From the NCBI GenBank assembly GCA_028382965.1, contig JAOEUK010000015.1:1-40217 (forward strand): a DNA stretch of 40,217 nt, given 5' to 3'. Positions 1 to 40,217 of the stretch are shown here, in pieces; position 1 is the first letter of the stretch, and each line of letters starts with the position of its first letter. The notes under the pieces were generated by a model. It saw only the letters and a list, made by a program, of their open reading frames with translations, searched no databases and was not told the DNA's origin. Both the position numbers and the translations under genes were made by a program. The stretch comes from Candidatus Puniceispirillum sp. GTDB lineage: Bacteria > Pseudomonadota > Alphaproteobacteria > Puniceispirillales > Puniceispirillaceae.

Positions 1-25
1 GCTCTACCGCTGGAGCTATGGCAGC
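1..25 (-). tRNA. tRNA, 5' part only, cut by window edge (possibly tRNA-Thr)
   Basis: Read on the minus strand from position 25, the sequence gives a 7-nt acceptor strand GCTGCCA, the TA linker, a D-stem GCTC, a D-loop and the closing GAGC. This is the standard 5' third of a tRNA, and the gene runs off the left edge. The anticodon lies outside the window. The acceptor and D-arm resemble alphaproteobacterial tRNA-Thr, but that identity is only an impression. Confidence 0.6.
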
Positions 26-364
26 ACTGAACCGAGGTTTACAATACTGGTCAAGGCTTTGCAAGAAAGTTTACAAAATGCTTAGGCATGCATTTGATGC
101 TCCAGAAGCCCTCGTGTTGCGAATGTTTCAGCACACCTGAGAAGATGTACGGGTGTCAAATGTTACATTAGGGAAAACTGTTTAACCTTCATTCAATGGA
201 AGGGGTTTAAGCGAGATAGGCCATTTTCATAGTGTGTCAGCAGACACCTTTGATACTTTGGTTGCTTATTTCTCTGTTAAAACTTCTCTTTAAATTATGA
301 AAAAACCCCAACATTTTGATGCAACACAGTGATTAGAAAAAATTTGTTGAGTTGAAATTAAGTA
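26..364. other. Intergenic stretch without a recognisable gene
   Basis: No open frame with a convincing start and ribosome binding site was found on either strand. A 5-bp hairpin (GTGTC, loop AGCA, GACAC, 234-247) is visible but has no T-run, so it is not called a terminator. The stretch probably holds the promoter of the leftward tRNA. Confidence 0.4.
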
Positions 365-538
365 TTATATAGATACCTCAGCTTCTATATTTATTTGATT
401 TTTTTGACCACAGTTAGGGCAGTAAAAATTTCTTTTTTCAATGTCAAAACTCTTCTTCATCGATGCATAAGTCCAATAAAATTTGCATTCAGAACAGGTG
501 ATATGAAATAGATATTCAAGATGGGCAGAAAAACTCAT
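365..538 (-). CDS. Small zinc-ribbon protein (57 aa)
   Basis: This short leftward gene starts with ATG at 538 behind a clear AGGAG with 7-nt spacing (TATAAAA), and stops at TAA (365-367). The 57-residue product has two Cys-X2-Cys knuckles, CSEC near residue 15 and CPNC near residue 42, as in a small zinc ribbon, with aromatic residues between them. It has no signal peptide or membrane segment, so it is probably cytoplasmic. The family is not recognised; small zinc ribbons often bind nucleic acid or act as assembly factors, but nothing here shows which. The strong ribosome binding site and paired cysteines make a chance frame unlikely. Confidence 0.7.
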   Translation of the reverse strand: MSFSAHLEYLFHITCSECKFYWTYASMKKSFDIEKRNFYCPNCGQKNQINIEAEVSI

Positions 539-619
539 TTTTATACTCCTGAAAAGATTACCTTAATGAAACATCAATTGGCTTGAGTAAATCAACTCAT
601 TAAATTAGAAAATTACTGT

Positions 620-709
620 GGAGAGGTGGCAGAGTGGTTGAATGTGGCGGTCTCGAAAACCGTTGTACGTGAAAACGTACCGAGGGTTCGAATCCCTCTC
701 TCTCCGCCA
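620..709 (+). tRNA. tRNA-Ser(CGA)
   Basis: This is a 90-nt class II tRNA with a long variable arm and an encoded CCA end (707-709). The acceptor strand GGAGAGG pairs with TCTCTCC. The anticodon loop CTCGAAA carries CGA, which reads the serine codon UCG. The T-arm GAGGG/CCCTC with loop TTCGAAT is intact. Confidence 0.95.
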
Positions 710-804
710 CTTTACTTTTTATTTAATGATTATGTATTGTTAGTCAGATAAAAATGGCTTCGCGTGAAAAGGTTTTAGGTCCACGAAATTGAGGTTTAGC
801 CATT

Positions 805-2604
805 ATGATTAATGATAATATCAAGATAGTTGAAATCCTATCTAAATCAAAAACAATTGCGGTTGTCGGCGCAAGTGATGATTGGAAACGCCCTTCTTTC
901 TATGTGATGAAGTACCTCCAAAAACAGGGTTATAGGATAGTCCCTATCAACCCACGACTAAAAGGCCAATCTATTCTTGGTGAGACTGTCTATGAGACGA
1001 TTAGTGCTATTCCATTTTCTATTGATATCGTCGATGTTTTCCGCCCGCCGCAAGAGTGTCCAGATATTGCGAGGCAGGCTATTGCGTCAGGCGCCTCTTG
1101 TCTTTGGATGCAAATTGGAATTGAAAGTGATGAAGCAGCGGCAATTGCTCAGGCTGAAGGTTTAACAGTCATTATGAATAAATGTCCTAAAATTGAACAT
1201 TCTCGTTTATCTGGCCTACTTGGAAATGGTGGCTTCGTCTCTGGATTACTATCGGCGCGACGGCAAACGGTGCCAACACCACCTATTCCACTTCGGAATG
1301 GTGGGTATGTTGAATCAAACAATCCTGAAACACTTGCTGTTCATGCAGGTACAAGGCCTGACGGTGCAACTGGTGCTCGTATCACGCCTTTATATCAGAC
1401 AGCTTCATTCACATTTGACGATGCAGATCACGCCGCGAGCCTCTATGATCTTCAAGAACCTGGAAATGTTTATGGGCGCCTTTCCAATCCAACAACCGCA
1501 GCACTTGAACAAAAAATTGCTTCTTTAGAGGGAGCTTTGGGCGCTTGTTGTGTTGCTTCTGGCCATGCGGCGCAGCTTGTGGCTCTTTACCCGTTAATGG
1601 CTCCAGGACGCAAAATAATAGCAAGCAAGCAGCTCTATGGAGGATCGATAACTCAGTTTACCCAAACGTTCAAGAGTTTTGGGTGGGAGGCTGAGCTAGT
1701 AGATATTAATGATCTTGATGCAGTAAGAGTAGCTGTATTAAAACCAGAAGTTGCTCTACTATTTGCGGAAAGCCTTGCAAACCCAGACGGAACAATTACT
1801 GATATTGAAGCTCTTTCAGTCCTTGCTCGCGAGATGAAAATTCCCCTTGCTATTGATAATACCATGGCAACTAGTGTGATGTGCAAGCCGGGCATATTTG
1901 GTGCAGACATTATCTTATATTCAACAACAAAATTTATGTCCGGTCATGGCAATGCCCTTGGTGGTGCAGTTGTAGACATGGGTAGTTTTGATTGGATGAG
2001 TGGTCGCCATTCTTCTTTGTTGACAGATCCTAATCCTTCCTATCATGGCATTCGGTTTGCTGAAACATTTGGCAAGCTGAGCTATATTACTTTTTGTCAT
2101 GCCAGCGTACTCCGTGACCTTGGGCCCACGATGGCTCCGATGAATGCTTTCCTGACATTGATGGGGCTAGAAACTTTGCCTCTTCGGATGCGACAGCATA
2201 ATGAAAATGCTGCTAAAGTGGCAATTTTTTTACGAGAGCACCAAGCCGTCACAAAAGTTTCTTGGGCTGGTTTTCCAGAGAGCCCCGATTATAATCGTGC
2301 ACAGAAATACTTAACGTATGGCGCCGGATCAGTTTTCACTTTTGTCCTTAAAGACGGTTACAAGGCTGGTCAGAAACTGGTAGAAAACTGTAATTTACTC
2401 TCACATTTAGCAAATATTGGTGATACTCGTAGCCTGATCATTCATCCGGCAAGTACAACTCATCGTCAACTGACTGACGAACAAAGGGAACAGGCTGGGA
2501 TTGGCGCTGGTACTATAAGGTTATCAATCGGTATTGAAAATTCTGACGATATAATTGCTGATCTTGCGGGCGCTTTGGGAGTTGTTGTTAGCGGTTCCAC
2601 ATAA
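805..2604 (+). CDS. Fusion: CoA-binding domain + O-acetylhomoserine sulfhydrylase
   Basis: The product has 599 residues. Residues 1 to about 140 form a CoA_binding_2 (YccU-type) Rossmann domain: it begins with a glycine-rich turn (VVGASDDWKRPS) and contains the typical PINPR segment. Residues about 172-597 form a complete Cys/Met-metabolism PLP-dependent enzyme of the O-acetylhomoserine aminocarboxypropyltransferase type, with YGR.SNPT near 223 and the PLP lysine at K376 in STTKFMSGHG. The enzyme half should make homocysteine (or methionine) from O-acetylhomoserine and sulfide in the cytoplasm. The role of the CoA-binding half is unknown; it could sense acyl-CoA linked to the acetylated substrate (inference). 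The gene stands alone after tRNA-Ser. The reading frame is unbroken across the junction, so the fusion is real in this sequence. Confidence 0.88.
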   Translation: MINDNIKIVEILSKSKTIAVVGASDDWKRPSFYVMKYLQKQGYRIVPINPRLKGQSILGETVYETISAIPFSIDIVDVFRPPQECPDIARQAIASGASCLWMQIGIESDEAAAIAQAEGLTVIMNKCPKIEHSRLSGLLGNGGFVSGLLSARRQTVPTPPIPLRNGGYVESNNPETLAVHAGTRPDGATGARITPLYQTASFTFDDADHAASLYDLQEPGNVYGRLSNPTTAALEQKIASLEGALGACCVASGHAAQLVALYPLMAPGRKIIASKQLYGGSITQFTQTFKSFGWEAELVDINDLDAVRVAVLKPEVALLFAESLANPDGTITDIEALSVLAREMKIPLAIDNTMATSVMCKPGIFGADIILYSTTKFMSGHGNALGGAVVDMGSFDWMSGRHSSLLTDPNPSYHGIRFAETFGKLSYITFCHASVLRDLGPTMAPMNAFLTLMGLETLPLRMRQHNENAAKVAIFLREHQAVTKVSWAGFPESPDYNRAQKYLTYGAGSVFTFVLKDGYKAGQKLVENCNLLSHLANIGDTRSLIIHPASTTHRQLTDEQREQAGIGAGTIRLSIGIENSDDIIADLAGALGVVVSGST

Positions 2605-2826
2605 TCAAAATTTTAGAAGAAATTTAAACAATCTGTTTGTTGTTGGGTAAAATAGCGTTTTAGTAAAAAAGTTAATGGCGAAGCATTTGCTGACATCACT
2701 GTAGGTTAGGCAGGGAACAATTTGGCTAGCTATTTTGCTTATTTTGGCTTTGGCAGCTTCATGGAAAGCCTTTAAAGGTACACAGCTGATATTAAGACGA
2801 TCACCGCCCATCTGGGCAGCTAACAT
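2605..2826 (-). CDS. Hypothetical small protein (73 aa), doubtful
   Basis: This leftward frame lies 29 nt downstream of the TVP38-type gene, in the same direction, and ends directly against the stop codon of the preceding convergent gene. The N-terminal half looks like a soluble helical protein with an Ala/Lys-rich stretch, while the C-terminal half is Phe/Lys/Asn-rich and less convincing. There is no clear ribosome binding site before the ATG at 2826 and no family is recognised. It could be a decayed fragment or non-coding. Confidence 0.25.
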   Translation of the reverse strand: MLAAQMGGDRLNISCVPLKAFHEAAKAKISKIASQIVPCLTYSDVSKCFAINFFTKTLFYPTTNRLFKFLLKF

Positions 2827-2855
2827 TTACATATATTTGTTTTTATATGCTTAAT

Positions 2856-3572
2856 TTATTGTAGTTCTTTTTTTTTGCGGCTTGCTTGCCAGCGCCTTAC
2901 AAGAATGGGTGTCAAGGCAAGCATGCCAAGCCCAGTAAGTGGCAGCAGAATATTTGAGTTTGTCAGCACCTCAAGATCGGGTGTCTTGCCAGCCGCTAAT
3001 ACTTGATCAAAGCTGCGTCCGACCCAGATATAAACACAAGTTCCCGGAATAATACCAAAAAAAGTAGCAGTCAGAAACTGGACTAAATCCATGCGCGTTA
3101 GTGCTGGCACGATATTTACTGCCCAGAATGGGGCTGCGGGAATCAGCCGAAGGGAAAGAAGATAAAAAAACGCGTTTTTGGAAAACCCGGCTTCAAGTTT
3201 GCTAAGAAATGGCCCAGCTTGGTGGCGCAGCATATCGGTAAACAAATTCCGTGCAGCAAAAAATACTAGTCCAGCACCAGCCGTTGCGGCTCCCACGACA
3301 AGCGTAATGGCTGGCCATCCCAAAATAGCGCCCGCAGCCAAGGTAAGCAGGCTAGCAATAGGAATTGAGAATGCAACAGTCACAGTGTAGGCGCAAAAGA
3401 AACCCAAATAACTTAGCCATTGTCGATCAGCAACAAAGTCCTTGATAACGGTATAATGCTGGCCAAGGAACTGCCAACTGAGTAAATCATGGGCACCGCT
3501 GGCAAAAAACATCCCGAACCCAGCTAACAAAACACCGGGTAGAGCAAGCCGTTTTATAAGATAAAGGGGCAT
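2856..3572 (-). CDS. TVP38/TMEM64 (DedA-like, SNARE-associated) inner-membrane protein
   Basis: The protein has 238 residues and about five hydrophobic segments, beginning with one at residues 8-28. The central part follows the TVP38/TMEM64 pattern: a re-entrant-type GA/GW-rich segment (AAGAILGWPAI), then the amphipathic FLSKLEAGFSKNAF and the SLRLIPAAPFWAVNIVPAL stretch that is diagnostic of the family. Members are integral membrane proteins of the DedA superfamily, thought to act in lipid or envelope homeostasis; the substrate is unknown. In many relatives the gene neighbours a flavin disulfide reductase, but none is present here. It is transcribed away from the murA block. Confidence 0.85.
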   Translation of the reverse strand: MPLYLIKRLALPGVLLAGFGMFFASGAHDLLSWQFLGQHYTVIKDFVADRQWLSYLGFFCAYTVTVAFSIPIASLLTLAAGAILGWPAITLVVGAATAGAGLVFFAARNLFTDMLRHQAGPFLSKLEAGFSKNAFFYLLSLRLIPAAPFWAVNIVPALTRMDLVQFLTATFFGIIPGTCVYIWVGRSFDQVLAAGKTPDLEVLTNSNILLPLTGLGMLALTPILVRRWQASRKKKELQ

Positions 3573-3816
3573 TGTTATTCCTTGTTTTGATTAAATAGCA
3601 GGATGGTTCTTTTATCCTTGCTAGATTTCAGTCTAAAAGCGGCTTATAAAATTTACTAAGCGCCATATTAAAGCTTAAAGAAAATAATTGAATGGCCATA
3701 AATTTGCCATATGATTAAAGACATTATCAATTTTGAATTTGCACGATCTTGGTGTTGTCAAAAATATTTATGACACATAGATGACGCTACAGTGATAATA
3801 AAATTTAGGAAGCACA

Positions 3817-4011
3817 ATGGTTACCAGTGATCAGCAAAAAGGTAAAATGCAAGCAGCAAAGGGTAAGCAGGAGTTGGCGGACCGTTTATCAAAGGCACTT
3901 CGCGATAACTTACACCGTCGCAAGGCACAGGCAAGGTCCCGTAAATCAACAGCTGTTGATTGTGACCTGCCACATCAGCCTGAAAAAGATAGCGCTAAGA
4001 AGTTCAGTTAA
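3817..4011 (+). CDS. Small basic protein upstream of murA (64 aa)
   Basis: The ATG is preceded by AGGAAG at a good distance. The product is highly basic, with a central ELADRLSKALRDNLHRRKAQ type helix rich in Arg and Lys. Short proteins ending their helix with an RRKAQAR motif are a common conserved hypothetical in alphaproteobacteria. It has no membrane or signal segment. It is co-directional with murA, 41 nt upstream, and could be co-transcribed with it. The function is not known. Confidence 0.65.
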   Translation: MVTSDQQKGKMQAAKGKQELADRLSKALRDNLHRRKAQARSRKSTAVDCDLPHQPEKDSAKKFS

Positions 4012-4052
4012 TTACGCGCATACTCACCGGCAAACAAAGGCAAAAATAATTC

Positions 4053-5309
4053 ATGGTTGGTTTAGAAATTGAAGGTGGAAAACCCCTGCGGGGTGAAATT
4101 ATAATCAGCGGGGCAAAAAATGCTGCTCTGCCCTTGTTGTGTCTGGGTTTGATGACCAGTGATAAATTGGTTTTGAAGAATGTGCCAAAGCTGGCTGATA
4201 CGGTTTCCATGGAAGGGTTGTTGCGCCACCATGGCGTTCAGGTTGATCGTGAAGGCGAAACCGTGATTATGACGGGTGGAGCTTCGCAATTTGATGCACC
4301 ATATGACCTGGTGCGAAAAATGCGGGCATCCGTTCTAGTTCTTGGGCCACTGTTAGCGCGCTATGGCGAGGCGAGGGTTTCTTTGCCGGGTGGGTGTGCA
4401 ATTGGGACTCGCCCCGTTGACCTTCACATTCGCGCAATGCAGGCGCTTGGTGCCGTGGTAGAACTTGCTGATGGCTACATCCAGGCACGGGTAACTCATA
4501 GACTAAGTGGCGGAAGGGTTGTTTTCCCTATGGTATCCGTTGGCGCGACTGAGAATGCACTAATGGCAGCCGCACTTGCTAAAGGTCCAAGCGAATTGGT
4601 TAATGCTGCGCGCGAACCAGAGATTGTCAACCTTGCCAATTGTTTGAACGCAATGGGCGCAAAAATTATTGGCCAAGGAAGTGGTAACATCAAAATAGAG
4701 GGAGTTGATGACTTGCAGGGCACTTCGCATGAGGTGATCCCTGACCGGATTGAGGCGGGTACATTTGCGATCGCTGCCGTTATGACAGGGGGTGACCTAA
4801 CACTGCATCGTACATTTGGGCGGAATCTTGATGCTCTTTTGATGGTGCTAAAGAAAACTGGGGCCAGAATCACTGAAACAGATGATACTATTCGCATTGT
4901 AGCTGAGGGCCGCCCAATAGCTACAGATATAACCACTGATCCTTTTCCCGGATTTCCTACTGATCTTCAAGCACAGTTCATGGCTATGATGTGTGTTGCT
5001 GAGGGATCATCCCGCATTTCTGAGACGATTTTTGAAAACCGGTTCATGCATGTTTCTGAATTGCTGCGAATGGGGGCCGACATCCAAGTTGATGGTGGCG
5101 TTGCTATGGTACGTGGACAGCGCTCCCTAAGTCCGGCACCAGTAATGGCAACAGATTTACGCGCTTCTGTGTCATTGGTTTTGGCAGCTTTGACAATTAA
5201 AGGGGTGAGCCAGATTAGTCGAATCTATCATCTTGATCGTGGCTATAGCAGGCTTGAAGAAAAACTTGGAAATTGCGGAGCGATATTGCGCCGGATCAAG
5301 GCACTGTAA
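4053..5309 (+). CDS. murA: UDP-N-acetylglucosamine 1-carboxyvinyltransferase (MurA)
   Basis: The product has 418 residues, the usual MurA length, and performs the first committed step of peptidoglycan synthesis: transfer of enolpyruvate from PEP to UDP-GlcNAc in the cytoplasm. It has the N-terminal SGAKNAALPLL signature and the active-site loop LPGGCAIGTRPVD with the catalytic cysteine at C115, so it is the fosfomycin-sensitive Cys type. The second half repeats the inside-out alpha/beta barrel, with PGFPTDLQAQ and ENRFMHV motifs. The DUF2948 gene starts 2 nt after its stop, indicating one operon with the genes that follow. Confidence 0.97.
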   Translation: MVGLEIEGGKPLRGEIIISGAKNAALPLLCLGLMTSDKLVLKNVPKLADTVSMEGLLRHHGVQVDREGETVIMTGGASQFDAPYDLVRKMRASVLVLGPLLARYGEARVSLPGGCAIGTRPVDLHIRAMQALGAVVELADGYIQARVTHRLSGGRVVFPMVSVGATENALMAAALAKGPSELVNAAREPEIVNLANCLNAMGAKIIGQGSGNIKIEGVDDLQGTSHEVIPDRIEAGTFAIAAVMTGGDLTLHRTFGRNLDALLMVLKKTGARITETDDTIRIVAEGRPIATDITTDPFPGFPTDLQAQFMAMMCVAEGSSRISETIFENRFMHVSELLRMGADIQVDGGVAMVRGQRSLSPAPVMATDLRASVSLVLAALTIKGVSQISRIYHLDRGYSRLEEKLGNCGAILRRIKAL

Positions 5310-5311
5310 CC

Positions 5312-5785
5312 ATGCAAAACAGAGAAAAAAAACTAAAGCTTTTAGGGCGTAATATTGATGATGTCGAAGTTTTATCTGCTCTGCTTCAAGATTCTATTAT
5401 ACCCGGCGCAGATATGGTATTTGATCATAAGTTGGAAGAGTTTGTTTTCGTTGCGAACCGATTTTGCTGGGAGTTAAGCCCATCTGCTGACGTGACAGGT
5501 AGTGACGGAAAGCCTCTTCATAAACGTCGTCTATGTGGTGTGCGCATTTCGCATGTTAATTCGATACAGCATTATAAATGGCCTCAAAAACGTCATCTGG
5601 CCTTATTTAACCTCCTTGCGCTTCGCCATATGGATATGGCAGAACAGGCAGACAAGAGAGCTGTGTTAAAATTTGAGTTTTCTGGTGGCTCAGGCCTAAG
5701 ACTTGAAATCGATGAGATTGATATTGCGCTTGAGGATCTGGATTCTGGTTACCCTACAAGCCTGCAGCCAGGACATGATTTATAA
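5312..5785 (+). CDS. DUF2948 family protein
   Basis: The ATG at 5312, 2 nt after the murA stop, is preferred over an in-frame extension into murA; the product has 157 residues. It matches the alphaproteobacterial DUF2948 family: an N-terminal KLLGRNIDDVEVLSALLQDS segment, a central FVANRFCWE strand, the RRLCGVRISHV motif and a C-terminal GSGLRLEIDEIDIALEDL. It is soluble, without signal peptide. The function is unknown; its constant place between murA and hisD across alphaproteobacteria is the only hint. Confidence 0.88.
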   Translation: MQNREKKLKLLGRNIDDVEVLSALLQDSIIPGADMVFDHKLEEFVFVANRFCWELSPSADVTGSDGKPLHKRRLCGVRISHVNSIQHYKWPQKRHLALFNLLALRHMDMAEQADKRAVLKFEFSGGSGLRLEIDEIDIALEDLDSGYPTSLQPGHDL

Positions 5786-5823
5786 ATTGGTCGCTTGACC
5801 AAAGGAATGAGTGGAACTCACGA

Positions 5824-7119
5824 ATGGTAAAAAGGCTGGATTTTCAATCTAAAAATTTTAATAAGGACTTAGACGAGCTGCTAACAAGCAAACGCGAGTT
5901 AGATAGTGATGTGCATGATGCTGTTGCTTCAATCATTGCTGACATCCGTGACCGAGGTGACGCAGCATTGTTGGCGTTAACTTTAGAATTTGATAATCTA
6001 GAGTGTCAGAAGGTGTCTGATCTTGCAGTCAGTCAAAGTGAGATGGTTGCCGCACTAAATGCTCTAGATAAAGACCTACGCGCAGCACTTGAACTTGCTG
6101 CAGAACGGATTTTTACTTTTCACGAAAAGCAATTACCACAAGATTTTAGTTATCAAGACCAAGCTGGTGTTGAGCTGGGGATGCGCTATACGCCAGTAGA
6201 TTCAGCTGGGCTTTATGTGCCTGGTGGTAAGGCAGCTTATCCGTCTTCGGTTTTAATGAATGCCATCCCTGCAATGGTGGCGGGTGTTAATAGGAGGGTA
6301 TTGGTTGCCCCCGCCCGCAAAGGTCAGGTAAGCCAATTGGTGCTAGCTGCTGCGGCTATAGCTGGCGTTAGTGAGGTATGGTGTATTGGCGGTGCGCAGG
6401 CTGTGGCAGCTCTTGCTTATGGTACTGAGACAATTGAAAGGGTAGATAAGGTTGTTGGCCCAGGTAATGCTTTTGTTGCTGCCGCAAAACGCCAAGTCTT
6501 TGGCCAGGTTGGCATTGATAGCATTGCTGGTCCATCTGAAATTTTGTTAGTTGCAGATGCAAACAACAACCCATACTGGATTGCTGCTGATCTTCTATCA
6601 CAAGCCGAACATGATGAGGCGGCACAATCAATTTTGATTACTGATGACACAGCTTTTGCTGACGCTGTTGCAGCAGCGGTTGAAACAATTTTTCCACAGT
6701 TAGACCGCGCAGACGTTGCTCGGCAATCATGGTCTAATAATGGTGCAATCATTACTGTGGATACAATGGATGAAATGCCAGGAATCGCAAATAAAATCGC
6801 TGCGGAGCATTTGGAATTAGCCCTTGAGGATGCGGTGACTTGGTCGCGAAAAATTCGTCATGCGGGCGCCATTTTTATGGGTCGCTATACACCTGAAGCG
6901 ATTGGTGACTATGTGGCTGGGCCGAATCACGTTTTGCCAACAGCACGAACTGCAAGATTTTCGTCTGGTCTTGGAGTTGCAGATTTCATGAAGAGAACGA
7001 CAACAGTGAATTGTGATGTCGATAGCTTCGCGGCAATCGCGCCAGCTGGGATTGCGATTGCAGATGCTGAGGGGCTTGGTGCACACGCCTTATCGATGCG
7101 AATTCGTATGAATCGGTAG
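5824..7119 (+). CDS. hisD: Histidinol dehydrogenase
   Basis: The 431-residue protein catalyses the last two steps of histidine synthesis: four-electron, NAD-dependent oxidation of L-histidinol to histidine. Family motifs are complete: VPGGKAAYPSSV, the GPGNAFVAAAKR segment, AGPSEILLVAD, the zinc/catalytic QAEHDE, the AAEHLEL pair (Glu-His general base region), and GPNHVLPT near the C-terminus. The start is ATG at 5824. It lies 38 nt after DUF2948 and 7 nt before the UPF0262 start, so it is in the same transcription unit. The other his genes are not in the window. Confidence 0.97.
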   Translation: MVKRLDFQSKNFNKDLDELLTSKRELDSDVHDAVASIIADIRDRGDAALLALTLEFDNLECQKVSDLAVSQSEMVAALNALDKDLRAALELAAERIFTFHEKQLPQDFSYQDQAGVELGMRYTPVDSAGLYVPGGKAAYPSSVLMNAIPAMVAGVNRRVLVAPARKGQVSQLVLAAAAIAGVSEVWCIGGAQAVAALAYGTETIERVDKVVGPGNAFVAAAKRQVFGQVGIDSIAGPSEILLVADANNNPYWIAADLLSQAEHDEAAQSILITDDTAFADAVAAAVETIFPQLDRADVARQSWSNNGAIITVDTMDEMPGIANKIAAEHLELALEDAVTWSRKIRHAGAIFMGRYTPEAIGDYVAGPNHVLPTARTARFSSGLGVADFMKRTTTVNCDVDSFAAIAPAGIAIADAEGLGAHALSMRIRMNR

Positions 7120-7126
7120 GAGTGTG

Positions 7127-7612
7127 ATGACTTCGAGCGGCGATCAAAAAAACAAAAACTGGATTGTTAAGATTGATCTTAATAATTCTGGTATGCCCCG
7201 TCAATCTGCAGAGGTAGAGCAGGAAAGGGCAATAGCGGTTTATGATCTTCTTGAAGAAAATGTCTTTTGTCTTGATGAAAAGCCAGGCCCGTACCATCTC
7301 GTTTTACACCTTGAAGGACGGCATGTGCATTTTGATATTCGTCAAGACAATGATACACCCATTATTCAATTTTTTATGGCTATGGGGCCGTTACGCCGTG
7401 TAATACGCGATTATTTTCATGTTTGCGATACGTATTACGATGCGATCAGAACCAAATCACCGTCACAAATTCAGGCTATCGATATGGGGCGGCGTTCGTT
7501 GCATAATGAAGGTACAGAGATCTTGCAGGCTCGGCTTGATGGTAAAGTCACGACTGATTTTCAGACAGCACGACGCTTATTCACATTGATTTGTGTTTTA
7601 CAAAGCCGCTAG
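7127..7612 (+). CDS. UPF0262 family protein
   Basis: The start is placed at ATG 7127, just after AGGAG (7118-7122); a GTG immediately before it is an alternative. The 161-residue protein matches UPF0262, an alphaproteobacteria-restricted family that normally follows hisD. Typical parts are RAIAVYDLLEEN, LHLEGRHVHFDI, the MGPLRRVIRDYFHVCDTYY core, and IDMGRRSLHNEG. It has no signal or membrane segment. The biochemical role is unknown. The next gene begins within about 20 nt. Confidence 0.9.
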   Translation: MTSSGDQKNKNWIVKIDLNNSGMPRQSAEVEQERAIAVYDLLEENVFCLDEKPGPYHLVLHLEGRHVHFDIRQDNDTPIIQFFMAMGPLRRVIRDYFHVCDTYYDAIRTKSPSQIQAIDMGRRSLHNEGTEILQARLDGKVTTDFQTARRLFTLICVLQSR

Positions 7613-7632
7613 GGGAAGGGCACAGGCCACCA

Positions 7633-8115
7633 ATGATGGTTGAGACTCTAAATGATAACCAAACCGCACCGATCAAAAAGGGAGTTGGAGCGATTCTATT
7701 TGCATGTAATATCAATGCTGTTCGTTCAGCAATGGCAGAAGCTATGATAAAGACTGCTTTTCCAGGTGAAATCTTTGTTGATTCTTGTGGGGTATTGCCC
7801 GGCATTCCAGATGGTTTTGCCATCGCGGTAATGGATGAGATTGGCATTGATATGGCCACTCACCAGCCTAAATCTTTTGCTGACCTTGATTCCGAATTTT
7901 ATGATGTAATTATTTCCTTTTCGCCTGAAGCGCACCAAGCGGCTCTTGGGCTAACCAAGAACATGGATTGTGAAACAATTTATTGGCCAGTGGATAACCT
8001 TGCTGACCTGACTGGGTCACGTGATGAGCGGTTACGTGCATACCGTCACGTGAGGGATGACATCCAATCGAAGCTAGAGAGTTATCTTAGTAAAGCTATT
8101 GCAGGAAAAACTTGA
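7633..8115 (+). CDS. Low-molecular-weight protein-tyrosine-phosphatase/ArsC-like protein
   Basis: The product has 160 residues from ATG 7633; an upstream TTG inside the preceding gene would give 174, and the true start is uncertain. The P-loop CNINAVRS has the Cys-X5-Arg-Ser of the low-molecular-weight phosphatase fold (C25, R31), and the [11 protein letters not shown] segment near residue 120 supplies the aspartate region. The family includes protein-tyrosine phosphatases and arsenate reductases; the extra cysteines needed for thioredoxin-coupled arsenate reduction are not obvious, so phosphatase is favoured. Its place between UPF0262 and infA is conserved in alphaproteobacteria. Confidence 0.85.
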
Positions 8116-8173
8116 CCTTTTTGCCAAACTTGCGCATGTGTATCTCTTTAATAGTCTAAATGGAAAGGATAAC

Positions 8174-8392
8174 ATGGCTAAGGAAGACTTAATTGAATTC
8201 TCAGGAACAGTGGCGGAACTGCTACCAAACGCTATGTTTCGTGTCAAACTAGACAATGACCATGAAGTACTTGCTCATACTAGTGGCAAGATGCGAAAAA
8301 ATCGTATTCGGGTGCTTGCTGGAGATCGTGTCAATGTTGAAATGACTCCTTATGACCTAAGTAAAGGTCGAATCACTTTCAGGTTTAAATAA
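8174..8392 (+). CDS. infA: Translation initiation factor IF-1
   Basis: The ATG at 8174 follows AAAGGA and gives the usual 72-residue S1/OB-fold protein. The family sequence is nearly canonical: start [13 protein letters not shown], central [18 protein letters not shown], and C-terminal [16 protein letters not shown]-1 binds the A site of the 30S subunit and supports IF-2 and IF-3. An in-frame extension to 8099 overlaps the previous gene and is not needed. Confidence 0.98.
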
Positions 8393-8474
8393 GCCATCTT
8401 CTGTAATATGTGAACCGTTAAATTTAAGTAGTAATGGTGGTGCTCAATCTCCAATGGGCAGGAGCGCAGGACAA

Positions 8475-9113
8475 GTGCCAAATCCAATGCAAGATGATAG
8501 GACACAGCTCATACTCGCCTCGTCATCTCCGCGGCGGTTAGAGTTGCTTAGTCAAATTCAAATTGTGCCAGAACAAATTATTCCAGCTGATATTGATGAA
8601 ACGCCAAAAAAAAATGAGCTACCAGCTAAGTATGCTGTAAGAATGGCTTTTGAAAAAGTGGCCTATGTTTCTAAGGAAATGGGTTGTGGTTCGAGCTCAG
8701 CATTTGTGTTAGCTGGAGACACAGTGGCTGCAGTGGGACGGCGTATTTTGCCCAAAGCTGAAACTGATCAGCAAGCGTGGGATTGTCTTGCAGCCATATC
8801 TGGACGACGCCACCGAGTTTACGGTGGCATCGCGCTTCAATGCCCAGATGGAAGTGTTAGAACCCGTGTTGTTCAAAGTTACGTTTGTTTTCGTCGACTT
8901 TCTAAAGTAGATATCGACTATTATATAGGCACTAAAGATTGGCAGGGAAAAGCGGGTGGTTATGCCATTCAAGGCATTGCTTCGCGTTTCATACGTGCTA
9001 TTGGAGGCAGTTATTCTAATATTGTTGGTCTTAGCCTATATGATGTTTCAGTGATGCTTGCTTCTGCTGGTTTCAACTTGGAAATTATACAGCAAAGCTC
9101 AGACATTGTATGA
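8475..9113 (+). CDS. maf: Maf/YhdE-type nucleotide pyrophosphatase
   Basis: The protein hydrolyses non-canonical or modified nucleoside triphosphates and has been linked to septum control. It has the Maf signature at the N-terminus, ILASSSPRRLELL, followed by the DIDET motif, the GDTVAAVGRRILPKAETDQQA segment and GKAGGYAIQG. The start is uncertain: GTG 8475 has AGGAG 10 nt upstream and is used here (212 aa), while ATG 8454 would add seven residues with a poorer ribosome binding site. The stop overlaps the start of the ribonuclease gene by 4 nt, indicating translational coupling. Confidence 0.92.
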   Translation: MPNPMQDDRTQLILASSSPRRLELLSQIQIVPEQIIPADIDETPKKNELPAKYAVRMAFEKVAYVSKEMGCGSSSAFVLAGDTVAAVGRRILPKAETDQQAWDCLAAISGRRHRVYGGIALQCPDGSVRTRVVQSYVCFRRLSKVDIDYYIGTKDWQGKAGGYAIQGIASRFIRAIGGSYSNIVGLSLYDVSVMLASAGFNLEIIQQSSDIV

Positions 9114-10393
9114 GTGGCATCGTTAAGTTATTTTATGAAATTTCACCTGGTCAGAATAGGCTAGGATTCTTTGATAAAAATGATTCAGTGCTTGAGGTTT
9201 GGTTTGATGCTGTGCATAGCCCAAATCTCATAGGTATGGTTTATCAAGCCCGTATTAACCGTGTCTTTCTATCTCAAAATCGTGCAACAGCAAGCCTTAT
9301 TGATGGTGAGATTGTTAGCTTAAGGCTTCACAGACGGGATATGGATTTTGTGATTTCTGGGACGGTTCTGCCCGTAACTATTACCGCCGCGCCCCGTCAT
9401 GGGAAACCTTGGCAGGGGGTAATAGGAGCAAGGCTTGCGAATAAGGAAATGGTTTTGCTTGTTGATTTGCCAGACAGTTCAGGTGTCGTTCAGCTATCGA
9501 GCCAAATTGATGGGGATCAGAGGAAAAACTTGTTGGCACGATTAAAAGCTGAAGTGGAGCCGGTGCTTCCAAGTGGCTTTGGAATAATTTTACGCCGTGG
9601 TGGCAGCAATTTATCGGATTTTGGCACAATGGCAACGGTGCTTGTTGAAACGTGGCAAGCTGGTAAAAAAACTCTAGATGCTGGTCATCTAGGTACTATT
9701 TTTGATGCAGGTGATTTGCTAGCACGAGCAAGGCGCTTGGCAAGCAATGTCACTGTGATTAATGATCCATCTATTGGAACTGAAATGTCTGCCATTCTTG
9801 ATGAGACGATTAATTCTGCGTGTGTTCCAAAATTGCGGCTTGCTTGTGGTGGGCATTTATGGTTTGAACAAACTCACGCAATCTGGTCGATTGACCTTGA
9901 CAGCAATCTAGCAACGGGTGTGGACAGACTATATGATGAAGCTGCCATTGAAATTGCTAAACAAATTAGATTGCGTGCTATGTCAGGGCCTGTCTTAGTT
10001 GATGTGCCAAGGTGTTCATCAAGGCGAGCTAATCGGTTCCGTATTAATCTTCAAAAAGCGCTTGGTGATGACCCGCGCCAACCTGAATATCTTGGCATAA
10101 CCCGCGGTGGTTTGATCGAATTGCGGGTGCCACATGGTCAAATGGCATTGGGTACGGTAATGCGTGATCAACCAGCACAAGCATCGCTCGCGGGTTTACG
10201 GCTTGTTGAACGACATAGGGGTTTTGATGAGGTAACTTTGGCAGTAAGTCCTGCAATGGCTGAATGGTTAAACGGCCCGGGTCGGCAGGCGCTTGGTCAA
10301 CTAGATAGGCCATTGAAACTTGTTGTTTGTCTGGAATCTGATGAGCATCAGGAAGCATACATTATTGGTAAAAATGAAAATCATGACTTCTAA
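9110..10393 (+). CDS. Ribonuclease E/G family protein
   Basis: The 427-residue protein starts at ATG 9110 inside the end of maf. The N-terminus holds an S1-like region (GMVYQARINRVFLSQNRATASLIDG), followed by the RNase E/G catalytic part with GFGIILRRGG, the ALLEDET-like TEMSAILDETINSA stretch and GGHLWFEQTHAIWSIDLDSN, which carries one metal-binding Asp. It is shorter and more diverged than E. coli RNase G and lacks an RNase E scaffold tail. Such short versions are usual between maf and yacG in alphaproteobacteria and are named RNase E/G-like. Endonucleolytic RNA processing is the likely role. Confidence 0.85.
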   Translation: MSGIVKLFYEISPGQNRLGFFDKNDSVLEVWFDAVHSPNLIGMVYQARINRVFLSQNRATASLIDGEIVSLRLHRRDMDFVISGTVLPVTITAAPRHGKPWQGVIGARLANKEMVLLVDLPDSSGVVQLSSQIDGDQRKNLLARLKAEVEPVLPSGFGIILRRGGSNLSDFGTMATVLVETWQAGKKTLDAGHLGTIFDAGDLLARARRLASNVTVINDPSIGTEMSAILDETINSACVPKLRLACGGHLWFEQTHAIWSIDLDSNLATGVDRLYDEAAIEIAKQIRLRAMSGPVLVDVPRCSSRRANRFRINLQKALGDDPRQPEYLGITRGGLIELRVPHGQMALGTVMRDQPAQASLAGLRLVERHRGFDEVTLAVSPAMAEWLNGPGRQALGQLDRPLKLVVCLESDEHQEAYIIGKNENHDF

Positions 10394-10628
10394 AACAGAA
10401 AAAAAGCATCCAATATCAGGTAAACCAGTAATGAAATGCCCAACCTGTGGAGCTCCAGCTGATCCAAAAGCGCATCCGTTTTGCTCGTCACGCTGTTCAG
10501 ATGTAGATCTTGGCCAATGGTTTCAAGGTAAATATGCCATCCCAGCTATGGAAGCTGCTGATGACACAATTGTTGAAGCCTTGAACCAAGCCCGTGATAC
10601 TCTAATGGAAGAGGGCGACAACAGTTAG
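10374..10628 (+). CDS. yacG: DNA gyrase inhibitor YacG (zinc finger)
   Basis: The start is taken at ATG 10374, overlapping the ribonuclease stop; ATG 10383 is an alternative. The product has 84 residues with the four-cysteine zinc site CPTC...FCSSRC (C22, C25, C37, C41) followed by DLGQWFQGKYAIP, the diagnostic YacG sequence. YacG binds GyrB and inhibits gyrase. This is the last gene of the murA-yacG unit, before tRNA-Phe. Confidence 0.94.
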   Translation: MKIMTSKTEKKHPISGKPVMKCPTCGAPADPKAHPFCSSRCSDVDLGQWFQGKYAIPAMEAADDTIVEALNQARDTLMEEGDNS

Positions 10629-10789
10629 TCTAGTAAGGCCATTTTAGCCAAAGATTATTTTTTGGTTGAATTCAGGCTGGACAGTGGCCGGCCAAGCCGG
10701 TATATCCCTTAAACTGTAAGCAGAGATTTGTAATTAACTTTTTTTGCTATCCTTAATGGATAAAGTAGAAAATCGTTTCTTTACTCCTC

Positions 10790-10865
<76 letters not shown>

Positions 10866-10923
10866 CTTTTCTAAAATAAAAACAATTAATACAATAGCTT
10901 ATTTGATTTATTGTGGTTTCTAC

Positions 10924-10940
10924 CCACCTTTTTATCCACC
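10924..10940 (+). promoter_or_regulatory. Putative integrase arm-binding site, left
   Basis: The 17-nt sequence CCACCTTTTTATCCACC, itself two CCACC units, occurs here 54 nt inside attL and again, exactly and in the same orientation, at 33092-33108 just upstream of the integrase start. Paired motifs flanking both ends of an integrative element are expected for integrase arm or excisionase sites. Confidence 0.65.
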
Positions 10941-10989
10941 TCAAAAATAATCTTTTTTTATTTTTATTTTCTCGTGGCAGACTGCATTT

Positions 10990-11610
10990 ATGTCACATAG
11001 CCATGAGAATGCTGATAAAGCACGCCAATTCATAAAAGACTATATCAGGACTGGGTCTGATGTCATTGAAGAATGGCTCAGTGCTGATGGGTCAGTCGAT
11101 GCTGTAGGTGAGGAGCTTATTCTCCTTTCTCTTGATCGCTATCGCTCGAATGGTAAATATGACCTTCCCGGCCTAGCTGGCCCTTACGTTGAAGGCCTTT
11201 TTCGTTACGCGCCCGGTGGACATTCTGCTGCGATAAAAACAATCTCCAGCATCATCGAGGCGGGCGAGCAGGTACCAACGGCGCTTTTCAGCATTCATCT
11301 TGATCTAATTCGGGGCATTCCGCTTGATAGTGCCAAAAAATCTAGTGTTAAGAAACGTGGACCAAAGTCGCGAATAGGAAGACGTGATGCTTTGCTTTCA
11401 ATTTTACTCGCCGTTATCAAAGCCCAGTTTAACATTTCACTTTATAGAAATGATGCTTTTTCCGGCGATAGTGATACGCCCCCTTACGCAATAGAAATTA
11501 TCAAAGAAGAACTCCTACCCATGATGCCAGACCTTGAAGATGTTTCCATAAAAAGTCTGGAAGACGGTGTGCGCCGCTTCGAGGCTGCGCATCAGTGGTT
11601 TGTCATCTGA
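10990..11610 (+). CDS. Hypothetical protein at left end of island (206 aa)
   Basis: The start ATG 10990 has only a weak ribosome binding site. The product is soluble, with no signal or membrane segment. Visible parts are an acidic N-terminal helical region, a basic linker (KKSSVKKRGPKSRIGRRD near residue 115) that could touch DNA, and a helical C-terminal part ending in a conserved-looking aromatic tail. No family is recognised. As the first gene inside attL, upstream of the AlpA regulator, it may be an island-specific replication or regulatory factor (inference). Confidence 0.65.
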   Translation: MSHSHENADKARQFIKDYIRTGSDVIEEWLSADGSVDAVGEELILLSLDRYRSNGKYDLPGLAGPYVEGLFRYAPGGHSAAIKTISSIIEAGEQVPTALFSIHLDLIRGIPLDSAKKSSVKKRGPKSRIGRRDALLSILLAVIKAQFNISLYRNDAFSGDSDTPPYAIEIIKEELLPMMPDLEDVSIKSLEDGVRRFEAAHQWFVI

Positions 11611-11621
11611 CCAACGATAAT

Positions 11622-11643
11622 GGCTAATTAAGCCTAATTAGCC
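11622..11643. repeat. Perfect 9-bp inverted repeat before the AlpA gene
   Basis: GGCTAATTA, loop AGCC, TAATTAGCC. It lies 12 nt after the stop of the first island gene and 65 nt before alpA. No T-run follows, so an operator for a small regulator such as AlpA is as likely as a terminator. Confidence 0.5.
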
Positions 11644-11707
11644 GGTATTACATTTTCAGAAAAAAATTGAACACTTGTGCGATCACAATTGAACGCAGGA
11701 GGTTTTA

Positions 11708-11899
11708 ATGAAGATTTTACGTCTTCCCGATGTTTCTGAAATGACAGGTCTTAGCCGGTCATCAATTTTTCGACTTATAGAGACTGGGCAATTTCCAGAA
11801 TCTGTCAGATTAACCCAACGGGCAATTGGCTGGCATGCTGAAGATGTCCGCTCGTGGATAGAAAAGCGGCCTCACGCGCAGAAAAAAGGTGAGGATTGA
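11708..11899 (+). CDS. AlpA-family helix-turn-helix regulator/excisionase
   Basis: The ATG follows AGGAGG with 6-nt spacing. The 63-residue protein is a typical AlpA/MerR-like winged helix: ILRLPDVSEMTGLSRSSIFRLIETGQFPESV..., then a strand with GWHAEDVRSWIEKR. AlpA of cryptic prophages activates integrase expression, and relatives act as excisionases. Here it opens a run of three tightly packed genes, alpA, primase and repA. It may bind the arm-like repeats at the ends or the inverted repeat at 11622 (inference). Confidence 0.85.
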   Translation: MKILRLPDVSEMTGLSRSSIFRLIETGQFPESVRLTQRAIGWHAEDVRSWIEKRPHAQKKGED

Positions 11900-11900
11900 A

Positions 11901-12530
11901 ATGTTGATCAAGGACCAACCAACTGATTTTGATAATGCCGCTCTATTCATAGAGAAAATTTCATCTAACTGGGTGTGTCTCGAAGGTACTTTCTTTATGG
12001 AAATGCGTGCGCTTGGGAAAACTGCAAAGTCCTTTCGCTTTGACCCTTTTAATGAGGATGAAGTAAAGGCCATTTTGTTAAAAGCTTCTGACTTGAATAA
12101 GAGCGGATCAAATATTCATGTGACTATAAACCCTGCAAAGGATAACGGGCTGAGTTCAGGGTCTACCGCGGTTCGTGACAGTGACATTATCGCAAGTAGC
12201 AGCGCCTTTGTTGATGCTGACGATTTTGGTATAGCAGATAATCTGCGTGAAAACGCTTTAAGGGAAGCGGACTTTGCGGTTGTTACCGGAACCATTCCCT
12301 ATTTTCGAGCTCATTTTTACTGGTTATTTGAAAAGCCTGAAAAGGATCTGGCAAAATGGCGCCATCTCCAGGAGCTGTTGGCAAATCATCATCAGACTGA
12401 CAGAGCGGTTTCTAACCCATCGCGGATCATGAGATTGCCCGGATTTGCCACTCATCCAAATAAGTCGAAACTATTGAGGGGCTATGTATCCGAGATTGCC
12501 AGGCTTATCGAGTTTGGCGGTGCAACATGA
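11901..12530 (+). CDS. RepB-like primase domain protein
   Basis: The ATG at 11901, just after the alpA stop, has AGGTGAGG upstream; a GTG at 11889 overlaps alpA. The 209-residue product resembles RepB-type/primpol primases of plasmids and islands: a SGSNIHVTINP strand, an acidic FVDADDF motif (likely metal-binding aspartates), AHFYWLF, and a basic SNPSRIMRLPGFATHPNK motif typical of this group. It presumably makes primers at the element's origin together with the next gene, which it overlaps by 4 nt (ATGA). Confidence 0.75.
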   Translation: MLIKDQPTDFDNAALFIEKISSNWVCLEGTFFMEMRALGKTAKSFRFDPFNEDEVKAILLKASDLNKSGSNIHVTINPAKDNGLSSGSTAVRDSDIIASSSAFVDADDFGIADNLRENALREADFAVVTGTIPYFRAHFYWLFEKPEKDLAKWRHLQELLANHHQTDRAVSNPSRIMRLPGFATHPNKSKLLRGYVSEIARLIEFGGAT

Positions 12531-13960
12531 TTAGGTTCGAAGATTTACTTGAGAGCTATGAGAATGCTCCGCGTTTTGGAAAGAGATTTATAGATGTTTT
12601 GTTAAACAGACATCGAGCGGATGAAATTAGGGCAGTGCGTTTAAATATGCCCGATGCGATGGAGCGCCTCCGGAATGATGATCAATGGCATAATAACGCA
12701 TTAAGGGTCATTGCCGGGTTTGTGAGATCTGGGCAAACTGATCAGCAAATCCTCGATAAAGCGCCTGATTTTAAGCTGGATGGCTATTCATTGAAGCAGA
12801 CCGAAGAAGACATAAAAGTCATGATAGATGGGGCTCGCAAGAAGGGGTTTGATCAATCACATGTCGATCGTAATAGCGACGCTCCCGATATTCCCTTGAA
12901 CAAACAGCCACTGTTGAAAAAATTTTGTGATATCGAGCTCAAGCCTTTGGAGTATCTTGTTGAAGGCCTCATTCCCTTAAAGAGCCTTGGTATGATCTTT
13001 GGCGATCCAGGATGTGGAAAAACTTTCCTGAGCATCGATATAGGGATGTCAATTGCGACAGGATCTGACTTTCACGGAAAGCCGGTTTCTGGTGGCAAAG
13101 TGATCATGGTTGTAGGGGAAGGCTACCACGGTGTGGTCCAGAGAGCCTTTGCCTGGTGTGCCCAAAATAACGTTCCTCGTGAAGATGTTGATTTGTATAT
13201 TTCCAGAACTGCAGTAGATATTGCCGATAAGAATGCACGCGCGATTTTAACCGCCGAGATTGAAAAAAATCTTGGGCTCGGCGAACATTTACAACTTCTC
13301 ATAATTGATACCGTTGCCCGAAATTTTGGTGGAAATGACGAAAACTCTACAAAGGATATGAGCTCATTTGTAACAGCTGTTGATCGCATAGCTGCGCAGT
13401 TTGGTTGCGCAACACTTTTGGTTCACCACACTGGTCATGCGTCCAAAGGACGGGCAAGAGGTGCGATAGCCCTGACGGGCGCAGTTGATATTGAATACCT
13501 GATCACAAACACCAATTCGTTCATTACGATGGAATGTACCAAAGCAAAGGATTTTGAAGAGCCAAAGGGTTTAAGGTTTGTGCTTCAGCCAGTTGAAGTT
13601 GAGGCAAATGGAGAGATTATCAAAAGTGCAGTTCTGATACTACGTGATGCTGAATTCGAAAGGGTGAGAATTACGGCAGCAGATGCACGGAACATGGACA
13701 ATTTTTTTGCTGCGCATCGTGCTATCCATGGCGAATCTGTGCCCGGGGAGCCGCGATTATTGAGTATGAATGAATGGCGGGAGTATTATCTGCGACACAG
13801 TACAGCTGATAACCGGGATACCAAATCAAGAGCATTTTTGCGTTGCCGGAATGCTTTGGTCAACAAGGGCCTTCTGACCGTGGAAGATGATATCTATACC
13901 TGGACACCCCAGACACCCGGACAAGTCCCGGACAAAGTCCATTTGTTCCCGGATATCTAG
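12527..13960 (+). CDS. RepA-like AAA/RecA-fold ATPase (replicative helicase)
   Basis: The 477-residue protein overlaps the primase gene. An N-terminal helical part of about 125 residues precedes a RecA-fold ATPase with Walker A GDPGCGKT (159-166), Walker B LLIIDTVARNFGG (D261) and a VHHTGHASKGRARGAIA motif, as in the RSF1010 RepA/AAA_25 family. The C-terminus (about 395-477) is a winged-helix-like tail. The pair primase plus RepA ATPase suggests that the excised island can replicate on its own (inference). Confidence 0.82.
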   Translation: MIRFEDLLESYENAPRFGKRFIDVLLNRHRADEIRAVRLNMPDAMERLRNDDQWHNNALRVIAGFVRSGQTDQQILDKAPDFKLDGYSLKQTEEDIKVMIDGARKKGFDQSHVDRNSDAPDIPLNKQPLLKKFCDIELKPLEYLVEGLIPLKSLGMIFGDPGCGKTFLSIDIGMSIATGSDFHGKPVSGGKVIMVVGEGYHGVVQRAFAWCAQNNVPREDVDLYISRTAVDIADKNARAILTAEIEKNLGLGEHLQLLIIDTVARNFGGNDENSTKDMSSFVTAVDRIAAQFGCATLLVHHTGHASKGRARGAIALTGAVDIEYLITNTNSFITMECTKAKDFEEPKGLRFVLQPVEVEANGEIIKSAVLILRDAEFERVRITAADARNMDNFFAAHRAIHGESVPGEPRLLSMNEWREYYLRHSTADNRDTKSRAFLRCRNALVNKGLLTVEDDIYTWTPQTPGQVPDKVHLFPDI

Positions 13961-13975
13961 CGGACAGACAAAGAC

Positions 13976-13993
13976 ACGCGCCTATAGGCGCGT
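13976..13993. repeat. Perfect 18-bp palindrome after repA
   Basis: ACGCGCCTATAGGCGCGT lies 16 nt after the repA stop. It is GC-rich, perfectly symmetrical and without a T-run. It could be a weak terminator hairpin or a protein-binding palindrome near a replication origin. Confidence 0.5.
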
Positions 13994-14055
13994 CTGGTGT
14001 CCGGTATGCATTTCCTGTTTTATAACTATATTGCACTATCATTTATGACCAGGCT

Positions 14056-14083
14056 GCATAGCCACTAGCGTTGGTGGTTATGC
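14056..14083. repeat. 10-bp stem-loop in the repA-cargo spacer
   Basis: GCATAGCCAC and GTGGTTATGC face each other across an 8-nt loop; nine pairs are Watson-Crick and one is G-U. The adjacent sequence is AT-rich rather than a clean T-run. The function is unclear: terminator, or part of an origin or RNA structure. Confidence 0.4.
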
Positions 14084-14238
14084 CTGCTCGAATAACAATT
14101 ATTTTCTCCCACAATAATATCACCATCTGGATCGTCTTCTTACTGAAGGGAGATTGTGAACTCTCTTGGAAACTGGATTTTTGTAATTTGGCTTTGCTTC
14201 TTGAATAAGGGGATATCGCCAAATTTGGGTAACGGATT

Positions 14239-14355
14239 ATGGGGGATGGCATTGAAATTTTCTTTTTATGGCTGGTAGCTGAGCTCTTTATTTGGACGTT
14301 CTTGATTTACCGATTGTGGAGATTGATATCGACATTTTTGTCATCTGGCTGGTAG
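14239..14355 (+). CDS. Tiny membrane peptide (38 aa), copy 1
   Basis: This short frame starts with ATG at 14239 and contains one strongly hydrophobic span, IEIFFLWLVAELFIWTFLI, followed by a basic Tyr/Arg/Trp segment, so it is a single-span membrane peptide if translated. A second frame 77 nt downstream encodes a near-copy of the span. The ribosome binding site is weak. Conservation of the WLVAE..IWT core between the two copies in different frames is the main reason to think it is translated. Confidence 0.4.
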   Translation: MGDGIEIFFLWLVAELFIWTFLIYRLWRLISTFLSSGW

Positions 14356-14384
14356 CTGAAATTCTAATCTGGACGCTAATACTT
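14251..14384 (+). repeat. Imperfect tandem duplication, 57-nt units 77 nt apart
   Basis: Unit 1 is 14251-14307 and unit 2 is 14328-14384. By hand count 39 of 57 positions agree, including the 14-nt block TGGCTGGTAGCTGA. Each unit encodes the same peptide core in its own frame. Confidence 0.6.
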
Positions 14385-14387
14385 TGA
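14316..14387 (+). CDS. Tiny membrane peptide (23 aa), copy 2
   Basis: This frame starts at GTG 14316 and ends at TGA 14385-14387. The product is an acidic N-terminus followed by the span FVIWLVAEILIWTLIL, which matches the core of the peptide at 14239. The two frames overlap but differ in phase. No good ribosome binding site is seen, and translation is uncertain. Confidence 0.3.
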   Translation: MEIDIDIFVIWLVAEILIWTLIL

Positions 14388-14441
14388 AAAATTTCTGCGC
14401 TGAACCTAGACGCTTAACCGCTAAATAAAGGACACAATAGG

Positions 14442-14648
14442 TTGAAAAAACTATTTGAAAAACTGGACTTCATTAGAGTGCCACTCCAGCTCGCAGCAGG
14501 TGTTTATATGGCTGTTATGCTGATCTTTGGAACTGCAGCTGCCCTCGTCCATTTTGATGATGATCTCGATCAATGCGGAGAACTAGAGATGTCAAACCAT
14601 CCAAAGCCGGCAGTTATTTTTGAAATGTCTGGGATATGGAACAGCTGA
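14442..14648 (+). CDS. Small single-span membrane protein (68 aa)
   Basis: The frame begins at TTG 14442, preceded by AAAGGA at a longish distance. The N-terminus is basic (KKLFEKLDF), followed by a hydrophobic span at about residues 14-37 and a short acidic, soluble tail with DDDLDQCGE. The family is unknown. Its stop codon is immediately followed by the ATG of the next small frame, and the protease gene follows 16 nt before that frame's end, so the three are probably co-transcribed. Confidence 0.5.
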   Translation: MKKLFEKLDFIRVPLQLAAGVYMAVMLIFGTAAALVHFDDDLDQCGELEMSNHPKPAVIFEMSGIWNS

Positions 14649-14777
14649 ATGAGGACGCTGTGTCTTGCTATCATTTACAGTTTGCCGCTAGACCCAATTT
14701 TAGTTGGATTAATAGCTGGAGTGGCCACCGCCATTTATACCTATTGGTCCGATATTGATTCTGAAGAACCTGATTGA
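14649..14777 (+). CDS. Very small membrane protein (42 aa)
   Basis: The ATG touches the preceding stop (TGA then ATG). The product is almost entirely a hydrophobic segment, with DPILVGLIAGVATAIYTYW and an acidic tail SDIDSEEPD. It ends 14 nt before the protease start. No family is recognised. The head-to-tail packing with the neighbours supports translation by coupling. Confidence 0.45.
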   Translation: MRTLCLAIIYSLPLDPILVGLIAGVATAIYTYWSDIDSEEPD

Positions 14778-14791
14778 AAGAGGTGTTTGAA

Positions 14792-16036
14792 GTGAAAACA
14801 ATTCTACCACTTATTCTAATGGCTGCTTTTGCCACCAGCGTTGACGCATCTCCCATAGACGATGCATCAACATATTCTGTCAGAGTCAAATCGACAGTGC
14901 GTTATGCGTTCGCAGAAGATGTTGCGGGAACAAGCCATGGTGCGGGCTTTCTTATAAATAAAAACAAAGGGTGGATTCTGACTAACGCACATGTGTCAGG
15001 GCATGGCACAGGCGAGGTTGAAGTGTCATTCAAAGGAAATGATTATTTTGAGGCCAAGCTGGTTTATGTGGATCCCGAACTTGATTTAGCAGTGATCCGC
15101 GTCAAAGACCAAAATATCCCGCGCACAGCCAAAGAAGCGGAGCTTGATTGTGGTGATCGGCCACTTAATGGTGTGCCAGTTGCTGCGTTTGGCCATCCCC
15201 ATAGTCTGACTTACTCAGCCAGCAGAGGCATTATATCAAAGGTACGTTATTATCATGGTGTTGACTGGATACAAACCGATGCTGCAATCAATCCAGGAAA
15301 TTCAGGTGGTCCACTAATTGATCTTGGGACTGGTAAAGTTGTTGGCATCAATGCCATGGCGATCAAGGACACTGAGGGTCTTAACTTTGCGGTGCCAGCA
15401 AAGCCTGTTTGTAAAGTCCTAAACCTATTGATGGCTGACAAGGATCCGTCGCCACCGGAACTACCGATCAGTTTTGCTGTAAACACAGAGTCTGAAGAGT
15501 ACCTGATCTTAGGAGCTGCCGCGCAAAGCGAGTTACCACAAGGGTTTCTGCTTGGAGACAGATTGGCAAAAGTTGACAGCCACCATATCGAAACACCAAC
15601 CGCATTGAAGACATATCTCCGAGGAAAAAAAGGGGATGTAAATGTTCTGCTTAAAAGAGGAAATAAAGAGGTAAAGGCTTCTCTCACTTTTGCGCCTGAG
15701 CCTTTGATCCTGGATCGACAATATGTAAAGGCTGATGGTGCATTGATTGCAGAAGATCCCTACCCGGAGCGCCGTGGCCTGGAGGGATTTTATCATGTCC
15801 AGTCGGTTCGTGAGGGGTCTTATGCGGAAAGATCAGGCTGGATTCAATATCGCTTAATCATGTCAATAGATGGCACACGTCCGACCTCATTATCTCATAT
15901 TAACGATCTCCTTTCTGGCGAAAACAAAAAGGTCATTATTTTTCGAGGATGGTCAGCTCAGGATAACAAGATGCACGACTATCATGAAGTAAGTTACTGG
16001 CCCTATAAAGTTGAACTGAAAAGGGCTGGAGAATGA
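14792..16036 (+). CDS. Secreted trypsin-like serine protease with PDZ domains (S1C/HtrA-like)
   Basis: GTG at 14792, 8 nt after GAAAGAGG, is preferred over the TTG at 14774; it gives 414 residues. A signal peptide (about residues 1-19, cleavage near VDA-SP) sends it to the periplasm. The catalytic triad is visible: H67 in LTNAHVSG, D98 in DLAVIRV, S171 in NPGNSGGPL. Two PDZ-like regions follow (about 235-310 and 330-405). HtrA/Deg proteases degrade or refold envelope proteins under stress. As an island gene sitting with tiny membrane proteins, it may act on the envelope on behalf of the element (inference). The following gene overlaps its stop by 4 nt. Confidence 0.85.
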   Translation: MKTILPLILMAAFATSVDASPIDDASTYSVRVKSTVRYAFAEDVAGTSHGAGFLINKNKGWILTNAHVSGHGTGEVEVSFKGNDYFEAKLVYVDPELDLAVIRVKDQNIPRTAKEAELDCGDRPLNGVPVAAFGHPHSLTYSASRGIISKVRYYHGVDWIQTDAAINPGNSGGPLIDLGTGKVVGINAMAIKDTEGLNFAVPAKPVCKVLNLLMADKDPSPPELPISFAVNTESEEYLILGAAAQSELPQGFLLGDRLAKVDSHHIETPTALKTYLRGKKGDVNVLLKRGNKEVKASLTFAPEPLILDRQYVKADGALIAEDPYPERRGLEGFYHVQSVREGSYAERSGWIQYRLIMSIDGTRPTSLSHINDLLSGENKKVIIFRGWSAQDNKMHDYHEVSYWPYKVELKRAGE

Positions 16037-16476
16037 CCACATCCAATTTTTACAAACACCTGGAGCTGGAGGAAAGCCGACAGTTGATCCATGTCCTATT
16101 AACATTTGAAGATGAGGTAAGAGATGCGTGGAGTAAAAAAGAGTGCCCGCTAGGTGATGGGAGGATTGACTTGGAGATTGATGTAGATAGCTTTTTTCAG
16201 GAACTCAAATATTTTCAGTCTGAGGACAAAAACTATTTTCTTTACATGAACGATGTGGCTGGTTTGGTATTACATAAATGGGCTGTAGAAAAATTGAATA
16301 GTAAAGGATTTATAACAATTCCTCACATGAGCATTGCAATACATTCAGACCCAGAATATGAGCCCAATAAATTGGACGAGAATATCATCGCGGGGTTGAG
16401 GTTGATTAACAACAACATGGGTTTGTTTGGGCCTTGGCATGCAATAACAAGTACAAATAACTTTGGAAGAAAATAG
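16033..16476 (+). CDS. Hypothetical protein co-transcribed with the protease (147 aa)
   Basis: The start overlaps the protease stop (ATGA), indicating translational coupling. The product is soluble and acidic, without signal peptide, with an N-terminal helical region and a hydrophobic patch near residues 70-85. The coupling implies a shared role, but the protease is exported and this protein appears cytoplasmic, so direct contact is not obvious. No family recognised. Confidence 0.6.
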   Translation: MTTSNFYKHLELEESRQLIHVLLTFEDEVRDAWSKKECPLGDGRIDLEIDVDSFFQELKYFQSEDKNYFLYMNDVAGLVLHKWAVEKLNSKGFITIPHMSIAIHSDPEYEPNKLDENIIAGLRLINNNMGLFGPWHAITSTNNFGRK

Positions 16477-16532
16477 CTACAGGAAAATACTTGGTCTCAT
16501 GATGTTCAATTGAAAAAGGTGAGAAGAATAAG

Positions 16533-16793
16533 ATGAAAAACTTAATCACACTCAGTACATGCGTAGTTCTCTTCTGCTTTGGGCTGTGGCCAATAGCATT
16601 CATCTTGGTATACACAGTGTCCTACAAAGAGTTGATGAAAGAGAAGCAGCGACTTGATGAGGAACCTATTGTTTATCCTACGTTTGAACAAAAGCAGCTA
16701 ATTGCTATTTTAGCAGCACGTGAATCTGGTCAGTTTGAAGAAGCTGCTTTTTTGGAACGTAATTTTCAGCAGGAGTGGCAATGCCTTTATTAG
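16533..16793 (+). CDS. Small membrane protein (86 aa)
   Basis: The ATG is preceded by AAGGTGAGAAG. Residues about 4-30 form a hydrophobic span (or uncleaved signal anchor), followed by a charged, helical tail with KELMKEKQRLDEE. The last residues overlap the antisense end of the peroxiredoxin relic, so the C-terminus may have been changed by the recombination that brought the relic in. The family is unknown. It closes the protease module. Confidence 0.55.
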   Translation: MKNLITLSTCVVLFCFGLWPIAFILVYTVSYKELMKEKQRLDEEPIVYPTFEQKQLIAILAARESGQFEEAAFLERNFQQEWQCLY

Positions 16794-17070
16794 ATGATAA
16801 TTGCAATGCATCTAACGCCCTCAACACTTCTGCAAAGTTTCTCCCAACTGTCATGGGGTATGTCATTGAAAGTTTTAACTTCTTGTCTAGCCCTATTATG
16901 AACACAGACCTAACTGTTGCGGTGTCATTCGGGGTTCTTCCGTCTGGCAAATATGCTTCACTTGGAAGCATGTCAAAAGCTTTGGAAACAACAAGGTTTG
17001 TGTCTCCAATAATCGGAATCTCACTTTATGGTAGACAAATATGTGCCTGTTGACATGAGCAAGCAGGTGT
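16762..17070 (-). pseudogene. 1-Cys peroxiredoxin (Prx6/AhpC-like) C-terminal relic
   Basis: Read leftward, the frame entered near 17020 encodes PIIGDTNLVVSKAFDMLPSE, then YLPDGRTPNDTATVRSVFII, then a KLKLSMTYPMTVGRNF..EVLRALDALQLS stretch and GIATPAE. This is the C-terminal half of a 1-Cys peroxiredoxin. Upstream of PIIGD the frame is broken: a TAA appears, and a one-base shift near 17015-17020 would restore a preceding ...VRF. The N-terminal domain with the peroxidatic cysteine is missing. The formal stop of the frame is at 16705, but similarity fades near 16762. The rightward frame on the opposite strand here is a shadow. Confidence 0.75.
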
Positions 17071-17119
17071 ATGAATTCAGGCTATTGCTTAAGAAACATA
17101 TATAAAAAAATCAAGATGC

Positions 17120-18148
17120 TTATTTAGACCTATAAAGCCGCGACATCAGAGGGACACCAATCCCCAGAACAAGACTAATACGTGCAATATGCAGAAGGCT
17201 GATAAACGCTACTTCCAACCCAAGTGACAGCGCGACAATAGTCATCTCCTGAACACCCCCAGGCGCCATACCGAGCAACAGAATGCTAAGTTCATAGCCA
17301 ATTAGCTTACTTCCAAAAGCAGCAAATGCTAGCGCTAGGACAAGCGAGATTAACGACCAGATTATTCCAAAAAACAAATGTCTCGTTGTTTCACTTCCAT
17401 CGATATTTACAAATCGGGAGCCTACAGCAGCGCCCACCACAATTTGTATTATGATAACTAAAAGTAGGGGCGGTGCGCTATGACTCAGCCCACAAATATG
17501 TGCGATTGCACTTAATAGCAACGGACCTGTCAATGGCGCCGCTGGAAATCGCAGGCGGCGCCCAAGCAGAAGACCTGAAACACCACAAATAATTAAGATG
17601 ATGGCCTCACTCCATTCTACTGAGAACCATTGTGGTGACATCACATTGCGCTGTGTTTCAACGTCTAAAAAAAACCAAAACGCAAGTGGGATTGCGAAAA
17701 CGACCACCACAATTCTTGCAAGATGCGACAAAATTACTGTTTGCATATTTGCGCCAAGTTCTGGGCCGACCATCATCAGCTCGCTAATTCCTGCTGGAAC
17801 CGCGGCACAAAATGCTGTGGCCGGATCTTGTTTTGATACCTTTTGGAAAAACAGGAACCCCAGATATGACGTTAAAGTGACAAACACAGTCATCAACAGT
17901 AACGCCAACAGCCAATCACTAGCTTGATTAATAATTTCTAGGCTGAAACGGCTGCCAATCAAAACACCAAGCACAGGTGAGCACACCGCCCTCGCCTGCT
18001 TCGGCACATAGGTATGGCCATGGGTAACTGCACCAATTAGGGTAAAAGTCAAAGCACCAAGCATCCAAGGCAGTGGCGTATTTAATCTGAAGAAACAATA
18101 TCCACCCATCGCTGCGACAACAAATGTCGTCAATAATTTAAAGCCCAC
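17120..18148 (-). CDS. AbrB-family integral membrane protein (putative transporter)
   Basis: The 342-residue protein starts at GTG 18148 and has about nine or ten hydrophobic segments. The duplicated AbrB/PF05145 pattern is clear: PLPWMLGAL and AAVPAGISELMMVGPELGAN in the first half, and APLTGPLLLSA and MAPGGVQEMTIVA in the second. The family was once annotated as ammonia monooxygenase but is better regarded as transporter-like, and often sits next to carboxylate genes. It is the last gene of the leftward GntR unit, 82 nt after the MmgE/PrpD gene, and may be an additional import or export route for the same compound (inference). Confidence 0.85.
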   Translation of the reverse strand: MGFKLLTTFVVAAMGGYCFFRLNTPLPWMLGALTFTLIGAVTHGHTYVPKQARAVCSPVLGVLIGSRFSLEIINQASDWLLALLLMTVFVTLTSYLGFLFFQKVSKQDPATAFCAAVPAGISELMMVGPELGANMQTVILSHLARIVVVVFAIPLAFWFFLDVETQRNVMSPQWFSVEWSEAIILIICGVSGLLLGRRLRFPAAPLTGPLLLSAIAHICGLSHSAPPLLLVIIIQIVVGAAVGSRFVNIDGSETTRHLFFGIIWSLISLVLALAFAAFGSKLIGYELSILLLGMAPGGVQEMTIVALSLGLEVAFISLLHIARISLVLGIGVPLMSRLYRSK

Positions 18149-18230
18149 TATTTTGTTCCCAGCCCATGCACAGTTTAAAAGATTCTAGTGTCTTTGATGG
18201 GCTATTTTTAAATGGTCAAAATCTCAGGAA

Positions 18231-19634
18231 CTATTTCGAAGCTGCAATAAGGCCCACAAGTTTTCCCGCGTTATCAAGGTCCTCAAGATTAAGCATGCTC
18301 TCAACCACCGCTTTTTGGGCGCGTGAAGTCATTAATCCATCGGTTAACTTTACAAATTTTCTAACAATATCTGCTTCACTGCCAAATGAATGTTCGCTGC
18401 CAATTGGTGCCTCACGTGTTTCGGTTTCTAACGCTCCGTTCTTATAGTGAACCTCAACTGTTACCTTGTGCCTAAATTTTGCTCCGAGCGCAGTTATTTT
18501 GGGATCGTGTAACACCTCTACCCGACGTGACAAATCAATCCGCGCCTTATTTTCAACGCAGTCTGGTTTGAATTGCTTTACAAAAACATCACCTTCCAAA
18601 AGCAGCGTCGCAACACAAAATGGCAAGTTCAGCTGTGCAGACGTTAAGCCTTGTGGTTGGTAAGGCCAGCCAACATGATCCGCCGTAACTTGCGAACCAT
18701 AAATGACAATTTTATCAAAGTCATCAACACCGAAAGGGCGGCGGGACTGAATATGTTTGATTGCATCAAGTGATGTATGATTGCTGCCAACGCAAGAGTA
18801 GAATTTTAGCGCTACCCGCATTACCTCAAAATCAATACCAAGGCCTTCAGTTAATGCGGCTAAATTATAGCGATCATGTGACCTTGAGAAAGTTGAACAA
18901 AAGCCACCATAGGGGGCCTCAAAAACATCCTGAATACCAGTAAATCCCTGCTCCGCTAGCAAGGCGCCATAAAGGCCGCTTTGGGCAGAACGACCCGCAT
19001 GCATGCGTTTCACCATAGAGCCATATTGTGCCGCCATAAGACCCGCTGCCTGAGTGCCAGCAATACCAAGTGCGTTGACAGTTTGGTCAATCGATAAATT
19101 CAGTACTCTGGCAGCACCCGCTGCCGCAGAAAAAACACCGAGCGTAGCACCCGAATGCCAGCCCTGGCCAATATGCTCTTGCCCCATACAAAGTCCCACC
19201 CTGGGGCCAACTTCATATCCTGCAACCGCAGCAGTTAGAAAAGCCTTGCCGTCAATATCAGGACGCCCTTCGACAATTGCAAACAAAGGTGGCAGGGTAA
19301 CTGCACCAACATGTAAGACACCGTTACGGTGCACGTCGTCAAGTTCGAACCCTTGAATTTGCGTCCCATTAACCAAAGCTGCGTGTGGTGCCGATAATTT
19401 TTGATCACTTCCAAACAAGCTACAATCATTACTGCTATCTATTGCCCCAAGTGTTTTCTTGAGAATATTTGTCCACGGTAAATTAGCCCCATAGATGCCG
19501 CACCCAATGGAATCTAACATGAGCAATTTAATGCGCTCAATAACAGCCGCTGGGATATCTTCAAAAGTAAGGCCCGAAACAAATTCGGCAACACCTAAGC
19601 TATGGGGATTTTTAATGTTTGCATCTTTGGCCAT
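18231..19634 (-). CDS. MmgE/PrpD family protein A
   Basis: ATG 19634, 9 nt after GAGGAGAG, is chosen; the longer frame to 19715 overlaps the lyase gene. The 467-residue product has the MmgE/PrpD all-helical domain with GFELDDVHRNGVLH, GWHSGATLGVFSAAAGAARVL and MVKRMHAGRSAQSGL motifs, then the mixed C-terminal domain. Family members include 2-methylcitrate dehydratase, cis-aconitate decarboxylase and iminodisuccinate epimerase, so the exact reaction cannot be read from sequence. It follows a PrpB-like lyase by 16 nt, which favours a methylcitrate- or methylisocitrate-like substrate (inference). Confidence 0.9.
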   Translation of the reverse strand: MAKDANIKNPHSLGVAEFVSGLTFEDIPAAVIERIKLLMLDSIGCGIYGANLPWTNILKKTLGAIDSSNDCSLFGSDQKLSAPHAALVNGTQIQGFELDDVHRNGVLHVGAVTLPPLFAIVEGRPDIDGKAFLTAAVAGYEVGPRVGLCMGQEHIGQGWHSGATLGVFSAAAGAARVLNLSIDQTVNALGIAGTQAAGLMAAQYGSMVKRMHAGRSAQSGLYGALLAEQGFTGIQDVFEAPYGGFCSTFSRSHDRYNLAALTEGLGIDFEVMRVALKFYSCVGSNHTSLDAIKHIQSRRPFGVDDFDKIVIYGSQVTADHVGWPYQPQGLTSAQLNLPFCVATLLLEGDVFVKQFKPDCVENKARIDLSRRVEVLHDPKITALGAKFRHKVTVEVHYKNGALETETREAPIGSEHSFGSEADIVRKFVKLTDGLMTSRAQKAVVESMLNLEDLDNAGKLVGLIAASK

Positions 19635-19650
19635 CCTTGAAATCTCTCCT

Positions 19651-20565
19651 CTATTCTGTGTTAACGATTGGAATGCGGCTTTGAACGATTGATTGATCCA
19701 TCTCTTCAAACTCAAAATATCTTATTATTTTATAGAGCTCTTCACGATTCATCATGCCCTCAAGGGAGCCACGTGCATGACCGCTGGCATTTAAGGACTG
19801 ATAAAACCCCTGCATTGACTTCGCGGCAATGCGCAATGCCGACACCGGATAAATCACCAGCTCGTAGCCTATTTTTCCCCATTCAATAAGGTCAGTTTGG
19901 GGGGTTTGGCCAAACTCAGTCATGTTTGCCAGCAATGGGGCACGAACTTCTTTACGAACTCGCACCATGTCACTCCGACTTCGCAAAGCCTCGACAAAAA
20001 TAAAATCAGCCCCGGCCGCAGCGTATCTATTAGCACGCTCGATAGCTTCATCTAATGAAACCTGGCCAGCATCAGTCCGTGCACAAATCATTATGTTGTT
20101 CGCGGCACGCTTTGCCGCGGCGATTTTTAGGCACATGTCCTCGGCTGCTAACAGCCGTTTATCATTAAGGTGGCCACATTTTTTAGGCAGAATCTGGTCT
20201 TCAATTTGAATTGCGGCAACGCCGGCATCCTCAAATTCACGCACCAGCCGCATCACGTTAAGCGCTTCTCCATAGCCCGTATCGCAATCCACAATTAATG
20301 GCAATGAAGATGCCCTAATAATTATCCGAGCGGCGCGCAAAACTTCTTCCATCGTTATTAACCCTAAGTCGGGCAAAGCCATCGATGCGGACAATGCAGC
20401 GCCCGACAGATACAGCGCCTGAAACCCTGCTTCTTTCGCCAATGCGGCAGAAATACCATCGTATACGCCAACGACTGCAGTGGTGTTTCCTTGCTTCAAT
20501 ATTTGATGCAAAATTTTTGCAAGTTGTTTATCACAAACACTGGAACTGAAAAGTGTGTCTGCCAT
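19651..20565 (-). CDS. PrpB-like methylisocitrate lyase (ICL/PEPM superfamily)
   Basis: The second of two adjacent ATGs (20565) has better spacing from AAAGGAGG. The product has 304 residues, the PrpB size. In the numbering that counts both ATG codons, the metal-binding motif DCDTGYG is at 94-100 and the catalytic loop KKCGH at 129-133 with C131 as general acid; NMTEFGQTP is also typical of PrpB. Such enzymes cleave 2-methylisocitrate into pyruvate and succinate. Relatives cleave dimethylmalate or related acids, so the substrate may be an analogue. No methylcitrate synthase is nearby. It is the first enzyme gene downstream of the GntR gene. Confidence 0.9.
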   Translation of the reverse strand: MADTLFSSSVCDKQLAKILHQILKQGNTTAVVGVYDGISAALAKEAGFQALYLSGAALSASMALPDLGLITMEEVLRAARIIIRASSLPLIVDCDTGYGEALNVMRLVREFEDAGVAAIQIEDQILPKKCGHLNDKRLLAAEDMCLKIAAAKRAANNIMICARTDAGQVSLDEAIERANRYAAAGADFIFVEALRSRSDMVRVRKEVRAPLLANMTEFGQTPQTDLIEWGKIGYELVIYPVSALRIAAKSMQGFYQSLNASGHARGSLEGMMNREELYKIIRYFEFEEMDQSIVQSRIPIVNTE

Positions 20566-20606
20566 CATGCCTCCTTTACTAGTTTAGTGTCCAAACTTCC
20601 CACAAA

Positions 20607-21299
20607 TTAGAATTTTTTCAGAAGGTTGTCGCGTGATGCGCGAATATGCTGCGCCATCAACGCTGCTGCTAGATCTTCATTGCCATTGTTCACAGCGGCC
20701 GCTATCCAGCGATGTTCCAACAATGCTTGCTGACCACGACTGGTTCCATGCTGAGCTCGCAGTAGTGCAAAAATATCGCCAAGCTCAGTTCCACAAATAC
20801 GCCATACAAGCTGGTTGCGAGCGCCCTCCAAAATTAGCAAGTGAAAATCCCAATCAGCCCCACCGTGTTGATAACTAGAAAAATCTGGTTTTTTCATCAG
20901 ACCTTCATGAAAGTCGAGCGCCTCTATCAAATGTGCTTTTTCCTGTTTGCTCATAAGTTGTGCCGCGAGACGGGCTGCCAGGCTCTCAAGAGCCTCGCGG
21001 ACGTCAAATAATTCACAAATAAATTTCTTGTCCGGTGAAAAAACCTTCGAGCCTATATTCTTTTCCTGAACAAGGAGATCAGTTGATGCCAGTTTACGAA
21101 TCGCCTCACGAACCGGACCACGGCTAGTACCCAACATGTTTGCAATATCGGCTTCATTAACGCGGTCTCCAGGGCCAAGTTTGCCTGTTGAGATAAGATC
21201 GCGGATCAAGTCCACAGCTTGATCGGAACGCAGTAACTGCCTATCAATTTCCATTATTTTTTGAACATTGTCGGCAATTTTCTTTAACTTGGGTTCCAA
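20607..21299 (-). CDS. GntR-family transcriptional regulator (FCD/FadR type)
   Basis: The 230-residue protein has an N-terminal winged helix (about residues 25-90) with NEADIANMLGTSRGPVREAI, the classic GntR recognition helix, and a helical FCD effector domain (about 95-225) with DVREALESLAARLAA and later His-containing helices that bind metal and carboxylates in this subfamily. It is divergent from the second catabolic operon and heads the first, so it probably controls both in response to the substrate or an intermediate. A matching operator candidate lies at 21395-21406. Confidence 0.92.
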   Translation of the reverse strand: MEPKLKKIADNVQKIMEIDRQLLRSDQAVDLIRDLISTGKLGPGDRVNEADIANMLGTSRGPVREAIRKLASTDLLVQEKNIGSKVFSPDKKFICELFDVREALESLAARLAAQLMSKQEKAHLIEALDFHEGLMKKPDFSSYQHGGADWDFHLLILEGARNQLVWRICGTELGDIFALLRAQHGTSRGQQALLEHRWIAAAVNNGNEDLAAALMAQHIRASRDNLLKKF

Positions 21300-21394
21300 T
21301 AATTTTTCCTTGTTTATAAAAAATGTTATATATCAATAGTTTAAATTAATATTTAAGAAGCGTTTTATGTACTGCAACGTTAGCCAATTATTCA

Positions 21395-21406
21395 ATTGTT
21401 GACAAT
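21395..21406. promoter_or_regulatory. Candidate GntR operator
   Basis: ATTGTTGACAAT is an inverted repeat (ATTGT, TG, ACAAT) of the form bound by FCD-type GntR regulators. It sits in the 232-nt divergent spacer between the regulator and the second MmgE/PrpD gene. It also contains a TTGACA -35 box at 21399-21404; the -10 region is weak. Binding here would block the rightward promoter. Confidence 0.55.
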
Positions 21407-21531
21407 CTTAAAAATTCGTTCAAGATTTTTACTTATACATGAGACGTACGGCCCAAACCAATACCAATCAAAATCATTATAACATTTAAGAGTTTCGGTT
21501 TGCGAAAAATGATTGAGAAAATGAGGACCTA

Positions 21532-22932
21532 ATGATCGCTTCAAGGCTGGCCGAGTTAATTTGTGAGGTTCGCTTTGAAGCTTTGCCCGTGGCTGCAATT
21601 GAAATGGCAAAGCTTAGCATTCTCGATACTATTGGGGTAACCCTCGCTGGGTGCAAAAGTGAGGCTGTCAATATCACCGAAATTGCGGTTGATGCGCGTG
21701 CATCCATTGGTGATGCGCTGGTCTTTGGTCGCGGTTATCGAACGGCGCCGGCAAACGCCGCATTGTTGAATGGTATCGCGTCTCATGCGTTAGATTTTGA
21801 TGACTGTAATAATACGATGGGCGGACATCCCTCCGTTCCCATAGTGCCTGGCCTGTGGGCGCTTGCCGAGCAACAAGGCGCAGACGGCAGGGCTTTCCTA
21901 ACTGCTTATGCAGTTGGTGTTGAAACGGAAACGGCAATCGGTGCGGCGGTTAATTTTCACCACTATGAAAAAGGCTGGCACCCAACCTCTACGCTCGGTA
22001 CTTTTGGCGGTGCCGCAGCTTGTGCGCATTTGTTAAAGCTAAACCAGACACAAACCGCTAATGCACTAGCCATTGCAGCGTCAATGGCCGCCGGCATAAA
22101 GGCGAATTTTGGTACCATGACCAAACCGTTTCACGTTGGACAATGCGCGCGCAATGGTTTGCTAGCCGCGCGCCTTGCCGAAGGAGGTATGACCGCAAGC
22201 CCCGAGGTTTTTGAACACAAGCAGGGTTTTTTTGAAGTTTTTAATGGTGCAGGGACCTATTCAGTCAAAAAGTTGTTCGATAAATGGGCTTCACCCTTTG
22301 ATCTAGTTGAGCCCGGCATCGCATTTAAACAATATCCATGCTGTGCTAGTACCCACCCCGCTATTGATGCGTTGTTAAAAATTATGCAGGTGGAAAATCT
22401 AAAAGCTCCCGATATTACAAAAATACGTTCATGGACTCACCCAAGACGTTTTCGGCATACCAATCGGCCCAACCCACGATCAGGATTAGATGCAAAATTT
22501 AGTGTTCAGTATTGCCTTGCCAGAGCAGCAATTCACGGCGCCGTTCTTCTGGAGCATTTTGAAGACAGCGCTATACATGACGAAGAGGTCAGGTCTTTGA
22601 TGGGAAAGATTCAGTCGCAAGAAACCGAAACGCCATTCGGAACTACAACCGAGCATTTTTTTGCTAATGCTGAGGTTGTTTCGGCCAAAGGAAAAACATT
22701 CTCAGCTTTTGTACCCTACCCCGATGGCCGCAACCGCCGCCACCCATTGCCCGAAGGAAAGCTAGACTCAAAATTTAATGACTGTGTGTCACAGGAACTA
22801 GTGCCAGACGCAGCTCAAAGGTTGCTGAGCATGCTGCAATCTCTCGATGAGATCGACAACATCAATATGCTGAGCTCAATCATCGATGATGGTAGGCGGC
22901 ATGAAAAATCAGAAATGCTACTTCATAATTAG
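21532..22932 (+). CDS. MmgE/PrpD family protein B
   Basis: ATG 21532 follows GAGGA. The 466-residue protein has the MmgE/PrpD hallmarks: an N-terminal LSILDTIGVTLAG, IASHALDFDDCNNTMGGHPS, KGWHPTSTLGTFGGAAACAHLL, and MTKPFHVGQCARNGLLAARLAEGG, followed by a C-terminal domain with a KQYPCCASTHPAIDALL strand. It is the first gene of the rightward operon. Its GHPS and GWHP motifs are closer to the textbook family pattern than those of proteins A and C, so the three probably have different substrates. Likely chemistry is (de)hydration, decarboxylation or epimerisation of a polycarboxylate. Confidence 0.9.
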   Translation: MIASRLAELICEVRFEALPVAAIEMAKLSILDTIGVTLAGCKSEAVNITEIAVDARASIGDALVFGRGYRTAPANAALLNGIASHALDFDDCNNTMGGHPSVPIVPGLWALAEQQGADGRAFLTAYAVGVETETAIGAAVNFHHYEKGWHPTSTLGTFGGAAACAHLLKLNQTQTANALAIAASMAAGIKANFGTMTKPFHVGQCARNGLLAARLAEGGMTASPEVFEHKQGFFEVFNGAGTYSVKKLFDKWASPFDLVEPGIAFKQYPCCASTHPAIDALLKIMQVENLKAPDITKIRSWTHPRRFRHTNRPNPRSGLDAKFSVQYCLARAAIHGAVLLEHFEDSAIHDEEVRSLMGKIQSQETETPFGTTTEHFFANAEVVSAKGKTFSAFVPYPDGRNRRHPLPEGKLDSKFNDCVSQELVPDAAQRLLSMLQSLDEIDNINMLSSIIDDGRRHEKSEMLLHN

Positions 22933-23006
22933 CAGGGTGCCGCAACCATTATCAAAACCGACTAAACCACAGAAGCTATTGTTATTTTGCAAAAAAAGAG
23001 AAGAAA

Positions 23007-24512
23007 ATGAGCGATTTAAAGGATATTAAAGATTTAATTGACGTCATTGTAGTAGGGGCTGGAAACGCTGCGTTATGTGCGGCAATTTCTGCACATGAAC
23101 ATGGCGCCAAAGTTCTGATATTGGAAGCCGCACCAGAAGAAAGCCGCGGGGGTAATTCTCGCTTTACTGGCGGTGCTTACCGCTTTGCCTATGACGGCAT
23201 CGAAGATCTGCAACAAATTTGTACCGACATGACCGACCAAGAAGTCAACGATGTTGATTACGGCACATACACCGAAGCACAATATTTTGATGATATGTTC
23301 GAGTTGACTAAATTCAGGACCGACCCAGACCTCTGCGAAATCCTGATCAAAAACAGTCTTGAGACCGCCAAGTGGGTAAGCCAACAAGGTGTGAAATTGC
23401 GCCCTGGCCTTGGTCGCCAAGCTTTTAAAATAAATGGGAAGTTCAAATTCTGGGGGGGCTTAGCCCTACATATATGGGGTGGCGGCGAAGAATTGATGGG
23501 GGCCCTTTATAAAAATGCAGAAGAGCGTGGTATTTCAATACTTTATGAAACACCTGCATTATCCCTCATCCAAGATGGTGACAAGGTTTGTGGCGTGAAC
23601 ATTATGCATCAGGGCAAGCAAATTGCGTTGCCATCAAAAACTGTCATTCTGGCCTGCGGCGGTTTTGAATCTAACCCGCAAATGCGCGCGCAATATCTTG
23701 GCAAAAACTGGGATGTCGCAAAGGTGCGCGGCACTGAGTTCAATATGGGTGCTGGACTCAAAATGGCCATAGATATTGGCGCGCAGCCGCATGGCAACTG
23801 GTCTGGCTGCCATTCAGTTGCGTGGGATGTTAATGCGCCAGCCTATGGCGATCTTGATATCGGCGATCAGTTTCAAAAACATAATTACCCGTTTGGAATA
23901 ATCGTGAATGCCAAGGGCGAGCGATATGTTGACGAGGGCGCCAATTTTCATAGTCACACATACGCAAAATATGGAGGCATGATACTGCAACAGCCTGATA
24001 TGAACGTTTGGCAGATTTTTGACAATAAGGTAACGAATCTTCTGCGGAGTGAATATAGAATTCGTCGTGTAACCAAAGTTGAAGCCAACACAATTGAAGA
24101 GCTTGCGGAAAAATTAGAAGGGGTAAACCCAGTTACCGCTGTTAACACCATAAAGGCGTTTAACGCAGCCTGCCGGACCGATATAGACTTTAACCCAAAC
24201 GTTCATGACGGGCGCTGCACCGAAGGTTTGGAAATCAATAAATCCAACTGGGCCAACCCAATTGATGAGGCACCCTTTCATGCCTATCACGTTACAACTG
24301 GCGTGACATTTACCTTTGGCGGCATAAAGGTAACCAACGACGCACAGGTTGAACATCAGTTTAATGGCGCCATTTCAGGGCTGTACGCCGCCGGTGAAAT
24401 GGTCGGCGGTTTATTTTTTGACAATTACGCAAGTGGCACCGGATTAATGTCTGGTGCCGTATTTGGCCGCATTGCCGGACGTAGCGCCGCTAATGCAGCT
24501 CAACAAGAGTAG
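23007..24512 (+). CDS. FAD-dependent oxidoreductase, tricarballylate dehydrogenase (TcuA)-like
   Basis: The 501-residue flavoprotein has an FAD dinucleotide fold at 13-42 (VIVVGAGNAALCAAISAHEH) directly followed by EAAPEESRGGNSRFTGG, the arrangement seen in TcuA. The C-terminal GLYAAGEMVGGLFFDNYASG and GTGLMSGAVFGRIAGR are typical of the fumarate reductase/succinate dehydrogenase flavoprotein family. TcuA oxidises tricarballylate to cis-aconitate. No TcuB partner is present, so the electron acceptor is unknown. No signal peptide is seen; cytoplasmic location is expected. It probably introduces a double bond into the imported acid before the MmgE/PrpD step (inference). Confidence 0.85.
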   Translation: MSDLKDIKDLIDVIVVGAGNAALCAAISAHEHGAKVLILEAAPEESRGGNSRFTGGAYRFAYDGIEDLQQICTDMTDQEVNDVDYGTYTEAQYFDDMFELTKFRTDPDLCEILIKNSLETAKWVSQQGVKLRPGLGRQAFKINGKFKFWGGLALHIWGGGEELMGALYKNAEERGISILYETPALSLIQDGDKVCGVNIMHQGKQIALPSKTVILACGGFESNPQMRAQYLGKNWDVAKVRGTEFNMGAGLKMAIDIGAQPHGNWSGCHSVAWDVNAPAYGDLDIGDQFQKHNYPFGIIVNAKGERYVDEGANFHSHTYAKYGGMILQQPDMNVWQIFDNKVTNLLRSEYRIRRVTKVEANTIEELAEKLEGVNPVTAVNTIKAFNAACRTDIDFNPNVHDGRCTEGLEINKSNWANPIDEAPFHAYHVTTGVTFTFGGIKVTNDAQVEHQFNGAISGLYAAGEMVGGLFFDNYASGTGLMSGAVFGRIAGRSAANAAQQE

Positions 24513-24550
24513 GCTAGGAGAGAAAAATGCATAAAATCTGGGAGGAAGAC

Positions 24551-25663
24551 ATGAATGTAATATCACATAAAAAGTATGTTTCTAAAGTCGCTAAAAATAT
24601 TTTAAAAGCAGGCATTTTGTTGGGTTTAACAATGACTTCTGTTGCGGCAAATGCAGTGGATTTTGGCGGCAAACAAATTACCATGATTGTTCCTTATAAA
24701 GAGGGGGGAGGTTCGACCATTCATGCTCGTGTCTATGCTCCAATGCTGGAAAAATTCTTGCCCGGAAACCCAAAGATTATCATTCGCAATATTAAAGGTG
24801 GAGGATCAGTTAAGGGCATTAACTACTTTCATGAAAATGCAAAGCCAGACGGGATGATGTTTGCATCAACTGGAACGGGAACGATGTTCCAGTATCTTCT
24901 ACAAGACGCGTCAGTCAAGTATCCACTGACTAAATTCATTCCATTTCTGACCTCACCATTTGGTCTAGTTGTATATGGTCGCAAAGATATTGGACTCACC
25001 GGTGATGCCAAAGCTGATATTGCTAAGTTGAAATCAATGACGGCAACCTATGGCGGCGCTAACGCTACGTCGTCAGATTTGCCTGCGCTGTTTTCTTTGG
25101 ACCTTCTGGGCATCAAATTGAACACAGTTTTTGGTCTCAGCAATGGCGGTGCACGGACTGCATTTGAACGTGGTGAAATCCAATTGAATTATGATAATGC
25201 AGCCTCATGGGACAAGAAGGTTAAACCTCTAATCGAAAAAGGATTAGCCGTACCTTTGTTCACTTTTGGGTTTGAGGACGATAATGGAAAAATCGTTAGG
25301 GATCCCAAAATGCCTAATATTCCTACCTTCTTTGAAGTATATGAATCTATCCATGGAAAAAAACTAAGTGGAGTGCAGCTTGAGGTATGGCGAGCTCTGT
25401 TTGGCATTAGGGTGATGGGCTCTAAAATGTTTCAGCTTCCTCCTGGTACCCCAGATGACATCGTGAATGCATATCGTAATGCGATGAAAAACGTTCTAAA
25501 TTCAACCGATTTTCAAGATAAAAAAGTTCAAAAAGTTGTCGGCGCGTACCCACAAAAACTTGGCAAAGCCAGTGAAAAAATACTCATCCAAGCTGTCGGT
25601 ATGGAACAGAACACAGTCAAGTGGCTCAAGGGTTGGCTTAAGGACACCCACGACGTTAACTGA
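24551..25663 (+). CDS. Tripartite tricarboxylate transporter receptor (TctC-like)
   Basis: ATG 24551, with GGAGG 5 nt upstream, gives 370 residues; ATG 24527 also has a good site and would add eight. A signal peptide with a basic start (SHKKYVSKVAKNILK) and a hydrophobic core precedes the likely cleavage site after VAANA. The mature protein has the TctC/Bug features ITMIVPYKEGGGSTIHAR and IIRNIKGGGSVKGINYF, and binds carboxylates in the periplasm to deliver them to TctAB. It is longer than the usual 320 or so residues. A stable stem-loop separates it from the permease gene. Confidence 0.88.
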   Translation: MNVISHKKYVSKVAKNILKAGILLGLTMTSVAANAVDFGGKQITMIVPYKEGGGSTIHARVYAPMLEKFLPGNPKIIIRNIKGGGSVKGINYFHENAKPDGMMFASTGTGTMFQYLLQDASVKYPLTKFIPFLTSPFGLVVYGRKDIGLTGDAKADIAKLKSMTATYGGANATSSDLPALFSLDLLGIKLNTVFGLSNGGARTAFERGEIQLNYDNAASWDKKVKPLIEKGLAVPLFTFGFEDDNGKIVRDPKMPNIPTFFEVYESIHGKKLSGVQLEVWRALFGIRVMGSKMFQLPPGTPDDIVNAYRNAMKNVLNSTDFQDKKVQKVVGAYPQKLGKASEKILIQAVGMEQNTVKWLKGWLKDTHDVN

Positions 25664-25676
25664 TCAAACGTGAATA

Positions 25677-25704
25677 AACTGCCAAGCCACCCGGCCTGGC
25701 AGTT
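25677..25704 (+). promoter_or_regulatory. Stem-loop between receptor and permease genes
   Basis: AACTGCCA pairs with TGGCAGTT; inside it, after one A/C mismatch, GCC pairs with GGC around the loop ACCC. No T-run follows. Hairpins between a binding-protein gene and its permease gene commonly protect the upstream mRNA and lower permease expression, which fits the stoichiometry needed here. Confidence 0.6.
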
Positions 25705-25724
25705 CACCATCACATTGGGCTATT

Positions 25725-27701
25725 ATGGATTATTCAATTTTTGAAAATATTCTTCCTGCTCTTGGGGCTCTGTTTTCCGGTGCGCATATCCTGTTTTTAT
25801 TCATCGGCGTCATTATTGGGCTCGCGGTCGGTTTACTGCCTGGGCTGGGTGGCGTCGCCGGAATGTCACTCATTTTACCATTTATTTATGGGCTCGATCC
25901 CGGCTCTGCGCTTGCAATGATGATCGGGTTGACCTCAGTTACCACTACGTCAGATACGTTCCCCTCGGTTTTACTCGGAATTCCGGGGAGCGCGGGTTCA
26001 CAAGCAACCGTTATGGACGGGTTTCCTCTCACCAAAAAAGGGCAGGCAGCCCGCGCACTCTCTGCTGCATTCGCAGCATCTTTATTTGGCGGTGTCTTTG
26101 GTGCAATCATTTTAACTGGAGCTATTTTTGTAGCACGGCCGATAATTCTTGCTATTGGTTTTGGCGAACAACTGATGCTCATTTTACTGGCGTTGACTTT
26201 AGTTGGCATGCTCACTGGCGGAAATGCCACCAAGGGGCTTGCCGCATGCGGCGCTGGTCTACTGCTAGGCACTGTAGGAGCAGCAACCGCAACTGCTGAA
26301 TATCGCATGACATTCGATGCTCTTTATTTGAGTGATGGTATTCCACTTATGATTGTGGGCCTCGGTATTTTTGCGATACCTGAAATGCTTGGCGTGTTAA
26401 CCGCGAACCGGAGTATATCAGAAAAGAATTTGATAAAAGATGGCTGGTTGCTGGGATTAAAAGACGTGATCAAACATTGGTGGATTATGCTCCGCTGTGC
26501 TTCAATTGGATCTCTAGTTGGCGCGCTTCCCGGCTTAGGTGGAACCGTTATAGATTGGATCGCCTATGGGCATGTTGTGCAAACATCACGAGACAAAGAT
26601 GAGTTTGGCAAGGGTGATATCCGCGGTGTCATAGCGCCAGAATCTGCCAATAATGCTAAGGAAGGTGGTGCATTAATCCCAACCCTTTTGTTCGGCATTC
26701 CAGGCTCTGGAAGCATGGCATTGCTGCTGGGTGGACTGATCTTAATCGGTATTACTCCCGGCAGGTCAATGGTTGAGGAAAATATAGACCTGACCTTTTT
26801 AATTATTTGGTCAATTGCAGTTGCGAACATTCTTGGCGCTGCAATATGCATTGGCCTTGCCCGTCCCGTCGCCGCATTGACTACCATACGCTACACCCTC
26901 ATTGCGCCATTCATGATTGTAATGATTTTCTTTGCCGCGTTTCAAGCAAGTCGTGACTGGGGCGACCTCGTTGCATTGTTGATTGTCGGTGGGTTGGGAA
27001 TATTGATGAAACGGTTTGGCTGGTCACGACCAGCCTTTCTAATCGGGTTTGTTTTGTCAGAGCAACTTGAAGCCGCATTCTATAGAACCATTCAAGTATA
27101 TGGCTTTGAATTTCTAACACGCCCTATTTCATTAATGCTCCTAGTTTTGTGTAGCATTTCAGCAATGTTAGCATGGCGAAATATGCGGATGATAGAAAAG
27201 CGAACCAATTCCCAACAAAACGTCTTAGCGGCAAAAGTAGATAAGGCTGAGGTCAGACAGCATATCCTAATGGCCATCGCTCTTGTGGTGCTGGTTTTAA
27301 CCGTTGTCATTGATGTGGCAGATCTTCGCTTTCTAAGTAACGCATTCCCGATAACAGTTGCCATCATAACCGGGGTATTGCTGACACTGGTCATTGCTCG
27401 TCTACTTGCCCCAAAACCGCATGGCTCATTGCTTGATGGGACCGCAGACCCAAAAAATCCGGGCGGCCGTGGAGTGCTCTATTATTTTTCTTGGCTTGCC
27501 AGTATCGTAGCGTTATCAGCTATTTTTGGCTTTGCTATTGCAGCTCCATTGTTCATTTTCATCTTTCTAAGATGCCTTGCTGGTGTTGGCAATTTATGGT
27601 CTGCCACGAGTGCAGCGAGCATTTCGGGCGTATTGTTCTTGATGCAACATCTGCTAGTTCTTGAATATCCACAAGGCATTTTGCAGGGTCTAATTCACTG
27701 A
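25725..27701 (+). CDS. TctA-TctB fusion permease of a tripartite tricarboxylate transporter
   Basis: The 658-residue membrane protein begins with a standard TctA domain (residues about 1-485): GLAVGLLPGLGGVAGMSLILPF near 35, ILGIPGSAGSQATVMDGFP near 83, and the second-half repeat SLVGALPGLGGTVIDW plus LIPTLLFGIPGSGSMALLLGGL. After a short linker, residues about 510-655 form four hydrophobic segments resembling the small subunit TctB. TctA and TctB are normally separate; here they are one unbroken frame. The complex uses a cation gradient to import carboxylates bound by TctC. Confidence 0.88.
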   Translation: MDYSIFENILPALGALFSGAHILFLFIGVIIGLAVGLLPGLGGVAGMSLILPFIYGLDPGSALAMMIGLTSVTTTSDTFPSVLLGIPGSAGSQATVMDGFPLTKKGQAARALSAAFAASLFGGVFGAIILTGAIFVARPIILAIGFGEQLMLILLALTLVGMLTGGNATKGLAACGAGLLLGTVGAATATAEYRMTFDALYLSDGIPLMIVGLGIFAIPEMLGVLTANRSISEKNLIKDGWLLGLKDVIKHWWIMLRCASIGSLVGALPGLGGTVIDWIAYGHVVQTSRDKDEFGKGDIRGVIAPESANNAKEGGALIPTLLFGIPGSGSMALLLGGLILIGITPGRSMVEENIDLTFLIIWSIAVANILGAAICIGLARPVAALTTIRYTLIAPFMIVMIFFAAFQASRDWGDLVALLIVGGLGILMKRFGWSRPAFLIGFVLSEQLEAAFYRTIQVYGFEFLTRPISLMLLVLCSISAMLAWRNMRMIEKRTNSQQNVLAAKVDKAEVRQHILMAIALVVLVLTVVIDVADLRFLSNAFPITVAIITGVLLTLVIARLLAPKPHGSLLDGTADPKNPGGRGVLYYFSWLASIVALSAIFGFAIAAPLFIFIFLRCLAGVGNLWSATSAASISGVLFLMQHLLVLEYPQGILQGLIH

Positions 27702-27711
27702 CCCATTCTTG

Positions 27712-27730
27712 TTAGAAAAATGGTTTCTAA
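27712..27730 (+). promoter_or_regulatory. Inverted repeat directly before a start codon
   Basis: TTAGAAA, loop AATGG, TTTCTAA, ending one base before the ATG at 27731. The gene has no ordinary ribosome binding site. Folding would occupy the initiation region, so it could affect translation; being AT-rich it is only marginally stable. Confidence 0.35.
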
Positions 27731-28822
27731 ATGACCTTATTCCTAAGCAATAACGATATTGCCAAAGTCATAGATATGGACCTAACGATGAATGCGTTAG
27801 AAAACGCTTATGATAATTTTATTAAGGGTGAAGCTGTGTGCATGCCTCGATGTGATTTCCAAATTCCAACGAGCAACGCTGATAAAACCTATCAATTTGG
27901 AGCCACAATCGGTGGTGCGATTGGCGGTTATATGGGCCTTAGGATGAAATCAGATGTTACTTTTGCTGAACAGATTAACGGCCAGACCCGAAAAGGAAAA
28001 TATTGTGTCGAACCAGGAAAATATTGTGGACTGATTTTGCTTTTCAATGTGGAAAACGGCGCTTTACTCGCAGTTATGAATGATGGCCTGATACAACAGA
28101 TGCGTGTAGGAGCCGATTCTGGTCTCGGCGTCAAATGGATGGCAAAATCGAACGCTAGCGTAGTCGGAATGCTTGGTAGTGGGGGCATGGCGAGAGCCCA
28201 CATTGATGCGTTTTCGCGTGTACGAGCCCTATCAAGGGTTTTAGTTTACAGTCCTACCGTAGACAATTGTAAGCAGTTTGCAACAGACATGTCGGCGAAA
28301 CACAATATTGAGGTGCTCGCAGTTGACTGCCCGGAGGAAGTATATCAAGACGCAGATATCATTGCTGGCTGCGCCAGTGTTTCTAGCCCCGTCGTCAATG
28401 GTAAGCTACTAAAACCTGGGATGCATATTACCTGCATTGGCGGCACTCTTGACGCGGATGCAAATACGATGGTGGATATTGGCTTGCGCTTCGGCTCAGC
28501 TCCAGCGGCTCTTGAGGCCCCAGACCTAGAGGTGGACAGTGAATGCCTTACCTATGCCGCCGGCCTAAGGAAAAAGATTTCATACGGCGGCACCCAGAAA
28601 TTTTCAAACATAGACACGGCCAAAGAAATTTCTCTAAAAATGCTGCGAGAAGATCCATCATGTGGCCGAACCAAGCAGAAACAAATCACTTTTTCCGAGC
28701 GTGGTAACCTGCATGGTTTACAGTTTTACTCGGTAGCCGGCGCCGTCTATGAGCTTGCATTAAAACATGGTCTCGGGATTCCCCTTTCAGACAATAGTTT
28801 TTTACAAACAATTCGAAATTAG
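27731..28822 (+). CDS. Ornithine cyclodeaminase/mu-crystallin family protein
   Basis: The 363-residue protein has an N-terminal half with the family lysine (K73 in GLRMKSD) and NDGLIQQMRVGADSGLG, then a Rossmann fold with the NAD(P) loop GMLGSGGMARAH (146-157), and ITCIGG near residue 240. The family includes ornithine cyclodeaminase, alanine/lysine dehydrogenases, ketimine reductases and iminosuccinate reductase (BhcD). In a polycarboxylate cluster, reduction or formation of an imino acid is more likely than ornithine metabolism (inference), which would point to a nitrogen-containing polycarboxylate. It is preceded by the permease gene and followed 12 nt later by MmgE/PrpD protein C. Confidence 0.87.
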   Translation: MTLFLSNNDIAKVIDMDLTMNALENAYDNFIKGEAVCMPRCDFQIPTSNADKTYQFGATIGGAIGGYMGLRMKSDVTFAEQINGQTRKGKYCVEPGKYCGLILLFNVENGALLAVMNDGLIQQMRVGADSGLGVKWMAKSNASVVGMLGSGGMARAHIDAFSRVRALSRVLVYSPTVDNCKQFATDMSAKHNIEVLAVDCPEEVYQDADIIAGCASVSSPVVNGKLLKPGMHITCIGGTLDADANTMVDIGLRFGSAPAALEAPDLEVDSECLTYAAGLRKKISYGGTQKFSNIDTAKEISLKMLREDPSCGRTKQKQITFSERGNLHGLQFYSVAGAVYELALKHGLGIPLSDNSFLQTIRN

Positions 28823-28834
28823 ATTGGCCTTCGA

Positions 28835-30205
28835 ATGATACAACAGGCATCAAACAGCAATAAAATGTCAGCAATTCAAAAGTTTTCTGAGTTTGCATCC
28901 ACGTTGAAAGTTGATGACATTGCAGCCAGCACTCTAAAAGTGGCTAAATGTTGTTTGATCGATGCGGTAGGCTGCGCCGTTCATGGATCGAAACTGCCTT
29001 GGTCAAAGATTGTTATGGACATGGCAGATAACACTGGGCTCTGCCGGTTACCCGGAATTGACAATCGCGGATATTCGGTCCGGGATTCTGCACTTGTTTT
29101 TGGAGCTTGCGCACATGCATTTGAGCTAGACAACCTCAGAAAGCCTGGCGCTGGCGTTCACCCAGGAGCAACAATTGCGATCCCCGCATTGATGATGGCC
29201 CAGACAGTTAACGCAAGCGGTGCAGACCTTTTGCGTGCAATTGTAATTGGCTGCGAAGTACAGTTTCGTATTGGCGCCGCCACCCTGCACACACCTGAAA
29301 AGATTGGCTTTCATGCGCCTGGAATAACGGGTCCTTTTGGCGCCGCTGCCGCCTGTGGGGCCTTACTAAAATTCAACCCAGCTAGGTTTGCCAATGCATT
29401 TGGCATTGCTGCATCGATGGCATCCGGCTTGCTTGCTTTTGCCAAAGCCGACCAGGGAGGAATGATCAAACGTTTGCATTTGGGGCGTGCAGCCGAAGGT
29501 GGCGTTCTGGCGTCATTACTAGCACAAAAAGGCTTTGAAGGACCACATTCAGCGCTTGAGGGCCAGTTTGGCATTCTCCAAAGCTATTGCGAGGCATTTG
29601 ACACAGATTTGTTGACCAAAGACCTTGGGTATCACTTTGAAACTAATGAAATTTGTTTCAAAAGCTTTGCCTGCCACATCACGGCACACGCTCCAATTCA
29701 ACTATTACAAGAATTACTAAAAACGCATGGATATACCGGCGAAGCAATCCATAAAATTACTATTCGCGGTTCTGAAAAAATGGTTTCACACCATAACATC
29801 CCTGAGCCTACAGATCCATTAATGGCACAATACAGCATCCCCTATGCCGTAGCATTGGCAGCATTTGAAGACCCTCTTAACCCAGCTACATTTGAGAACT
29901 TTGAAAGGCATGACGAACGCGTCAAACAACTGGCACGAAAAATAAATATGGAGACAAGGGTTATCAATGACAATCCTTCGGGTGGTTGGGGCGTTGAAAT
30001 GAAAATTGAATTTCTAGATGGGTTTACCACAAGCGGGGCAATGGATGTTTTTGATGGGTGCCCAGAAAAACCACTTACCTCTGAAGCTTTTAAACAGAAG
30101 TTCATGAGTATTACGCGGCACCTGAACACAACAACCAGTGCAGCGCTCTATGACAAACTTACCAACATTGAAAACATTACTAATATAAAATGCGTGTTTT
30201 CTTGA
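28835..30205 (+). CDS. MmgE/PrpD family protein C
   Basis: ATG 28835 lies 12 nt after the cyclodeaminase-family gene; ATG 28865 is an alternative. The 456-residue product has CCLIDAVGCAVHGSKLPW, HAFELDNLRKPGAGVHPG, IGFHAPGITGPFGAAAACGALL and MIKRLHLGRAAEGGVLASLL. The usual DD after LDF is DN here, and GWHP is GFHA, differences shared by neither of the other two copies. In the C-terminal domain, CFKSFACHITAHAPIQLL replaces the common YPxC motif. A distinct substrate or reaction is likely. It is the last gene of the rightward operon. Confidence 0.88.
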   Translation: MIQQASNSNKMSAIQKFSEFASTLKVDDIAASTLKVAKCCLIDAVGCAVHGSKLPWSKIVMDMADNTGLCRLPGIDNRGYSVRDSALVFGACAHAFELDNLRKPGAGVHPGATIAIPALMMAQTVNASGADLLRAIVIGCEVQFRIGAATLHTPEKIGFHAPGITGPFGAAAACGALLKFNPARFANAFGIAASMASGLLAFAKADQGGMIKRLHLGRAAEGGVLASLLAQKGFEGPHSALEGQFGILQSYCEAFDTDLLTKDLGYHFETNEICFKSFACHITAHAPIQLLQELLKTHGYTGEAIHKITIRGSEKMVSHHNIPEPTDPLMAQYSIPYAVALAAFEDPLNPATFENFERHDERVKQLARKINMETRVINDNPSGGWGVEMKIEFLDGFTTSGAMDVFDGCPEKPLTSEAFKQKFMSITRHLNTTTSAALYDKLTNIENITNIKCVFS

Positions 30206-30379
30206 AAAACACCAGGATCAACATCATGAACCGCTAGTTCAATCCCTTTCTTGGGAGTAATACAGCTCTAAGGGCCAACAAAAGCAGCAGCGCAAGAATT
30301 TGCAGAAGCCCAGCAACTGCTGGGGGATTGGTATGCAGAGGGTATTGTTGTCTCTGAAAACTATGAAAAGGCTCTGGAT

Positions 30380-31504
30380 TTGTACACACGTGCATCAGGC
30401 AATGGTTGCAATGAAGCTACTGTCGATCTTGGGAACTTGTACGCTGAGGGTTTGGGCGTAAAAAAGAATGGTAAGAGAGCTTTGGAACTTATGATTGTCG
30501 CAGCAGAAAATGACTGCATTAGAGCCAAACGGATGCTTGGTTTATATTATGCAAATGCTGTTGGGACAAAAAAGAATATAAAGAAAGCCCTGAGTTGGTG
30601 GCGCGCAGGAGCTGACGATAATGATGCCTCCTCAGCGTATTTGATTGGAAAGGCCCATTACAATGGTGATGGTATTGATGAAGATCCTGAAACTGCAGTT
30701 TACTGGTTTCAAAAGGCAGTTGATATGGAGGGTGCCGGAGCCGATTTGGCTAAATTCTCTCTGGGTGTTTGTCAATATTACGGCCTTGGATGTGACGAGG
30801 ACGACGCATCTGCATATCAGAATTTTATCGCAGCCGCTGAAGAGGGCATTTATCAGGCCACATATTATATGGGTCTTTGTAGCTTTTTTGGGTACGGCAC
30901 TGAACGGGATTATCATCATGCCTTCAGGTGTTTTACTGCCACTTCGAATGATGATCCCAGAGCAGCATTTTACCTTGGCGAATGTTATCGTGGAGGTAAG
31001 GGCATAGGTAAAGACGAAAAGGTAGCGTTTAAGCTCTACCTTCAATCAGCCATGCATGAGTTTACTGAAGCCTACATGGCGATTGGTAGGGCTTTTTACG
31101 TTGGTGAGGGTGTTGAAGAAGATAATCAAGAAGCTATCAAGTGGCTGGAAGTGGGGGCAAGAAGCGAAAACCATGAGGCTCAGTTTCTTCTGGGTGAATG
31201 CTATTTAAAGGGGTTTGGAGTAGCAATTGATATACCCAGAGCAGGCGTCTTGCTCCGGTCCTCCTCAGCTCAGGGGAATTGCGACGCAATGCAGATGCTT
31301 TCAGAACATGCGGCTGATCTGGATGAGACTGACATGGAAAAAAATGCCAAGAAGGATGATGGCAATGTTTTTGACCTTGGAAAAAGCCTGACATTTGGCG
31401 CCAGACGGCTTTATAGCAAAAAGTTCCAAAGTGAAGGTGTTACTGGTGATAGCAGGGCTTATGAAAATGTGATTAAACTGCACCGCCCTGCGAGGGCTAG
31501 TTAG
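30380..31504 (+). CDS. Sel1-repeat (TPR-like) protein, 5' end probably lost
   Basis: The first usable start is TTG 30380 with AAAAGG 8 nt upstream, giving 374 residues. The same frame is open from 30272 and encodes one more Sel1 repeat (EAQQLLGDWYAEG...KALDLYTRA) without any ATG, GTG or TTG, so the original gene began further left and was truncated. About eight Sel1 units follow, each with the A..LG..Y..G.GV..D...A..W pattern, then a 70-residue non-repeat tail. No signal peptide remains. Sel1 proteins are protein-interaction scaffolds; the role here is unknown. Confidence 0.75.
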   Translation: MYTRASGNGCNEATVDLGNLYAEGLGVKKNGKRALELMIVAAENDCIRAKRMLGLYYANAVGTKKNIKKALSWWRAGADDNDASSAYLIGKAHYNGDGIDEDPETAVYWFQKAVDMEGAGADLAKFSLGVCQYYGLGCDEDDASAYQNFIAAAEEGIYQATYYMGLCSFFGYGTERDYHHAFRCFTATSNDDPRAAFYLGECYRGGKGIGKDEKVAFKLYLQSAMHEFTEAYMAIGRAFYVGEGVEEDNQEAIKWLEVGARSENHEAQFLLGECYLKGFGVAIDIPRAGVLLRSSSAQGNCDAMQMLSEHAADLDETDMEKNAKKDDGNVFDLGKSLTFGARRLYSKKFQSEGVTGDSRAYENVIKLHRPARAS

Positions 31505-31517
31505 TCATTAATCTTAC

Positions 31518-31539
31518 CGCCATAGTCTTTTTTATGGCG
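31518..31539. terminator. Stem-loop after the Sel1 gene
   Basis: CGCCATA and TATGGCG form a 7-bp stem around an 8-nt T-rich loop, 14 nt after the Sel1 stop. The T-run is in the loop rather than after the stem, so termination activity is doubtful. Confidence 0.35.
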
Positions 31540-31596
31540 CTTAAATTTCATTACAGATACTCTTTGATATTGGCTCAATAACCTTAGTTTAAGAAA

Positions 31597-31869
31597 ATGA
31601 CACAGTTCACGAAACGCGAAATATCTTTATTGCATCACCATCTGAAATTTTATCAATCGCTGCAGGCAGAGGTTGGTGAAGTTGATACAGAGGCAAAACA
31701 GCATTTCATTGAAGTGCTGAAGGGCAATGTAGAGCCAGAGACGGAGCACGAAAAGGTATTTTTAAAATATCTCTCAAGTAACCAACAAAAAGTTGACGGT
31801 ATGATCCACGCTTGGTCCCTGAATAAGGAGAATCCAAGGAATCCAAACTTTGATGATGAGATCGGATAA
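31597..31869 (+). CDS. DUF413 (MaoP-like) small protein (90 aa)
   Basis: The sequence FTKREISLLHHHLKFYQSLQ, then TEAKQHFIEVLKGN and VEPETEHEKVFLKYL, follows the DUF413 pattern, in which a helix-forming N-terminus leads to a conserved petEhEkvflKY end. E. coli MaoP is a DUF413 member that acts with the maoS site in organisation of the Ori macrodomain. Here it sits next to the integrase at the island's right end. No signal or membrane segment. The assignment rests on pattern recognition only. Confidence 0.6.
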   Translation: MTQFTKREISLLHHHLKFYQSLQAEVGEVDTEAKQHFIEVLKGNVEPETEHEKVFLKYLSSNQQKVDGMIHAWSLNKENPRNPNFDDEIG

Positions 31870-31924
31870 ATTCATCATTAAAAACTGGTTTTGAGGGCTG
31901 TTGCCAGCTAGCACTAGATGAAGT

Positions 31925-33085
31925 CTAGCTCGAGATTAAAAATTGAGCCCATTTCTGCATATGGCCTCGTCGTTGCTCCAGATAATCAGTGCGATTATAT
32001 GCTCGCTCCACCTTAGTCCCTGTTTTATGAGCGATGATTACTTCAGCCACATCATTATTCGCATGTGCCTTTTCAGTCAGCCATGTGCGCAGAGTAGACC
32101 TAAACCCATGTGGCCTTGCGTCTAATCCGCGTCTTTCCATTACCCGTGCCATGGATGCATCACTGATGACACCGCGCCTTACCCCTGAAAACAGAAATCC
32201 ATCCCTGGACAGAGAGCTTGCCACTAGGATGATGCGGCTTGCTTCTTTGGAGAGAGGCACTCTGAAGTCCGGGGTTCTCTTGTGCGGTCCTTTCATGTTC
32301 TGGCCCGGTATTGTCCAGATGTCATTAATGATTTCTTCCAGATGCGCATGCCTTACCGGGTAGCTTCTAAGACCGGTCAGCATCACAAGCTTCAGCGCTA
32401 ATTGGGTAGGAGAATTCTCATCAAGTGATTGATAGAATTCTGGAGCTTGCTGCCAATTCATGAATGGAATGTGTTTTGGTGTATGCCGGGTTTTGCCAAG
32501 TAAAAGTTTTGCTTTTTCTGCCAGGCCCATATCTACATTGATTCCCAGAGCTGCCGCGTGCTTAACCACAATGTTTATCCGGTTGATTGCTTTGCGGGCC
32601 GTATCAGCTTTTGAATGCCAGATAGGCGCAAGGCAATCACGCACATCTTTTGGGCCTAACTCCTCGATCAGAATAGAGCCCAGCTTTGGGAGCACATGAA
32701 GCTCGAGCGGGGTAAACCACCGGCCATTTTTTCCGTCACCTTTTAGCTCGGCTTTTTTTGCCTCGAAAGCTTCCCTGGCCAGGCGCCCAAACTCGTGGTC
32801 GGCTTGCAGTGCTTCACGCTTCAGGCGCGTGCGTTCACGAATAGGGTCAACACCGTCCAGGATTTTAAGCCGTGCAGCTTCCGCTAGTTGGCGCGCATGC
32901 TTCAGGCTCACCTTATGGAGTCCACCGAGCCCCATTTCACGTCGTCTGCCATGATTGCCAAAGCGTAAGAACCACTGGGCTCCACCATCTTTTCGTTTAT
33001 GCAACCACAATCCGGCACCATCACAATATTTGTCCGGTTTTGCGGTCTTGATGAAAGCTGCTGACAGACGATCACGGGGCGCCAT
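31925..33085 (-). CDS. P4-type tyrosine integrase
   Basis: The 386-residue protein has the DUF4102 arm-binding domain at residues about 5-90 (DKYCDGAGLWLHKRKDGGAQ, MGLGGLHKVSLKHAR), a SAM-like core-binding domain (about 105-200), and a catalytic domain with Arg in TGLRSYPVRHAHLEEI, the HGFRSTLRTW box and the tyrosine in ERAYNRTDYLEQRR. It is read inward from the right end, with attR about 150 nt behind its start and a putative arm site just upstream. Tyrosine integrases of this type target tRNA 3' ends, matching the tRNA-Phe repeat. It looks intact. Confidence 0.95.
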   Translation of the reverse strand: MAPRDRLSAAFIKTAKPDKYCDGAGLWLHKRKDGGAQWFLRFGNHGRRREMGLGGLHKVSLKHARQLAEAARLKILDGVDPIRERTRLKREALQADHEFGRLAREAFEAKKAELKGDGKNGRWFTPLELHVLPKLGSILIEELGPKDVRDCLAPIWHSKADTARKAINRINIVVKHAAALGINVDMGLAEKAKLLLGKTRHTPKHIPFMNWQQAPEFYQSLDENSPTQLALKLVMLTGLRSYPVRHAHLEEIINDIWTIPGQNMKGPHKRTPDFRVPLSKEASRIILVASSLSRDGFLFSGVRRGVISDASMARVMERRGLDARPHGFRSTLRTWLTEKAHANNDVAEVIIAHKTGTKVERAYNRTDYLEQRRGHMQKWAQFLISS

Positions 33086-33091
33086 AATTAT

Positions 33092-33108
33092 CCACCTTTT
33101 TATCCACC
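33092..33108 (+). promoter_or_regulatory. Putative integrase arm-binding site, right
   Basis: This is the exact copy of the 17-nt motif at 10924-10940, lying 6 nt upstream of the integrase start codon. A third, shorter TTATCC follows. In the excised circle the two motifs would flank the core site at about 129 nt and 53 nt. Its position also allows integrase to repress its own expression (inference). Confidence 0.65.
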
Positions 33109-33237
33109 CTTTATCCTGAGATCTCCTGATACGTTGTGAAACCTTCTGGAAGAATGGGCACTGTTAATTATATGAAATATAACATAAAAAGTGTAATTTT
33201 GAAACCGTTAGAAACTTTAAGGGAACACTGTTCGGTG

Positions 33238-33258
33238 CCGCCCCCGGGCACCACTTTT
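33238..33258 (+). repeat. Right attachment repeat (attR)
   Basis: Exact 21-nt copy of 10850-10870: the last 16 nt of tRNA-Phe plus CTTTT. No other part of a tRNA is present here, so this copy is the duplicated end, and the sequence to its right is the chromosome side before insertion. Confidence 0.92.
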
Positions 33259-34120
33259 TCTCAATAAAATCCTACGGTATCCCTTGTTCACAGCTTCTGT
33301 CGGTTGTTGTTGTCAAAACAGAGTCTATCGCCTGAAATGGCCCTTTGTCACTCTAAAAGTGCCCCAAGAGTGACAGAAGAGTGACAAGAAACACTGGTAT
33401 CATCAGATTTTTGTCTGGATGGAGCTATTAGTCTTTATCAAGAAATAGGAACCAAAGTCACCTCAAGACCAGACACTTACTTAAAGAGTTATGGGCCACT
33501 AATGCACAATATTAAAATCCTGAGAGTTATGCCGTTAACCTTTGTATGGATGACGAACTGGAAATGGATGCGAGTGGTTGTTGGGTCTTGAAGAACGCCC
33601 AAGTAATCAGCGAGACACCGTTACGTTCGCATAGCGAGCATTACAACAGATTGGCTTACTCCTTTGATGCCAACGATACTGTTGGTAATGACAAACAAGA
33701 TGAGGTTTTAATCATCTGGTAAAGAGTGAAGTTCACCAACGACCCAAGTAAACCAACGTACCCTCTGATGTTCCCTTGTCAGGGGGTATGCTTATGCAGG
33801 AAGTTGGAGTGGATAACGTCTTTAAAGAGTTACCCCTCATCAAAGCACAGACATGAGCAGGACCACCTAAGATACGCACTTCATCAGTTAGGTGGGACAT
33901 ATGTACAACAGGCTTGTCTTACGAAGTTCCATCTGACTAGGAGTTATCCCGCACCTAAGATGAACTACAGCTAATAGTTCGTTGGGTTAGGTTGCGTAGT
34001 TAGACAACCACCACAACCACCACAATATCCAATCTAATAGACCAAATCCCTTCGTTAGACTGTAGTCTTTCCTTTAAGAGGGAGGTCGAATAACCGTATT
34101 AAATCAATGACTAAAGATAG
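33259..34120. other. Decayed accessory sequence without an intact gene
   Basis: Short overlapping frames break off repeatedly on the plus strand, as if one or more genes had been frameshifted. The longest pieces are 33546-33722 (58 codons) and 33726-33974 (82 codons, Cys-, His- and Tyr-rich and unconvincing). A CCACCACAA duplication lies near 34007. A strong plus-strand terminator follows at 34121, so a rightward transcript once ran through here. Confidence 0.45.
33546..33722 (+). pseudogene. Possible coding remnant (58 codons)
   Basis: The frame starts with MDDELEMDASGCWVLKNAQ and ends ...KQDEVLIIW. It is acidic and has plausible protein composition. Upstream, the same phase is closed by a stop near 33512, but a neighbouring phase (AISLYQEIGTKVTSRP...) looks like the preceding part, suggesting a frameshift. 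There is no ribosome binding site and no family is recognised. Confidence 0.3.
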
Positions 34121-34156
34121 CCTTGAGGCGCTTTTTGTGCCTCAGGGTTTTCTTTT
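34121..34156 (+). terminator. Rho-independent terminator
   Basis: CCTTGAGGC pairs with GCCTCAGGG (one G-T pair) around a 9-nt loop, followed by TTTTCTTTT. It lies only 26 nt before the helicase-like gene, so that gene needs a promoter overlapping the terminator or read-through (conditional antitermination is possible). Confidence 0.75.
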
Positions 34157-34182
34157 GTCTGAAACAAGGAGAATAAACAAGA

Positions 34183-35457
34183 ATGAACAAAGAAATTAAG
34201 ATTATCGACCACCCTTGCGGTAGTGGCAAAACGACAAGAATGATTGAAAACTTCAAGGAAGACCAAAAGTACCTCGTCATCCTACCTTTGTTGACTGAAG
34301 TAACCAGAGTCATCGAAGGGTCAAAGGACATTGAGTTTGTCCAGCCTGATGAAAATGATAATGAACATGGAACCAAGACCAGTAGCCTAGAGTCACATCT
34401 CTTGCTCGGCAGTAATATAGCGACCACCCATAAGATGTACGAAAGACTGGTTCCTATGGTCAAAGCTGGTCTCTTAGATGATTACGACATCATCATTGAT
34501 GAAGTTCCAAATGTTGTTAAATCAGTTACGTCTAAATCCAGAACCTCAATCCAAGAGTTTTACGTTGATGCTGGCTATATGGATGTGGATGCAGGAACAG
34601 GCTTAGTTAAACCAACTCATAAGTGGAGACAAAACCAAGACCAAGTCTCTGACACCTTAAGTCCAAAGATACTAAAGTACGCTGAAAGTGGGTGTCTTTA
34701 TCTTCAAGATGGAGAGATGTTCATTTGGGCTTTACCTCAGTGTATTTTATCTGCTGGCAATTCAGTAACAGTGATGACCTACAAGGCTGAAGGCTCAATG
34801 TTGTTGTCTTACCTTCGTAAACTTGGGTTGTCCTTCCGAGTGAGTAATGACAATCACCTTGAAGAAGACTTCAGAACCAAGGCAGCTGAGTTGATTACCA
34901 TCGAAGACATTGGAGCATTATCCAAGACTAACTTCAGTTACACCGGGCAGGTGCAGGGAATGTCGTTACCGTCTTATGCGACGAAGGTAGCCAGGTCACT
35001 TAAGAACCTAAAAGAAAGAAAGCTAGTTGGTGTCGACATCAACAACATCCTCATCACTTGTAAGAAAGACGCTTGGCTAAAAGCAAGCAACGACAACCAG
35101 CCAAAACCTGAGTCTGAAGAGAACGAAAAGACAAAGTCAAAGCCTGGTGTCTTCGCTAAAAACTCAAGACTTAAAGACGTCAACTGGATATCAAATACAA
35201 CCAGAGGAACCAATGACTTCATTCATTGCTCTCACCTTGTTTACCTCTATGACCAGAATATAAACACAGTGGTCGCAAGGTGGCTTGGGGACAGTTCAAG
35301 AGCCTTTAATGACGCCTATGCTCTGACTGAACTAGTCCAGTGGGTATGGCGGTCTAGAGTCAGAAGAGGGGAGCCAATTACTCTCTATCTTCCGTCACCA
35401 AGGATGAGGAGGTTATTCGAAGAGTGGTTGTATAATACCAAAACAACAAGAACCTGA
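34183..35457 (+). CDS. SF2 helicase-like ATPase, phage type
   Basis: The 424-residue protein starts with ATG 34183 behind AAGGAG. Walker A is HPCGSGKTTR (10-19), a TTHKMYERL motif follows near 81, and Walker B is IIIDEVP (103-109), giving a DEAD-like DExx box. A C-terminal QWVWRSRVRRGEPITLYLPS supplies arginines in the motif VI position. The middle (about 310-345) has a Lys/Glu/Ser-rich linker. Small SF2 enzymes of this layout occur in phages; the substrate is unknown. No other replication genes are beside it. Confidence 0.7.
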   Translation: MNKEIKIIDHPCGSGKTTRMIENFKEDQKYLVILPLLTEVTRVIEGSKDIEFVQPDENDNEHGTKTSSLESHLLLGSNIATTHKMYERLVPMVKAGLLDDYDIIIDEVPNVVKSVTSKSRTSIQEFYVDAGYMDVDAGTGLVKPTHKWRQNQDQVSDTLSPKILKYAESGCLYLQDGEMFIWALPQCILSAGNSVTVMTYKAEGSMLLSYLRKLGLSFRVSNDNHLEEDFRTKAAELITIEDIGALSKTNFSYTGQVQGMSLPSYATKVARSLKNLKERKLVGVDINNILITCKKDAWLKASNDNQPKPESEENEKTKSKPGVFAKNSRLKDVNWISNTTRGTNDFIHCSHLVYLYDQNINTVVARWLGDSSRAFNDAYALTELVQWVWRSRVRRGEPITLYLPSPRMRRLFEEWLYNTKTTRT

Positions 35458-35520
35458 GCCTTTAGTCCCCTTTAGTAAACCCAAGTCCACTCTAATCACT
35501 GGGGTTACAAATAACTCCTA

Positions 35521-35566
35521 AGCACCAGGTTCTTTACTTGTCTTTGCAAGTGGTGACTTGGGTGCT
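35521..35566 (+). repeat. Nested stem-loops after the helicase-like gene
   Basis: AGCACC (35521) can pair with GGTGCT (35561-35566), enclosing an inner ACTTG/CAAGT hairpin (35536-35551). AGGGTTTTG follows. It may act as a weak terminator or as leader structure for the next gene, whose start is 13 nt away. Confidence 0.35.
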
Positions 35567-35578
35567 AGGGTTTTGTCT

Positions 35579-36055
35579 ATGATGACTAGGTTTGTTCTTA
35601 CACTTTTGATTGGGCTTGTGGTTTCGGTGGGGGCTTTGGTTTCTGGTGCTGAACCGGTGTTGGCTGATGATGGCTTAGTCACTCCAAAGGTTAAATCTCA
35701 ACTCCTTTTTGATCGGTTATGGGAAGAACAACAAGCGCAGGCATCAAAGGGACTTGAGAAAAGGAAGAATAAAGAACGGGCAAAACGACTACTTTGTGAG
35801 CGATTAAGTGTAAACACAAAGCTTAAAACTTACCTTAGAGAAATTGTTGGCGTTAAACTAAAAAGTAACCCCAAAAGCATCTCAGTTGAGAGTGTTCAGT
35901 ATCAAAATGTTACAAGTTTATATGGCGTGTGTTCTGTCATTCTCTACACGCCTGTGGGACCGTGCTTTTTTGATGCCAGCCCAGGTAAGCCAATGAACAT
36001 CAGGTCAATAGAAATTAATAATAGGAAACAAAGTGATGACTGCAAAAATAACTAA
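35579..36055 (+). CDS. Hypothetical exported protein (158 aa)
   Basis: ATG 35579 is chosen (ATG 35582 equally possible) over a TTG at 35558. A signal peptide (MMTRFVLTLLIGLVV..., likely cleavage after VLA) is followed by a charged helical part with LEKRKNKERAKR and a C-terminal part with cysteines (C79, C127, C136, C155) that could form disulfides in the periplasm. No family is recognised. The next gene starts before this one ends, so the two are co-translated. Confidence 0.6.
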   Translation: MMTRFVLTLLIGLVVSVGALVSGAEPVLADDGLVTPKVKSQLLFDRLWEEQQAQASKGLEKRKNKERAKRLLCERLSVNTKLKTYLREIVGVKLKSNPKSISVESVQYQNVTSLYGVCSVILYTPVGPCFFDASPGKPMNIRSIEINNRKQSDDCKNN

Positions 36056-36725
36056 AATTTTTGTCATTTATTGGTGTCTTTTGGTTTGCTTAACTAGCCC
36101 GGTAATGGCTGGTTCTCTTGCCGATAAATACGAGGATCAAAAAAATAAAGGAATAGAAATTAACCCTGATGTGCAGGCATTTATTGAGGCTCGTGCAGCT
36201 GATAACAGGCTTGTGATAGAGAAAGGCAAGTTGCACATCATTGGACAGGGTTATCCAAAAGCTTTTCAGAAACTGGGAAATAATATACTTCACCCGGTGA
36301 AATTTGGTATAAATTGGTTTGGAGTTTATGAATTGGAGGATGGATTATTCGGTTTTTTAAGAAGTGATATCAGCGATAAATATGTCTGTCATTGGGGCCA
36401 TAACCCAATTAGCCTTCAGCTTGTTGCTCTTGCAAAGCGGGATGATAAAGGGTCGTACACTTTTAAATCCAGGTTCGGAATGACCGGGCCATATTTGCAA
36501 ACGAGTCGTCTTCCTAAAGCGTTCGAATTAAATCTTAAAACTAAATCCTGTTTCTATGAGAAGGATGCTGGATCTGGTGTTGCTAAGTGCGAAATTCTCT
36601 CCCCTCCAGACTCCTATAACTTTCGTTACCGGGAAACTAGACGCGTTCAGCAGACTTTTGAGGCTGATATAAAGAGAGTGCCACGCTACCTTGAGAAACT
36701 AAAAACCTGCAAATTTAGAAAATAG
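36036..36725 (+). CDS. Hypothetical exported protein (229 aa)
   Basis: The start ATG 36036 (a GTG precedes it directly) overlaps the previous gene by 20 nt. A signal peptide (ITKIFVIYWCLLVCLTSPVMA) precedes a mature domain of about 205 residues with several Tyr/Phe/Trp-rich strands (KFGINWFGVYELEDGLFGF) and three cysteines. The family is unknown. The paired secreted proteins may act together in the envelope or outside the cell (inference). Confidence 0.6.
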   Translation: MTAKITKIFVIYWCLLVCLTSPVMAGSLADKYEDQKNKGIEINPDVQAFIEARAADNRLVIEKGKLHIIGQGYPKAFQKLGNNILHPVKFGINWFGVYELEDGLFGFLRSDISDKYVCHWGHNPISLQLVALAKRDDKGSYTFKSRFGMTGPYLQTSRLPKAFELNLKTKSCFYEKDAGSGVAKCEILSPPDSYNFRYRETRRVQQTFEADIKRVPRYLEKLKTCKFRK

Positions 36726-36853
36726 AGAATCTTAATCAGCGCAAATGATGTCAACACGATTCTCTCAAAAACAGCAAGTGAGAAAACTACTCTCATTAAC
36801 TCTCGGCTGAGTGTTTCTAACGCCATGGAAAGCCTTTTGTTAATGATTTTGCG

Positions 36854-36930
36854 GTGGTGGTCCCAGAGCGGCTCGAACGCCCAACCTTCTGTTTCGAAGA
36901 CAGATGCTCTATCCAATTGAGCTATGGGAC
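36854..36930 (-). tRNA. tRNA-Arg(TCG)
   Basis: On the minus strand this is a 77-nt tRNA with encoded CCA (36854-36856). Acceptor GGTCCCA pairs with TGGGACC, the D-arm is GCTC/GAGC, the anticodon stem TCTGT/ACAGA encloses CTTCGAA with anticodon TCG (arginine CGA codon), and the T-loop is TTCGAGC. The integrase relic to its right suggests that it once served as an integration site, but no second copy of its 3' end was seen. Confidence 0.95.
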
Positions 36931-37086
36931 CATCATGATGGATTACCATTATCAAGCGGTAGAATATAGGGTTGTTCTTTGTTTTTTTTTGAAATCAACA
37001 AGAACAATAACCGACTCTTTAGCCCCCTTTTTTGAAGTCGTGAGATTGCGATGGGTACTGGGGGTGTGGTTTTAGGGGTAGGAATC

Positions 37087-38003
37087 CTAACCTATCTTAT
37101 TAACCAAATCCTCTGCCCTAAGATGAGTGTATCTAAAGAGCATCCTTGCGTCCTTATGACCTGATATCACTGCCACCTCGGCCCCAATTCAAAGAACCTA
37201 CTTATTGCTTCATGGCGAAGGTCATGGAACCGAAGGTCACACAAGTCAGCACGTTTCCTTAAACGCTCCCACGCTAACCTGAAGGCATTGGCATTAACTG
37301 GGAATGGAGTAGGGGTGTCCTGTCGTAAACTCTGGTTACTCAAGACTTGGATTGCCTTCTTTGATAAAGGGACTTCCCTGCTTGACCCGTTCTTGGTCAA
37401 TTGCAGATAAGCCAGTTGTTTCTCTAGGTTTATGTTCTCCCAAGTCAGGCCAAGGATTTCACTTCTCCTCATTCCTGTTTCAATAGTAAAGACAACGATA
37501 GGCCATATGTGAGGATTGAGAGTTAGATGGGACGCTTGCTCCAGACGCTCATACTCGCCTTTGTTTAACCTTCGCTGCCTTGGCTTTGAGATTGGAGGCA
37601 TCTTGATGAAGTCGACTGGGTTGGAAGACAGCATCAGCCCCCATTCATGAGTGGCTATCTTTAGGCAGTGTTTAATTAGGACAAGGTCGTAGTAACAGGC
37701 TCGTTCACCATCCTTCAGACGATGGTCTCTGAAGTCAGCTAAAGATTGAGAAGTAAGTTTGTCGATTGTCAGACAACTAACATGGTCTTTAATCAGCCGA
37801 CGAAGTCGCCTTAGTTCCGTCTCCTTTCCACGCTTGGAAACCGTCACTTCCCGACAGTAACGATGCAGCAAATTATCTAGGGTTACTTTGGACGGGTTGA
37901 GTTTGCCGAAAGTCTCACCCTCGAGGTTGGTCTCTTGCTCAACTGCCCACTGCGATGTCATCAGGTGAAACTCGTTCTGTATACGCACTTCGTCATTACT
38001 CAT
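37087..38003 (-). pseudogene. Tyrosine integrase, frameshifted and N-terminally truncated
   Basis: The leftward frame 38003-37167 encodes a core-binding region (VTLDNLLHRYCREVTVSKRGKETE) and part of the catalytic domain with ETGMRRSEILGLTWENI and LRFHDLRHEAISRFFELG, then hits a stop. Shifting frame near 37190 restores EVAVISGHKDARMLFRYTHL and AEDLVNK, including the catalytic His and Tyr, up to TAG at 37087-37089. Compared with relatives, about 10 nt seem to be deleted at the break. The N-terminal arm-binding domain is also missing. The integrase is therefore inactive. Confidence 0.85.
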
Positions 38004-38008
38004 TACAG

Positions 38009-38152
38009 ACCAGACTTACCAAGAGCAAGGGTAAGGTAAATATATTCAATCTTGCAAAAAATGCAGGAACATCAGTTGAACAACTGGAGAGATTCTATCT
38101 CAAAAATTTAGAGATGAATGACGAGTTAGTTAAAAATTTACAGACATTCTGA
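38009..38152 (+). pseudogene. C-terminal relic of another integrase
   Basis: The rightward frame ending at TGA 38150-38152 encodes TRLTKSKGKVNIFNLAKNAG, then TSVEQLERFYLKNLEMNDELVKNL. The pattern NIFNLAKNAGTSVEQLERFY is the C-terminal end of a phage-type integrase, where the Y is catalytic. Everything upstream of about 38009 is missing and is replaced by the oppositely oriented integrase pseudogene. The longer formal frame from 37955 is an artefact of that junction. Confidence 0.65.
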
Positions 38153-38178
38153 TCACTCAAAACCCAAGAGAATCGATA

Positions 38179-38490
38179 ATGAAAAAACCAGAGATTGTTG
38201 ATCATTTATCAGGATTAGATACAGGTGTTTTTGAGAGGGGATATCATCATCAAGTCGGTGATGGAGAGTGGTATGAGGTTTTTGTAAACAAGACTATTAA
38301 AGAAGAATTTGATCTGGATACTGTGGCAAAGTTCTTGATGGAATTTCATTATGTATGTCTGAAAGATTATGAAGATCTAAACCAGATTACATTCTTCGTT
38401 CCAGTTGGTGAACTGAAATACACCATCAGTTATTTGACCAACTTTCTTTTACACCAACTTGAAGGTGCGGAACCACAAGTCCACGTTTGA
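38179..38490 (+). CDS. Hypothetical protein (103 aa)
   Basis: ATG 38179, 26 nt after the integrase relic, has only AAGAGA as a weak ribosome binding site. The product is a soluble, acidic alpha/beta protein with aromatic-rich segments (GEWYEVFVNKTIKEEFDLDT, LMEFHYVCLKDYEDLNQITF). No family is recognised and no signal peptide is present. It lies in an area of rearranged sequence but appears intact. Confidence 0.5.
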   Translation: MKKPEIVDHLSGLDTGVFERGYHHQVGDGEWYEVFVNKTIKEEFDLDTVAKFLMEFHYVCLKDYEDLNQITFFVPVGELKYTISYLTNFLLHQLEGAEPQVHV

Positions 38491-38531
38491 GTATAATGCT
38501 GGTGAATCTTCTCTGTATCAGAAAGAACTCG

Positions 38532-38564
38532 TAAACCTCGACCAATTACCGACCTGTGCGCTTT
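38532..38564 (+). repeat. 33-nt dispersed repeat, copy 1
   Basis: The sequence starts TAAACCTCGACCAATTACCG and ends TGTGCGCTTT. A second copy is at 39540-39572 in the same orientation with two C/T differences. Both copies are intergenic, 1008 nt apart, one on each side of the leftward gene pair. Confidence 0.75.
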
Positions 38565-38580
38565 CCCTGTAGTGGGATTA

Positions 38581-38695
38581 GTGTGTCTAGAACACACCGC
38601 AGATTAGATACTCTAGAGACTAATAATTATTCAATCATTAGAACCTTGCATCTTCGATGCAATCGTCCGTAGGACGAGGGTTAATGAATGATTTT
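38581..38695 (+). ncRNA. Candidate structured RNA element
   Basis: Four hairpins occur in 115 nt: GTGTGT/ACACAC (38581-38597), TTGCATC/GATGCAA with loop TTC (38646-38662), TCGTCC/GGACGA with loop GTA (38663-38677), and an enclosing AATCATT/AATGATT stem (38633-38639 with 38687-38693). The last three form a three-way junction, followed by TTTATTCTT. It begins 17 nt after the 33-nt repeat. Strand is assumed; an element shared by both strands as a bidirectional terminator is possible. Confidence 0.4.
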
Positions 38696-38908
38696 ATTCT
38701 TACGCTTTTCTTTACGCCAAAGAATGAAAAGAATGATTATTAAAAGTGGTTGTAGAATAACAAAAATGATTATGTTTATTGCTTCGTAAGAGAGCCCCAA
38801 GATCTCTGCCAAGTCGACTAAAAAGATAACACAAACCTTGAAGATGAAATCCAGTATTTCATTACCCGAGTTGCCCATAGTGTTATACGCATCGACATAC
38901 TTGTTCAT
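38681..38908 (-). CDS. Small membrane protein (75 aa)
   Basis: The leftward frame starts with ATG 38908 (AGG upstream). Two hydrophobic segments (about 19-38 and 45-64) are followed by a very basic tail WRKEKRKNKIIH, so a helical hairpin with a cytoplasmic C-terminus is expected. It follows a secreted-protein gene by 23 nt in the same direction, suggesting an operon. No family recognised. Confidence 0.55.
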   Translation of the reverse strand: MNKYVDAYNTMGNSGNEILDFIFKVCVIFLVDLAEILGLSYEAINIIIFVILQPLLIIILFILWRKEKRKNKIIH

Positions 38909-38931
38909 TCAAACCTGCCGCTTAATTTAAT

Positions 38932-39483
38932 CTATAATTTTCCACACATTTCTGCTGCTCGATCCAATGCATCACTCACGCCATCATTACTCCAACTGTT
39001 CTGTGGTATATCAAAATAGTCAGTGATTTTGACTTCATCTGAATCAACATATTCTATGACTAGTGGGTTCTCCCCGCTCAATATCGCTTTCAATTCATCA
39101 ATACCACCCCAACCCATATCAATGGTTGCACGATGCCCCATGAGGAATGGGGATGCATGGATAACCTTCACAATCACCTCACCACCGTTGAATTTAGTGG
39201 TTACATAACTGCCCTTGAGTTGTTCTATTTTTGGATGATTTGAGTAAGTGTAAACAAAGGTAAGCAGATTACCCTTATCACAGTGACCCTTTACCAGACG
39301 CACATGAAGTCCATCACCATGCGTTACTTGTCCGTTCACCGTTGCATGAACTGAGTTTTCAGTGATGAAGTTAACCACCCATTTGTCATCAACACCCTCT
39401 TCTGCCACAAGTTTTGCAGATGATGGTGATGGAAGACTGATTCCAAGTAATGCCATAAATGAGAAAATTCTAATTAACTGCAT
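38932..39483 (-). CDS. Hypothetical exported protein (183 aa)
   Basis: ATG 39483 starts a signal peptide (MQLIRIFSFMALLGISLPSPSSA, cleavage after SSA). The mature part of about 160 residues is mainly beta, with HATVNGQVTHGDGLHVRLVKGHCD, FVYTYSNHP, and a C-terminal ALDRAAEMCGKL; the two cysteines may pair. The first strands with CDxGNLLTFVYT resemble general bacterial hypothetical periplasmic proteins, but no named family is assigned. Confidence 0.6.
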   Translation of the reverse strand: MQLIRIFSFMALLGISLPSPSSAKLVAEEGVDDKWVVNFITENSVHATVNGQVTHGDGLHVRLVKGHCDKGNLLTFVYTYSNHPKIEQLKGSYVTTKFNGGEVIVKVIHASPFLMGHRATIDMGWGGIDELKAILSGENPLVIEYVDSDEVKITDYFDIPQNSWSNDGVSDALDRAAEMCGKL

Positions 39484-39539
39484 GAAATTATCATCATATA
39501 GAATTGTGTTATTGGAAAGGCACTAAGTTGATGTTTGCA

Positions 39540-39572
39540 TAAACCTCGACCAATCACCGACCCGTGCGCTTT
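39540..39572 (+). repeat. 33-nt dispersed repeat, copy 2
   Basis: This matches 38532-38564 at 31 of 33 positions. It lies 57 nt upstream of the leftward exported-protein gene. Sequence outside the unit does not match between the copies apart from a few bases. Confidence 0.75.
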
Positions 39573-39674
39573 GACTGTTCTGGTTTGGGTTCATATCAAA
39601 ATGAAGTCAGAGGGGTGTGAAAGTGTCCAAAACCTTACTCACCTAAATTTATGTGTAAAAAAAGTTAAAAAAGT

Positions 39675-39702
39675 AAAAAAACATCACTTTTTTTCAAAGT
39701 GA
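39675..39702 (-). terminator. Rho-independent terminator for leftward transcription
   Basis: On the minus strand TCACTTT, a short loop and AAAGTGA are followed within two bases by a run of seven T residues (39681-39675). It would end a leftward transcript coming from the right edge, such as the partial gene at 40092. Confidence 0.6.
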
Positions 39703-39949
39703 CCCCTCTAGTTCTTATAAGTAGAAGTAAGAAATGTAGATGTTTCTGTTCACATCAAATGACCTGATTAGGTCTGTCGTAATACTCCATGAACCTGATG
39801 GAAGTTAGGTTCTGAATTTCCTCTGAGTTGATGTAGGGGTGAAGTTCCATACTTGAGTTCTGTGAGTCAAAGTTGCATCGATACGTTTCTAATCATTCCG
39901 AAAGAATGTCTACCAAGACTAAAACGGTAGCAAATATTGTTAGTAAGAC

Positions 39950-40006
39950 GGGGGAGAAATAACCCCCATAGAATATAAAAGGTAATCACGTCTGCATTAT
40001 ATTCTA
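39950..40006. repeat. Two adjacent inverted repeats
   Basis: GGGGG (39950-39954) faces CCCCC (39963-39967) across an 8-nt loop. Directly after it, TAGAATATAA (39969-39978) faces TTATATTCTA (39997-40006) across 18 nt. No gene is seen between 39573 and 40091; these structures are the only notable features of that stretch besides the terminator at 39675. Confidence 0.5.
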
Positions 40007-40091
40007 ACCGAAGGTAAAGTTGAGAAAGAGGTCAAACTCGCATAATCCCAGAGATATGGATTTGACTGAATGTGAAGCACAGGTTCTTCCC

Positions 40092-40217
40092 TCACAACTC
40101 TCTGAATTTCAAAGATGGTACTATTGGTTCTGAGAGTTTCTCTGATGTGATGCGTTCTTCATTTTTCAGACTCAAATACTGAGAAATCGCACTGCCCTTA
40201 TAGTCAGCTACAGCTTT
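40092..40217 (-). CDS. C-terminal end of a leftward gene, cut by window edge
   Basis: The frame enters at 40217 and encodes 41 residues, KAVADYKGSAISQYLSLKNE followed by a stretch ending ...SLKFREL, before TGA at 40092-40094. Composition is protein-like and a leftward terminator lies further on at 39675. The length is too short to assign a family. A small rightward frame on the opposite strand (MDLTECEAQ...) is considered less likely. Confidence 0.4.
   Translation of the reverse strand, partial: KAVADYKGSAISQYLSLKNEERITSEKLSEPIVPSLKFREL

Follow-up and report, generated by a model that had tools for sequence, protein, structure and literature searches.

The window, by which we mean the whole stretch of DNA analysed here, is contig C7 (40,217 bases), one of the 39 contigs that make up a 2.38-Mb genome. 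It contains a 77-nt head-to-tail duplication whose two units each carry a short reading frame for a hydrophobic peptide, and downstream on the same strand lie two further small hydrophobic proteins, an HtrA-type serine protease and a 147-aa protein (Table 1). Membrane location of the small proteins was read from hydrophobic stretches, by which the unit 1 and unit 2 peptides probably have one membrane span each. Given the 16-nt att repeats and the integrase gene that adjoins the right-hand copy, the peptides probably lie within a 22.4-kb integrative island at tRNA-Phe.

Table 1. Features of the island and of the tandem-peptide array, with positions in the window
Feature	Position	Strand	Basis or remark
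tRNA-Phe	10790-10865		
attL, 3' end of tRNA-Phe	10850-10865	+	16-nt exact repeat
AlpA, replication module	11708-11899		upstream of AAA_25
Primase-like protein	11889-12530		upstream of AAA_25; RepB_primase match below Pfam cut-off
AAA_25 helicase-type protein, replication module	12527-13960	+	
ORF0, GTG start, 40 aa, MNSLGNWIFVIWLCFLNKG...FYGW	14156-14278	+	ORF list; strongest ribosome-binding site of array; possible degenerate third unit
Repeat unit 1 of the 77-nt head-to-tail duplication	14225-14301	+	left edge approximate; self-comparison, shuffles
Unit 1 peptide, ATG start, 38 aa, MGDGIEIFFLWLVAELFIWTFLIYRLWRLISTFLSSGW	14239-14355	+	ORF list; 3' part out of frame through unit 2; anti-SD -3.7 kcal/mol
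Repeat unit 2 of the 77-nt duplication, extended to own stop codon	14302-14387	+	self-comparison, shuffles
Unit 2 peptide, GTG start, 23 aa, MEIDIDIFVIWLVAEILIWTLIL	14316-14387	+	alignment to unit 1; anti-SD +0.3 kcal/mol
68-aa hydrophobic, probably membrane protein, TTG start	14442-14648	+	ORF list; small family in other genomes of the genus
42-aa hydrophobic, probably membrane protein	14649-14777	+	start directly after stop of 68-aa gene
HtrA/DegP-type serine protease, two PDZ domains, GTG start	14792-16036	+	Pfam, NCBIfam; signal-peptide-like N-terminus by eye
147-aa protein, no family	16033-16476	+	4-nt overlap with protease stop
Tyrosine integrase gene	31925-33085	-	right end of island
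attR, exact 16-nt copy of tRNA-Phe 3' end	33238-33253	+	adjoins integrase gene

Relatives of the AAA_25 protein were found in 4 of the 136 genomes of the order at 1e-40 (own genome included), and in the three other islands the gene is followed by a short opposite-strand ORF and not by the peptides, which therefore appear to be cargo lying downstream of the replication module. A palindrome with a GCCTATAGGC core follows the AAA_25 gene both in the window and in the G021 island, and was not found in the other two AAA_25 islands. For the protease, AlpA and AAA_25 proteins, PADLOC gave matches that look domain-level only and were set aside. The island also carries a Sel1-repeat protein and, from a reading of its ORFs by eye, tricarboxylate-transporter-like and MmgE-like genes.

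The repeat and its coding signal

Ungapped self-comparison at an offset of 77 nt left 18 differences across the 19 core codons, equivalent to 39 matches in 57 bases, and the best 57-nt window of the repeat, starting at 14225/14226, reached 40 of 57. This was the sole window pair with at least 39 of 57 matches across the 40,217 bases at offsets of 20-300, and that level was reached by none of the dinucleotide shuffles of 13961-14791 (n = 1000; best 35 of 57, mean 29.6, sd 1.2). Other loci, some of which overlap, contained 15 regions with a pair at this level in 693,774 bases, a background that included the 52 viral loci (L016-L067) also used as the tblastn background. Tandem repeats per se are thus not rare, and what matters at the 77-nt repeat is its encoded content rather than tandem repetition itself.

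Since 77 is not a multiple of three, the copies lie in different frames, and a 77-nt duplication would have put them there at once. GTG 14316 lies exactly 77 nt from ATG 14239 and aligns with it, and repeat similarity extends ~14 nt upstream of the two starts, so unit 2 is best read as the 23-aa peptide MEIDIDIFVIWLVAEILIWTLIL; an alternative start at TTG 14292 would give an ORF of 31 aa (14292-14387). At the position of unit 2's stop codon (TGA), unit 1 (MGDGIEIFFLWLVAELFIWTFLI...) has TAC and continues for 15 more residues to TAG at 14353-14355, as would result from a 77-nt duplication that included the start codon and left out the stop codon. Unit 2 has four acidic residues and no basic residue, and unit 1 has two arginines after its span. 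The sequence-only reading of this DNA had described two units 77 nt apart, equal at 39 of 57 bases and in different frames, and both of its ORFs are indeed there; the peptides it proposed are present, similar and hydrophobic, with the amendment that unit 2 has its homologous start at GTG 14316 and not at TTG 14292. Two more small proteins (68 and 42 aa) and a protease (of HtrA type) do come next, as it had said, and its description of duplicated tiny hydrophobic peptides is borne out, including by a coding-type substitution pattern.

Counted by codon position (first/second/third), the 18 core differences fall 7/0/11. Eleven of the 19 core residues are identical and the remainder are conservative hydrophobic or acidic exchanges (BLOSUM sum 71), with I-IF--WLVAE--IWT as the invariant core of both peptides. 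When 18 substitutions were placed randomly on either unit under two transition biases (four settings, 20,000 draws apiece), mean BLOSUM scores were 29-32 and an open frame scoring at least 71 arose in at most 0.0004 of the draws per setting; over all 23 codons (24 differences) the simulated fraction was 0.0005-0.003. The tested frame came from the sequence-only reading and was hence not blind, and a six-fold correction still leaves significance. Both units have stops in the other two forward frames. Of the three reverse frames, one is free of stops in both units, and its score of 31 is no improvement on the simulated forward-frame mean. Openness of the frame alone is weak evidence, as 45-64% of the simulated sequences keep it open. 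The substitution pattern points to both units probably having been kept by selection as hydrophobic peptides. A helical face of conservation in the unit peptides was also considered and dropped, its periodicity being not significant (permutation P 0.19).

A non-coding repeat or decaying sequence, its hydrophobic peptides a by-product of T-rich DNA, would accord with the local composition (GC 0.396 at 14000-14499; among 500-nt steps over 9000-20000 only 16000-16499, at 0.390, is lower), with ribosome-binding sites that are weak or absent and with the lack of homologues of the peptides. The empty second codon position and the rarity of such a pattern in the simulations argue against it, as does the fold of 13990-14450, which is not unusual, and we consider this explanation decidedly unlikely. 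Should the units be untranslated, they would caution against seeing toxins in short T-rich frames.

Relatives of the peptides and of the downstream genes

No homologous copy of the 77-nt repeat was found, and the unit peptides appear to have no convincing relative in the searched collections, which may omit records very near the own genome. With a limit of E 1, a protein search with unit 1 gave matches in 9 of 61 genomes, namely the own genome and eight others with E 0.027-0.51, and six of these eight weak matches (L003-L007 and L009, that is, all except G022 = L008 and G042) were judged on inspection to be chance. A two-unit profile matched 2 of 136 genomes of the order (E ≤ 0.05) and 3 of 385 genomes of the class (E ≤ 0.01), own genome included in each count, the two sets sharing some genomes. 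Profile matches in G118, G414, G430 and own contig C23 were rejected, each either falling within a longer ORF, in its frame or a different one, or running antisense to an ORF. The strongest, DAIEVFYLWVVAELFM in G414 (L097), shares 69% identity with unit 1 across 16 residues; it lies opposite a 593-aa ORF and is taken as chance. A motif-pattern search returned 0 matches in viral_contigs and one in genome_contigs, within a 550-aa ORF of a Phycisphaerae bacterium, which was discarded. The DNA of 13961-14791 gave no match against phages, and among the matches listed, tblastn in the protease loci returned nothing better than E 0.018 for unit 1, with unit 2 covered to E 0.015. A literature search on the 14239-14387 locus found nothing.

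The family of the 68-aa protein was found in 6 of 136 genomes of the order at E 0.01 (own included; 33-41% local identity). Five further genomes of the genus each have a relative, and the own genome has another at a different locus; five of the six, G014's being left out, are 25-31% identical over the whole alignment. None was found in viral_contigs. Beside the relatives lie an ORF of ~450 aa (456 aa in G006, 450 aa in own contig C12, 453 aa in G011 and in pieces in G010) or a Sel1-repeat protein (in G006 by Pfam; in G013, and as a fragment in G014, by eye). The ~450-aa ORF next to 64-70-aa relatives (L083, L086, L088) has EYDYSQLNPHM- and PVHDSF-like stretches, which we take to resemble the palm motifs of family A DNA polymerases, and its G011 copy (L088) had no Pfam match at E 0.01; this ORF and the small membrane protein recur in apparent small integrated elements of the genus. 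The 42-aa and 147-aa proteins were each found in the own genome only among the 136 genomes of the order (at E 0.01 and E 0.001, respectively).

The protease comprises a Trypsin_2 and two PDZ domains and does not reach the curated cut-off of any named NCBIfam subfamily. At 1e-20 it was found in 4 of 61 genomes of the family (own included), with 72-73% identity to a copy on own contig C25, 49-54% identity to three copies in two other genomes, and only a 59-residue piece in G018. In viral_contigs, a single-sequence query found none and an alignment found one (L100), where no tiny repeats were seen. The C25 copy (G000:C25:2578-3834; L089) lies near PhoU-like and PhoB-like genes, identified by eye, at the end of a 4.2-kb contig. 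No tiny peptides were seen upstream of the four other full-length copies, so the protease does not need them, and the unit peptides look like a local addition beside it.

HtrA-type PDZ domains bind hydrophobic C-termini, and acidic N-termini favour an N-out topology. The unit peptides might accordingly be imagined as ligands or substrates of the co-encoded protease, whose PDZ domains would read their free hydrophobic C-termini (e.g. LIL): the genes are co-directed in one array, the protease has two such domains, and His, Asp and Ser are retained at H67, D98 and S171, invariant in the alignment and taken as the catalytic set. The four other full-length loci (own C25, G064 twice and G020) speak against this, having no such peptides seen upstream, as do the acidic N-termini, which would put the C-terminus on the wrong side of the membrane. 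We hold this relationship to be extremely improbable.

Comparison with type I toxins

The unit peptides matched 0 families in Pfam, PHROGs and NCBIfam, libraries whose model coverage of Ldr, Ibs and Zor may be incomplete, and Rfam gave nothing at gathering level over the repeat region (two irrelevant matches at E 3.3). At 38 and 23 aa the peptides fall within the range of type I toxins (<60 aa, hydrophobic, one span as read from sequence), and like Ldr, Ibs and Zor of E. coli they are tiny and hydrophobic, with one probable span and repeated copies. They differ from these toxins in that an antisense RNA, an unusual leader fold and a family match were not found here, in that unit 2 is acidic and not basic, and in that the copies overlap in different frames 77 nt apart. 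A review describes basic C-terminal residues as usual in type I toxins, with named exceptions such as IbsC (PMC8309996).

A true type I toxin-antitoxin system would consist of membrane-toxic peptides repressed by a leftward antisense RNA over 14239-14387, and such an RNA would start from a minus-strand promoter-like site at 14390-14361, where two overlapping alternatives point across the units. These are two of three promoter-like sites in 13900-14850 (the third on the plus strand at 14774), against 2.4 expected (sd 1.3). The folds are not unusual either, with z -1.04 for the sense RNA 13990-14450 (equalled or bettered by 14 of 100 shuffles) and z -0.09 for the antisense strand 14140-14400, and the lack of a relevant Rfam match in the repeat region, the four acidic and zero basic residues of unit 2 and a 77-nt spacing too short for a separate promoter and leader per copy weigh further against such a system, which we regard as very unlikely. 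Of the earlier statements on this subject, that no family is recognised agrees with Pfam, PHROGs, NCBIfam and Rfam; the likeness to Ldr and Ibs is a general one (tiny, hydrophobic, duplicated), with antisense signals at chance, an ordinary fold and a unit 2 without a basic C-terminus. For the antisense RNA that was to be looked for across 14239-14387 there was no signal above chance among promoter-like sites and no relevant Rfam match.

Translation signals and the origin of the copies

Anti-SD pairing was calculated between the 21 bases upstream of each start and a 9-base 16S 3' end. The duplex energies were -8.7 kcal/mol for GTG 14156 (ORF0) and -2.8 kcal/mol for TTG 14292, with ATG 14239 and GTG 14316 as in Table 1, and -5.4, -4.4 and -7.1 kcal/mol for the neighbouring 68-aa, 42-aa and protease genes. 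Ribosome-binding strength thus falls from ORF0 through unit 1 (weak) to unit 2 (no anti-SD pairing). The ORF0 peptide contains a WIFVIWLCFL stretch similar to unit 2, and the two share a 15/17-nt DNA match; as a third repeat unit ORF0 was considered weak, with shuffle P 0.03 or 0.14 depending on the scoring.

Our preferred account, which we hold with roughly even confidence, is that a tiny membrane-peptide gene was duplicated out of frame and that both copies were selected as proteins. The repeat, the frames and the substitution pattern are observed, and from them we infer an order of events. A 77-nt segment of a one-span membrane-peptide gene, with its start codon and without its stop codon, would have been duplicated head to tail. 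Copy 1 would thereby have lost its stop and come to read 15 residues beyond the aligned stop, out of frame through copy 2, while in copy 2 a start of its own (GTG 14316) and the ancestral stop (14385-14387) would both have survived; later divergence would have reached ~32% of core bases, with both copies held as hydrophobic helices by selection. Both peptides may form short helices in the inner membrane, associating mutually or with the neighbouring small proteins, and could affect the envelope through toxin-like membrane disturbance or through tuning of the co-encoded proteins, a membrane-toxic action being in our judgement unlikely. Several observations count against this two-gene account: there are only two copies and no homologue, unit 2 is without a ribosome-binding site and that of unit 1 is weak, conservation shows no significant helical periodicity, and the 23-aa product is very short, its translation predicted from sequence only.

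The main rival, to which we give a minority but appreciable chance, is a single ~49-aa two-span protein formed by an in-frame 26-codon duplication and then broken by a recent one-base frameshift, through mutation or through a sequencing or assembly error. It would explain the spacing (77 is 78 minus one), it predicts selection on both spans equally well, and a single start would suffice, in keeping with a unit 2 that has no ribosome-binding site. It fits less well with the start-type codon of unit 2, which stands at exactly the aligned place and with the upstream similarity indicates a duplicated whole start region, and the lost stop of copy 1 needs no indel. A programmed -1 frameshift fusing the units was rejected on inspection by eye, which revealed no canonical slippery heptamer in the overlaps.

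Returning to the two-gene account, the overlaps of ORF0 with unit 1 (14239-14278) and of unit 1 with unit 2 (14316-14355) are both 40 nt, an equality that follows from the repeat, each unit having a start plus, within TGGCTGGTAGCTGA, a stop for the incoming frame. The downstream starts lie <50 nt upstream of the preceding stop and have weak or absent ribosome-binding sites of their own, as in reinitiation; the nearest-start feature of scanning is absent, ATG 14268, which opens a four-codon ORF (14268-14282), being closer to the ORF0 stop than ATG 14239. The overlaps and the ribosome-binding gradient would allow a termination-reinitiation chain from ORF0 to unit 1 to unit 2, and such a chain is a special form of the two-gene duplication account. 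In its fully self-similar version, each 77-nt unit would carry its own start and the stop of the previous ORF in the invariant TGGCTGGTAGCTGA (coding WLVAE), and ribosomes loaded at the strong site of ORF0 would terminate within unit 1, move back ~40 nt to begin unit 1, and do likewise in unit 2, which would yield very similar membrane peptides in a fixed ratio from that one site. We consider this version highly improbable; if it were true, duplication would lengthen the peptide chain by one unit each time.

In the coat/lysis overlap of RNA phages, the downstream gene encodes the lysis protein, a small hydrophobic peptide. A review gives these overlaps as -38 nt in fr and -50 nt in MS2 (PMC12548453). 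The present locus is alike in having a small hydrophobic peptide gene that begins ~40 nt before the preceding stop, and we count the weak or absent ribosome-binding sites of the unit 1 and unit 2 starts as a further likeness. The locus is unlike these phages in that its upstream ORFs are also tiny, its 40-nt overlaps follow from the repeat, ATG 14268 competes, and coupling is a candidate only. Among bacterial systems, orphan small membrane proteins are alike in being <50 aa with one probable span and no family, and unlike in that here there are a head-to-tail duplication, different frames and protein-type divergence. Should both peptides be produced, the locus would plainly exemplify the out-of-frame duplication of a tiny gene with retention of both products, would show that small membrane-peptide arrays can arise in very little DNA and be overlooked by ordinary gene finders, and would add an unclassified module of small membrane peptides and a protease to the cargo of marine alphaproteobacterial islands.

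Further along the window, a 424-aa ORF (34183-35457) that had no Pfam match at E 0.01 shows, by eye, an N-terminal GSGKT-type nucleotide-binding motif. Beside tRNA-Arg (36855-36931, minus strand) lies another, short tyrosine integrase ORF (37167-38003, minus strand), possibly a remnant of another element, and a Methylobacterium-1 RNA (RF01712) at 39915-40015 scores 74.1 bits against a cut-off of 40.
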